From Turbatrix aceti (Eukaryota > Nematoda > Chromadorea > Rhabditida > Panagrolaimidae), in assembly GCA_963969345.1 (NCBI GenBank), contig OZ017766.1, positions 12,586,001 to 12,650,000 of the forward strand: 64,000 nucleotides of DNA, in the 5' to 3' direction. Shown in pieces: positions 1-64,000 of this stretch. How positions within the stretch are numbered: the stretch's first letter is position 1; each line of letters starts with the position of its first letter. The notes beneath the pieces were generated by a model. That model was not told the origin of the DNA, made no database searches, and worked only from the letters and a program-made list of their open reading frames with translations. Position numbers and translations under genes: made by a program.

Positions 1-3000
1 AACCAATTTTTCTTTATAACAAAATTTTTTTGGAATATTGTAGCCCAGCACAATATTTATTCAGCGGCATCTGTTACAACCGGATAAAAAAGGGAAAAAA
101 ATGTTTGCATGCTGCATTCCTTTAAATACACATGTTTTACATTTTGATGCCAAATATCTTGGGTTTAAAAAATAAAGAATAAAAGACAATGGTGTTGACA
201 CAAATGTTCTGCTTTCTGCGCGCGTTTTATACAAAATCGAAAGTAACGTTTTGAACAGAAATTATTTAAAAAAATAGTTCTAATTTCGTTAAAAATCACA
301 TTTAAAAAATCGTAACAAAATTTAGTAAACACACGTTTATTTAAACCATTCCAGTTTGACATGTCTTTTCACAATAAACTTTTTTTACATTTAAATTAGA
401 AACAACGAAAAATGAAAATTACGTTTCAAAATGTAAAATTTAGAAAAAGTCATCTTTGTTTGTTTTAATTTTTGTTGCATGCATTTTGCACTTAAAGTGA
501 TTTTAGATGGACCTAAAGAGATCAAACTGGGCTTAATCGGATGACAAAAACCAGACCTGGTCAGGCCGGCCGTTAAGGTATTAAAATTTTAATTTCCTAC
601 AAACATCGTCCAAATTAGTGCAAACAAGCGTGCAAAAATTAGTGATGTAATCACATTTTTTAAAACAACATTTCAACACTCCTTAAATCTACATACATTC
701 CATAATTCATACATACCACCCTTAAGAGGAAGACAGACGATGATGGATAATCCTCACCCCCCCCCAAACAACAAAAAAAAAAGAAATCCAATGCGCAACG
801 TCTATCATCCCTTCACTCTTCCTCTCGGACACTGACTGACCACCCGACTAACTGCCTAACTGATTTTGATTTATCCGAGGGCAGACGCACTCCTGCCTGC
901 GCGCTAGGCAAGCAAGCAACATCCCTTTGGATCTTGAATAACAGAATAGACATCCAAACAGCCAAAAACGACGTGTTATGCTGTCTTGAATGACAAAATC
1001 AGGATTTTGTCTGCATACTACGCAACCGACTTGTATGCACATTTGTCCGTCAGTCAATCGCTCATCGTTAATCGCGATTATGTCAAAAACAGGATAAACA
1101 CGGAGTGAAGATGAACAAGGTTGCATCTATCCCTCTCCAAAGTTGAACAAAAATTAGCTAAAGTTAGGAAATTGCGTGAGAAAAAAAGCCCATTAAAAAC
1201 CAAACCGACTGATAATCATCGAATTAGGAAAAAGAATAGGGATGTGAGGTAATATCCTGCGATTTTTTATCCCATTTGATTTTTAGAAGCAATCACTGTT
1301 ACCGCGGTTATGAAAAAAAACACTAGTGGAGATAAAAACAGGTATCTTTTAGGGCATAGACAAAAAACATGACTGAATAGAAAATTTATATTATACATTT
1401 AATTTAATACCCATTGCCTGCCCCAAAAATTATTGTTATGGATAACGGAAATGAATTTATCCGGTTTTCGGTATTAAGGCAAAAAATATAAATATGCGGA
1501 TATCAGTTTCGACAAAAAAATATAATGGGCTAAAAAAACGACAAGCAAGAAAGGAAATTGTCAATCAGACATGAAAAAGAAAGGATGCAGGAAATCACTC
1601 TCGATCACATTATCGTATTTAATTTAGCGGTTTTTTTAAAGGATATAGGCATTACAAATGCAATAAAAAAATTACCCGAAGTAAAAAAATTCGGAAATTG
1701 TTTTTTCTTTTGTCAGAAGCCGAAAAGCAACAAAAAGAAAGCCGCTACAAAAAAATCAGAAACTGTCAACAGTCTTAAAAACAATTCAAAATTTTTTGAA
1801 ACGTACTTGTTTAATTTTGTTTGCAAACAAAGCCAAATTTTTTTACGTGAGAAAAAAAATTAAACAAGTGATTAAAATATAATAATTTGTTTAATGTTTG
1901 TTAATTTTTGTTCGCGAACAAAAATGTTCGCGTCCGTTAGTTTTTTTTAAATTGCCTAAATGTTTGCGTTTGCTTTTTTTGCAACTTCAAAGTTATATAA
2001 ATTTTTTTTTCAATTACCGATAGGCAAAATTTTATTTTAGGCAAATTCAAACAAAATTGCTCATTGAAGCGAAATAAAACGGATTAGAGCCTAAAACGTC
2101 AAAATACCTGATTTATTTTTTTTCAGCAAATAAAAATTTAGTTCTTCTAGTCAAAAAAAGTATAGGGCAACGCTAACTAAATTGTTTGTTCTTACGTCCA
2201 AAAACGGGTTTGGTTTGTCGCCTGCCTTTGTCTCTGCTGTGCATCAGAGTAGACTAGAACTCCGCAGTTGAGTCGTTAAGCCGATGCTCTTCGCACGTGC
2301 CTCCTCTTCCACCCCCCCCCCCCCCCAAAGTTTCCTGTGGGGTGATGTGGACCAGAAGTGGAGCCTGGAGAGGGTGAGACAGACTCGTCATGAAAACAAC
2401 CAGTCAAACAAAAACTCTTCATAAACTTTTTTTTAGTTCTGTTCCGTTAGATGGTCTCCAAAAGTTTTATAAATTTATGCAAAACACTTATTTGGCTAGC
2501 TGGCAGGGGATTATTTTTTTTCGACGGAAAAGTAAACTAAAGGGGTGTTTGGGTAATTTGATTTGCAAACAATTTGAACGTTAATGTTTTTTTTGAAGGA
2601 GAAAAACATTTTGGAGAAAAAAATGCACGGGCAAGAAAAAATAAATCTACAAAATTTTTGAAAAGCTCAAATCAAAATGGTAGTTTTGAACATCAAATTT
2701 TTGTTTCGCCAACAAACACGAACAAATTTACAATTGTATATTTATTATTTATAACATAAGAAATGAGGAATTTTTTTTGTAAAAAAATGCATTCTTTGCG
2801 AACAAATATATTAATGAAAAATGTATTCACGAACAAACATGAGCAAACGCATAAAAAAATTTCTGCCATGGACCACACACATCGCTAAAAAAATTACAAA
2901 GAAAAAAAATTTCCTGGATGTCAGAATGGCATTGCTTGGCTTGGCAGTCGCACTTTTATGCACCCCAAAAATATATAATAGCTGACCATCCAACATAATT

Positions 3001-5420
3001 GTCTTTTCCCCCTCCGTAAATCTAAGCAAAAATCGCATGAAAAAATTAAACCTATTTTTTTACAATAAAATCCCAAAAAAAAGATCAAACCAACCGAAAA
3101 CTAAAAACCTTTCAACCCCCCCCCCCCTGTTTTTTTGATGCACTTCCGATTAAAAAAGCTCCAAGTTTATTTTCTGTGTCGAAAATAATAATCTGACTTC
3201 TTTTTTAGGGCAGCCCAAAAAAAGAAACCTTTCAAATATGTCGAATTGAAACAAGATGATGTCACATCTCCATCCATCTGTCGACTGTTTTTTTTCTTCC
3301 CTCAGGGCGAGGGAGGGAAAAGTACACGAACAAACACCACCAAAGAGAGGTGTTTTTGTCGTCTGCAATGCCCGAGTCCGATTTTTGGTAATTCTCTTTG
3401 TGGATGGATAAATGAATGGTTTGAAGACATAATTGGTTTCGTTTCTTCCATTTAAGGATAGGAAGAGTGTGATTGAAAAGGACTAAGATCTCTTTTGAGA
3501 CGACTTTTTAAATCAAACTACACAACAAAATGGGACAAAAGAAAGTATGGAAGAAATTGAAAAGATGTTTTTTAAGAGATATAAAATGTTTTTCATTGCA
3601 CTGGGTTTCAATTTTTTTATAGACAAATTTGAGCTGGAAGGAAAATAAAAAAAATAAAAAACAAAGATAAAAATATTTTGCATCTAGTTGAATTTGAACC
3701 TGATACCTTTGTTTAAAAAAAAGTTGGCAGTAGCTAATGCGCCATGTGAACAAAAATATTTATTTTTTTTAATAATATTTTTAATCTAATTTTTACATAC
3801 AAATTGCAATAAAAATTCATGTTGCAGTACCAGAACGAACTTCTTCAAAAAAGAATTGTCAAAATCAAAACCAGTTCAAACAAGACTCATAAGAACTCTT
3901 TTGTTCCATTGTTTTAACGTGTAACAACAAACACACAACAAACATACATATCATATCAAATTACAAAGAAACCGAATTCTCCCCCCCAAATTACATACAT
4001 ACCTGTTCGATGACCAAGACCAACCCCCAATGATTCATCATAGCGGTAATGTCCAGTCGTCCTCTTCCGTTTTCGCGCATCTCACACAGCCCAGCCAGCC
4101 GGTCAGCAAGCAGGAAAAAGCAAGAAACAAGCACCGGCTGGTGAAGAAGGTGTCGACATGTTTACCATGTTTACCTATCTCCGGTAAAGTCAGTTTAGTT
4201 GATTGATGGATGCCACGCGAACGGTAGCTTTTGATGAGACAAGTGGAAGGTTGTCGAAAAACTGACAAGGATAAGGGGATTCTATTATATTTGTCTGTTT
4301 TCGACAAGTGGCACTAATCAACATTCGAGAGCACCTAAACAAGGACCACCTTGCGAGGTGGACAAACTTTGCGGACAAGAGGGAGGAAGGCTGTCAGGTT
4401 TTTTTGAACAGTGTGTAATTTTTTTTGTAATGAATTAAAAATTTGTGGACTTTAATTCTGGAACAAAAAAAACTTTCACGCTTGCATGTGAACGTATTCG
4501 ATGTTTTATGTTCGATGCTTTTTTTTAAATTTATTTGTCCGCGAACAAGATAAAATGTTTTAAAGAAATAAGACTAAAAATGTTTTTCAAAAAAACACAA
4601 ATAATTTTTTTTAATTAATCAAAAAAAACAAAAAAAACTTTGTTATTTTGGGTTCGTTTACAAAAACGGTCAAAAATGTTTGTTTACATTCGATATTTTT
4701 ATAAAAATTATCAAAACGTTCGTGTGTTTTTTTTTTCATTTTTTTACAAAACATAAATCCAATTTGTCAAAACCAAACAATTCTCACCATTTTATGGAAC
4801 AACATTTTCCGATTCACATAAATATTAGCGACAAGGTAGTATCTATTATAGAAACAGGGTGAAAGCAAAATGAACACAAAACAACAAGTGGAAAACGATG
4901 GCGATTTGTCATAGAAATGACAAATTGTTGGTTACGTACAATCATCATCCGCATCGTCCTTTGACACCCGCAATTTGCAATTGTCATCCAAACGACTAGC
5001 ATGTTGTTGTTTGGAGGAAGCAGGCTGCAGGTGCATTTAAATCGGGGCAACATAAACGGTGAACGGTGATGATTTTAATTCAGGGGTTCAACCGCTTTTT
5101 TTTTCATTTTTTAATCGTTGACAATTGCGGTAAAAAATGTCAAAAAAAGTTTTGGAGAAAGAAAATAATTTAGCCGTGTGTTTAAAAAAATGTAGAAAAA
5201 TGAAATATTTATGAATAATTTATTAAAATTCACAGCTTTGAGCGTTCTGCAAAGAAATGCACATGACGTCATCTGAGGAAAGAAGTTTCCTCAAAAAAAT
5301 TAAAAGTATATTTAAAAAATTGTGGCCAACCAAATCTAAAACGACCATAATCCGGAACGAAAATCAATTTTTTTTATAACGTTGAAGTAAAATAATTTTA
5401 TCCTTATTTAAAATTGTATT
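1..5420. other. AT-rich non-coding stretch
   Basis: I see no supportable gene. Open frames are short, low-complexity and without a recognisable domain. The stretch holds long A and T runs, a C-run at about 2309-2327 and another near 3116-3127, and several copies of a palindromic motif around GTTCGCGAAC (near 1910-1930 and 4545). More balanced patches at about 780-1130, 3990-4390 and 4900-5060 could be regulatory or untranslated DNA, but nothing in them identifies a function. A degenerate tRNA-like sequence at about 3668-3748 is listed separately. Confidence 0.6.
3668..3748 (-). other. Degenerate tRNA-like sequence
   Basis: On the minus strand an A-box-like TGGCGCATTAGC is followed about 45 bases later by a B-box-like GGTTCAAATTC. 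The distance fits an internal RNA polymerase III promoter, but a T-run interrupts the middle and no acceptor stem can be paired. It is either a decayed tRNA copy or the head of a tRNA-derived SINE. It is unlikely to be a working tRNA. Confidence 0.25.
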
Positions 5421-5424
5421 TTTA

Positions 5425-5505
5425 TAAGATCGGTATTTATTATTTTTTTTTTACATAAATTCCGATCTTATAAAAATCTGTATTTATGTAAAAAAAAATA
5501 ATTAA
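5425..5505. repeat. AT-rich nested hairpin
   Basis: ATAAGATCGG at about 5425 pairs with CCGATCTTAT at about 5462. A second arm, ATTATT followed by a T-run and ACATAAA, pairs with TTTATGTA plus an A-run and ATAAT at about 5482-5504. The two stems compete for overlapping sequence. It lies directly left of an RTE fragment and may be the remains of an older insertion site. Confidence 0.45.
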
Positions 5506-5548
5506 CAAATAAAAAAATAAAAATAAAAAAATAAAAAAAAAATAAAAC

Positions 5549-5873
5549 TGGGCGGCGCTTGACTCCATCGGCGTGGATCCCGGCATCACCGAACTTGTGC
5601 GATGGCTGTATGCAGCTGGAAACTCGGCAGTCAAAGTCGGCGACAGGACGGCGGAGCGTATCGCCTTGCCGACAGGACGGCGGAGTACGGCAAGGCGATA
5701 CGCTGAGCCCGCTAATCTTCATCCTAGTTCTCCATGGGAAAGAAGAAATCGCGACCAAAACGAATCGAGACATTTACACCTACGTGGACATCATTCGTAC
5801 CTCCTAACATCTGGTCTAATGATAACTAACCACTGAGTAATGGTGAAATAAATAAATAAATAAATAAGATCAG
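5549..5873 (+). mobile_element. RTE-like retroelement fragment, broken
   Basis: The translation shows part of a non-LTR reverse transcriptase: a WAALDSIGVDPGI stretch, then VKVGDRTAERIALPTG, and in another frame GVRQGDTLSPLIFILVL, which is the usual RT motif before the catalytic YADD. The two parts are in different frames because of a small insertion near 5690. The catalytic YADD region is missing: soon after GVRQGD the sequence jumps to a 3' tail with CCACTGAGTAATGG followed by an AAAT microsatellite. This is an internally deleted, frameshifted relic. Its tail sequence recurs in inverted orientation at 11483-11518. Confidence 0.75.
5655..5705. repeat. 17 bp inverted repeat inside the RT fragment
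   Basis: AGCGTATCGCCTTGCCG and its exact reverse complement CGGCAAGGCGATACGCT are separated by about 17 bases. The element is within the coding remnant of the RTE-like fragment, at the point where the reading frame shifts. Confidence 0.7.
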
Positions 5874-5879
5874 AATTAT

Positions 5880-7440
5880 TTACATCTATCAAAAAAGTGC
5901 CACAACCACCAAAATCCTACATATTGTTTTCTTCCCCAAAACTATTCAAAGTTGAGTAAAAAAAGATTTTTACGCTCAAAAGTAACAGGACAACATAAAT
6001 AAGCAAAAGTGCATTGGTAGTCCACGGCCTCATCTTCGGTGGTGGCACGACAACCAGAATGCGCGCAAACAGACCACCGAAAATGAATGACAATAAAGAC
6101 AATGAATGAATGCGGATGAAAGTGACTGAAGTCAGTAGTCAGCAACACGGGTATGTTGTACTAAATATCTAGTAGAATGGACTACCGCCGGTCAGTCAGT
6201 TTATTTGCCGTTTCCTTCTCTTGTGCCATGCGCTGCACAAAAGAAAGACAGGGGCGCAAACACATTGGCACGCTCTAGTGTTTCTGTCAGTCGGGGTGGT
6301 GTGTGAAAGTCAACGTATTTAAATAGAGAATCTCAACCGACATGGATTCATTCTCATTGGTCACTTTTCTGTCACCTGCATTGTTTTGTTCAACAACAAA
6401 AATGATTTCTTGTCGAAACTTTTTTTCGGCCAACGACAAAAAAAAGACGGCTACAAGTGTTGTAGAACACAATGGAGACGATGTTTGTTTATGGCATTTA
6501 GTATTTAGAAACCGGGGATGAGCCGATGTTGCTGATTGGTTTTCTAGGTTTAAAATTGATGGGAAAATTTTTGGTAACCTTAGTTGAGGCCAAATATGGG
6601 ATAATGTTTGCGTTTGTTCGTGTTCGTTTGCAAACATTTCAAAAAAAGTTCTCATTAATTCGCGAACGGGTCAAAAGTATTTTCGTTCGTTTCTGTTTGT
6701 TCGCGAACAGGTTAAAAAAGTTCGCGTTTGTTTACGAACAAGTCAAAAATGCTTGTGTTTATACAATTTGAAAAAATACTATCGTGTTTGTGAATCAAAA
6801 AAAACACCGTCTACAAAAACTACCGTATCTACATACCGTAATCTAAACAAAATAACTTTTGGCACTTTATCACATAAATTACGTCACCCATCATCAACCT
6901 CAACCTCACTTCGTCAATCAAACACAACCTCCTTCAAAGAGTTACTCTTACCCTTGCGCATTAGAGTCAATTACTCTAACACTGCCCACTGACCACCCAA
7001 GTCACCCCCCCCCCCCCTTCTAATATTTATTTGGGATAGATGAACCGGACCCGACGGACACAAACACTTGCACGGATTGGCTTTCGAGTGACTAAATAAA
7101 TTATCCTTTGACTAAATACTTTTGCCAACCAAAAATGAAATTTAACCATGCCGTAGGCCAAAAAGGCGCAAGACATGGACTGAAAAGGAATGAAAATGAC
7201 CACTACGACTGAGATTGCGCATTTGTGCAAGCAAGAAATGCAATTGCAATTGTTACTGAAAATTTATGCACAATTGAGGAAAGGAAGGAGACAGTATATC
7301 GCCGGTTAACGATATTATAACAAATTTTAAAATAAATATATTTTCATGAAAATGAATATTTATTCAAAAGGTGTGATTTATGAGAGGTTGATAATTAATA
7401 AATTGGCGATAGCACTACTATAAACAAAAAAATTTAAAAC
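5880..7440. other. Intergenic AT-rich DNA
   Basis: No gene is supported. The stretch holds a balanced-composition patch at 6000-6300, a cluster of TTCGCGAACA-type motifs at 6600-6750 that creates short open frames on both strands, and a C-run at about 7004-7018. Confidence 0.55.
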
Positions 7441-7545
7441 CGCGCAAAAGTTTGACCGGGTGAGTTTTTCACGTTCAGGCTACGATATCATTTTTTTGCA
7501 AAATAAATTACAGAAAGAAAGAGAGCAATAACAACAATAGTGTAA
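7441..7545. repeat. Direct repeat, copy 1 (~110 bp)
   Basis: It begins GCGCAAAAG, contains TTTTTCACGTT, GGC and ACGATATCATTTTTTT, then AAATTACAG and a purine-rich AGAGCAA run. A diverged copy in the same orientation lies at about 8752-8870. The two copies flank a truncated RTE element and a satellite patch. Confidence 0.65.
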
Positions 7546-7580
7546 AAATAATCGACAATAATTTTTTTAGATTAAAAAAA

Positions 7581-7836
7581 AATCGCTCGCGACGACCGAC
7601 GACTACAACTGGGCAGTCCGACTGTCAGACTGGCGTTCTACAGAAGACTACGTGGAAGCCCAGCGACCCCTAGGACGACCACGCATGCGCTGGACCGACG
7701 ACCTTGCCATTGCCTACAACGCTGCCACCAAAGACTTTGACTTCAGACGTATTGTTTTTCTTTGATGACGATCCCAGTGATTATATAATCCCGTGTGTAT
7801 GAGTAAGAGAAATAAATTGAAAATTGAATTTGAATG
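7581..7836 (+). mobile_element. 5'-truncated RTE 3' end
   Basis: An uninterrupted reading frame from about 7583 to the stop at 7763-7765 gives the C-terminus of an RTE-type polyprotein, including GRPRMRWTDDLAIAYNAA and ending FDFRRIVFL. About 70 bases of 3' UTR follow, ending in a TTGAA-rich tail. It matches the 3' end of the larger element at 60103-60507 closely, with only scattered substitutions, so the two are members of one family. This copy keeps under 260 bp, the usual result of incomplete target-primed reverse transcription. Without the RT domain it cannot move itself. Confidence 0.85.
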
Positions 7837-7984
7837 ATTTTTTTAAAGATTTCTTTTGCTGAATTATTTATAAAACAACAAACATGTCACTTTGTAAAAA
7901 ATCGATCATGACTTGTATAAGCAGTCGTCTTGTCGCCCACGCAATAGCAGATAAATTTGACAATTGTCGAGCTGAACTAGACTG

Positions 7985-8420
7985 CGGATTTTAAAAAAGT
8001 TTTGGTCCAAAACAGGGATAGCCTTTTTATTTCTTTGTCATCTTTTACTATCTAGTTTTTTTCCCATGCGTTCAAACGAAAACTCATCTAAAATATGTAG
8101 GTCGAATTGATCGGTTACATGCCATTCACACCTTTTCTTTACTCAGACTGGATAGATTATGGACGAAAACTTGTCCGACTTTTTCTTTTCTTTTTGCTGT
8201 TCGAACCGTAATTTTTTCCCATGCGTTTTCCCAAACTTGTTGGCTTTTTCTCTTCTTTGTCATATTTTATGTACTTTTTGAACGTAGCTTTTTTCCCATG
8301 CTTTAATACTATCTGAACCGTAATGTCATAGACTCAGTCAGTCAACAAAAAACTTAACGGGAATGCAAAGCCTTGTATGGACCCCAAGTTTTGCAAGTTT
8401 TGGTCCAAAAGTCATTTTTT
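7985..8420. repeat. Satellite patch A (~150 bp units)
   Basis: Diverged repeat units contain the landmarks TTTTGGTCCAAAAC, TTTTTTCCCATGCGTT and AAAATATGTAGGTC. About two and a half units are visible. The same landmarks recur in the clearer array at 10816-11460. Confidence 0.65.
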
Positions 8421-8750
8421 CGGGTTGTTTATTATGTTTACAGGCAAAAAATTTTTATCAAGTTTCTATCTACCAGGGTAGTCAAAATTTGCGCAAAATC
8501 ACCGCGGTAGTCGAAGTTTTACCGCGGTAGTCAGCATGGACTGCACCAAGCTACATAAATAGGTAGTACACGAAACAATATGCGTTTTTTTGTACGTAGA
8601 AATGAAAACTCAACTTTTTTTTTCAGAACGCGTTTATCGTCTAAAATGCTGACAACAACACACAATTGTTTGCGCGTTTTGAAAAAAAAGCATTTTTCAT
8701 TACTGATGCCCTTTTGTAAACGTGCATAAAAAATCCGCAAAGAAATTCAC
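8421..8750. other. AT-rich DNA without gene
   Basis: Nothing coding is supported. A short doubled motif, CCGCGGTAGTC, occurs twice near 8500-8535. Confidence 0.5.
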
Positions 8751-8751
8751 T

Positions 8752-8870
8752 GCGCAAAAAGTTGGTCTGGGTGGTAAATTGGTCACCGGTTGATTTTTTC
8801 ACGTTAAGGCAACGATATCATTTTTTTCACAACAAATTACAGTAAGAATGAAGAGCAACAACAGCAACAG
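8752..8870. repeat. Direct repeat, copy 2
   Basis: Diverged second copy of the 7441-7545 segment, sharing TTTTTTCACGTTAAGGCAAC and ACGATATCATTTTTTT plus the AAATTACAG and AGAGCAACAAC tail. Confidence 0.65.
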
Positions 8871-8879
8871 TTCCATTAA

Positions 8880-10810
8880 AAAAAAGCGCGACTGTGGAAA
8901 CGGAATCATTTGTTTTAAAAAATCATTTTAGTGACGTTCGAATAAACCAACTTGTATTAAATCAAATGCATGTACTTTTTCAAACCGTCTTCTTCCTAGA
9001 TTTGTTTTGGATTTTCATGACGAGTTCCTTTTTCAAATTTCTGAAAAATCAAATTTAAGAATGCGATTCTGTCGCAATCACAAACCGAGTGGAGAGGACG
9101 GACAGAAACGTTGAATCACTAAAGAGAGAGTTGGGAAGCGTTTTTTATGTAAAAAAATACAAAGCGAAATTCGGTTTGCACATTTTTTCTGCCAAGACTG
9201 ATGCGAATTGTCTAAAAAAAGTTTTTTATATAAAAAAATAACATTTCTGACAACTATTTTTTTAGCATGATCTGTGAAGCTTTTTTGTGGGTCATGAATA
9301 TTCTGTCTTTTTAAAACCATTTTGACAAACGAGCTCATGACAAATGCATCTTTATTATTGTTGGTTTGAAGTTGGACGTGTTTATTTATTTTTTTGGCGT
9401 CTTTCAGAGGTGAAATAATTTTCTTTAGTAGCTTCCTCATTTGTTCTTGCATTTATACGTTCTGTTTTTTTCTTCTTTGGTGTTTTTTTTGGAAAACAGA
9501 GGGATGATTATCTTGTTTTGATGATAAAGCCTTTTGCACTATACGCCTAAAATTTATTATGTATTTATATTTATATTTATTCATCCGTGTTGTTCTAGCA
9601 GCGAAATCGTCATAATTTTTCCGTTTTCTGTGTTAAAATTTTCAAAATTTGTGTACTTTTAAATAAAAGAAAAATATTTAAACGAATTATAAAAATAACC
9701 TGTTCATTGTTCGTTTGTGTTCGTTTGCGAACGATATATACAATTCTGTTCGCTCATTCTTATTTTACCAATTATACCTAGACATTTTCCAGAAAAAGCT
9801 TTGAGTGTTTCGATCCACAAAATCAGCCAACTGACTTGGCCATGGTAATCTGATACGAGGAACTTTGATGACATGCATTATTGAACTGTGACAATGTGTA
9901 ACGAGTAATGATCGACATCGATGACAAGGTTTGTAAATTTTATGTATGTATTTTATTTCAAGATGCTGTAAAATTTATAAATTAAATTTGTTGTTTTTAA
10001 AAAAAGTTAAAAAACTTTTAAAAACAACAAATTCTTTTTTTCTACAACTAAAAAAAAAGTTGGTGTAAATTAACATACAAATTTTTTTGTAATCTTATGT
10101 AATATTTATTTGACAAGGAAAAACTAACTTTTAAAAAAAAAGTTCGAAGACTTGAGTTGGTTTATGCATTTTAAAAATGTTTTTTTTGACTCGTCTGTCT
10201 TTTTTGTCTTTTTAGGTTATGGGTTTTGTTTCAAGATACGTAAAATATAAAACAGCTTCCCCATCAAACGAACATGAACAAAACACGTAAAGGAAAAAAT
10301 ACTCGGGCAAAATTTTGCACTTGTTTACAAATTGTTAAAAATGTAGCGTCCGTATGATTTTTTAAAATTCTTGCTTGCTTTTTTAATTTGAAAATGTTAA
10401 TGTTTGTTTGTATAAAAACGACAAAGTTTCAATTGCCCTTTTTGTACAAGTGATATCACATTTAATTCGTCAATTTGTGACATTTTGTGATGAATTCATA
10501 CTTTTTTATTTTGATAATTATCACAAAACAGATCCATTAACTTTTTTCATGACAGCTTGTTTACAAATTTAAAAATTTTTTGAATACTCAAGTTGAAAGG
10601 TGTCTAAAATAAATATTGAAAAGCACAGAACATGTTTCGATTAATGTTCGTAGTTGTTGCTCCTTTTTTGCAATATTGCACTGAAAGGAAGTATTTTCTT
10701 CTTAAGAACTTATTTTTTTAAGCATAATTACTTTCACAGGCAAACACATCTGTGCAGGTGCAACTGAAATATTATAAATTGTATTTTTTTTCGTTCAAAG
10801 ATCGAAAACC
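8880..10810. other. Intergenic AT-rich DNA
   Basis: No gene is supported. A 124-codon minus-strand open frame at 9078-9452 has no recognisable domain, signal peptide or splice context, and I treat it as chance. Palindromic GTTCGTTTGCGAAC-type motifs are present near 9705-9735. Confidence 0.55.
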
Positions 10811-10815
10811 GAACT

Positions 10816-11460
10816 AAAATATGTAGGTCAAATTCACCTGTTACATTTTGTTCACACCTTTTTTTCCTTGGAATGGACTATGGACCACAAGTTTTGATCC
10901 AAAACTGTTCTGGCCTTTTCTTTTTTTTTGCTAGTTTTTACTTTTTGAACGTAATTTTTTCCTATACTTTTAAACGAAGGGCCATCTAAAATATGTAGGT
11001 CAAATTCATCTGTTACATGTTACACCTTTTCTACTTGCACTACACTATGGTCTGAAATGAGTCTGGCCTTTTCTTTTCTTTCCTAGCTTTTACTTTTTGA
11101 ACCGCAATTTTCTTTCCCAAGCGTAACCCATCTCAAATATGTAGGTCAAATATACCTGTTACAGATTGCTCACACCTTTAGTGTATTTGGATTGGACTAT
11201 GGACGATAAGTTCTGGTCCAAAAGTGGTCTGGTCATTTTTTACTTTTTGAACGTATTTTTTCCCATGCGTTGTTTAAAGATCTAAAATGTAGGTCAAATT
11301 CGTCGGTTACATGCGAATTTGACCTACGCACGGTGCAAAAAAAAAGCGCGGCATGCCATTCACACCTTTTCTTTACTCGGACTGGACTATGCACTAAAGC
11401 TTGTCTGAACTTTTCTTTTCTTTTTACTATTTAAATCGTAATTTTTTTTCCATGCGGTTC
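10816..11460. repeat. Satellite array B (~150-170 bp units)
   Basis: Four units are marked by TATGTAGGTCAAATTC or its variants at about 10816, 10987, 11132 and 11283. Each is followed by TTACATG or TTACATTTTG, CACACCTTT, GGACTATG, TTTTGGTCCAAAA variants, CTTTTCTTTTCTTT, TTTTTGAAC and TTTTCCCATGCG. Spacings are about 171, 148 and 150 bases. The last unit contains an inverted copy of its own landmark (GTAGGTCAAATTCG paired with CGAATTTGACCTAC), forming a 14 bp stem. The array reads as a small, old, diverged tandem repeat. Confidence 0.75.
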
Positions 11461-11482
11461 TAACTAGGAAACAAATATATGT

Positions 11483-11518
11483 ATTTATTTATTTATTTAT
11501 TTCACCATTACTCAGTGG
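11483..11518 (-). mobile_element. 3' tail of the 5.5 kb RTE-like family
   Basis: An ATTT microsatellite followed by CACCATTACTCAGTGG is the reverse complement of the tail at 5830-5870. Only the last ~35 bases of the element are recognisable, so it is an extremely short 5' truncation or a decayed copy. Confidence 0.6.
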
Positions 11519-12812
11519 GTAGTTTTGCGTTTCTGACAAATTTCATCGATGTTGTATGTACTTTTTTTTCGAATTTGAACATACTTTTTTTTACTTTTTT
11601 ACAATGTTTTGTATTAATTTGTTTTGAATACCCAAAAAGAAATTAAGCATACTTTTGAAATTTTAGTTCTTTTTTGTTCTTTTGCAAAAAAATTTACATT
11701 TTGATGACTCTTTTTTATTGTTGTTAAATTTCTCTAATTACGCTTTCATCCGTCATTTGGGGGCTATTGTTTTTTGGCTTTTTCCCAGCTGGGCGCAGAA
11801 TGAAGAATTCACGAATTGGGGTTCATCGGTAATTGTGTGGTCTACTCGGATAAATAAAAACCTACATAAGTGCAGAGGGCTCAAAAGTGTGACGACTTGA
11901 CCAATACTTTTTTATTCCTATTTTATGCCCATAAAAGTAGGTCCTAAAACGCCCGTTTTTTTAACACTACCACCATGTGTCCTATTTTTTTCTTTTTCTC
12001 GGACGACGTCTTTATTTCTTTTGCGTGTCAATTGACTATGAATTGACTCGGTTTCTCAACTTTTGTTGTCATTTTTTGCACGCTTACAAAACAAGCCTAA
12101 AAAAACAAAGAAAAATAGCGGCATAGCATTTCCATGGTTTAGTCAAAGGGGAAGTTATTATGTGTGCCAGAATTTATTTGGGGTTCCTCATGAGCGAAAA
12201 ACAAACTGTTTGGGTTAATAATTTTCGGTTTCTTGTTTTTTGACCTTTTTTGAGTGGTTTTGTGAGGCCTAAATGAAAAAAATAAGTATTATATTTTTTG
12301 AATGAAAAAAAATTTGCATTTCAAACAAAAGCAAAAATCTTTTTTTAATTTTTGGTTTAAAATTTTTTATTAAACTTGGATTTGGTATTCAGTAATTTTG
12401 TATTTATAATTCCACCAAAACTTTCCAGTCTTGAATATGAAAAAAAATATTCTACAATATTCATCAACAATGGCAACAACAACAACCTACTTTTTTTATT
12501 GCCCATTGTCTGTCTCGTGCCAAAAAAATGAATGTCCCGGGAAATATTTTTTCGACTCTCCTCTTTTTCTGAAAAAAAAGATGTATTGCCGTGTTTCAAA
12601 TTGATACCGAGTGTTGTTATAGGCTTTGAATATTATATTTAAAACCTGTTTTTTTCTTCCCCTTTTGTTCTTTTCTGGATGAAACATAAACCTTCACCCC
12701 GGGCCATGTCTGCTCGGCTGTCGTAGGCGTAAATTCTTGCTTGCTGGTTATATTTATTACTCTTTGGACGAAAGAGTAGGGTCGCTGTACAGTTATACAA
12801 CCCAACCACGTA
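11519..12812. other. Intergenic AT-rich DNA
   Basis: No gene is supported; open frames here are short and low-complexity. The TA target of the foldback element that follows is at 12811-12812. Confidence 0.55.
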
Positions 12813-14397
12813 CAGTAGCGCCGAAAAGTTTAAGTGCAAACATTAATTTGCACCGTGCATAGTTCAAACATATTGGTTTGAGCTCAAAATTTTTATGATA
12901 AGCATCCTAGTATATAGCCTTACTATTGCCAAGTTTCAGATGGATTCGCTCAAAAATGTATTTTTGGCATATCGATTTATACAATGCGCGCGCCGAAAAG
13001 TTTAAGTGCAAGATGCTTTCTTTGCAGTAATGAAGCGCATTTTTATGTATCATAGTTTTTGTTACGTTTTTATCACTTTGTATCAATGTTTTATTGATTG
13101 AGAACATATTTCGCGCAATACATTGATTTTATCGAGAAAATAAAGATGGCAACAGCTCATCTCAAAAATACACCCTTCTAAGGAGGTTTCGAAGGCTCTG
13201 GACGTCGAGGATTTAGTTTTTTTTATTCCAGCAGTGCCTAAAATGAATGCAGTAATTGCCTACACAACGTACAAGAGCATTCAACCCTCCGTGGACACAA
13301 ACGTCGGCGATAAAAAAATTTTTTGGTGTTGAGGTAGAGCTTCGAGTTGGTTCAAGTTTATAAAAATTAGAATCGCCAGCAACACGAAGGTGGTAAAATT
13401 AGTCCTGTGGTTCTAAAACAATGCCTACAAGCTGCCAAATATAAATGACAACAATTCTCCCCTTATCCACTTGTTTCCGCAGAGAACAGGGAGACCGAAC
13501 TAGATTTCATAACTAAAAGTCAACATTGAAAAACTGAGCATTTGAAAAAAGTCTTCTGTGGCCACGAAAGTGGAGTGAAACGGTTTTGTTATTATTTTTT
13601 GTAGTACGCTGATTGTTTGCAATACAAAAAACCATATTCATAATATTTTTTTCCAATCAATTGTCATCTATTCTAAAATTCCGATGTTGTTGTTTTTCGA
13701 AGTTACAAGTTTATCGTCCCATTCTCTGCGGAAACAAGTGGATAAGGGGAGAATTGTTGTCATTTATATTTGGCAGCTTGTAGGCATTGTTTTAGAACCA
13801 CAGGACTAATTTTACCACCTTCGTGTTGCTGGCGATTCTAATTTTTATAAACTTGAACCAACTCGAAGCTCTACCTCAACACCAAAAAATTTTTTTTATC
13901 GCCGACGTTTGTGTCCACGGAGGGTTGAATGCTCTTGTACGTTGTGTAGGCAATTACTGCATTCATTTTAGGCACTGCTGGAATAAAAAAAAACTAAATC
14001 CTCGACGTCCAGAGCCTTCGAAACCTCCTTAGAAGGGTGTATTTTTGAGATGAGCTGTTGCCATCTTTATTTTCTCGATAAAATCAATGTATTGCGCGAA
14101 ATATGTTCTCAATCAATAAAACATTGATACAAAGTGATAAAAACGTAACAAAAACTATGATACATAAAAATGCGCTTCATTACTGCAAAGAAAGCATCTT
14201 GCACTTAAACTTTTCGGCGCGCGCATTGTATAAATCGATATGCCAAAAAAACAGTTTTGAGCGAATCCATCTGAAACTTGGCAATAGTAAGGCTATATAC
14301 TAGTATGCTTATCAAAAAAATTTTGAGCTCAAACCAATACGTTTGAACTATGCACGGTGCAAATTAATGTTTGCACTTAAACTTTTCGGCGCTACTG
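12813..14397. mobile_element. Foldback element FB1, Tc1/mariner-like ends, 1585 bp
   Basis: The outer ends are perfect inverted repeats starting CAGTAGCGCCGAAAAGTTTA, flanked on both sides by TA (12811-12812 and 14398-14399). This is the target duplication and CAGT start typical of Tc1/mariner-type transposition. The inverted arms run almost to the centre (about 12813-13485 and 13725-14397), leaving a spacer of about 240 bp. Both arms translate to the same 66-codon frame starting MFSINKTLIQ, which is only the repeated arm DNA and not a gene. No transposase is encoded. FB2 is the same length and family. Confidence 0.9.
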
Positions 14398-14399
14398 TA

Positions 14400-15452
14400 C
14401 ATATTACGTGCGGACAAAAATTGTGTTCATAAACTCGTGCCCTTAGGACTTTGAAAACGCGCGATTTGTTTGTTCTGACGTATCTAATATTGCTTAATTT
14501 TTTGAGAACTATCGTTTACATCTCGCACTTTTTTTAAGGAAAAAAGTTAGGAAACCTTTTTTATAGTTTTTTTTGTTCTGTTTTCAAAATTCATAGAAAA
14601 CATAATATTTTGTATCTTTTTTATCTTTTGTCTGAAATTTCTAGAAAATTGCAAAAATGAAAAAAATTGTATTTTTTATTTTTTCTGACCTTATTTATTT
14701 TCAACACGAAATCGCAAAGATGCAATTGTATTTTTTCTGACCTGAAGCTTAGTGTTCTAATGTCTAGAACTCCAGTTAGAACACCAAGCTTCAAAGTGGA
14801 CCACAATCATTGCAAGCACTACAATCTTGCACTTACAATGTACTTACTTTTTTTATTTCAACTATAAATTTTGTAACTGTACTCATCTTGCCCCTATTTA
14901 TACCTGGTACAAAAATTCGTGTTATGCCATGCATGAGAGACATACAAGTTGTACTTTTCCTGTTTGACAAAAAATTACAAATTACTTAACGTTTCATAAA
15001 TCATGCATTTTTTTAATCGACCAAAAATCTACCAGCATATAAATATGAAACATCCCCGAGTTTTCTTCTCCCGGTTTCTGAATATTATTCCAGGTGGTCT
15101 CATATTTTCTGCAGGTCACGCTATGCGTGATAAAAAGAATTTCATTTTACACTTTTTTTAAATAAATGTGTTGCATTTTTTTTTCATGCGTTACACTCTT
15201 TCAAACAATCATTACATTTTTTTACAAAATAACAGTAAACTTGACAAAAGATTTGTTTGCTGTTCATTTTCGTTCGTTCGCAAATATGGTCAAAAAATTT
15301 TACATTCAATTAATTTGTCTAACAAAATGTTTTTGTTCGATATTTATTTGCCCCGTTCTGCAACTGTAAAAATTTATTGTAAAGTTTAGCCAGATTTTAT
15401 CGTTTCCAGATATTACATATAAGTCAGTAAGTCATACATCTATCATTCATCA
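14400..15452. other. Intergenic AT-rich DNA
   Basis: No gene is supported. A GTTACACT-type motif cluster lies at about 15185-15220 and resembles one near 17905-17965. Confidence 0.55.
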
Positions 15453-16667
15453 TCACATCCCAAAAACCAGGGATACCAGTAGAGCGATCACTACTGCATT
15501 AGAATAATCCATCGATTCCATTCTAGACGAATTTTTTTTTCCGTCGTCAGAACTTTCCACGTTAGTAGGCGGAGGTGAAGGCAGGGGGTCGTAAGAGCAG
15601 AGTACGACACCCTTAGTCACGTAGTCAAACCAATTACAGTAGTAGCTGATGTCCACAAAATAGTCTAAAAACAAAAAATATTTTTTTTGTATAACTATTG
15701 TCAGAATTCTTTCATCTCACCTGGATACGAACCAGGATTATCCTGATGAAGATAGCTATTGGCACTTGACGCAATGCCAACCTGATAAGGATACGGATCG
15801 TAGGAGTGATACTTGTACATTGCCGGACCACCATCGTCGCCGGGTGTTATACTGGCGCCAATGTCACTACTCAAGCAGTAGACATCTCCGGTATAACGGT
15901 AATCCTCGGATAAGCGGTTTTTACAAACTTCGTCATCAGATATTCCAAGTGTATAATTTTGAAGCTGGTTATAGGAAGGAATGAGTGTATCGTTGTCTAT
16001 GCTCTCTCCGTATCCATAAACCGTTACTTGGGTGTTCGTGCGATGTTCGAATTTGTCCGCAAGGGGTACGGGAAGTACGTCAAACTTGTCGTGACCCAAC
16101 AGGGTAATAATTGCAACATCTGCAGTAAAATTGAAGCCAAATTCTCGATGCAGGGTGAAGTTTGTCGTCGTGTAGGTTTGGGTACCGTTTGGACCGCGAA
16201 CTTCAAGATCAATCGAAGCAGCTGGAAAGCTGAAAATTTTTTTTTCAGTTTTTCACACAAAAATTTTTTTGTTTGTGCACAACTTACAATACCATCATTC
16301 CCATTTTAGGCTGCATCATTTTTCTCATCACACAATGACCTGCGGTAAGGACGTGTTTTGCCGAGACAACAGTACCGGTACATTGCACCTAAAACAAAAA
16401 AAACAATTTTTCACTTTTAAAAGACTAATAAAATCGTACCGTAATATTTACGAGCTCTATTTTCTGTTTAGGTGGACGACGGGAAAATTTTTCCTCGTCA
16501 TATATATCTTCAAAATAGACCTTAATATCAACGATAAAGTTGTTATCCTTGTCTTCGGCGCCTGGAGGTTTTAGTAAATCGGCCCCAGGAGACTCAGTAG
16601 CCAAGACTCCTAGATGACTCACGCAGAGTAAAGCTAGGAATCCAAATATCAGTCGAGTTTGTGTCAT
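15453..16667 (-). CDS. Secreted serine-protease homologue, catalytic Ser lost
   Basis: Four exons join in frame into 349 residues: 16440-16667, 16288-16388, 15721-16229 and 15453-15664. Introns start GTACGA, GTAAGT and GTGAGA. Residues 1-23 are a signal peptide ending VLA. The S1 (trypsin) fold is recognised by VVSAKHVLTAGHC, with His94 as the catalytic histidine, and by ADVAIITL, with Asp147 as the catalytic aspartate. The serine motif reads GDDGGP, so Asp242 (codon GAT) stands where the nucleophile should be. There is no R-IVGG activation site. The last ~19 residues are hydrophobic and end at the stop after a Ser/Asn-rich stretch, which suggests a GPI anchor or a tail anchor. It is probably a non-catalytic, surface-held protease homologue. 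The start is the Met before the signal peptide. Function unknown. Confidence 0.85.
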
Positions 16668-18239
16668 CGGGACAATCCCTACGTCAACGCCAGTTTGCCA
16701 AGAATTTGTGCCATTCTTATTTTTGTCAAGACTGAGTGTATTTTAGAGATTTGCATTTGTGCGATTTGGGGTAGTTGTTTTTGCTCGTTCATATGATTTT
16801 CCTGATCTTGATGCAAATAACTTCTTTTTTTTGTTCGTGACAAACAAGTGTAATGCATAAGACTCCAAAACGCATCGAAAAAAAGTGCAACGGTTGACAA
16901 AAAATATTTTTTTAAATGTTTTTATCATGCTATTTTGTAATTTTTTTTTAAACTTGGTTCTTAAGCTCGGGAATAATTTCAAAGCCAACAACCCAGGCTA
17001 TAAATTTCAAAGTGACAAATCGCTCTACTGTTTTTTACAAGATAAACATGAGTACATTTACATAAATACCAACCAATTGGTTAGTTAGTGAGCAAGTTGT
17101 TGTGACAGTTGACGTCAGGCATATATTCACATGAGTGATCAATTGTCTAGGTGGTTCCCTTGCCACTGGCTATCCTATCACCTGGTAGCGTTCTTTGTTA
17201 ATGAATATCCTCCACTTGCTGTTTTTTAAAATGCGTTCTTTGTTTTTTGAAAAAAATTGTTTTGTGAGTAGTTAAAAGAGTTTTTGAACTTAATTTTTAC
17301 GGTTTCGCAAACTTCAAATATTCTTTCAAATTTTTTGTCCTTTGTATTCCCATTTATTAGTTTTTTATGACCTGCCATCAAAAAATTCAAAGGTAAATAA
17401 CTTTTCGCTAATTTTATTGTCGTCAAAAACTCTTCCTTCTTTCTTTCTTACGTTTCGTTTCAATGCGCCTGTCTTTTTTTTTATCTCATCCCCAAATTTA
17501 ATTGCACAATTCTCCGGATTGTACTTTCAACATGATTAGATATAACTCAAAGAGCACAATGCCATCCTCTCTTTTCTTTCCTTGTTGCAACAAAAAAAAC
17601 ATTTATTTATGTATGTATTTCTTCCTTATTGAAGCTTTTGAATTTGCAAAAATTAAAGAAAAGAGGAAAAAGTGTTCTTCTTTGATTATTTTTTCAATTA
17701 GCGCATTGCTTTTTTTATGCGGCAGTTTTTTTGAAACAAGATGAATCACACGTGATTGACGCTATTTTTGACACTTTTTGTTGATGCAAAAAAAATAAGA
17801 AAATACAAAAAATTTTTCTGCAAGTGAATACAAAAAAAAATAAATTGTTTTTTTATTAAAAAATGTCATACATTTTTAAACAAACGGTACACATGTTTTC
17901 AATACGTTACACTTTATCAAACAAGCATTACACTTTTTTAATCAAATGCGTTACACTTTTTACAACAGAAATATTTCTCGACTGTATCATACACGATACA
18001 TTTTTGTATTAAAAAAAACACGATATATATTTCAAACTTTAACAGAATTCAACTTTTATTTTTCTAAATTAAAAAACTGCCTTTTTTTCAACGCGGAAGA
18101 AACAAACACCACCATTTTTTAACATCCTGAATCTGGTATTTCCACGTTTTGAATGAATAATTATTACTTTCTTCCTCTCCCCCGCTGCAGTTATGTAGCA
18201 AGCACGGCTCAGTCAGCAGTCATCCGGCATTCTTGCATA
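16668..18239. other. Intergenic DNA upstream of the protease homologue
   Basis: No gene is supported. The first few hundred bases should hold the promoter of the minus-strand protease homologue, but I see no clear TATA box. GTTACACTTT motifs recur at about 17905-17965. Confidence 0.5.
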
Positions 18240-19824
18240 CAGTAGCGCCGAAAAGTTTAAGTGCAAACATTAATTTGCACCGTGCATTGTTCAAACGTAT
18301 TGGTTTAGGCTCAAAATTTTTTTGATAAGCATCCTAGTGTATAGCCTTAGTATTGCCAAGTTTCAGATGGATTCGCTCAAAAATGTATTTTTGGCATATC
18401 GATTTATACAATGCGCGCGCCGAAAAGTTTAAGTGCAAGATGCTTTCTTTGCAGTAATAAAGCACATTTTTATGTATCATAGTTTTTGTTACGTTTTTAT
18501 CACTTTGTATCAATGTTTTATTGATTGAGAACATATTTCGCGCAATACATTGATTTGATCGAGAAAATGAAGATGGCAACAGCTCATCTCAAAAATACAC
18601 CCTTCTAGGGAGGTTTCGAAGGCTCTGGACGTCGAGGATTTAGTTTTTTTTATTCCAGTAGTGCCTAAAATGAAAGCAGTAATAGTCTACACAACGTACA
18701 AGAGCAGCCAACCCTCCGTTGACACGAAGGGCGGCGATAGAAAAATTTTTTTGATGTTGAGGTAGAGCTTCGAGCTGGCTCAAGTTGATAAAAATGAGAA
18801 TCGCAAAAAACGCGAAGGTGGTAAAATTAGTCCTGTGGTTCTAAAACAATGCCTACACGCTGCCAAACATAAATGATAACAATTCACCGCTTATCCACTC
18901 GTTTCCGCAGAGAACAGGGAGATCAAACTAGATTTCATAACTAAACGTCAACATTGAAAAACTGAGCATTTGAAAAAAGTCTTCTGTGGCCACAAAAGTG
19001 GAGTGAAACGGTTTTGTTATTATGTTTTGTAGTACGCTGATTGTTTGCAATACAAAAAACCATATTCATAATATTTTTTTCCAATCAATTGTCATCTATT
19101 CTAAAATTCCGATGTTGTTATTTTTCGAAGTTACAAGTTTATCGTCCCGTTCTCTGCGGAAACAAGTGGATAAGGGGAGAATTGTTGTCATTTATATTTG
19201 GCAACTTGTAGGCAATGTTTTAGAACCACAGGACTAATTTTACCACCTTCGCGTTTTTTGTGATTCTCATTTTTATCAACTTGAGCCAACTCGAAGCTCT
19301 ACCTCAACATCAAAAAAATTTTTCTATCGCCGCCATTCGTGTCAACGGAGGGTTGGCTGCTCTTGTACGTTGTGTAGACTATTACTGCTTTCATTTTAGG
19401 CACTGCTGGAATAAAAAAAACTAAATCCTCGACGTCCAGAGCCTTCGAAACCTCCCTAGAAGGGTGTATTTTTGAGATGAGCTGTTGCCATCTTCATTTT
19501 CTCGATCAAATCAATGTATTGCGCGAAATATGTTCTCAATCAATAAAACATTGATACAAAGTGATAAAAACGTAACAAAAACTATGATACATAAAAATGC
19601 GCTTTATTACTGCAAAGAAAGCATCTTGCACTTAAACTTTTCGGCGCGCGCATTGTATAAATCGATATGCCAAAAATACATTTTTGAGCGAATCCATCTG
19701 AAACTTGGCAATACTAAGGCTATACACTAGGATGCGTATCAAAAAAATTTTGAGTCTAAACCAATACGTTTGAACAATGCACGGTGCAAATTAATGTTTG
19801 CACTTAAACTTTTCGGCGCTACTG
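18240..19824. mobile_element. Foldback element FB2, same family as FB1, 1585 bp
   Basis: Same ends as FB1 (CAGTAGCGCCGAAAAGTTTA and reverse complement), flanked by TA at 18238-18239 and 19825-19826. It has the same total length, the same arm sequence with scattered substitutions, and the same central spacer. Arms are about 18240-18920 and 19145-19824. The near-identical length of the two copies shows that the palindromic form itself was mobilised, rather than each being built separately. Confidence 0.9.
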
Positions 19825-20624
19825 TACATACGTGATTTTATGCTCTAACTTGGATAATGGATAATCACAAGACTTCAAACCCCCCTTTTTTCTTTTTTTT
19901 TGCTTCCATTTCAAACTTGTCTGGTTGACTGGAAGCTCTTGTACCCTGTGACCATGGAAGTAAGTAAGTATGTATTTAGTTAGTACACAGGGTACAGTGG
20001 TGTGCAAAGTATATAGTATTTATTACCCCAGGGAATAATTAGAGTGTTACTCAACTCGTCGGGGGTCTTTCTTGTCTTGCATCAGTCCGTGACCGGTTAC
20101 GAATATCTTTATTTTCTGTTATCACGCACCTGGTGGATTTTAGGAATGAATCCTTGTTCTGTATTTTCATATGTAGTCTGATCCAGGAATATGTAAATTT
20201 GTTTTCTTCGTGACTGGAAATTTTTTTGTACAAAGATTTCGAAGAATGTTTTTGTAATCAGACATCCGTTGTTTCTAAAAAAAAATTTATTTTTACCTGA
20301 GCTTAACATTTCAAAAACGTTAAGCCTACAATTTTTTATCTTGAAATTATTATAATTAATTAAGAAAATTATTTTCGGATTAGCTGTTATATTTACATAT
20401 TTTTCTAACAGATTAGAAATGACTTTAAAGGTTGTAGTACTTATGATGACTTTAAGTTCAAGAACCTTTAATAGTGACAGAAAAAAACTGGCATATCTCT
20501 TTTTTACTTCTTTTTAGAATTTTCGAAGCGTCAATTATTTATAAACATGTCGGTTGTTACCACCGGAAAAGTAGTTTGTGTCTGAGAAAAAAATATGTAG
20601 CGTTTTTTATGATAAAAAAAACAT

Positions 20625-20712
20625 TACCACCACCAGGATTCGAACCTGAACCTCTTGGTCCTCAAGTCATCACGCACCATTAACCCATTAACCGCTCAAC
20701 CATTCCGTAAAT
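20625..20712 (-). other. Degenerate tRNA-Ser-like sequence
   Basis: Minus strand: the A-box-like TGGTTGAGCGGTTAATGGG, an anticodon-loop-like ACTTGAGG, a long variable arm and the T-arm TCAGGTTCGAATCCTGG are in the right order for a class II tRNA. Alignment to tRNA-Ser would put the anticodon at UGA. GGTTAATG is doubled in the D-arm, and the acceptor strands do not pair (TACGGAA against TGGTGGT). It is a pseudogene or a tRNA-derived SINE head, not a credible working tRNA. Confidence 0.45.
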
Positions 20713-21389
20713 TTTGATGTCATAAACCAAAAAAATCAAATTTAGTTTTTTTTTTAATTTTAATGCAAAAAATGCGCTTCCATGTTTTTCAGATCCTGCA
20801 AAAAAAGTGCGTCTTGTAAACAGGATGTATTATGTTTTCAAAAAAATAATAGCCTGCCGACACGGCATGCACGTATGCATTAACAAAATTATATAATACA
20901 TATATTTTTTCTGGAAGATTTTTGGCTTATGCTGGCTTGCTAGTTCAGCGTACTTGCAGACAGGGAAGATTTTTTCTCCTCTTTTTTTGCGAAACCTGGA
21001 AGGAATTTTCTTTCATTGATGATATCATTCTGTCTTTGCTCTTTCCTCGAATCCGATGTATTTTTTGAAAAGATTTCTCTTCCTTCAGGCATGTTGCACG
21101 AGCGTGTATAAAACAAATCTGTTAAGCATAGCATTTGACAGTAAGATTTGTATCGTTTGATAACAAAAATTAGCAGGCCAGGACATTTAAGCAGAAGGGA
21201 AGTGGATATACCGTCCTCAGGGGATTCTGCCTTCAAGTTCCACCGTTGTTGTTGGATACAAGATGGGTATTTTATCGCATTTACTTGATCTATGGAGGGT
21301 ATAAATTGTAACAGCGTGTGGCATGTGGCGCTTACAGCGGGAACTAAAACAATCCGGTTGGCTTTAGAAACTGTAAAAAAATTTTGCTA

Positions 21390-21460
21390 CTGACTGAGAT
21401 CGTACCTGCACCTTCATGTTCAGAAATTGCGACCCCTTTAACCTATGAACTATAAAAGCA
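21390..21460 (-). other. Degenerate tRNA-like sequence
   Basis: Minus strand: TTGCTTT at the start can pair partly with GTAGCAA at the end (five of seven pairs plus a wobble). Between them are ATAGTTCATAGG, resembling an A-box, and GGTACGATCTC, resembling a B-box with one altered base. The sequence is reminiscent of tRNA-Phe, but the anticodon stem is poor. Probably a decayed tRNA copy. Confidence 0.3.
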
Positions 21461-22886
21461 AATTGGATCATCTGTTTGAATTTTTTGAAATGTTTGATTA
21501 TTTGTAAAAAAAATATTTTTGTTATTTTTTAATTGTCGTGTTTAAAAACCTTTTTTTATTTTTAAAATAGTTTTAATTTTTTTGACTATACAATTTAAAC
21601 CTGAAAACATTACTAACATAAGTCATAACGTGCCACAAAATCATCCCCAGTCCCCAGCTCACAGCCCCAAGCATCTTTTTTTTTATTTCAAGACGTTAAT
21701 TTGTCCCTCGCAGGGCAATTGTTTCATCTACTGTCTACATTTTTTTCGAGGTCGGAACGACTTTTGTCTGGAATGCACGTAATTGCGACGTCGGAGACGA
21801 CATCATCGTCGTTTGTCTTCCATCAATTGGAGAAAAAAACAGGGATGTCTTCATTTACTCGCATGCTCTGCCTGGCACATGTTAAGAATATATAGAAACA
21901 TATAACCATCACAGATGGCTTAGATTAAATATTTATGTTACGTAAATATTTGTTTATTTCTTTTTTATTTGAATAACTGACTGGTAACGGATTTCTATTA
22001 CAATTTGTTTGACGGGAAAGACATGAGCATAGTATAATAGTGTTGATTGGCACCGCCATTTTGAAAAGCGTCATTTGTTAGGCGTGTTACTGAATGAGAT
22101 TACGGTAGCTTCTGGGGTCTAGGAGGTTTTCATTAGATGTGCTTGACTTTGTATCTTTTTTGTTTGTTAAGAAAACTTTGGGGTTAGCAGTTTATATTTA
22201 AATGTCATTATTTATTTTTTTTGTTTTTCTTAACGTAATTTTTTTAACTTTTTGATTTTTGCACTTTTTCGACAAAAAAGCAAGAACACAAAAAAACGGA
22301 GACGTCATTCATCAATCTTTGTGTTATCATTTTTTGTCAGTTTATTTCCTTCCTTCAAAGGCCATTTTAAAGCCCATAGATTTATTTATACATATTCAAG
22401 GCAAAGAAAAAGATGTAGGCGTTAGGAAAGTGGGTGAAAAATTTTTCGCATCTGGTAAAAGCGAATAAAAGAAAAAACGTCCCCGTAAATGTCGGGGTGC
22501 GGTTTTTCAACTTTTTGCAACGTTTGCAAAAAAACTATTATTTCTCATTTGGTAACAATTTTATTGTCGTAACCGCTAATATTAAAATTTTTTATGTTTA
22601 TAAAATTGCACCGTAACCAATGATATTGTTTTGTTGTAAGAATGTTTTTTAATCCTTTTTTTGGATAGAAAATATAATTTTGTATCTTTTCTTTGTCCTG
22701 TCCGCGTTCTGTTCTTTGAATAATGTCTGAACATTTTTTTTAAATTGATTTAATTCCCAAACTTTTTCCGAACAAATGCACAATGCAATGATTTTTAATA
22801 AAAACATTATAATAATGTCATTGTGTTTCATCCCACACATTGAATATGTCAACGATTGCATTTTCGCTTAAAACTTACACAAAAAG

Positions 22887-22932
22887 CAATCTAGATACAT
22901 GCACACGTATGTACATGCATGTATCTAGATTG
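22887..22932. repeat. 16 bp perfect hairpin
   Basis: CAATCTAGATACATGC at 22887-22902 and its exact reverse complement at 22917-22932 enclose a 14-base loop. No coding or RNA gene context explains it. Confidence 0.75.
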
Positions 22933-23247
22933 TACATACATGACGGCTTTCATATTGCTTTGTCAGATTTTCTACCGTCAACCATATTCCCCCTTTTTTC
23001 ACAGAATTGCTCTTTTCTTGTTTTCTAAATACAAACATAAACCAAAATTGGCAGTCAGACAAGAAATTATACCTTTACTCTTTTTTTTGCCCCAATAAAG
23101 CCCTAATTTCTATTCTTGAATCTTTTTTTCTCAAATGCATGAAACTGTCGCGGAGTGCTGCTTTAAAGGTATCAGTAGAATCTCTATTTTGATGTTCACC
23201 CAATAAGTTGCTTATCCGATGACTAAATATATCCGTATCCATAGTAT

Positions 23248-23289
23248 GGAGCTTCCATTAGTTCCATACACCTGTCTAATGGAAGCTCC
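23248..23289. repeat. 14 bp perfect hairpin
   Basis: GGAGCTTCCATTAG at 23248-23261 pairs with CTAATGGAAGCTCC at 23276-23289 across a 14-base loop. It could be a tiny MITE core or a structured RNA, and nothing else supports either reading. Confidence 0.7.
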
Positions 23290-24404
23290 TTAAGCGAGTC
23301 TAATCGTCCGGTCGTGGTTGGAGATGTACCCTGGATTTATGTCTTTATGACACGCTGTTTTTGCGAAAAGGTTTTTTTCTGTCGCTTCCTGTCTGTTTTT
23401 TTACGTCAATTTTTTTTTGTTTCATAACGCGCGAAAAATGATGACATTATAAAAAAAATTTTTTAAACATTTTCTCAAAAAAAAAAAAACTTTTGGTTTA
23501 AAGTGTATCATTGTCAGTGGTGGTTAAAACCACTGACATACATTTTTTTCAGGTGAGTGGTCGTGTTTATAAAGCTGCTATTGTAATTATTTCAAATACT
23601 ACACATACTGTGTTTTGAACACTTTTGCGTCACCAATACCAACATAAATTTTTAAAGTTACACTGTTCAAAAAAGTTAAGCCATACTTTGCTTCTTCTGT
23701 CTGTCTATCGTGTTTTGTTTGTTTTCGTTTGCGTCAATTGATGAGTAGTTTTTCTTGGTATATTTTTTTCTTGTTCTGGACAGGATTCCATAAGCTGTTC
23801 TTTGCCACTTGAATATACTCGTGATAAGTACATTTTTTTCAAATTTTTTATTTCTTTTTTCATACTTATTTTTGTTTTGTTACAACTCATAGAACAGCCT
23901 TTTTTTGTATGCGAACGAACGTGAAATTTTTTTATAAATCAATATTAAATTTTTAATATTTGTTTTAGAAATAAAATGAGTTTTTGTATTTTTGACTTTT
24001 GTCCTTAATTTTTTTCTAATTAATAGGACCCATAGTATAGTCTTTGTTTCGACATCACATCTTTGCATGTTTCCTACTTTTGAATAGAAGGATTACATTT
24101 TTTTCGAGACCATTATGATTGACAAATCTTCTATAATACATAGTACTTTGTCCGGGGATAAGGATGTAAATTCTTTTTTATTTACAAATGTCAGATGCCA
24201 AAAAAAGTGTTTCTTCCTTGTTTTGTTGAATTTTTTTTATTCCGTTACCTGATGGATGACTCTACTGCTGTCATGATGGTGCAGGATAAACATCATTGGA
24301 TGCCGTATTTGGTTGTTTCTAAAGCATGGGTTCAGCTAGCCGTCTGGTACAAGCTTACATGGTGCACTGGGCTCAAAATACTCTCAAAATACTTTTATAA
24401 TTTT

Positions 24405-24432
24405 TTTCATTTCATTTCATTTCATTTCATTT
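24405..24432. repeat. CATTT microsatellite
   Basis: About five tandem CATTT units. Confidence 0.85.
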
Positions 24433-24657
24433 ATTCTCTAGCTCGTACGCACCATATCATACATACAACACTACAATGAACAGTCAGAAGGTGATGAAGA
24501 TGATGATGGCGATTCGTACGTAGAGGGGCCCATCCAGAACGGATGTCTTTGCGATACGTGCACCCTGAGTTCGCAGCTCTTACAGGGGACGGGACGTGTT
24601 TTTGGTGTGGTGTGGTTTTGATTGGATGATAACGAATGAGAATGAGTTGTAGAAGAC

Positions 24658-24732
24658 CGCTGCGCCCAAGCGGGATCGAACCTCGACCTTGATTTCCTTG
24701 AAGACGCGCCACACACCACTGGGCCACCCATA
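24658..24732 (-). other. tRNA-like sequence with good A and B boxes
   Basis: Minus strand: the A-box TGGCCCAGTGG and the B-box GGTTCGATCCC are intact and about 40 bases apart. The acceptor strands do not pair and no clean anticodon stem is visible. This combination suggests the polymerase III promoter head of a tRNA-derived SINE or an old tRNA copy. Confidence 0.4.
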
Positions 24733-25589
24733 AAATTTTTGGCACAAAATGCAGTTCTTTGTTTAAAAAAGCGTAATTGTTTTTTGTTGCTGTAAATTAC
24801 GATACTAAATACATTTTTTGTAACAAGTGTGCATTTGAAATTTTGTATCATTAAAAAAGTATACTGTTTTGGTGATCAAAGGATTTATAAATTTTTTATT
24901 TAATTTCATTTTTGACATTGTACTTTTTTTGTCCAAAAAATGTGTAACTCTAAAAACAATCCTAATATTATTGTATCCGACACACTTAAAAAAAACAAAA
25001 TGTTTTTTAGTATGTAAAACCATACAAAATCTTATATTCATAATATACTGCATCATTACTATTTTTATTTTGATCACACCCTGACCTTACCTTTCCCTAG
25101 TACGCCTGCCAGAATCACACTTACATGCATATTATTTTATATCCACAGCACACAAAATTCTGCTTTGGTCTTTAATTATCAGCTTCTTTTTGGCTTCCAA
25201 GTAACATTGTCGACTTTTCTCCCTTTTTCACCACCACCGTTCGGCATACACTGATTACTGCCTACATTCTTGTTTCTGGCTTCAGATGTAACCTTGCATC
25301 TTTCATTTTTTTTGCACAGGAAAATTGAAATTTGTCATTTTCAAGGATTTTTTATCGGAAAGATTATCGGGGAGGGGTGGGATAAGACAGAGCAAAAAGA
25401 GGACGTTTGTGCCGAGTCTTATCCTTTTTTTGCAATAAAGTTTTTTTTCGTATTTTTAGAATAGTTTTCAGATTTTAGAAAGTAGGGGTTGCAAAGGTCA
25501 GAGATAAGATAAGCTTTGTTGCAGGTACGTTATTTGTATTAGATTTTTTAAAACAAAAGTATAACGTGGATTAAATTTTTTTTTAAATA

Positions 25590-27153
25590 CAGTGGTCTGC
25601 AAAAAGATAGGGCCACCCCCAAAAAGGGCGTTTCTGACGTTCGTTGAAGAGTTAGAAAAAATCTGTTTTGAGGAATGAATTCAGCGTCCCAGGAAACCCT
25701 AATAACGTTCTGATACCCGTGATTCAAAGTCGTTGTAAAAAAAAATTAAGCAAAGTAGGATTTTTTTGCTCTGCAAAAAGATAGGGCCACTTTGATAAAA
25801 AAAATCTTTGGAGACCAAGTTATTGACCAATACAGGAGTTACGGTATTATTTAATTACTAGCAGTATAACAAACATAAAAAATGTAGAAACCCGGTCGAA
25901 CAACCTGCGCTTTGATAGTCTGCAAGCCAATTCTCCCTATCGAGTACCTCAACATCGATTAGGGGATCCTGGTGGTCTGTTACGTGGTCGTATTGTCTTG
26001 TGTTGTTATAAAAAGTTTAGGTAGGGATGCAGTAAGTATTGTTATAATGATATAGGCATTAAACAGCGACATTAAAACCCCAGGAAAAAATTTTTTGTAA
26101 CTGAATTACCCTCGATTTTAACGATTTCCGGTACATCCACGCGTGGTTTGGTTGAAATAGGTGCGGTTTAAAGCGCTTTTGTGCATGAATGTTTAGAAAC
26201 AAGCTGTAGGAACATTTTGGTATGATTTTGAATTTAACCTCGGGTGTAGTAATATCAGCGAGAAGTGTAGCGTTTTGACTGAACCTGAGTAATTTATCGG
26301 CTATCAAAGTTAATTATGTTACCTATGATGAAAGCATGGTTTATTGCTTTTGTTGTGTTCTACAACCCTAAATAAGTATTTCAAAAACGAAGCAGAATTT
26401 TATACTCTATTGACGTCACCGAAAAGCCGATAGGAACTTTGACCTAAATTCGTAAAAAATTTCTGCTAAAATGAAAAACTCTGGGTGAACGATGCTTCGT
26501 TTTGGCTAAAGTGTCATGTACGCCAAAATGTTCCTACAGCTTGTTTCTAAACATTCATGCACAAAAGCGCTTTAAACCGCACCTATTTCAACCAAACCAC
26601 GCGTGGATGTACCGGAAATCGTTAAAATCGAGGGTAATTCAGTTACAAAAAATTTTTTCCTGGGGTTTTAATGTCGCTGTTTGATGCCTATATCATTATA
26701 ACAATACTTACTGCATCCCTACCTAAACTTTTTATAACAACACAAGACAATACGACCACGTAACAGACCACCAGGATCCCCTAATCGATGTTGAGGTACT
26801 CGATAGGGAGAATTGGCTTGCAGACTATCAAAGCGCAGGTTGTTCGACCGGGTTTCTACATTTTTTATGTTTGTTATACTGCTAGTAATTAAATAATACC
26901 GTAACTCCTGTATTGGTCAATAACTTGGTCTCCAAAGATTTTTTTTATCAAAGTGGCCCTATCTTTTTGCAGTGCAAAAAAATCCTACTTTCCTTAATTT
27001 TTTTTTACAACGACCTTGAATCACGGGTATCAGAACGTTATTAGGGTTTCCTGGGACGCTGAATTCATTCCTCAAAACAGATTTTGTCTAACTCTTCAAC
27101 GAACGTCAGAAACGCCCTTTTTGGGGGTGGCCCTATCTTTTTGCAGACCACTG
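25590..27153. mobile_element. Foldback element FB3, TA-flanked, 1564 bp
   Basis: Perfect terminal inverted repeats begin CAGTGGTCTGCAAAAAGATA and are flanked by TA at 25588-25589 and 27154-27155. The arms (25590-26222 and 26521-27153) mirror each other almost completely, leaving a spacer of about 300 bp. The same 51-residue frame occurs in both arms because they are copies of each other. The ends differ from FB1/FB2, so this is a second Tc1/mariner-like foldback family. No transposase is encoded. Confidence 0.9.
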
Positions 27154-27155
27154 TA

Positions 27156-30100
27156 TATTCGTAAAAAAATTTTCAGAATTCGTTCTTCTTTTTTTTGCTT
27201 TTACAAATCGGGTTTTGGGACAAAAGTTTTAACTTTTTTGACACAACCAAGACCCGCTTTTTTTAAATTTAAATTTTGAATTGTTGTAAAAATTTTGTTC
27301 AAAGTGTAAATTTTAAAATGCTTTGCCTGTTTTTTTTTTGCTTATAATCTGCAACTTTGTCTATAAACTTTCCGTTGTTGACATTTGCAGTTCCAAAAAA
27401 TCCAGCTGCTAATATCTTTTAAAAAATAACACAAACATCTGATAAATTCAAGATGCAGCATTTTAATAGAAAACATGTCTATAAACATAACACGATTTGT
27501 TTACACCCTCCTGGTACCGTAATCCAGATTGCAATAAATATATGCTTGAATGCCATGACCGATGGCATTTTGCTGCGTGCATACTAACACAAGATTAAAC
27601 CCCCCTCCTTCTGATACATCATCAACGTCAGTTGAAAGATTGCTTTCTGTACATACATATTATGTATCTCCCCGATTGCCCCCTGCGTGTACGAATAACT
27701 ATCCAGACAGTTGTTTCCAACATTTATAATTTTTTTCGGCTTATGAAAGCTCGGATTTTTGATATCACAGAGATTTTTGAGGTGTCGTGACACCCAGAGG
27801 ACCGACGCTCATAAATTTTAAAAATTAAATCACGTAATTTTAAAAGCTTTTGAAATTTTGTTTCGAATTTATATAGTTGCCGTCACTTTCATAAATTTTG
27901 GCAATGGTCTGTCGTCTACTTCCTTTTTTTTCAAAATTTTGTCTAGGTGGTAGCATACTAAATAAATAATGGCAAAAAAAATTTATAAATGTTACAGTTT
28001 TTTCTAACATTTTTAAAGCAATTGAAAATTTTTTCAGTTCCAATTTTTAGAATTTCCCAAATTATCTATTGCTAGACTTTTTTAGACAACTGTGTTTTGC
28101 GCACTTGTCTGTCTAAAATTTCCAATGTCCCTAATGCACTTCCCTTGCCTATCGTATCTTTTATCTACGAGGTATCAACACACTAGGGGCTAAGATAAAT
28201 GAAAGGCCAATGCCGTAGGACTCATCTATTTTTCTTCTTACTCTACGTCACCAAGCGCAATAGTGCATACATGCGTGCCAGGAGAAATGTTTTCAACAGA
28301 AAAAATTCATCGCCTCCTTATCTTTCCAGACATCTATCTACTTTTTTTTCTTTTTCCCGTTATCTTGATACATAGCCTCCGGAGCAGAGTTTCCTGCCTG
28401 CCTTGTTTATCAGTCCATCACCAGAACGTCAGGACTCACCCAGGACGGTACAGTCAGTCAGTACACTCTATGCAAAAAAGATCGCTTACGTACTTACTTA
28501 GATTTATTGAATGTTGCCCTGGGAGGTTGGTTGATGGACTGACTTTTTTATGGCTTTTTTGGTTTTGGTCTGGGTGGTCGGTTGCACGGAGCAACGGCAA
28601 ATGAGTGATGGATTTTTATGGGAGCTCCCGATCATTTTTATATTTTTTTGGACAAAAAATGTTTTTTTTCCAAAAACTTGATTTATGGCATGCCGGAAGT
28701 TAATGTACATATGTATACTTTTCTGATTCTCACAAGGAAATTGTCTTCTTTTTTATGTGATTTTGAAATGAGGTAGTGAAATAGTATGTATTTTTTATTG
28801 ACGTTAGGCAGTGTTCTTACTAATGCTTGAACAGAAATTTCATACTATCTATATTTTTTTTGTTCGTCAACAATTTTTTTTTGAGGTAACTAAATATGTA
28901 CACTAAATCAAAGCCAAAGCTTGAAACAAAAAAGTTTTTTAGCATTGTCATTTCTTTTGTTTGTTACCCCGATTTAGTATAAAAAAAACATCAATGAAAC
29001 CAGGAAATTTCATGCACTGGAGGATTTTGTAAATAGTTTTGTGTGAAATTTTTTTTCAAAAAAAACAAGTTTTTGGTAAGTAAAAATTTCTAAAGAAAAC
29101 TGAATGAAACATTATAAAACATTTTATAATTTAGATTTTAACAAAACTTGTTATTATTGTTTGTATAACAAAAAAATCAAAAAAACTTGTTTTTTAAATT
29201 TCTCTAACAATTTATTTAATCTCATAATAAATCTGATATTGTAAACCTCCACTGACTCACTTGCAATGAAAAAAACTAATGCCATTTTATTCGAAAAATG
29301 AGTGCACCTCATTTTTTGGCTTCTGTTTTTTAATGCCACCTTCAATAAAAAAGGGAGTTCACCGGCACTGAAAACACTTCGTTATATTTTTTTGCATTTT
29401 GAATCGTAATTTTTAATTTCAAAAAAAAAATATTTTCAATTCATTAAAAATTTGGCTGAGTTACATAGCTTGGCCTCTAGCCGAAATATCCGCCTGTATT
29501 AGACACTGGTCATATCCCAGATTTGTTTTTCTTTATCGTTTCTTCTAGCCGCCCCCCTCCCCCCCATCGGCGGTGTCAAATGTCTTTTCTTTCAACCGAC
29601 AGTCCTTTTTTTTCCTTCTTTAGTACACAGTGCCCCCAGTCAGCAAGCCGTCCAGCGAGTATGCCTCCAGGCACTCAGACCACTTCACATTTCTTCAATT
29701 TCCTGATTTTTCACACTTTTTTTTCTTAACGCCTGGTTACGCATTTCCTGCCTCATGTTTGTTTGTTCGTTCGTTCATGAGTGCCGCTTTTGTTCTGGGA
29801 AACCCATCCGACAACAAAAAATAAATAGTAAAAGGGTTTTCTATAGTTTCTACCGTAATCAGCGTGTCTGCAGACGTGTATACATTCACTTTCATTTTTG
29901 AGTCGTTTTTTTCCTCCAAATTCTCACTTTTACACGCCAAGAAGCGTTTTTGAAAAGAAAAAAACTCAGGTATGTACGTGCGAGATAAAAAGAGACAGGT
30001 GTATTTTACGTTTTGTTATACTTTTTTTTCGCTTCAATTACCATCTTTTCATCGCCTTTTCTTTCCTAAAATGAATGTTCTTGAATGTCGAAAAAAATCC

Positions 30101-32219
30101 AATCCAGCAAAGTAAAAAAATTACAAGGAAGAAGAAAAAAACGAGGAGGAGTGGTAGGTTTGTTTCATCGGAAAAGTGGGAGGAGGTGGGGTATACGATA
30201 GCAAATAAATATTGCCTGTGGCGCCGTTTCATTCTCATGCTCTTGGTCATGCCGCCCATCATTGTCCTGATGAGCCGGGGCACAAGGGTAAACACAAATG
30301 TGTATGTGTACACAAATATATATGTATGTATCCACAAACATTTTTCATAGATACATGCACGCAGGAGGAGGAGGTCTGGTCTCTTGGTCTATTGTGCCAT
30401 TTTGTCTTTCATTTTATCTGGTTGCACTGCTTTCAATGCCGTTGTCTGTATCACTATTTTTGCCGCCTTTTTGAATGGAACGTGGGTTAGGTTGTCTTGT
30501 GTTATTTATCCAAAAAAATCTAAAAGTGCATTTTTAGAACAAAAAATAGTTGATTCTTGGCGGCAAAACTCAATTTTTTATCAAAACATAGTAAATCAGG
30601 AATAAAAGTGCTGTTTAGATAAAAAAATTGCTAATCAGCGATAAACTTTAACAACATCCTTAAAAAATGAAAATGAACCTAATTATTTAATCAAAAGTCA
30701 AAAGCCAACAAAATAATCAACATTTTTAAACTTTGCAGTTTGTCACGTTATTAAAAGTGGAAACACTGTATTTCAGTTTTTTTATGATTGTTATTAAATA
30801 AAATTTTAATAGGTATTTTTTTATAAATACCCCTTTTGTAATTTTTTTAACAAACTTTTTTAAAATTTAAAGGTATACATAGATACCGTAATTATTCACA
30901 AAATTTATTTTTTAAGTAAAAAAATTCTATTTATGATAGCCTAAAATTGGTTAAATCCAAACTTTAATTCCAAAAAAACATTATACGTTTTTAAATTCTC
31001 TGCAAAATTTCTGCAGAAATGAATAGTTTTTTTAGCCCATCAAGTCATCTAGGATTTATGTAGCAGCCGTGTAACATAGGCACGGTCGATAAGCTTTAAT
31101 CAAACAAAAAAGGGCAGAAAAAAAAACAAAACAAAGCACCCATCTTGCTTGCCTGTTTCTTGGTCGGCGTTTAGCTGAACCAAGCAGTCCTTAAACATTA
31201 AACCCCAGTTGATTCATTCATTTGAATAAAAGCCATCTGGCACAACATTATCGTATGATAAAGCCGCACTCCCTCAGGCAGCACAATCCACAAAATGCTT
31301 GTAGGTTACAGCCGACAATGTACACTTTTTTCCAATTTTTTTTTTCCGACTTAGAAAAAAATTTGTTAAGGTCAAAATTTTTTGTTCGTGTTTGTTCGTA
31401 AATAAAACTAAATTCAAAAAAAATAATAATGTAACTGTCGATTCGAAAAACCATTTTTTTGTAAAAATATAGGAAAACACCTGTCTTGTATTCGTTTCGT
31501 AATCCCCTGAAAATCAAAAATTCGAAAAAGAGTTTTCGACGCAAAAATTAAATTTTGATTTTCATGCCGAATACTCAAAAAACGCCGTAAAAATTATCTT
31601 GAACTTTCAAAACGACTACTTCAATTTTTGAGTTGAAACCCAATTTTTCATTTTTGTTAGCGAACACAAAAAAATTCGCGTCCGTTTGCGAACGAAAAAG
31701 AACGACTGTTTTCCCTTCTTCGGTCATAAATCCGTCCAAAAAATTTGATTCCGAACTTTGATTCCTTCAATCAAAAAAAAAACAACTTTAATTTCTTATT
31801 ATTTTGAATTTGCTTTTAAATTTAATTTGCAGCAATTTTTTGCATTTCCTCTTCCTCAAATCAATGAAATTTCCTCCCAGAATGCAGCGTTCGTCTTTTT
31901 TTTTTGCTTTCACCCCCCGGACCGACAAAAAAATTATCCCTGTTTTTATCCGTTGAAAATTTTTTCTCAAAACAAAAAAAAAATCTCGAGTATCTTCCAT
32001 TTTTCATTTTTCGTCTTTTTTTGTCCTCGCCGCGTACGTACTGAATTTTTGAGACGCTCCAATGCACTTTCGACGGACGCATAATAAATTGTATTTTTTT
32101 TTCAGGTTGCATCATCCACGTTTGCTATTTGCTCTACCGTAACCGGAAGAGCAGGTGTGCAACAACACCTTTACACCTTTTTCACCTGCCTTAGCCCAGA
32201 AATTAAGTTTCCCTCTCAA
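27156..32219. other. Intergenic AT-rich DNA before the GPCR
   Basis: No gene is supported over 5 kb. Balanced patches near 28260-28620, 29540-29780 and 30170-30500 hold short open frames without recognisable domains. GTTCGCGAAC-type motifs occur near 31385 and 31655-31700. A T-rich tract ending TTTTTTTCAG at about 32105, 115 bases before the GPCR start codon, could be a 5'UTR intron or trans-splice acceptor. Confidence 0.5.
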
Positions 32220-35200
32220 ATGGATATCGTAACCGATCTCTACGAAACGATACATCCGGGGTTGGTGCTGACCCTCTGCATCAGCGGTGCCATTGGACAC
32301 GTCCTGGCCATCGGTGTGCTTTTACGCATGAAAAATCCAACTAACATTCTCCTCGTCAGTATGTCATGGTAAGGATTGTTTGTTTCTCTGTCCGCTGCTT
32401 TATTCTTTCTTCCGTGTCTAGACTTCAGAGGAGGTCATACACCCCCTATTGAAGCCAACACGGTTCCTTTGTGTTTTCAAAGGGTATAGAGGCGTGAAGC
32501 CGACAGTAATCTGAATTTTGAAACACTTTTTTGGAAGCATAAAAGGGCAAAAATTGGTGCAAAAACTTTTTTATCAATCGTAAAAAACTTTTTTGTCAAC
32601 TGGGGATTAGACAAAAAAATGAAAATGAAGTACAATTTTATAATTTTTGAAAATCACATTATTGCAAACAAAGTTTTGTAAAACTTTAAATTTTTTAAAA
32701 ATGTCAATTTATTTTTGCGTAATAATTTGTTTTGAAAATTGGAATCAAAAAAAAATTTTGTTTTGCGTTTTTTGAAAAATTCGACAAAATAAATCAACAA
32801 AGATTGTTTTTAATTTTTTTCGCCAAAAATAGTGACCGTAACAATTTTTATCGTTTTTATACAGTGCTTACCGAACACTATTTACAGTAATGATATGACG
32901 TTCTAAATCAACAAGAAAAAGTAGGCATCAAAAATCTTAAATTTACGATCTCATAAATTTAATTTCAGTACAAAGACATTTTCTTTTACGGCGCAAAAAA
33001 TAGCCAATAATCTTCACATTCAAAAAAAATCTGTACAATTTTTCTCCCTCATTCCAGTAATTTCTCAAACACCAAAATAAAAACAAATATCGACTAATTA
33101 ATGGGTTGTTTAATTTTCACTAAGTGGAAGGCAGAAAAAGAAGGAGAAAAAAGAATTTGATTACACGCTTCTTTTTTTTTTATACGTTCGGCTTGAATTT
33201 TAGTACGTCTTTTTGCTCATGTATCTGGTTGCCCTGCGGTGGCACGATGGCGTAGTAGTAGCCCAAAAATCACGAAATGAACAGTCGCCCGAATCTTTTA
33301 AACGTAAAATGTTCATTTGAAAGCAAAACAACTGCCTGGTTGTTTGACTCTTGCCAGAAGCGTTCTGCGTAGGTGGAAGCTAAATTGCAAGCCAGGCAAA
33401 CATGAGCAGCACAGGACAACCAAAACAGTACTTTTTGTACAATGTTCATTTATTTATCCACTGAAAATGCACGTAGAAAAAAATATAAAAAAGATGACAA
33501 TCTGATAAGCAGGCGTGACAATTGTTCAAATTTACAAAAAATTGCATTAATTTTGTGGGAAAAAAAACAAATATTTTTTCTTCGTTTTCAAATTTTTTTA
33601 AAATCAAATTTTCAAATTTTTTTTTTACAAAAAAAATTCATTTGAAGCAAAATAAAAAAAAACAACATTTTTAAATTTTTTTAAATTTTCTTTATGTTAA
33701 AAAATTTGTATATTTTTTTGTCTAGAAATCCGGATTACAATAATTTTTTTTACCTCACAGCAAGTCACCCTGACAAAAAATGCACTTCCAGTACAGTCCG
33801 GTCTAGACTGTTTCCGGTTAACCTTCGGTTACGATTCATTATCTCTTGGAATTATTTTTTACCAAGAAAAGAATAAAGTTTTTCTAAAAACTAAATATTT
33901 ACACAGGATGTCGCCATTCGTTGTGGTCTGGTGTCTGCCAACCGAGGGGTAAAAAAATAAGGATGAAGATGAATAGAAATTGTAATAATTGCAGTTTTGC
34001 CTCGAGGAAGTAGCGAAACGGCAATTTTTTTTTAAATGAAGAAAAAAATTTCTATTTTTTTTTCACGGCAGCTGAAAAAAAATTCTCCAGACAAAAAAAC
34101 CTTACAGAAAAATTTAAAAAAAACAAAATTACGGTATTGGAAAAAAATATACGGTATTCTAAAACAATCCATAATTATGAAAAAAATACAGTAAATCCTT
34201 CCAAAAAATACGGTAACTGAAAAAAAATATGAAGAGATTTTTTTTCAAAATATTTAGAAAAATATTTTTTTATTATTTTTTTAATTTACGATAATAAAAA
34301 AAAACCGTAAACCAAAGAATCATGGTACCCAAAAAATTAAAACAACATAAAAAATGAATTTTATATCATAAAAATTTTCTAACCACCTCCAAAATTTTAA
34401 GCAGTCAACTAATCCTCTGCGCAAACTTCCTCTACAGCACAGCCTTCAAATACGGTAGCGACGGTCTCTGCCTGTCCAGTCTGTGGGGCTTTGGATGGAC
34501 GTCAACGTTCCTTGTCAGTGTCAATCTCTCCGTCATCGTCGAGATGTGTGGCGTCTTCCACGTCGTTGCGCTCTCCATCATCCGGTACGTCTCGCTGGAG
34601 GACCTCACAAAGCGGACGTCTTCCCAGTCATGGTTCACGTACAAAAGATGCTGGCAGGCTTTGGCCATCATCTACGGCAGCGTCCTGTTCGTCTGTGGTC
34701 CACTGTATTTTCACTCGACGATCAAAAAGTCAGAGCCTTCTGAAGGATGCATTGAAGATTTTCCAGACCTCAAACAGCTACCCGCCTACCGGTTGACCTT
34801 CGTCGACGACCCAGTGCTCCAAAGAGTCAATTTCTGGCTTTTTGGAAGCATTTGCAAGCTCATTCCCTGCTCGATCCTCTGCATCATGACTTTTCTGCTG
34901 CTCAATAGCCTCAGCAAGATCCGGGCCATGTCAGCGAGATTTGCAAGCGAAGAACGAGATCGGCATTACGTCAGGACGACTAACATGATTTTGGTAGGTT
35001 TTTTTTGAAATTCGAACAAAAATGTCATAAACCTAAAAAAATTTCTGTGGCTCATAGAAATTTCAGCACCTCGAAAAATGATTGTTTGTCAAAAAAATAC
35101 GGGATTCCAAAATTTCATTTTTGTTTTCTATTAAAAAATTTTTTTTCGAAATCTATATGAAATTTTGGAAAACTGTAATTTTTTTAGAGAACTGTATGAT

Positions 35201-35955
35201 TTTTTTTGAGCGACAAAAATTTTTTCAAAGTTCTTAATTTTTTTTCGTAAAAGCAAAAAAAACGGTAGTTTCGAGCAATCCAAAAAATTCTCGAACCCAA
35301 AAAAATTTTCATCGCGCCCAAAAAAATGTAAAAAAACACACTTGAAATAAAAAAAATTACGATCTAAAAAATATTATGGAAATTCTAAAAAAAACTATGG
35401 CCAAAAAAAAAAGTTTGCTCAAAAAAATGTGTGCACCCCCAAATGTTTTGACAAAGACGTTTACCAAAAATTTTGCAGATCATCATGTTCATCTTCATCT
35501 GTGTCGAATTCCCCCAAGGCATCCTCGCAGTAGCCCAAAGCGTCACCACCATACCGTATTCCGATTTTCTGGGCGATTTATTCGAGATGCTAACACTGCT
35601 CGCATCCTGTCTTATCTTCGCTCTCTTCTGCTCAATGAACTCCCGCCTCAGAGAGGCATTCTACGACGTAGCACGCAGTATCTGTTTTTTTCGGCACATG
35701 CTACACAAAATTCACAAGTAAGTTGCAACCAAAAATTTTTCTTCAACAAAAATTTTTTTCTACAATAATAGTTGTAAAATTTTTTTTAATCAAAAAATAA
35801 AAAATTTGTTTACCCCTATTTTTTTCAATTTTTTTTTATACCAAAAATTTTTTTGCAGAACAAAATCTCAGGACACAGACGGGATACTTGAGACATCGTC
35901 CCCCGAAACGCACGTCTTCATCACCGGTCACACTGGTCCAGTCTCCAACGTTTGA
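32220..35955 (+). CDS. DMSR-like neuropeptide GPCR
   Basis: Four exons join in frame to 358 residues: 32220-32368, 34402-34993, 35479-35717 and 35859-35955. The protein has the layout of a rhodopsin-class seven-helix receptor. The strongest identifier is the helix-6 region: HYVRTTNMIL ending exon 2, followed in exon 3 by IIMFIFICVEFPQGILA. An R-T-T-N/R-M stretch followed by E-F-P-Q-G is characteristic of the myosuppressin/FMRFamide receptor (DMSR) family. Helix 1 is in exon 1, after a short N-terminus (MDIVTDLYETIHPG); the cytoplasmic tail ends GPVSNV. Its ligand is probably an amidated peptide, by family inference only. The 2 kb first intron is filled with degenerate AT-rich repeats. Exon 2 has a tandem AAGCAG acceptor, so a form lacking one residue is possible. 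I chose the ATG at 32220 because the longer open frame starts with GTG, not ATG. Confidence 0.85.
32369..34401 (+). other. GPCR intron 1, repeat-rich
   Basis: This 2,033 bp intron has no supported nested gene. Its last 300 bases carry degenerate repeats built on TACGGTA separated by A-runs, similar in style to the introns of HARS. The acceptor is AAG or CAG at 34399-34404. Confidence 0.7.
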
Positions 35956-36093
35956 TCAGCCATTAATTATTCCAAAAAATTGCAAATCCACCAAATTATG
36001 AATTTCAAGTACGGGCTCCTCGACAAATTAATCAGTGCGCGCAACTGAAAATGCCTTCAAAAATTTTTCCCCGCACATGTAAAAAATTTCCAA

Positions 36094-36120
36094 AATAAAT
36101 ACATACGTTTTTTTTATTTT
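36094..36120. terminator. Convergent polyadenylation signals
   Basis: AATAAA on the plus strand (36094-36099) serves the GPCR. AATAAA on the minus strand (36115-36120) serves the Argonaute. They are 15 bases apart, so the two 3' ends probably overlap or abut. Confidence 0.6.
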
Positions 36121-36229
36121 TCATTTCACAGGACAAGAAATACATGTAGTAACAAGAAATACAGCAAAAAACAAGGTGTAAAAAAAGCTTGGAATATACA
36201 TGAAAGAACGTATCAAAAATGCATCAAAC

Positions 36230-39200
36230 TCAGGCATTGAAGTGTTGGTAGATGAGCTGGTTGGTCGAATAGGTCAAATGCCTATTGAGTTCATCGACGT
36301 CGTAGCAGCCATTGTCATCCAACGGCAGCCGGTCGCCGAAATGGTCGATTGTAACTTTGAGATTATTATTGCCTCTTTTGGCCAGCTCATCGGCCACGAA
36401 CACCGGTTCGGGCAAGCCGACCGGTGCCGTGATGATCTGGTGAGCCGAGCACAGGCTGTGCGCTGTGGCGCGCAACACATCGACATCACTGTCGGTGTCG
36501 TCGTGAAGTACGGTGTACTCGGGAGGCTTGGCCGTGCCCTGGAAAACAAAAAAATACAAACGTAAGAAAATAAAATAACAGAATTTATCAAAAATTTCAA
36601 AAAAAAATCGACTGAAAACATGATTTTTTTAAAGAAAAATAAATGTATATAAATTTTTTTCAGCGAATTAAAATTTGAATAAAAACAATGTATAACCCAA
36701 AAGCTTTATAGAAAAACAATTTTTTTGTTGAAAAAGAAGAGACAATAATATAATTTTCAATTAGCAAAATTTTTTATTAAAAAATATAAAAATTGTTTAT
36801 TTATAAAAACATTCAAAAAAATGTAGCAATAATAAAATTGACCATTAAAAAATTATTTACAAAAAAATTTTACCATAAAAAAACAAATACATACCATAAT
36901 CGGCCGCGCCGAGACCGTGAGATAGGCCTGGGCATTAGCCTTAGCCGCACCGGCTTCCAAACACGAATTGATGTCGACGTTGCCGCCCCGGTTACTGAAG
37001 AAACGCTTCATGTGACGCTTCGTCACGATCATTACGACGAATTTCGGTTCATCAGTATCGACGTTCTGGCATTCAATATTGAACTCCTCAAACGCCTTCC
37101 TGATGAACGGAAATTCGTATTGTATGACCATGCGATATTGTCCTTCGCTAACGCCATCGCGAAGGACAAAGACGTATTCCGGCGTATTGGACGTCGGCCG
37201 GTTGGCAGCCCGGATGCGGAGCAGGGACTTGACCGTGTCCTTCAGCATGTGTCCGTCGACGGCCTCACTGCGGCTCTGCTGGTAGAAGTAGTTGCCGATG
37301 AAGCTGTACAGTCCCTTGGCGCAGTTCGCAGAAATTCCCACGGTCGAGGGATGCAGGGACCTCAGGCCAAGCATCCGAGCTTGCTGGGCTTCGGAGGGTT
37401 TTGAGGTCGGATGGGCGACGTCGTAGCCGATAAAAAACGTGTTGTCTTGCTCCATTGAAAAGTTTGAATTGAGGCTGAAAAAAAACACGCTTACCCCCTT
37501 TTTTCTCCGATATAAAAACCAACCTCGGTCGAATCCGGTAATTCGTGCCACCAAGTTTCTCGTTGATCTTGTTTAAAATATTCTCCAATGTCTGACCGCC
37601 AACTCTCTTTGAAATCGTTTCAAGACACAAGTGCTGCGTCAGGATGTCGTATTCATGCTCCATGAATTTCAGCAAACCTGAAAATATACAAATTTTGTTA
37701 AAAATTCAGGGTACACATTTCGTCAAGTAAAAAACTCACCGTGAGAATTGTGGTTCTTCTTGTCGACGTAGATGACAATGCTCGGGTTCACGACCTTCAG
37801 GCGATCAAAAAGCTCGTACCACTGTTCAATATTGGCACCCTGGTTGTCGAAAATTTCGTATTGGGGGTTGCTTTGAGGGAAAATGACGCCCTTGCGCTTC
37901 GCGTAGTCGTACAACTGGGTCGTAAATTGCCTGAAAAATTTTAGAAAATTTTCGTAGTCCAAAAATAAATATAAAATGTTAGTTCAAAAAAATTTCAATG
38001 GTACAAAAAACTGAGAGTAAAGTACCCAAAAAACATACTGAAGCACGGCTTTGGACACAGACGGGTGGAAAACGACAACAATGCTTCTGGCCTTGCCGGC
38101 GTTGGCGTAGCGCATGGCTTGGAATTTGCCATTCTGTCCAGGCTTGTCGCCGGCATTGGGAGGATAGCAAATGTTGAAGGCAATCTGTAAAAAAAAATAA
38201 GAAAACACAGAAAAATTTAAAAAAACTCACTCGGTTGGAATTCTCGACAATCTGAACGCCGAACTTTTCGAAAAAAATGTTAGCATCGTACAGGTAGTTG
38301 ACCACCGTATCGATTCGGGATTTGCGGACTTCCGGCTTCATGACGTTTTCCTGAAAAAAAAATACCGTGACTTTAAAAAATTATTTTGACCGCCGGAAAA
38401 AATACAAAACCGGAAAACAATTGTGTTCAATAAAAATTACTATAGCCTAGAAAAATTACAGTGGCTGAACAAAAAAAAAATGGTTTTCAAAAAAATTCGG
38501 TGATATGAAAATTTATATTCCCCGAAAAAAATCGTTAAACAAAAATACCAAATTAAAATTTTTGATCAACTCTTGTAACAATTATTTAAAACCCCGATTC
38601 TGATTTATGAAATAAAATATCAAAAATAACCCACCTTCAGAAGTTGAGTCTGGAAATCCAGCGATACGGCAGCGTAACGCTCGGACGGGAAGCGCTGATA
38701 CGGAGCAATAATCAAAGCCTCCACAGGCACAATCAGGGCGTTTGAACCGCTGCCGACTTTTACGCCACGAAGACTGCCGTCGATTTCCAGGCCATATTTC
38801 TGCTTGAAATATTCTTCGTGCGTGATTTCGGAACCGTTATCCGTCTGAATGCTGAACAAAAAACACACAATTTAAAAAATTTTTAAATCAGAAAAAACTA
38901 CTTACACATTATCATTGATCGAATTCGTAGTAAATCCATTGAATCGAAGCCTCCGTCCCTGATTGTAGATTCGGTAGAGCTGGACGCCTTTGAAAACCCG
39001 AACAACGTCGTTGTACGGCGATTCGGAGCCAGCAGGGTAGTACGTCATGTACCGACGTAGGATGTTATTAAAACTACCGGATTGGTAGTAGGCGGAGACG
39101 CGGACATCGACACCAACCTTGACCTCAGCGCCTTCCTTGCCGTCGTTGCGCTGACAGAGGTTGACACCCTTGACGACCTCGAGGAAGAAATTGATGCCGT

Positions 39201-40040
39201 AATCGTCTTTCTTCACAATGGTCGGCGAAACGATGGTTCGGAGGTTTGTTTTATCGAAACCGTTGCTGAAAAAAAATGAAAAATGTACCGTAAACAAAAA
39301 AATGGAGTGATAAAAGTAGTACATAAAAACTTTGTTCGAAAAAAAATTACAAAAATTTGTTGTCACAAAAAAAATAACAAAAAATTGTTTTGTAGTGATG
39401 ACAAAAAAATTGTAAAATCAAAAAAAAAACACGTTTTTTGATTTGTTTTTATGAAAAAAAATTTTACCCGCCCCGAACCCAACTTACAAGTCAATCAGCG
39501 GTTGAGTCGTAAGCAGTTCCAAGAACGACGTGAGACTTTCATCGAGCATACCAAAATTGTCAGCCTGGAGATGCCGGGGATCATCGAGGTCCAAAACAGC
39601 AACCGGAGTCAGGCAGAGGACGATTTGGTTCAGTCCATTGAAAAATTTCTGCCTGACATCATTCGGAGAACATATAAGCTCAAATGCCTTCTCCAAGACG
39701 CCCGGCAACGGTTTCGGGGTGTAAAGGGTAGAGCAGTTGTCGTAGACCGCTGATATCGGCCAATTCATTGTAGCAAACGCAAAATTCAGCAGCTGATACA
39801 GAGCTGCCGACTTTTCGTAGCTGGCATAGACGCTGAAAAAAACAAAAAAGATCAAAAACCAGAAAAATTCTAAAAAACCTACGGTTTTCCGGTGTCCTGG
39901 TGCGTCGTGAACGACTTGCGGACGCCTTTGAAGGAAATTCCATCGACGTCAACGTGGTAACGGTAAGCCACGGCATCTTTGGCGATCTTCAGCGTGAAGA
40001 GGTTGGAATAACCCGTGGCACTTGCTTGGAAGTCGGACAT
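36230..40040 (-). CDS. Argonaute, nematode type, intact DEDD tetrad
   Basis: Ten exons join in frame to 859 residues: 39883-40040, 39488-39832, 38906-39265, 38635-38851, 38231-38350, 38039-38184, 37740-37930, 37524-37677, 36895-37474 and 36230-36538. N domain: roughly residues 1-170. PAZ: roughly 240-360, ending in VPVEALIIAPYQRFP. MID: about 390-560, ending LGGTNYRIRPS. PIWI: about 575-859. Catalytic positions seen by alignment to human AGO2 are Asp582 (IGYDVAHP), Glu634 (QQSRSEAV), Asp670 (LRDGVSEGQY) and Asp807 (PEPVFVADELAKRG), so the slicer tetrad is complete with Asp at the last place. The C-terminus is HFNA, unlike the FA or FL ends of AGO and PIWI clades. Closest group is probably one of the worm-specific clades, but I cannot place it further. 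It would bind small RNAs and cut or mark complementary RNA. A TTTTTTTTAG acceptor about 20 bases before the ATG suggests a 5'UTR intron or spliced leader. Confidence 0.92.
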
Positions 40041-41520
40041 TTTTCAGGAGAGAGGTAGAAACTAAAAAAAAAGTGGAATTTTAGGCATTGTTTGAGAACT
40101 TTTTGGGTAAAATAACGCAAAAAAAAAACAGTTCGATGCGCGAAACAAACAACAAAATAAATACCTTCATTGCCGGAAAAATCACATGATCAGGCAAAAT
40201 TTTTAGAAAACAAGAGCAAAAAATATACAATTCAGCCAACTTCGGGAATCAGGCAAAAGAGTGAATAGAGAAAGTCATAAATTTTAAGCTTAAAAAAACA
40301 AAAAACAAGGTACAGTGCACAAAATTGATATAAAAAAAAGTTGAAAAATCACACATTTTAGAAGCCTACATCAATTAGACAAGATAACGAGAGAAAAACA
40401 GGCAAAAATGTGATTTTATGAACCAAAGGCACCATTGAAACAATCCTACAAGGAAAAATAAAAAAAAGTGATTTTATGACAGAAATCAGTTGTCAACTTT
40501 TTGGTTGGCCTAAAAATAAAAAAAAATCAATACAATTGACAACAAACCATAATTTTTTTGTAAAAGAAATAAAAAAAATTAGGCCTACATCATTTAGACA
40601 ACGTATTTTGAGAAAAAACTGAAAAAAGAACTGAACGGAAAACAATCACACGATTCGTCAATCAAAACGCAACCCCCAAATGAACTGTCCCGCGATCGCG
40701 TCCGTGGACTTGACGATGATGACACAACAGAAACGCCAAAAACAAAACCTCAAAGAAGTAGAAAAACAGCAGAGAGAAGAAATATCTCCCAGAAGACTAA
40801 AAACCAAAGAGAATGAGATACAACTATAAGACGACAATCCATCGAAGGAGAAGAAGAAACAGTGTACATCGAACGTTCGTTCATCAGTGTATACAAGGAA
40901 AACGCACTGCAAGTGAGGTAACTCAATGCTGAGATAGAAATTACGAACATTTGAGCGTGTTATAAGACCGAAAACATAATTCTTCGATTTTTCTGGCCTC
41001 TGAAGACTACACGCAAACACTAATAAACATAAAACTTGAAAAAAAAACTCACCAAAAAACGCGAACGAAGTATCACAAAGCCAAAGTAGACCAGCAAAAT
41101 AGGCGCCCTGTGGACGAGCAATGACAAAAATTTGAAGAAGAAAGGTAAAAGACAATCAACTGGTAGCCAAAACACTCTTCCAGAACAAAAAAAAGCACCA
41201 TCAATTCACAAAACGGAGGAAAGCATGTCCAAAGAAGTTTACGACATGCAAAATACTGTATTTACGATAGGAAATCAGTGAACTCTCGAGGCGACTGGTT
41301 TACGATACTTTCTTCCTTGAAATTCATCGGTAAGAGTAGCACGTATTTCCGACCCGGGGAGCAGGTTGCATGTTGCGCGCATGGTTCGCTGCTTTTCTTT
41401 GTCCTTTGTAATATTTTTTACATTCATCCTTCTCAGGCATCTTTTTTGAAGTTCTATCCGTGTCGTTTGTTCTCACATTGACGTCATCTTGTCGTTGCTG
41501 GATTCAGGAAGCGAGGAAGT
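40041..41520. promoter_or_regulatory. Divergent promoter region, Argonaute and HARS
   Basis: The 1.5 kb between the start codons of two divergent genes must hold both promoters. A perfect CRE-type palindrome TGACGTCA lies at 41479-41486, 35 bases before the HARS cytosolic start codon. No TATA box is evident for either gene. An open frame of 165 codons on the minus strand at 40658-41155 is cysteine- and phenylalanine-rich with no domain, and I do not count it as a gene. Confidence 0.5.
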
Positions 41521-44500
41521 ATGGCAACGGTCGATACGAAGATTCGTGACTCATCTCTGAACGATATTTTGACTCGTAGTCCGGTAATTTTTTGTTTTTC
41601 TCACTTTTTTTTGACGTCCCAAGCCTGTTGTCCACTTTCTTTCGTGTTTTCGCTCCCCCAGCAACGGCAAGAAGGCGCTACCTCGGATTTTCGATGTAAA
41701 TAGGGTTACTGAAGACTGAAAAAAAACTTTTTCTGCAGGTGGGAGCTTCCAAATTCTTGCCGTTGCTGCGTTGGCGCGTATGTATGCCGTTACCCGACGC
41801 TTTTTTAGCGTCGTTCGACCGGTTTACACGCAAAGAAGTGGACGACAGGTTTCTTTCCTTTTTGCTTCATTTTACAGTTAATTTTACTAGTTGATAATTT
41901 TAGGTAAAGGAAAAGGCAGCTAGAGCCATGGAAAAGAAACAAAAGTCAGGAGACGGGGGAAAGCTGGTTCTCAAGACGCCAAAAGGTTGGTTTTTTGAGA
42001 TTCTTTTGGTACACAGAGCAGTTTTACGTAATTTATGCTTTTATGGATGTACAAATTTGGTCAAACAAGCTTTAGTAAACGATTTTAGCCCGAAAATATG
42101 GTTTGTATAAAAAATTGTGTAATCTTACGCAATTTTTTACCGTGAATTTTTATTTTTTTGATCGATTTTTATTTCACCGACCAATTTTTAAGCCTAAATA
42201 CCGTAAATCGTACTTTTTTACGGTGATAAACAAAAAATGTTATTCAAAATCTTTGTTTTTGGTAATATTTACGATAAAGCACAAATTTTTGGCCTAAAAG
42301 CAGATTTTTGAAAGTAAATTGTATTTTTCTATGGTTGTTGGCGTAATTTTGACCCAAAATATTTGTTTTTGATAATTTTTACGATGGTTTTTTTAAAATG
42401 GTACAAATTTTTAATTTTCCGTCTTTTTGTAACTCTTTTGATTGATTTGCGTTTCAGGAACCCGAGATTTCGGTCCGAAAAGCATGGTAATCCGAGAACA
42501 AGTCCTCAAAACAATCACGGACACATTCAAGCGCCACGGTGCGGAAACCATCGATACACCTGTTTTTGAGCTTCGCGACGTTCTTCTCGGAAAATACGGC
42601 GAAGAAGGCGGCAAGCTGGTCTACGACCTAGCGGATCAGGGCGGGGAGCTCACATCGCTTCGATACGACCTGACGGTGCCCTTCGCAAGGTATCTGGCCA
42701 TGAACAAGATCCAGAGCCTCAAGAGATATCACATTGCCAAGGTCTACCGTCGGGATCAACCCGTCATGACCAAAGGCCGGTACCGAGAGTTTTATCAATG
42801 CGTGAGTTGTTTTTTTTTGTTAAAAAAATGGGTTTTCTGAACGTAAATGTGATTTTTTACAGTAGTGAACATTTTTTCGGCTAAAAAGTTTGTTTTCAAT
42901 ATGTTATACGGTAAAAATCAAAAAATAGACTAAATTGCCATTTTTTTATTATTTTTACGGTACCAAAAAAACAAATTCAGAAACAAAAATTTGTTTTCTA
43001 ACCTAAAAAACATATTTTTGATATTTTTATGATAGTTCATAATTTTTTTCCTAAAAAACTTTTTTGACCGTAAACCGCGTTTTTTACGGTACCGAATGTT
43101 ATTTTGACCTTTTTTTGGGTATTTGGATATTTTTTGGTCTAAAAAAAGTAGGTTTTGATTGTTTTTACGGTGTTCAACAATTTTTTAACTGAAAAAAACC
43201 GTTTTGATCATGTTTACGATAATTACAAAATTTTTGTCCTAAAAACTTTTGTTATTGCATTTTTACCCCCCAATTTCCATTCCAGGACTTCGATATCGCC
43301 GGCCAATACGACCTGATGGTGCCAGAAGCGGAGTGTCTTCGCGTCATCGAAGAAGTCATGACGCAGCTCAACATTGGCGACTTTGAGATCAAACTCAACC
43401 ACCGATCCCTGCTCGAGGGCATGTTTTCGATCAGCGGAATTCCCGACAAGGAATTCAAGAATGTCTGTTCTTCGGTGGACAAACTCGACAAAGTTTCCTG
43501 GGAAGAAGTTGCCACCGAGCTGGTCAAAGACAAAAACATCGATTCACGCGCTGTCGACAATCTCCGACGCTACGTTCAACTCCGGGACCAGAATCCCGAT
43601 TTTGACAACGCACAGGCCCTCGATTGGTTTGCCCAGGACGCAGAAGCGAGCAAGAATCCCAAAATCAAGAAGGCTGTCGATGAGACCAGGCTACTGCTGG
43701 AGTACGCGGAGCTTTTTGGAGCCAATGGACACGTTGTCTTTGAACCGTCACTGGCCAGAGGGTTGGACTACTACACCGGTGCCATTTACGAGGTCGTGTT
43801 AAAGGGTTAGTTTTTTTGGGGAATTTTTTTATCTGGCGGAAATTGTTTCAACGCAATTAGTTTTTTTTGGGTTTTATGGTATTTTTTTTGCCGTTTTTGA
43901 GCATTTTTTGTTACTAAAAATTATTTTACTCGTTATTTTCTTAACGTGAACTAAATTAAATTTAGATATTATTATTTTTTTAAGTCGTAGTTTTTTCTAC
44001 TTTTTTAGGATGATGACTACATTTTTTACTTTTTTTAGTACCTAAAAACTTTGTACTTTTTTTAGAAAATAAGTTTCTGTGGACATTTTTTTTCGGGCCG
44101 CAAACATTTTTTGAGGGTTTTTTTTATGATTTTTGAGTTTTCTGACCTTCATTTTTTATGTTTTCAAATTTTCTTATTTGTTCTCTTTTTTTCCAGAGTA
44201 CAAATTCAACGGAACCACACCAACCGATGCCTCTACCACCGACGAGGACCGAATTCCAGTCGGATCCGTCGCTGCAGGTGGACGCTACGACAACCTCGTC
44301 GGCATGTTCCTCGGCGGCAAGGGCAAGTCAAACGTTCCATGCGTTGGCGTGTCGTTTGGCATCGAGCGTCTCTTCAGCATCATGGAAGCCAAACTCAAGG
44401 TATGCAAATTATTATTTTTTGTTTTTTTGCTGCAACAAAAGTTTCAGATCGAAGAAGGCGGTCTCCGAACCAACGAAACAGACGTCTACGTGTCAGCCGC

Positions 44501-44816
44501 GCAAAAGGGTCTCATGAAGCCGAGAATGCAGTTAATCCGTCAACTCTGGGATGCTGGAATTCGTGCCGAGATGTCATTCAAGGCAAATCCAAAAATGCTT
44601 GACCAAATTCAGTACTGTGAGGGTCATTCCATTCCCTGGACGATCATTATCGGTCAGAGCGAGATCGAGAGAGGCGTCGTCAAGCTGCGCAACGTTCCAA
44701 TCCGTGAAGAAACAGAAGTCAAGATTGCCGATCTGGTCAACGAACTCAAATCCCGGCTTCAGAACGGCGCTGTAAATGGACTGGCTGCCCAGCTCCAGGA
44801 TCAGGCCAAGGTGTAG
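41521..44816 (+). CDS. Histidyl-tRNA synthetase, cytosolic form
   Basis: Charges tRNA-His with histidine. Six exons give 526 residues: 41521-41583, 41904-41985, 42458-42801, 43286-43805, 44197-44399 and 44448-44816. Exon 1 encodes [21 protein letters not shown] and joins in frame to [14 protein letters not shown], a short remnant of the N-terminal helical region. The catalytic core follows: [28 protein letters not shown], the class II motif 2 region [10 protein letters not shown], the histidine-specific RGLDYYTG at about residues 319-326, and [17 protein letters not shown]. The last exon is the anticodon-binding domain, ending QAKV. Human HARS1 is 509 residues, so the length is normal. The gene lies back-to-back with the Argonaute. 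An alternative first exon supplies a mitochondrial form (separate entry). Confidence 0.95.
41780..44816 (+). CDS. Histidyl-tRNA synthetase, predicted mitochondrial form
   Basis: Inside intron 1 lies a second first exon. Its ATG at 41780 opens a 23-codon frame (41780-41848) that splices in phase to the same exon 2 at 41904. It encodes [20 protein letters not shown] and then GRQ: six arginines, no acidic residue, many hydroxyl and hydrophobic residues, as expected of a mitochondrial targeting peptide. Product 528 residues. An acceptor TTCTGCAG at 41731-41738 precedes the exon, so it could be reached by splicing from exon 1. In that case the exon is 110 bases long and would throw the exon-1 frame out, leaving the internal ATG as the useful start. 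It could instead have its own promoter. C. elegans hars-1 also serves both compartments from one gene. Assigned by inference from the sequence; no transcript seen. Confidence 0.75.
41986..43285 (+). repeat. Degenerate TTTTTACGGT repeats in HARS introns 2 and 3
   Basis: Intron 2 (41986-42457) and intron 3 (42802-43285) are both built from diverged units of about 60-70 bases. Each has TTTTTACGGT or TTTACGATA, a spacer, AATTTTTT, and CCTAAAAA or GGCTAAAA. The spliced exon 42458-42801 between them is free of the unit. Confidence 0.6.
43806..44196 (+). other. HARS intron 4, T-rich
   Basis: A 391-base intron with donor GTTAGT and acceptor TTTTTCCAG. It is mostly T-runs with no nested gene. Confidence 0.8.
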
Positions 44817-45109
44817 AAAGAAACCCGCTGAAATCACGTGCTTTTCCGACTTCGAGTGATCGATCTTTTTTTTTGTTGTTGAAAGGAAATCGAACCAAAG
44901 TTTTTGCTGTGTAATTGTTTTTTTTTCTTTGTTGTTGAATATTTTGTAAGTTATTAATGCAATTTTTTAAGAGAATTTTGTGGAGATTGGTGGATTATCG
45001 GTTGATTTCCGATCTGATTTACCTGATTTAAAAAAAAAATGCGTGTTTAAAAAACTTTTATTTCAACTTTTTTCTTTTTTTTGTGCAATGGATCCAAAAA
45101 CTAATATTT
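44817..45109. other. HARS 3' flank
   Basis: The 3' UTR and intergenic DNA of HARS, T-rich, without a clear AATAAA before the inverted HARS fragment. Confidence 0.55.
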
Positions 45110-45573
45110 CGATTTCTGGGATTCTTACTCGCTTTTGCGTCCAGGGCAAACCAATTGAGGGTCCGAGCGTTGTCAAAACCCGGATTGGGGATCCGAAGTT
45201 GTGCGTAGCGTCGGAGGTTGTCGACTGCGCGTGAATCCATGTTTTTGTCCTTGACCAGCTCGGTGGCGACTTTTTCGGAAGAAGCCATGATTGGTAGGTC
45301 TATGCGCGGGTCGCAATTATTATTTGATTTTCGTCGCTTTCATTTTCCCAGCCCTATCCTTTAGGGCTCTATCGGCGATAGTGCGAGCAAATGGTGTGAA
45401 TCTGACGGCACTGCCCTAGTTTATCGTTGCCGGTTCGCATTCCGTCGTCGTACTTTCTAGGCACTGCACGAATGTTGCTGCTTCATAATAGTTCCAACAG
45501 TCTTGTACGTATCCGAGATTGACACTCGGCTTCTGGCACCTTCAGGTCGTATTTGGCCAGCGATATCGAAGAC
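45110..45573 (-). pseudogene. Inverted HARS exon-4 fragment
   Basis: On the minus strand the sequence begins with an intron-like T/A stretch and acceptor ATAG, then a match to the start of HARS exon 4 (GTCTTCGATATCGC against GACTTCGATATCGC). It continues through the stretch encoding KVPEAEC, which is shifted by an extra A in the run before TACGACC. After a strongly diverged middle, the end of the fragment reads [20 protein letters not shown] and FDNARTLNWFALDAKASKNP, matching residues 240-290 of HARS with about 80% identity. The frameshift and diverged middle show it is dead. Because it carries the intron edge it came from genomic DNA, not a spliced RNA. It may extend farther upstream to about 45700. 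Confidence 0.85.
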
Positions 45574-45916
45574 CTATAAAATTTTTTGGCTAAAAGGGTC
45601 AAAATCAACTTGGTGTCCTTTTTTCTAGATTTTACCTCTTCGGACCCTGCCTAGATCCGGTTCGTCGGAACTACAGAGCTTATCTCAAGCGCTCGGTTTC
45701 AGTAGACACAAAATTTGTACCAGCACATGTTCGTTGTCCAAACGAACGCGTGCTACAAGCTATGTGCTTGTTTTTTCATCGTTCAACAAAAATCAATTCA
45801 CAATTTACAGTTACAATTTTCAATTTTATTTTTTTCCAATTTTACAACCACAAAAAATCGATTAATAATTTATCACAAATATTATCCTTTTAAGATCAAT
45901 TTTATAAACAACAATT
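45574..45916. other. Elongase 3' flank
   Basis: Contains an AATAAA on the minus strand at 45825-45830, about 90 bases after the elongase stop codon. The 45574-45720 part may be a decayed extension of the HARS fragment; the rest is AT-rich. Confidence 0.5.
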
Positions 45917-46762
45917 TTAATCAGCCTTGATTTCACCGTTGTTTTTGTCACCAGCTCCACCACTGACAACTTTTTCCTTCTGGAATTTCTTTCCGCCGTC
46001 CTTGATGTAAGATTGGTAGAAGAAGGCTCCGAAGAGGTAGACGTAGCTGATCTCCATTGCTAGGCAGTACGCGTACGTTCCCCACTCCATGTCGCACTTG
46101 CTACCAACGAGTCCACGGAGTCCGACGTGGGCCAGGATCAGGAGGGTGATGATGAACTGCGAGATCTGCATGAACGTGATCGATCTCGCAATGACCGCCG
46201 GAACACGGATTTTGCAGGCAGCGAGGAAGTAGTACGAATACATAACAGCGTGGACCGTAAAATTGAGCCAGACAATCCAGCTGTTGTACGCGGTTCCGTC
46301 GGCGTAGGTCAAAATACCGTAATTCAAGGTCGCGACGTGGTGGTACCAGTGAAGGAACATGAGCGGTCGCTTGCGGAGCGTGAGGAAGATCGTATCACCG
46401 AGTTCTGCGAGTTTAGACAGACAGAAGAGGAAAACCCACAGACCAGACGTGCCCTGGAAAAAGTCACCATTTGTACAGTAGGACGCAGTCAGGCCCTTGT
46501 TGCCGATCTCAGAAAACAGAGCGTAGGACGTGATGGCGGATCCTGCGATGCTGAAGGCCGCGAGCCAGAGATTCCAGAGCTGGAGAGGGAGACGGATTTC
46601 AAAGGGCTTTCGAGAAGCCATGAACGCTTTGATAGAGAAGATGACGACGACGTAAGCCATTGAGATCCAGAAGGATGTCCAGAAAATGTTGTTGTTATAT
46701 TCCCTCGCGGCAGCATAGTTGAATGGCTTCGTGAAGGAGATGCTGAGGAATTCTGACAACAT
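45917..46762 (-). CDS. Very-long-chain fatty acid elongase (ELO-5/6-like)
   Basis: A 281-residue membrane enzyme of the ELO family, which adds two carbons from malonyl-CoA to acyl-CoA at the endoplasmic reticulum. The signature HWYHH box is at residues 138-142, preceded by KLAELGDTIFLTLRKRP and followed by FTVHAVMYSYYFLAA; about seven hydrophobic segments are visible. Near the start FWISMAYVVVIFSIKA and KPFEIRLPLQLWN, and near the end FYQSYIKDGGKKFQKEK, closely resemble C. elegans ELO-5/ELO-6, which make branched and long-chain fatty acids; substrate is inferred from that. The lysine-rich tail (KVVSGGAGDKNNGEIKAD) is consistent with ER retention. The frame is uninterrupted, whereas its neighbours are split by introns. 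I chose the ATG at 46762. A longer frame from 46867 adds 35 residues of unrelated sequence and looks like 5' leader. Confidence 0.93.
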   Translation of the reverse strand: MLSEFLSISFTKPFNYAAAREYNNNIFWTSFWISMAYVVVIFSIKAFMASRKPFEIRLPLQLWNLWLAAFSIAGSAITSYALFSEIGNKGLTASYCTNGDFFQGTSGLWVFLFCLSKLAELGDTIFLTLRKRPLMFLHWYHHVATLNYGILTYADGTAYNSWIVWLNFTVHAVMYSYYFLAACKIRVPAVIARSITFMQISQFIITLLILAHVGLRGLVGSKCDMEWGTYAYCLAMEISYVYLFGAFFYQSYIKDGGKKFQKEKVVSGGAGDKNNGEIKAD

Positions 46763-47452
46763 TTTTTGATTGGAAGTTAAGTTAACCGGGTGTGCTGCGG
46801 ACAACAAGGACGCTATCAGAGCTTGAATGTAGGGTTGAGGCGGTGATAAATAGTCTTTCTGCTTCACCCCTCCCCTCCCCCAGGCGTGTAGTCAGTCGGT
46901 CGGTCGATTAGTGCATAGTCAGTCGATTCTTCTAAAAAATCACACCACCGCATAAGAAGATGGTTGTGTTGTGTCAATTGAGTGAGCGATCCCGGAGTGG
47001 AGGTATAATACATAGGTAGGTAGTAGTATGATAGTTATCAGGTATATGTGATTTGTGGTGGACTCGGTCGAATGGTCCCACGATGAGGCGATAGGATGGG
47101 AGGGTTGGCCTCGCTAGCTAGGAAGGTGGGTGACGGAAGCTTGGTTTTGTTCATGTGAATGAAAGCAAAGCACCTAGATTCTTGCTCAAATGTGGTTTGT
47201 TAGCAAAGCAAAAAAAACATCAAAGAACAGTCATGAAAAAGTGCAGAGAGTGGTCCATTTTTGGGGGTGAACTGATTGAACGTAAGTTCACGTGAATGAC
47301 GTCTGTCAGAGGCAAAATTAATTGTTAAACCGAACAAAAAAAACTAATTGGCTTAAAAAAATGCACGCAACATGCGAACTTCTAATCAGTTTGGTCTCGA
47401 GTGGAAAATCGTTTACCACCGAATTTTTTTCGTTTTTTAACTTTTTTTGATC
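46763..47452. other. Elongase upstream region
   Basis: No gene. It holds the elongase promoter and leader, including TAGGTAGGTAG repeats and GTCAGTCGGTCGGTCGATTA. CGTAAGTTCACGTG at about 47281 is repeated beside the hAT-like element. A ~85 bp segment at 47355-47440 (with GGTCTCGAGTGGAAAATCGT) is repeated at 48949-49035 in front of TFIIE-beta. Confidence 0.55.
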
Positions 47453-47460
47453 GTAAGTTC

Positions 47461-47870
47461 TAGGGTTCGAACCCCCCCCCCCCCCCGCCCCCGCGGGGAT
47501 CCCCGCGGGGGTGAAGCCGGGGGTGGCCCCCCGACCCCCGCCCCCGACCATTTGTGACCCCCGTCGGGGAGTAAAACCCCCGCCCCCGACAGTGAGCAAA
47601 ATTTAGCGTTAAACACGGAAAAACGTTCAAAAACAACACAAAAAGGCAAAAACAGAGCAAAATACGAAAAATGTGTTCAAAATATGCCTCGGTTTTCGTT
47701 TTAAGATAAAATTGACACCTTTTTTTTATTATTTTTCATAGGACTCGGGGGCAATTACCCCCGTCCCCGCCGACTTCTGCCCCCGTCGGGGGCAGAATTC
47801 CCCCGCCCCCGACACCTCTGCCCCCGACTACCCCCGTCCCCGACCCGATACGGGGGGGGTTCGAACCCTA
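47461..47870. mobile_element. hAT-like MITE, 410 bp, G/C-tract-rich
   Basis: Terminal inverted repeats TAGGGTTCGAACCCCCCC at the left and the matching reverse complement at the right bound the element. It is flanked by an exact 8 bp duplication GTAAGTTC (47453-47460 and 47871-47878). An 8 bp target duplication with TAGGG ends is the mark of hAT transposition. Inside are two clusters of C- and G-runs built on CCCCGAC and CCCCGTC, separated by about 170 bp of AT-rich DNA. There is no transposase. In this AT-rich genome the element stands out as an island of very high GC. Confidence 0.88.
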
Positions 47871-47889
47871 GTAAGTTCACGTGTACATG

Positions 47890-48880
47890 AGGCACACTGC
47901 ATGCGCTTTCGCCTTATTTCTGCTCAATCGAGCGCGCGCGTGCATTTTTTTGAAGGTGTCGTGTTCAAAAAAAGGCCCTGAAGCCAGTAATAGAGTTTTT
48001 TGCTTACGGTCACTTGGGTAGGCTTAGGCATGTCCCAGAGATTGTTATAAGCCATCGGCGGTCATTGTCGGATTTTTTTGTGCAATGTTACAGACATTGG
48101 AAGAACATGAAATTTCCTGAGACTGTAACTCACCAGAACATCTGTGAATTTTTGAAAATCGAACGTAACTTTTTTCATTACGTCTATAAGAAGCAAATTA
48201 CGTGAGATGTGCCGTAGCATTATAGTAGTATGCGAGATCGAACGCAAAATGATAAAAAATGCGCACGCGCGGTGAACAACAAGGGAGAATTTTGAAGAAA
48301 AGCAGAAAAAAAGCTCTATTCGATGTTCCTGCAGCGAATGAATTTTAGCCAAAAGTCGGAATCTAAGAGAGTGTATCTTTTCTTATCCATCTGATTTCTT
48401 TGGTTCTTTTTCATTTTTTATATTCATTTTGCTTTCTGATATGCAAGTACCAGCAGAAGGAACGCAATAATGAACGTTTTTTTCATATACGACAATAGGC
48501 GCGTGCGCATTATGAAGCACGTATTCTATTTTGGGTTCGATCTCGCATACTACTATAATGCTACGGCACATCTCACGTAATTTGCTTCTTATAGACGTAA
48601 TGAAAAAAGTTACGTTCGATTTTCAAAAATTCACAGATGTTCTGGTGAGTTACAGTCTCAGGAAATTTCATGTTCTTCCAATGTCTGTAACATTGCACAA
48701 AAAAATCCGACAATGACCGCCGATGGCTTAAAACAATCTTTGGGAAATGCCTAAGCCTACCCAAGTGACCGTAAGCAAAAAACTCTATTACTGGCTTCAG
48801 GGCCTTTTTTTGAACACGATTCATTCGACGCGCGCGCGCGCTCTTTTTCGTCCATTGAGGCAAAGGCGCATGCAGTGGAG
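47890..48880. repeat. Long inverted repeat FB4 (~1 kb)
   Basis: The arms, about 47895-48250 and 48529-48877, are inverted copies with scattered mismatches, around a spacer of about 280 bp. Shared landmarks are CACTGCATGCGC at the outside, GGCCCTGAAGCCAGTAATAG, and GCATACTACTATAATGCTAC towards the inside. I find no clear target duplication, so it may be an old foldback element or a local inverted duplication. A frame starting MLRHISRNLL in both arms is arm DNA, not a gene. Confidence 0.85.
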
Positions 48881-49092
48881 GCATAATGGAACGCAAAATC
48901 AACCGTAAAACCCCCTAGACATAGAAAACAAAAAAAGGAAACAATTGAGAAAAAATGCCAGCAACATGCGTTGGTCTCGAGTGGAAAATCGTTTACTTCC
49001 GAATTTTTCTTTTTTTATTCGTGATCGTTTTTTTTGCCGTTTTTTATATCATTTTTTCAACCACGTTTTCATTTTCAGCCATCTTCTTCACC

Positions 49093-50465
49093 ATGGATCG
49101 CCTTCAAAAGCAGCGTGAAGAATTCCAGAGAGGAATCGAGCGAAACATTGCTCGACCGTCGAGTGATAGCAATCTCACGCGTCTCGATCGCAAGCCAGCA
49201 AAGAAGAAGCAGACGACATCGACGACACAAAATGCCGCCAACGATAGCCTGAAGAATCTCAAGAGTCTTCCCAACTTTGACTACTCCACGGGAAAGGTGG
49301 ATACGACAGCGGGACCCTCGCATTCCGTTACTGCGGGAAGCAATCAGTACTTTGCTGCGATGGCACGAATCGTGGATTACATGAAAAAGCGTCACCTCGA
49401 AAATCAGCATTGGTACCTCTCGCTTCATGATTGCCTCGATGAAATGCGTTCTGGGCCACTCGATAAGAAGACGGAAGCCTGGCTCCGCGAAATACTGCCT
49501 CAGAATCCAAGGCTTCAGTTTGAGGGGGATAAATTTGCCTTCAAGCCGCCGTACAAGATCAAATCCGACGCTCAGATAATTGCACAGCTCCAGAAACACT
49601 ACCGAGACAGCAAGGGTGCTATTTTGCTTTCTGAGTTGAACGAGTGCTTTGCAAAGGCTGAAGAAAGGATGGAAAAACTCGCGCCACAGGTCGTCATTAT
49701 TCCTTGCCTGGTATGTTTTCGTGTTAAGGCATTTTTAAAAATTTCTTTTTGAGAAACTTTCTAATTTTCGTGTTAGGACAACTTTTATAATTTTTGTGTT
49801 GAGATCATTTCTATATTTTTTCCGAGACAATTTTTGTGCCGAGACCACTTTTTCTGATTTTCGAGTCGAGACATTTCTAATTTTTTTTCTAGAGACATTT
49901 TTTTATTTTCATGTCAAGACCATTTTTTTAATTTTTGTGTCGAAACTGCTTCTATTAATTTTCGTGTTAAGACACTTTGTATTTTTTTATTTTTATGTCA
50001 GGGCAACTTTTCTAATTTTCGTGGTAGGATCAATCACTTTTTTAGTAATTTTAGTGTTGAGACACGTTCTAATTTTTTGTGATACAATAGCGTCATTCTT
50101 CGTTTTGAGACAACACTTTTTTTCTAACTTTTGTCTTAGGACACCTAAAATCTAACCTTAATTTCTTATTTTTTTAGGTAGGGAAGAAAAAGGACAAGGC
50201 CTACTTCTTCAACGATCCCGAAGTCGGCATAACCGTTGAAGAAGATTTCAAGACACTCTGGAGGACTTCGCATGTCCAGAGTCTCGACGAGAAGCAGATC
50301 GACGAGTATCTAACCAAGCACGGCCTCAGCATCATCAAGGAACAGGGCATCAAGAGGCTCAATCATGGACCTGGAAAGCGGAAGCAACAGCGCAGGCGAC
50401 CGACGACCAAGCTTCAGAATACCCATATGGAGGGTATTCTCGAGGAATACATGACCGGCGATTAG
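49093..50465 (+). CDS. TFIIE beta subunit
   Basis: Two exons, 49093-49710 and 50178-50465, join in frame to 301 residues (human TFIIE-beta 291). The protein acts with TFIIE-alpha at RNA polymerase II promoters to recruit TFIIH and help open DNA. Residues 1-75 are charged and Ser/Lys-rich. Two winged-helix domains follow: the first includes YFAAMARIVDYMKKRH and LREILPQNPRLQFEGDKFAF, the second KSDAQIIAQLQKHYRDSKGA. The stretch VVIIPCLVGKKKDKAYFFND spans the intron. The basic tail is GPGKRKQQRRRPTTK. The intron (GTATGT...TTTTTAG) is made of minisatellite-like repeats. A T-rich acceptor ATTTTCAG at 49071-49078 precedes the ATG by 14 bases, so I reject an in-frame upstream ATG at 48955 as outron or intron. 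Codons 102 onward are repeated downstream at 52639. Confidence 0.95.
49711..50177 (+). repeat. Intronic minisatellite of TFIIE-beta
   Basis: The intron consists of about a dozen diverged 30-40 base units of the form TTCGTGTTRAGACA followed by a T-rich stretch with CTAATTTT. It is repeated without visible change at 52954-53420 in the second copy. Confidence 0.8.
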
Positions 50466-51005
50466 GAAATTTTAAAGTATGTTTTAGTTTTACATTTAAT
50501 TAGAAAAATTATGAAATTTATCGACTTTTTTTATTGCGAAATTATTTTCACGCATTTTTTTTAAATTTATTTGCACTATTTTTACACATTTTTTTATAAA
50601 ATTTATTTGAACTCAAATTTTTCTCAAAACTTATTTGCAATTTTGTTTTTTACTGAATTTGTAAAATTGGGTTGAAAAAACGGTGTTGTTATTTTATAAA
50701 AAAGGAATTTTCGTGCCAGGACCCATTTTTTTCCAAAATATTTTTTTCTAGATTGTTTACAAAAATGTTTTTTTTTAGTTTTTTTGAACGATGCCAATTC
50801 ACTCCTACCCCACCAATCGTCCTTCACCTACCCCTTCGATCCGCTTGACAATAAGCAAAAAATATTTATGTATCAACACGCATCCAACCATCATCAGTCA
50901 TTGACTTTTTTTCGGTTGTTTTGGGTTTGTAAAAAAAGTATTCATAAAGTTGTAAAAAATACAATTGTTTACCAAAACTTGAATTTTGCATCCAGATTTA
51001 AATAT
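50466..51005. other. Spacer between convergent TFIIE-beta and glycine-rich genes
   Basis: AT-rich 3' flanks of the two genes; no gene. Its right-hand copy is 53709-54248. Confidence 0.7.
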
Positions 51006-51725
51006 TTAGTTTGATGAGATTGAAGGAACACCGGTAGGGGGAACACCCGAAGGTCCAGGTCCGACACGGGCTCCGAAACCAATTGGGACCCCCGATGGGG
51101 GTGGGCCTGATGGCGGGGGTCCAGATGGGCGAGCACTGTCACTGTCGGCATTATGGCCGAAGAGACCAAACAGGCTGAAGCGTTTACCGCGATACTGTTG
51201 TTGCTGGTAGCCGCCGCTGCTGCTGCTGCTACTGTAGCCCTGAGCGTTGAGGGGAAATTGGGTTCCTGTAGAGCCTCCAAAACCGCCGCCGAAGCCGCTT
51301 TGACTACCCGTGTTGCTTCCAAATCCACCGAAACCGGTGTTTGTGCCCGAGCTACCGTAACCGGTGTTTGTGCCAGAGCTACCGTAACCGGTGTTGGTAC
51401 CGGAGGTACCATATCCGGTGTTGGAGCTACCGTAACCGGTTTGGCTACTTCCATAAGTACCGACTTGGTTACCGTAACCTCTGGTAAAGCCACTTTGACT
51501 GCCAGTATTGGTACCTGAGCTACCGTAACCAGTATTGGTACCAGCACTACCGTATCCGGTATTAGTACCATAGCTGCCATATCCACTTTGACTTCCAGAA
51601 CTGCTTCCGTAGCCACTTTGACTGTTTTGACTGCCACCAAAGCCGCCTCGGCTTCCTCCAAAACCGCCTCTAAACTGGGCAGAAGCGAGCAGGAAACAAC
51701 TAGCGAAGAGAACGATCTTCATCAT
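51006..51725 (-). CDS. Secreted glycine-rich repeat protein, copy 1
   Basis: A 239-residue single-exon protein. Residues 1-17 (MMKIVLFASCFLLASAQ) are a signal peptide. Residues 18-165 are a low-complexity repeat of GYGSSGTNT and relatives, rich in Gly, Ser, Thr, Asn and Tyr, like some cuticle, silk or adhesive proteins. Then a QQQQYRGKRF motif contains a dibasic KR that a furin-type protease could cut, followed by SLFGLFGHNADSDS and a Pro-rich tail with repeated SGPPPSG. I do not recognise a named family. The gene at 55920-57050 is a relative and the one at 54249-54968 an identical copy. A TTTTTTAG acceptor five bases before the ATG and a TATA box at 51872-51881 suggest a short 5'UTR intron. 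Confidence 0.85.
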   Translation of the reverse strand: MMKIVLFASCFLLASAQFRGGFGGSRGGFGGSQNSQSGYGSSSGSQSGYGSYGTNTGYGSAGTNTGYGSSGTNTGSQSGFTRGYGNQVGTYGSSQTGYGSSNTGYGTSGTNTGYGSSGTNTGYGSSGTNTGFGGFGSNTGSQSGFGGGFGGSTGTQFPLNAQGYSSSSSSGGYQQQQYRGKRFSLFGLFGHNADSDSARPSGPPPSGPPPSGVPIGFGARVGPGPSGVPPTGVPSISSN

Positions 51726-51871
51726 GTTTCTAAAAAACCCCGACTATAATTTTTTTTTGAAAAAAAAATTCCGCGATATGAAAAAAATATAGGAACCAGC
51801 AACTGACTTCCCCCGATGACAGTTAACCCAACCATAGGATCTCGAATGCTTCATATCCCCATTCCACTGAC

Positions 51872-51881
51872 CCTTTTATAG
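51872..51881 (-). promoter_or_regulatory. TATA box of glycine-rich copy 1
   Basis: CTATAAAAGG on the minus strand, about 150 bases upstream of the start codon. Confidence 0.65.
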
Positions 51882-52638
51882 TTCCACCGACCCGTGATTC
51901 GGATTCGGATTGACATGGTGTATACACAATTGCGTCTGTATGCATGCACATACATGGGAGGTTTTTTGATCGTTGCTATGCGCGTCTCCCTGCGTCAGTA
52001 GTTCCTTCCTGATTTGAATATTTGTATAGCCGACAGCTGGTATGATTCATAGACGATCCCGGAAGCTTATATGGTAAATATTTTGAAAGAGGGTGAATCA
52101 GAACGCGGGTTGTATACAGTGACTGTGTTTGACGTAAATTTTTTAAATCACAAAAAGGTTCACAAATACATAATATTGTTTGGAGACTGACTTGGTTGAT
52201 TGTTTTGTGGAATTCCAAAAATGAGTAACAACACGGAACGGTTACGTTCATTTTTTGGGGCTAGGGAAAATTGCATAACATGAACAAAAAATGTTGCGCT
52301 TTTTTTATTATAAAAATTGTAACATAAAGTGTAACGTTTTTAATAAAGGGATTTAGAATAAACAAAAAAATTGTTTCAAAAACGTTACACTTTTGTGTGT
52401 AACGTTTTTTGTAAAAACAATACGTATATTGAATGTAATGCACTAAATTCAAATTTGTTATAAAAAGTGTAACGGTAATAGTTTCACGTTTTTGCCGTCA
52501 GAAAAATGTCCCAATCATTAACCCACCCATCAGCCCATAAAACAACAAGCAGTATTGTTTATTATCAACGCAGTATGTATGTATGTGTTTGACAATCAAT
52601 CAGTGATACAAAAACAGCACACAAAAAACTTCAATGCA
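51882..52638. other. Glycine-rich gene upstream DNA with GTTACACTTT repeats
   Basis: No gene is supported. AAAGTGTAACGTTTTT at about 52328 and AAAAACGTTACACTTTT at about 52380 form an inverted repeat, and GTGTAACG recurs nearby. Copied at 55125-55881. Confidence 0.6.
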
Positions 52639-53708
52639 CTCGAAAATCAGCATTGGTACCTCTCGCTTCATGATTGCCTCGATGAAATGCGTTCTGGGCC
52701 ACTCGATAAGAAGACGGAAGCCTGGCTCCGCGAAATACTGCCTCAGAATCCAAGGCTTCAGTTTGAGGGGGATAAATTTGCCTTCAAGCCGCCGTACAAG
52801 ATCAAATCCGACGCTCAGATAATTGCACAGCTCCAGAAACACTACCGAGACAGCAAGGGTGCTATTTTGCTTTCTGAGTTGAACGAGTGCTTTGCAAAGG
52901 CTGAAGAAAGGATGGAAAAACTCGCGCCACAGGTCGTCATTATTCCTTGCCTGGTATGTTTTCGTGTTAAGGCATTTTTAAAAATTTCTTTTTGAGAAAC
53001 TTTCTAATTTTCGTGTTAGGACAACTTTTATAATTTTTGTGTTGAGATCATTTCTATATTTTTTCCGAGACAATTTTTGTGCCGAGACCACTTTTTCTGA
53101 TTTTCGAGTCGAGACATTTCTAATTTTTTTTCTAGAGACATTTTTTTATTTTCATGTCAAGACCATTTTTTTAATTTTTGTGTCGAAACTGCTTCTATTA
53201 ATTTTCGTGTTAAGACACTTTGTATTTTTTTATTTTTATGTCAGGGCAACTTTTCTAATTTTCGTGGTAGGATCAATCACTTTTTTAGTAATTTTAGTGT
53301 TGAGACACGTTCTAATTTTTTGTGATACAATAGCGTCATTCTTCGTTTTGAGACAACACTTTTTTTCTAACTTTTGTCTTAGGACACCTAAAATCTAACC
53401 TTAATTTCTTATTTTTTTAGGTAGGGAAGAAAAAGGACAAGGCCTACTTCTTCAACGATCCCGAAGTCGGCATAACCGTTGAAGAAGATTTCAAGACACT
53501 CTGGAGGACTTCGCATGTCCAGAGTCTCGACGAGAAGCAGATCGACGAGTATCTAACCAAGCACGGCCTCAGCATCATCAAGGAACAGGGCATCAAGAGG
53601 CTCAATCATGGACCTGGAAAGCGGAAGCAACAGCGCAGGCGACCGACGACCAAGCTTCAGAATACCCATATGGAGGGTATTCTCGAGGAATACATGACCG
53701 GCGATTAG
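52639..53708 (+). pseudogene. 5'-truncated TFIIE-beta copy, possible chimera
   Basis: Codons 102-301 of TFIIE-beta in two exons (52639-52953 and 53421-53708), with the donor, repeat-filled intron and acceptor intact. The promoter, start codon, N-terminus and most of the first winged helix are missing. By chance the reading frame stays open across the duplication junction to an ATG at 52579. Spliced translation from there would give 220 residues beginning MYVFDNQSVIQKQHTKNFNA and then ENQHWYLSL. Whether anything drives transcription is unknown; the upstream DNA is the flank of a gene on the other strand. Best treated as a pseudogene unless RNA shows otherwise. Confidence 0.85.
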
Positions 53709-54248
53709 GAAATTTTAAAGTATGTTTTAGTTTTACATTTAATTAGAAAAATTATGAAATTTATCGACTTTTTTTATTGCGAAATTATTTTCACGCATTT
53801 TTTTTAAATTTATTTGCACTATTTTTACACATTTTTTTATAAAATTTATTTGAACTCAAATTTTTCTCAAAACTTATTTGCAATTTTGTTTTTTACTGAA
53901 TTTGTAAAATTGGGTTGAAAAAACGGTGTTGTTATTTTATAAAAAAGGAATTTTCGTGCCAGGACCCATTTTTTTCCAAAATATTTTTTTCTAGATTGTT
54001 TACAAAAATGTTTTTTTTTAGTTTTTTTGAACGATGCCAATTCACTCCTACCCCACCAATCGTCCTTCACCTACCCCTTCGATCCGCTTGACAATAAGCA
54101 AAAAATATTTATGTATCAACACGCATCCAACCATCATCAGTCATTGACTTTTTTTCGGTTGTTTTGGGTTTGTAAAAAAAGTATTCATAAAGTTGTAAAA
54201 AATACAATTGTTTACCAAAACTTGAATTTTGCATCCAGATTTAAATAT

Positions 54249-54968
54249 TTAGTTTGATGAGATTGAAGGAACACCGGTAGGGGGAACACCCGAAGGTCCA
54301 GGTCCGACACGGGCTCCGAAACCAATTGGGACCCCCGATGGGGGTGGGCCTGATGGCGGGGGTCCAGATGGGCGAGCACTGTCACTGTCGGCATTATGGC
54401 CGAAGAGACCAAACAGGCTGAAGCGTTTACCGCGATACTGTTGTTGCTGGTAGCCGCCGCTGCTGCTGCTGCTACTGTAGCCCTGAGCGTTGAGGGGAAA
54501 TTGGGTTCCTGTAGAGCCTCCAAAACCGCCGCCGAAGCCGCTTTGACTACCCGTGTTGCTTCCAAATCCACCGAAACCGGTGTTTGTGCCCGAGCTACCG
54601 TAACCGGTGTTTGTGCCAGAGCTACCGTAACCGGTGTTGGTACCGGAGGTACCATATCCGGTGTTGGAGCTACCGTAACCGGTTTGGCTACTTCCATAAG
54701 TACCGACTTGGTTACCGTAACCTCTGGTAAAGCCACTTTGACTGCCAGTATTGGTACCTGAGCTACCGTAACCAGTATTGGTACCAGCACTACCGTATCC
54801 GGTATTAGTACCATAGCTGCCATATCCACTTTGACTTCCAGAACTGCTTCCGTAGCCACTTTGACTGTTTTGACTGCCACCAAAGCCGCCTCGGCTTCCT
54901 CCAAAACCGCCTCTAAACTGGGCAGAAGCGAGCAGGAAACAACTAGCGAAGAGAACGATCTTCATCAT
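54249..54968 (-). CDS. Secreted glycine-rich repeat protein, copy 2
   Basis: Identical 239-residue translation to the gene at 51006-51725, including the signal peptide, repeat region, YRGKRF motif and Pro-rich tail. It lies in the right copy of the tandem duplication with its own TATA box and acceptor, so it should be as active as copy 1 if the duplication is real. Confidence 0.85.
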   Translation of the reverse strand: MMKIVLFASCFLLASAQFRGGFGGSRGGFGGSQNSQSGYGSSSGSQSGYGSYGTNTGYGSAGTNTGYGSSGTNTGSQSGFTRGYGNQVGTYGSSQTGYGSSNTGYGTSGTNTGYGSSGTNTGYGSSGTNTGFGGFGSNTGSQSGFGGGFGGSTGTQFPLNAQGYSSSSSSGGYQQQQYRGKRFSLFGLFGHNADSDSARPSGPPPSGPPPSGVPIGFGARVGPGPSGVPPTGVPSISSN

Positions 54969-55114
54969 GTTTCTAAAAAACCCCGACTATAATTTTTTTT
55001 TGAAAAAAAAATTCCGCGATATGAAAAAAATATAGGAACCAGCAACTGACTTCCCCCGATGACAGTTAACCCAACCATAGGATCTCGAATGCTTCATATC
55101 CCCATTCCACTGAC

Positions 55115-55124
55115 CCTTTTATAG
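55115..55124 (-). promoter_or_regulatory. TATA box of glycine-rich copy 2
   Basis: CTATAAAAGG on the minus strand, the duplicate of the one at 51872-51881. Confidence 0.65.
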
Positions 55125-55919
55125 TTCCACCGACCCGTGATTCGGATTCGGATTGACATGGTGTATACACAATTGCGTCTGTATGCATGCACATACATGG
55201 GAGGTTTTTTGATCGTTGCTATGCGCGTCTCCCTGCGTCAGTAGTTCCTTCCTGATTTGAATATTTGTATAGCCGACAGCTGGTATGATTCATAGACGAT
55301 CCCGGAAGCTTATATGGTAAATATTTTGAAAGAGGGTGAATCAGAACGCGGGTTGTATACAGTGACTGTGTTTGACGTAAATTTTTTAAATCACAAAAAG
55401 GTTCACAAATACATAATATTGTTTGGAGACTGACTTGGTTGATTGTTTTGTGGAATTCCAAAAATGAGTAACAACACGGAACGGTTACGTTCATTTTTTG
55501 GGGCTAGGGAAAATTGCATAACATGAACAAAAAATGTTGCGCTTTTTTTATTATAAAAATTGTAACATAAAGTGTAACGTTTTTAATAAAGGGATTTAGA
55601 ATAAACAAAAAAATTGTTTCAAAAACGTTACACTTTTGTGTGTAACGTTTTTTGTAAAAACAATACGTATATTGAATGTAATGCACTAAATTCAAATTTG
55701 TTATAAAAAGTGTAACGGTAATAGTTTCACGTTTTTGCCGTCAGAAAAATGTCCCAATCATTAACCCACCCATCAGCCCATAAAACAACAAGCAGTATTG
55801 TTTATTATCAACGCAGTATGTATGTATGTGTTTGACAATCAATCAGTGATACAAAAACAGCACACAAAAAACTTCAATGCACTTTTGATTGACTGCCTAA
55901 AGCAAGGCACAGGTTCCAT

Positions 55920-57050
55920 TTAGCTACTTGCAACCTGAGGGGCACCACTAGGGGGAGCACCGGTGCGACCACCACGGCCTCCACGACCGTTAGGGGCTCC
56001 AGATGGCGGGGGACCGGAGGGGCGAGCGCCGTTTTTGCTCTCTTCGCTGCTGCTGCTGCTGCCACCGAAGATATCGGAGAAGCTGAAGCGCTTTCCGCGG
56101 TATTGTTCTTGCTGGCTGCTGCTACCTGAGATACCGGTGTTAGTACCTGAGACACCGGTGTTGCTATCATATGTTCCGGTATTGCTTCCAACGCTGCCGG
56201 TATTAGATCCAAAGCTGCCGGTGTTGTTGCGAGAACCGAAGCTGCCGGCGTTGGTGCCAGAGCTCCCAGTGTTCGAACCAAAGCTACCTGTGTCAGAGCT
56301 TCCGGTGTTGCTACCAAAAGTGCCGGTGTTACTGCTAGAACTGCCAGAGTTGCCGGCGAATCGTTTTCCACGGTATGTGATGCTACCTGAGCTGCCGGTG
56401 TTAGTACCGTAGGTGCCGGTGCCAGTGCCAGAGCTACCGTAGATTCCGGTGCCAGTGCCCGAGCTACCGTAGGTGCCGGTGCCAGTGCCCGAGCTACCGT
56501 ATGTGCCGGTATTGCTACCGTAGGTACCTGTGCCAGTGCCAGAGCTACCGTAGGTTCCGGTATTGCTTCCGTAGGTTCCGATGCCAGTGCCGGAGCTACC
56601 GTATGTGCCGGTATTGCTACCGTAGGTACCTGTGTTGGTGCCAAGGCTGCCGGTGTTACTTCCATAAGTGCCGGTGTTGCTACCGTAAGTTCCGGTGTTA
56701 GTTCCCGAGCTACCATAGGTTCCAGTGTTGCTACCATAAGTGTTAGAGGACGGAATACCGAAACCGCTAACGTTTCGTGTAATTCCTCCGATACCGCTCT
56801 GGACTCCACCAAATCCAGTCTGGTTGATTCCGAAGCCTCCGATGGCACCTTGGCCAATCTGGCTGCCACCATAGCTAGTCAGGTTTCTCGTACCAATCTG
56901 GCTTCCTCCATAGCCAGTTGCACTGCCAACCGATCCGGTGTTGCTGGCACCGTAAACGCTACCACTGCTACCGTAAGTGCCAACGCTGTTGCCGCTGTAC
57001 TGGGCAGTAGCGATCAGGCAACATCCTGCGAAGAACACAATCTTCATCAT
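55920..57050 (-). CDS. Secreted glycine-rich repeat protein 3, larger relative
   Basis: 376 residues in one coding exon, starting MMKIVFFAGCCLIATAQ, a signal peptide close to that of the neighbouring pair. The middle is a long array of GTYGSSGTGT, GTYGSNT and related units (about residues 105-215), then SS/SNTG repeats. There are two YRGKRF motifs, one after SGSIT near residue 220 and one after QQEQ near residue 315, against one in the smaller relatives, so two KR cleavage sites could release two or three pieces. The tail after SFSDIFGGSSSSSEES is Pro/Gly/Arg-rich with SGPPPSGAP. TATA box at 57159-57170. A good donor GTGAGC at 57123 and acceptor TTTTCAG mark a 69-base 5'UTR intron (57055-57123), ending four bases before the ATG. 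Confidence 0.87.
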   Translation of the reverse strand: MMKIVFFAGCCLIATAQYSGNSVGTYGSSGSVYGASNTGSVGSATGYGGSQIGTRNLTSYGGSQIGQGAIGGFGINQTGFGGVQSGIGGITRNVSGFGIPSSNTYGSNTGTYGSSGTNTGTYGSNTGTYGSNTGSLGTNTGTYGSNTGTYGSSGTGIGTYGSNTGTYGSSGTGTGTYGSNTGTYGSSGTGTGTYGSSGTGTGIYGSSGTGTGTYGTNTGSSGSITYRGKRFAGNSGSSSSNTGTFGSNTGSSDTGSFGSNTGSSGTNAGSFGSRNNTGSFGSNTGSVGSNTGTYDSNTGVSGTNTGISGSSSQQEQYRGKRFSFSDIFGGSSSSSEESKNGARPSGPPPSGAPNGRGGRGGRTGAPPSGAPQVASS

Positions 57051-57158
57051 TTTTCTGAAAATTTGAAACATAAATATTTTACAAAAAATTGATAGGTTGA
57101 ACTACTCGAGATCAAAGGCTCACGATTAGCCTGCTTGTAAATCCATGCTTTCTCCAGC

Positions 57159-57170
57159 CTTTATATATCC
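57159..57170 (-). promoter_or_regulatory. TATA box of glycine-rich gene 3
   Basis: GGATATATAAAGG-type box on the minus strand, about 110 bases upstream of the start codon and followed by the short 5'UTR intron. Confidence 0.65.
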
Positions 57171-58470
57171 ACATTTTTGACTTTATGCTTTCAACTCTGA
57201 CTGACATCAAGCACAGAATTCCGTTTACGCACATTTCTTTTTGATCGTGATGCGCCCGCAGCTGGCATGACTCATGCACCACCCCAGAAGCTTGCTGCCT
57301 GGATTTTTTTGACTTAAGCAGGTGTACACGATGTTTGGTTAAAAGAAATCCCATTGACATCCGGTTGAAAAAACAGAAGCCGAGATTGAGGTGGTCGTGA
57401 ACTTGTGTGTTTTATAAGCGACGTAAAAGGACAGTACAGCTGGGATATTTTTGATCTGTCGTTCCTAAAAAAACGACAGATCAAAAATATACGTTTGTTG
57501 AAGTGGCGAAACTCCCATAGGAATTAGAAATAGGGGAATTATCCCATGGGAGTCCCCGGGGATATTTTTTGATCTGTTTAAAAAAAGTGCATGTTCATGC
57601 AGAAAAAGATTTCCAAAAACGCAGTTATTTTATTAATGTAATAAAAATAACAACGAATAAAATAAAATCATTCTCCTAATTGGAAATAAAAAAGCCTGCG
57701 TAAAATAACTGCGTAATTTTAGGCGGGATCGCGCATCTTCAAAATTCCGTTGGGAATTATCCCGTGATAGATGGGAATCTCGGTATAATTCCCGGGATAT
57801 TTCCCATGGGAATCCCCTCTTTGCCACCCTGTTTGTGTGGCATTCGGACAGTTTACCCAGAGACAGTTTACAGATAGGTCAAAAAGTGGCACAACGATCG
57901 AAAAGCATCCGTTCAAAAAGGATGGTCGGCGCGTTGTGCAAAACATCATGCACACATTCAGGGATTTACGCGCCTTTTTTTGCAGTTATTAGGTCAACAA
58001 CAACTGAAAACGACTCTAAAGCAGTTTTTGATTGCATTTATCGATTTATGCTCCGCCTGCAATTAGTAAGAACATCAAATCAACTCCGAAGATTTTTTTC
58101 GCGTTCCCAAATAGGACGCTCGCTTTCGAGAGCTTGGGATCCTCTCTTCGCCACCCTGGTTGGAAGAAGTGTATCATTTTTTCGTTCAAGCGATTTGTGT
58201 ATAGCATGTGGTACACTTTTTTATAACAAATTTGCTCCAAAGTGTACCACTTGTCATATACATATTGCTTAACGGAATGTGTTACACTTTTTGTTACACT
58301 TTGAAAAGTGTACCCTTTTATACGACGTGTCTATGTGGACGCACTTTTCAAATTTTATGCACAACACCTGCACATACGGCATTCAAACGGTTTACTCCCA
58401 GACAATTTACCCCCAGACAGTTTCCAGGCACTCCACTGCAACTACAGGTGTTGTTCCTGAGAAATTTGCT
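57171..58470. other. Repeat-rich spacer before the RTE element
   Basis: No gene is supported. It contains a 19 bp hairpin at about 57447-57491, GGGAATTATCCC and CCCATGGGA patches, and CTCTTTGCCACCCTG at 57819-57833, similar to CTCTTCGCCACCCTG near 58140. AAAAAGTGGCACAACG followed by CGCGCC and TTTTGCAGTTA (about 57883-57995) recurs on the far side of the retroelement at 60783-60895. CAGTTTACCCAGAGACAGTT at 57849 has a diverged repeat near 58400. GTTACACTTT motifs cluster at 58200-58320. Confidence 0.5.
57447..57491. repeat. 19 bp hairpin
   Basis: ATATTTTTGATCTGTCGTT is followed, after a short loop, by its exact reverse complement. Confidence 0.75.
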
Positions 58471-59404
58471 TTTTCAGACACCATCCTGCTGTTCAAGAAG
58501 GGAGACGCAGCAAAAATCGAGAACTACCGCCCGATTTCCCTGCTGTCGTCGCTGTACAAGGCCGCAACCAAAGTGATCAAAAGCCGCGTGCAACGGCAAT
58601 GCGAAGAAGCCTCGGCCATACCACCGGAACAAGCAGGTTTTCGAAAGAAGATGTCAACGACGACGCAAATTCGCGCGCTGAACATGCTGGCGGAAAAGTG
58701 TGGAGAGTTCCAACTTCCGCTTTACGCCATCTTCGTCGACTTTCGCAAGGCTTTCGACACCATCTCGTACGACGCCATCTGGCGTTCTTTACGAGCCATC
58801 GGAGTCGAGGAACCACTGGTGCAGTACATCCAGCTCCTCTACGCCAACAGCATGCTGTCTGCTGTACGTGTAGGGGACATCGCTGCCTGCTTTGCCACTC
58901 AAAGGGGTGTTCGCCAGGGAGATTCACTTTCCCTCCTCCTCTTCATCCTTGTCCTCCAGTCTGTGCTCAATAACATTGACTGGTCAAATCGAGGATTCCA
59001 AATTGGCAGGCCCCGACTCTGCTACCTTGCCTACGCCGACGACATTGCGCTCCTGGCACCAGATGCTCCCACAGCTCAAGCCATGCTGCAAGACCTGGCC
59101 GACGAAGCTCTCTCTGTCGGTCTGGAAATCAACATCGGCAAGACCAAGTGGATGAGCAACTCGAAAGACGACGCGACGATTCTGCTGAACGGTTTTCCGG
59201 TCGAAAGAGTAAAAGGACAGCTCTTCTCCTGGCCGAGAGACCACAAGAAAGAAATTGTCAAAAGAATGACGGCAGGACGAAAGGCGTATTTCAAGTACAA
59301 AGACTTTCTGCGCTCACGCAAAGTCAGAATGGGTCTGAAACGGCGACTGATCGAGCAGTGCATCAAGCCCGCAGTAATCTACGGCTGCGAAACCTGGGCA
59401 CTTA

Positions 59405-59896
59405 GGGCTTGTCCAGAAATTACGTCATTGCAAGAGGGGGGGAGGGGGGTCAGTCCAAAAATGACGGAAAATGATGGAGGGGGGAGGGGGGTACTGCCCA
59501 AAATGACGTCATTAAAAAATTTCAAGAATTGGCTTACGGATTTTCTAAATTTCAATTTTTTTGCCTAAATGAGCTGAAAACTGACTGTTTTTGCTCCAAA
59601 ATAATTATGTTTTACCAATCGTTTTTTAATGACCGACTCCGAACAGGTTTCTTAAAAAAACACAATAACTACACAATAATTTCGGCATATACTAGTTTTG
59701 GAAAGTAGTTTTTAGCAAAATTGATAAACCAAAACTTGCAAAAAAACACAAAAAAATGACAAATTGCTTTTCAAAATGACGTCATTTAGGGGGGGGGGGT
59801 CCGGGGTGCCCCACCTTGCAATGACGACCGATGACAGAGGGGGGAGGGAAGTAAAAAATCACCGATTTTGCGATGACGTAATTTCTGGACAAGCCC
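59405..59896. mobile_element. PIF/Harbinger-like MITE, 492 bp
   Basis: Perfect terminal inverted repeats of 24 bases begin GGGCTTGTCCAGAAATTACG, flanked by a 3 bp TTA duplication at 59402-59404 and 59897-59899. TTA targets and GGG-starting ends are typical of PIF/Harbinger. Subterminal G-runs (GAGGGGGGAGGGGGG) and AATGACGTCATT motifs face inwards. It has no transposase. It cuts the RTE reverse transcriptase inside the codons for WALT. Confidence 0.9.
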
Positions 59897-59902
59897 TTAC
59901 CG

Positions 59903-60102
59903 NNNNNNNNNNNNNNNNNNNNNNNNNNNNNNNNNNNNNNNNNNNNNNNNNNNNNNNNNNNNNNNNNNNNNNNNNNNNNNNNNNNNNNNNNNNNNNNNNN
60001 NNNNNNNNNNNNNNNNNNNNNNNNNNNNNNNNNNNNNNNNNNNNNNNNNNNNNNNNNNNNNNNNNNNNNNNNNNNNNNNNNNNNNNNNNNNNNNNNNNNN
60101 NN
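59903..60102. other. Assembly gap (200 N)
   Basis: A run of exactly 200 N within the RTE element, probably a placeholder of arbitrary length. Confidence 0.99.
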
Positions 60103-60507
60103 ACGCCGGAATCGAAACCCTTCAACGGGGACAACGTCGCCTCGAACGTGCTTCAGAGGTGCGTTTGAGCGACAAAGTCCCATCCGGAAGCGCACCAAGC
60201 TCAAAGACTGGAACGAATCCGCCCGCCGCCGCAAGCAGAAGTTTGCCAAATCGCTCGCGACGACCGACGACGACAACTGGGCAGTCCGACTGTCAGACTG
60301 GCGCCCCACAGAAGACTACGTGGAAGCCAAGCGACCGCTAGGACGACCACGCATGCGCTGGACCGACGACCTCGCCATTGCCTACAACGCTCCTACCAAA
60401 GACTTCGATTTCAGACGGATTGTTTTTCTTTGATGATCCCTCTTCGTATGACCCCACTGATTTGTATAATCCCGTGTGTACGAGTAAGAGATAAATTGAA
60501 TTGAGTT

Positions 60508-61089
60508 TTCAGGCATAACAGACAGGTCAGTTTAGGGCTCCGGAGCACACGCAGCTGTCTGTTTTTCATCACGGTCCGCCGGGAAAATCTCGTTCAGAAG
60601 CCAAATCTCCATAATCCTATTTTTTAAAGCAATATATCGCGGCTTTAGATCCTTCTCCCGAAAATTGCTGGGTCGTACTCTCCCCATTGTTCCTAAATTT
60701 TTTCGCAAAATCTTTCTTAATTTGAATACACATTTTTATATCTGTCTGTAAAGCGTACTTTGTCGTAGTTGGTGCCGAATTCCGATCAAAAAGCGGCACA
60801 ACGGTCGAAAAGAGATCGGCCCAAAACAGCACCCGTTCTGAGATTGAGATTTGCGCGCCTTGTTTTGCAGTTACTAGACTAGGTCAATTCAACAGTTGAA
60901 TACTGCTATGTTGGTTTCATAAAATGTTATTTTTTTGTAGAAAGAATTCATGTATCCCATGCGTTACACTCTTTTTTCATAGTGTGCGAATGGTGATTTA
61001 TTTATTTCCTACATATTTCTGATCAATTTTCACCACAAATACGAACGAAACTGCAGATAGTAAATACAATAAGCCAGCTGTGCCAATCA
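60508..61089. other. Spacer with possible decayed coding relic
   Basis: No intact gene. On the minus strand about 60530-60690 reads IMEIWLLNEIFPADRDEKQT and, in another frame, QWGEYDPAIFGRR, which may be a frameshifted relic of a mobile-element protein that I cannot identify. 60783-60895 is the second copy of the repeat at 57883-57995. GCGTTACACTC at about 60960 belongs to the dispersed GTTACACT motif. Confidence 0.4.
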
Positions 61090-62023
61090 TCATTCACAAG
61101 TCGTCGGAGGAACCGTCATCTCGACACCGGTAAGGTTAAAGTTATTGTTGAGCGCTACAAGTTGCGCAAGTGAGGGACCCTGACCCGTGCAATCCTTTTT
61201 GCTGAACTTGTACAAATCCAAATTGAACATATTCGGGTTGAGAGCGTCGTAGATAGTGTTGCACTGGGGTTCCGTGTAGTTTGCCTTGATTTCATCAATG
61301 ATCTTTTGGACGCGTGCCTTGGTGATGATTTTTGTGGCTTCATTGATGCCGTTTGCGCAGGCTTGGTTGAAGTTTGATTCGCCCTTTTTCATGCCCTTCT
61401 GAACTTTTTCTGCCATGGGAGCGAAGATTGCGTTGAAGACGTCAAAGTGGTTTATTGCGAAGTCGACGGCCATTTGAGGGCCCCAAGGCGAGAATGCTGT
61501 TGAGAGGATAGCAATTGTTGTATTGAGTTCCATGATTTCTGGTTCATCAGCCAGGGGGTAGATTAGTGGCAGAAGGCCCCAGGGAGTTTTGTACGTTGAA
61601 AATACCTGGCTGAGAGTTGTGCCGTTAGCCATTGATTCACAGATTGATTCTGTCATCTGAAAATTGTCGAATATTGTCGGTTTCGGTATTGGATCTTTGT
61701 TAGGGTATCCGAAAATTTTTGTTTTGGTCATGGTTATCGTTTTGGAATGGCCGAAAATTTCGGTTTCGAAAGTTTCAACTCCAGTTCCGATTTTCAGTTT
61801 TAGTTCCCATAAATTTTTTCGACCTTCAAAGACTCACGTTTTCAATAAAATTGATGTTAAACCAAGGACTGAGCACTGCCTCGACTTTGTTTGCAAACGC
61901 CGTATCCGCTTCGACTTTGGGATCGGTTTCATTTCTCACAACCTTTTTCTTGGCCGCCACAAAATCAACCATAGAGATAAACAGCAAAACACACGCGAAG
62001 AAAGTCAAACACTTGACTGTCAT
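61090..62023 (-). CDS. Secreted 250-residue glycoprotein, paralogue A
   Basis: Two exons, 61838-62023 and 61090-61656, joined in phase 0 (donor GTGAGT, acceptor TTTTCAG), give 250 residues. Residues 1-23 are a signal peptide (MTVKCLTFFACVLLFISMVD and on to AA). The mature part has six N-glycosylation sequons (NET, NMT, NGT, NTT, NYT, NLT), the invariant LSPWFNINFIEN before the intron, and TPWGLLPLIYPLAD. Four cysteines (in SICESM, QACA, PQCNT, KDCTG) plus one in the final TTCE could form disulfides. I do not recognise the family; no enzyme motif is visible. Its neighbour at 62803-63610 is a tandem paralogue with the same exon lengths. A TATA box lies 66 bases upstream of the ATG. Confidence 0.9.
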
Positions 62024-62088
62024 TTTGAAATTTCGGGAACCAAGTAGAGGTGTTGTTGGATGTAATACCGTATGCACCACTTCTATAT

Positions 62089-62098
62089 CCTTATATAG
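62089..62098 (-). promoter_or_regulatory. TATA box of paralogue A
   Basis: CTATATAAGG on the minus strand, 66 bases upstream of the ATG. Paralogue B has a similar box at the same spacing. Confidence 0.7.
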
Positions 62099-62802
62099 AC
62101 GTACGGCGTCTGGTCTGTCCCTTTAGAGATCATCCGACTACATGTTGAAATTCCAATGCTTAGCTGCGTTAATTCAGGAAACAGTAATTTTTTTGAAGTT
62201 GTTGTTTTGCAGCCTGATCGTCGGTAAGCGGATTGCCGGACTACATGACAATTGAAAAAAGAAGTGGATTACGGGGGATTACATGCGGGCGGGATTTAAG
62301 GATACGGGGGAGGCTTTTGAGTACACGAAATTTGGTGCTAGTATATAAGACGGATTTCGTTATCAGGTGTTGATTTTTGTTCGCTTGTTCGCTGAAGCTT
62401 GATCTGGTGTGGTGGATTTAGGGGGGATTTTTAAAACTTTTTTTATTTAACGTGGTCTAAAGCAGGTCGTTTAACAAAAATTAGCCTGTGTTTTGATCTG
62501 AATTGTTTTTAAACTGAACTAGGTACATATTTGCGAATGTGATCTTTCGGAAATTTAGGCAACAGGTGCCAAGAATTTCCTTTACGATCTTAATCCGCAG
62601 AAAATTTTAAAAATGAAGAATCCCACCTTAAAAAATGTCGATATCAAAGTTGATTAAGTTTTCTTTAACTCCCACATATCACCTCCTCTCTTGAATATAG
62701 ATTTTTACTAATTCAACACAAAACTACAGCACAACCATTCATTTTATGTATACGCTACGAAAAATACAAAGAACCGTAATACAATCTCACAATGACCAAC
62801 TA
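62099..62802. other. Spacer between the paired glycoprotein genes
   Basis: No gene. ATCATCCGACTACATGT at about 62128 is shared with 63717, in the upstream flank of paralogue B. The duplicated unit therefore includes promoter DNA and is about 1.6 kb long. TAGTATATAAGACGG near 62339 looks like a second TATA on the plus strand, but nothing coding follows. Confidence 0.55.
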
Positions 62803-63610
62803 TTATTCACAAGTTGTCGGAGGAACAGTCATTTCGACACCGGTAAGGTTTAGGTAATTGTTGAGTTCCACAAGATGCGCAAGCGATGGTCCCTGACCCG
62901 TGCAATCCTTTTTGCTGAACTTGTACAAATCCAAATTAAACATCTTAGGATTGAGAGCGTCGTAGATAGTGTTGCACTGCGCCTCGGTGTAGTTAGATTT
63001 TATTTCATCGATGATCTTCTGGACTTTTGCCTTGGAGATAATTTTTGAGGCTTGATTGATGGCATCCGCGCAAGCCTGATTAAAATTTTCTTCGCCTTTT
63101 TTCATGCCTTTTTGCACCTTTTCAGCCATAGGAGCGAAGATTGCGTTGAAGACGTCAAAGTGGTTTATTGCGAAGTCGACGGCCATTTGAGGGCCCCAAG
63201 GCGAGAATGCTGTTGACAGGATCGCGATCGTAGTATTGAGTTCCATAATTTCTTCGTCGTCGGCTAGGGGGTAAATGAGTGGAAGCAGACCCCAGGGCGT
63301 ATCGTATGTGGAAAATACCTGACTGAGCGTCGTGCCGTTGGCCATAGATTCGCACATTGATTCTGTCATCTGAAGGCGATCAAACATTGATTTTTATGTT
63401 CCAGAAGTTTTATCAACAACTCACATTTTCAATAAAATTTATATTAAACCAAGGACTGAGCAAAGTCTCAACTTCTTTGGCAAAAGCCGTATCAGCTGTG
63501 ACTTTTGGATCAGTGTCATTCCTTTGCTTGTTTTTCTTGGCAGCAACAAAATCTATCACGCAAATAAACAACAAGACAGAAATCAAAACAGCAAAACATT
63601 TGACTGTCAT
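62803..63610 (-). CDS. Secreted 250-residue glycoprotein, paralogue B
   Basis: Two exons, 63425-63610 and 62803-63369, phase 0, again 250 residues with the same exon lengths as paralogue A. The signal peptide (MTVKCFAVLISVLLFICVID) differs more than the rest. In exon 2 about 170 of 188 residues match (18 differences by my count). The five cysteines, LSPWFNINFIEN and nearly all sequons are conserved, with NDT in place of NET. An 86-base stretch of exon 2 is identical in both genes, including silent sites. Function unknown. TATA box at 63677-63686. Confidence 0.9.
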
Positions 63611-63676
63611 TTTGAATTTCCGGGAACAAAGTAGCGGTGTTGTTGGATATAGTACCGTCAGGTGTACCTGAGCATC

Positions 63677-63686
63677 ATTATATAGG
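63677..63686 (-). promoter_or_regulatory. TATA box of paralogue B
   Basis: CCTATATAAT on the minus strand, 67 bases upstream of the ATG. Confidence 0.65.
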
Positions 63687-64000
63687 CGTATAATACCAGG
63701 TCTAGTGCTTGATCCAAGATCATCCGACTACATGTCAAAAATGGGTGGTATTGATCGTTAATTGGGTACATAGCTGTTTTCCTCGCTTGATTAGCCGGCA
63801 GCCAGGTGTTTTGAGTCCCAGGTAATCTTTAGCTACATGCATAATTTAAAAAATGGTGTAGCTACGTGCAGTGGATTATCTGCGTAGGAGATGTTTGCCT
63901 ACGTCAATGCGGTTTTTGTATATAAAACTTATTTTGGGTAAACAATTGTTGATTTCCGAAATTCCTCCCAACAACCTGCATGCAACATGCAATCCACTTC
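63687..64000. other. Upstream flank of paralogue B, window edge
   Basis: Shares ATCATCCGACTACATGT with the flank of paralogue A. TTTTGTATATAAAAC near 63915 may be another plus-strand TATA-like box. No gene is visible before the window ends. Confidence 0.5.

Follow-up and report, generated by a model that had tools for sequence, protein, structure and literature searches.

Genes and features at the locus

The window analyzed here, that is, the whole 64,000-nucleotide stretch of the Turbatrix aceti assembly (contig OZ017766.1, positions 12,586,001 to 12,650,000 of the forward strand), contains a TFIIE-beta gene and a glycine-rich gene within or overlapping two adjoining copies of a 3,243-bp unit. 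The features considered below, in positions of the window, were the following:

47895-48877, no strand assigned: long-inverted-repeat transposon of 983 bp with a 6-bp target-site duplication (GAGGCA), to the left of the unit and not within it
49093-50465, + strand: complete TFIIE-beta gene encoding 301 aa in two exons (49093-49710, 50178-50465), with a match to Pfam TFIIE_beta (PF02186) at E 6.5e-11
49396-52638, + strand: copy 1 of the unit, comprising the intron and codons 102-301 of TFIIE-beta together with the entire glycine-rich gene and the 913 bp of spacer upstream of it
51006-51725, - strand: glycine-rich gene, copy a, encoding 239 aa, with an N-terminus that is signal-peptide-like by eye
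52579-53708, + strand: predicted chimeric ORF, opening with ATG at 52579 and 20 novel codons that lead into TFIIE-beta codons 102-301; the first exon ends at 52953 and the second covers 53421-53708
52638-52639, no strand assigned: novel junction, joining the glycine-rich upstream spacer to TFIIE-beta codon 102, with CT microhomology and no N
52639-55881, + strand: copy 2 of the unit, identical to copy 1 throughout, the match running 2 bp (CT) past the right end
54249-54968, - strand: glycine-rich gene, copy b, identical to copy a
55920-57071, - strand: glycine-rich paralogue in tandem, diverged to 49-57% amino acid identity in matched pieces, outside the duplicated unit
59903-60102, no strand assigned: scaffold gap of 200 N, the right end of the contig holding the duplication

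The TFIIE-beta gene runs from the ATG at 49093 through an intron at 49711-50177 to complete 301 codons and a stop, its exon limits having been judged by eye from GT/AG signals and the open frame. The core winged helix of the TFIIE_beta family was recognized in its product (42.8 bits with PF02186, cut-off 28.1), while the second winged helix (PF18121) scored 18.4 bits, under its cut-off of 26. The match in the PDB set was a TFIIE-beta chain of 291 aa (29vf_X, E 8.8e-36), and the best named relatives were those of panagrolaimids (53-57%). For the glycine-rich protein, the Pfam search found no domain. At least four matches to it were obtained (7,990 candidates scored), two named as bacterial or DUF7666 and the remainder unnamed or hypothetical; with 41-67% coverage and low complexity, they were not accepted as homology.

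The duplicated unit and its junction

Direct comparison of 49396-52638 with 52639-55881 (3,243 bp each, head-to-tail) resulted in 0 differences, and an exact 3.2-kb tandem repeat as such is not due to chance. The match between the units extends by 0 bp on the left and by 2 bp (CT) on the right, leaving 2 bp of microhomology. The two head-to-tail copies thus share a single novel junction, as in true tandem segmental duplications, and in line with the same class this junction is gapless within the contig and devoid of long flanking homology (2 bp only), as in duplications not formed by non-allelic homologous recombination (NAHR). Microhomology of at least 2 bp is expected at unrelated breakpoints 17-18% of the time, and its use as a pathway signature was therefore dropped. 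According to the DNA search, the 59.93-Mb assembly contains these two full copies of the unit only (4 of 4 candidates scored); the 7 other listed matches to the unit were of 55-110 bp and 71-82% identity, the majority falling inside the glycine-rich gene or at its start. Neither the DNA search (4/4 candidates scored) nor one with the TFIIE-beta protein (5/5) turned up the unit elsewhere, be it as a third copy or as a haplotig, and over its first 1.55 kb the right flank matched nothing but itself among the 40 of 396 candidates that were scored.

The first base of the unit is that of TFIIE-beta codon 102 (CTC), in exon 1, and copy 2 therefore lacks codons 1-101, a loss that takes away helix 1 of the first winged-helix domain. 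No gene was lost, as the left copy preserves TFIIE-beta in full. The predicted chimeric ORF on the extra copy comprises 220 codons and scored 29.6 bits with PF02186, starting at profile position 18. Lacking codons 1-101 and carrying 20 in-frame codons of its own, the extra copy resembles a partial or chimeric duplicate; an in-frame ATG such as that at 52579, and with it the 20 codons, arises by chance in 27% of simulated trials. It is improbable that a new chimeric gene has just been born here, with the glycine-rich upstream region acting bidirectionally and driving a 220-residue TFIIE-beta minus helix 1 of its first winged-helix domain but with the rest retained, no base having changed yet; if this were so, the worm would have an altered basal transcription factor alongside the intact one.

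The preliminary description of this DNA had reported two unchanged 3,243-bp blocks placed head-to-tail, a junction with 2 bp of microhomology, the doubling of the glycine-rich gene and the creation of a TFIIE-beta copy without codons 1-101, all of which agree with the comparison of the two units, the identical copies at 51006-51725 and 54249-54968 and the start of the unit exactly at codon 102. Its title, in which the duplication "beheads" TFIIE-beta, was misleading, since the left copy is still the full gene, and on the extra one an in-frame ATG opens a predicted chimeric ORF of 220 codons.

A young tandem duplication or an assembly error

Nearly all of the assembly is contained in five scaffolds of 11.4-12.7 Mb, and the GC content is 37.6-40.6% in the stretches examined. 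The contig holding the duplication is 69,994 bp long and ends 4,019 bp past the match, at a 200-N gap. A self-comparison was performed on a 264-kb block at the end of a single scaffold, equal to 0.44% of the 59.93 Mb. All gaps in this block (6/6) are written as 200 N, and no other gapless exact tandem pair was found among its 35 repeat pairs (at least 300 bp, at least 90% identity), therefore the assembly seldom makes such pairs there. The scaffold end is gap-rich, with one contig's end matching its neighbour in inverted orientation, and an apparent retained haplotig was located ~110 kb from the duplication (C1:12499561-12512735 versus 12512936-12522445, across a 200-N gap). The apparent allelic pieces were 96.1-99.6% identical, i.e. 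0.4-4% apart. This scaffold end, which includes the duplication, thus contains apparent assembly faults.

We consider a genuine, very young tandem duplication, presumably made by end joining or template switching, to be the best reading of the locus, with a probability of about two in three. One break would have fallen in TFIIE-beta exon 1 (codon 102) and the other in the spacer upstream of the glycine-rich gene, and either of these processes, using 2 bp of homology, would then have connected the right end back to the left one, possibly through polymerase-theta-type joining of an over-extended repair intermediate. No long flanking homology is involved, so NAHR would not have been the initiator. 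The outcome would be an intact TFIIE-beta, unmoved and with its own upstream region kept, two glycine-rich genes, each with 913 bp of upstream DNA, and a truncated TFIIE-beta lying beyond the glycine-rich upstream spacer in divergent orientation, with a putative in-frame ATG start. Selection would probably act little or not at all on such a duplication, which may as yet be polymorphic or limited to one haplotype. The 0 differences in 3,243 bp place divergence below 0.093% (95%), which is ~6% of the 1.6% obtained from the apparent allelic pair, and, at a rate of 2e-9 per site, limit the age to fewer than about 2.3e5 generations.

Counting in favour of a real duplication are the sharp junction between exact copies, without N and contig-internal while the gaps of the block are all 200 N, and the consistency of the assembly in writing repeats, with 24 identical 983-bp transposons at separate places. 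According to PMC9516828, false duplications usually show gaps and read-depth breaks between copies and true ones do not. The size of 3,243 bp likewise fits the tandem duplications of C. elegans, which span ~100 bp-10 kb (median ~1 kb) in helq-1 mutants (PMC8654963); those of brc-1 and brd-1 cover 1 kb-1 Mb, the majority being of 10-20 kb (PMC7368036). The latter source gives no tandem duplications in wild-type C. elegans over 240 generations; they are thus rare in wild type, which weighs against a real duplication.

A homotype assembly error, in which one locus entered the contig twice (by an uncollapsed read end, wrong overlap or gap filling) and the worm has one copy, is possible but rather unlikely. 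The exact identity of the copies speaks for it as well, given that an assembler copying one sequence twice would likewise give zero divergence, and the 2 bp of homology fit an accidental join equally well, both of which count against a real duplication. The distance of 4.0 kb (4,019 bp) to the contig end may also count against it, as do the apparent faults of that scaffold end (its richness in gaps, the apparent retained haplotig and the contig end matching its neighbour inverted); homotype false duplications cluster near contig boundaries, at ~read-length (PMC8081667), and incorrect gap filling sometimes joins false duplications gaplessly (PMC9516828). Nevertheless, there is no N at 52638/52639, whereas a gap between copies is usual, although not universal, in homotype errors and all 6 gaps of the 264-kb block are written as 200 N; the junction is contig-internal rather than at an edge, and the pair is the only gapless exact tandem one among the block's 35 repeat pairs. 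The preliminary description had offered a recent event or an assembly error as the two options, an either/or that was right, yet its two-haplotype variant was disfavoured, because the apparent alleles differ by 0.4-4% across an N gap while the unit copies are exactly alike and adjoin each other with no N in between. The chance that two alleles of one locus were placed in succession (a heterotype error) is therefore very slight, even with an apparent case on this same scaffold end (C1:12499561-12512735 versus 12512936-12522445): the apparent alleles there are 96.1-99.6% identical and N-separated, and zero differences in 3,243 bp would have p ~3e-23 at 1.6% divergence and ~2e-6 at 0.4%. The allelic divergence expected between such copies was absent (0/3,243 differ), an argument that a homozygous tract would evade; tracts of this kind cover ~7% of the genome in the panagrolaimid H. 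mephisto, according to PMC12354626. An older duplication held identical by gene conversion or unequal crossing-over is very unlikely too. Tandem copies are able to exchange, and the identity is uniform across exon, intron and spacer, but conversion would have had to reach both breakpoints sparing no site, and the adjacent glycine-rich paralogue (55920-57071) is just 49-57% identical in protein (matched pieces). Young age is the simpler explanation.

Related systems and the upstream transposon

The closest known systems to a genuine duplication are the spontaneous germline tandem duplications of C. elegans (brc-1, brd-1 and helq-1 mutants; polymerase-theta joining), which are likewise head-to-tail, of kilobase scale and with little or no junction homology; here, in contrast, there is a single event, smaller than most brc-1 events (10-20 kb), and 2 bp does not identify a pathway. 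The locus also resembles the young partial and chimeric duplicates of C. elegans (PMC2728529), among which about half of the young pairs are partial or chimeric with a median span of 1.4 kb: the unit cuts TFIIE-beta and carries another gene whole, its span is of the same order as that median, and a chimeric ORF is possible. Unlike in those described there, the copies here are fully identical, and truncation has affected a basal transcription factor of which an intact copy is retained. With the homotype false duplications described in PMC8081667 and PMC9516828, it shares identical copies, kilobase length and perhaps the position, here a few kb from a contig end, but differs in having no N gap between copies and in being contig-internal. 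If real, the locus would offer a duplicate gene pair at age zero, ahead of any substitution, in a nematode that is not a Caenorhabditis; one gene would be duplicated in full and a basal transcription factor in truncated form, and a putative chimera would already have its in-frame start. If false, it would be a compact illustration of how errors of this type raise the gene counts of chromosome-scale assemblies.

The 983-bp transposon lies ~215 bp upstream of TFIIE-beta and 518 bp to the left of the breakpoint. It was considered as a cause of the duplication and rejected: nothing in the sequence connects it with the breakpoint, and it was therefore left as a coincidence. The assembly includes 23 other identical copies of this element (24 in all, at separate places). 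Among the 11 copies checked for a target-site duplication, one had no exact one, one had a duplication of 7 bp, and the other 9 had one of 6 bp.

The duplicated unit and its genes

Direct comparison of the blocks at 49396-52638 and 52639-55881 yielded 0 differences across all 3,243 bp, and the match between them continued for 2 bp (CT) rightward and 0 bp leftward, in agreement with the unchanged tandem duplication and 2 bp junction microhomology reported in a preliminary description. The doubling of a glycine-rich gene and the loss of codons 1-101 from the extra TFIIE-beta copy, proposed in the same description, were also borne out, with the whole gene of 239 aa present in both copies and codon 102 being the exact first codon, and left edge, of the unit. 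Searches of the assembly (59.93 Mb, 28 scaffolds) with the DNA and with the TFIIE-beta protein found no further full copy of the unit. The genes involved were as follows.

49093-50465, plus strand: intact TFIIE-beta, ATG at 49093, two exons (limits set by eye), 301 residues
51006-51725 and 54249-54968, minus strand: glycine-rich gene, complete in both unit copies, each with 913 bp of upstream DNA
52579-53708, plus strand: chimeric ORF of the extra TFIIE-beta copy
55920-57071: diverged paralogue adjoining the glycine-rich gene

An additional match to the glycine-rich gene (51%) was detected at position 9601722 of another scaffold (C4). TFIIE-beta was identified on the basis of its matches to PF02186 (E 6.5e-11, domain at residues 87-156), to a chain in the PDB set annotated as TFIIE subunit beta (E 8.8e-36) and to named panagrolaimid orthologues (53-57% identity). 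An AlphaFold2 model restricted to exon 1 (206 residues, 12 sequences, mean pLDDT 71.7) placed a helix at residues 82-102, preceding the remainder of the winged-helix domain (mean pLDDT of 78, 93 and 89 for residues 81-90, 91-100 and 101-110, respectively). Since the unit starts at codon 102, the extra copy would lack this modelled helix, as well as the N-terminal helix 3-19, and would retain the downstream part. The lost part holds 11 of the 34 invariant columns counted by hand in exon 1 among 12 aligned proteins.

In the extra copy, an in-frame ATG at 52579 is followed by 20 new residues and then codon 102, with the frame open up to the donor site. The predicted chimeric product (220 residues) narrowly passed the PF02186 cut-off (29.6 vs. 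28.1 bits). Of 20,000 simulated spacers with the same base-step make-up, 27% carried an in-frame ATG without an intervening stop, so this start does not in itself point to function. The nearby ATGs at 52575, 52583 and 52634 are in other frames.

Real duplication or assembly artefact

The window corresponds to positions 12586001-12650000 of a 12,735,894-bp scaffold (C1), so that some 94-100 kb separate the duplication from the end of the scaffold. TTAGGC is the nematode telomere repeat; no array of it was found in the last 6 kb (C1:12729895-12735894, one copy on each strand), and the 12.7-Mb scaffold end is therefore not an assembled canonical telomere. The surveyed 264 kb (the window and 20 further 10-kb stretches) contained six gaps, each of exactly 200 N, and the following segments.

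C1:12512936-12522445 (about 9.5 kb): apparent retained haplotig, repeating parts of the preceding contig (12499561-12512735) across a 200-N gap
C1:12575909-12645902 (69,994 bp): contig holding the duplication

Pieces of the apparent haplotig showed about 96%, 98.4% and 99.6% identity, plus an internal deletion; the two segments may be alleles. Its continuation matched the reverse of the next contig's end (C1:12534165-12535211, 99.6%), and C1:12499561-12523492 is probably a false duplication with mis-ordering at this scaffold end. False duplication thus appears close by in the assembly, but of a diverged and gap-separated kind. The unit described here was the sole gapless exact tandem pair among the 35 repeat pairs (≥300 bp, ≥90% identity) of the surveyed 264 kb. 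The preliminary description had proposed either a very recent event or an assembly artefact, the latter including two haplotypes placed in series. This last option is disfavoured, as the probability of 0 differences in 3,243 bp is ~3e-23 at 1.6% divergence (~2e-6 at 0.4%). The choice between a recent event and one sequence entered twice stood, and the published criteria conflict. Passages of PMC8081667 place such homotype false duplications near contig boundaries, with a length of about one read, and describe their copies as tandem with a gap between them after scaffolding. According to portions of PMC9516828, a gap most often separates false copies, incorrect gap filling sometimes joins them, and gap-type properties were not found for true duplications; in an excerpt of PMC7423139, assemblies of one heterozygous dataset show artefactual regional expansions. 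The junction contains no N, which by the gap criterion favours a real event, while the closeness of the contig's right end, 4,019 bp beyond the duplication, points to an artefact.

Age and possible origin

The absence of differences bounds divergence at <0.093% (95%), about 6% of the 1.6% apparent allelic value, corresponding to at most ~2.3e5 generations at 2e-9 per site. In the part of PMC8727991 consulted, 4.22e-8 is about 23 times the C. elegans wild-type rate (implied wild-type value ~1.8e-9), and the gene duplication rate of the C. elegans lines studied there is ~1e-6 per gene per generation, stated as not significantly different from wild type. At that rate a very young duplicate would be no great surprise, yet sections of PMC7368036 report 0 tandem duplications in 240 generations of wild-type C. 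elegans.

The 2 bp of homology, whose chance expectation is 17-18%, argues against an origin by homologous recombination of long repeats, but is equally compatible with end joining, template switching or an accidental join. The unit size falls within the range of tandem duplications in C. elegans helq-1 mutants. It is at the low end of those described for brc-1 and brd-1 in parts of PMC7368036. Joining by polymerase-theta is therefore inferred as a possible route. Among young duplicate pairs in C. elegans, roughly half have a partial or chimeric structure, and the median span is 1.4 kb (PMC2728529, in part); if real, the duplication would be one more case of this known kind.

Neighbouring repeats

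The contig holding the duplication ends 2 bp beyond a dispersed repeat of ~500 bp (59402-59900), with short terminal inverted repeats and full-length matches at 90-95%. Other elements in the window were the following.

12810-14403: long inverted-repeat element
18238-19830: long inverted-repeat element
25573-27172: long inverted-repeat element
47461-47873: dispersed element, directly left of the transposon
47895-48877: 983-bp transposon

The three long elements have arms of 650-692 nt (97-99% alike) and spacers of 206-302 nt, and same-shaped elements occur elsewhere in the surveyed 264 kb. The dispersed element was found in at least 39 other places at 86-94% identity (best 40 of 155 candidates). 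The transposon precedes the TFIIE-beta start codon by ~215 bp and has inverted arms of ~350 nt (92% alike) with termini CACTGCATGCGC. Among the best 40 of 305 candidates, at least 24 full-length copies, its own included, were 100% identical with full self-score (22 on five large scaffolds, and 2 on a pair of small scaffolds, 10 kb and 14 kb long). Judged from these sequences, a very recent or continuing burst is indicated, and the transposon may merit more attention than the duplication. Target-site duplications were of 6 bp in 9 of 11 copies and 7 bp in one, the remaining copy having no exact one.
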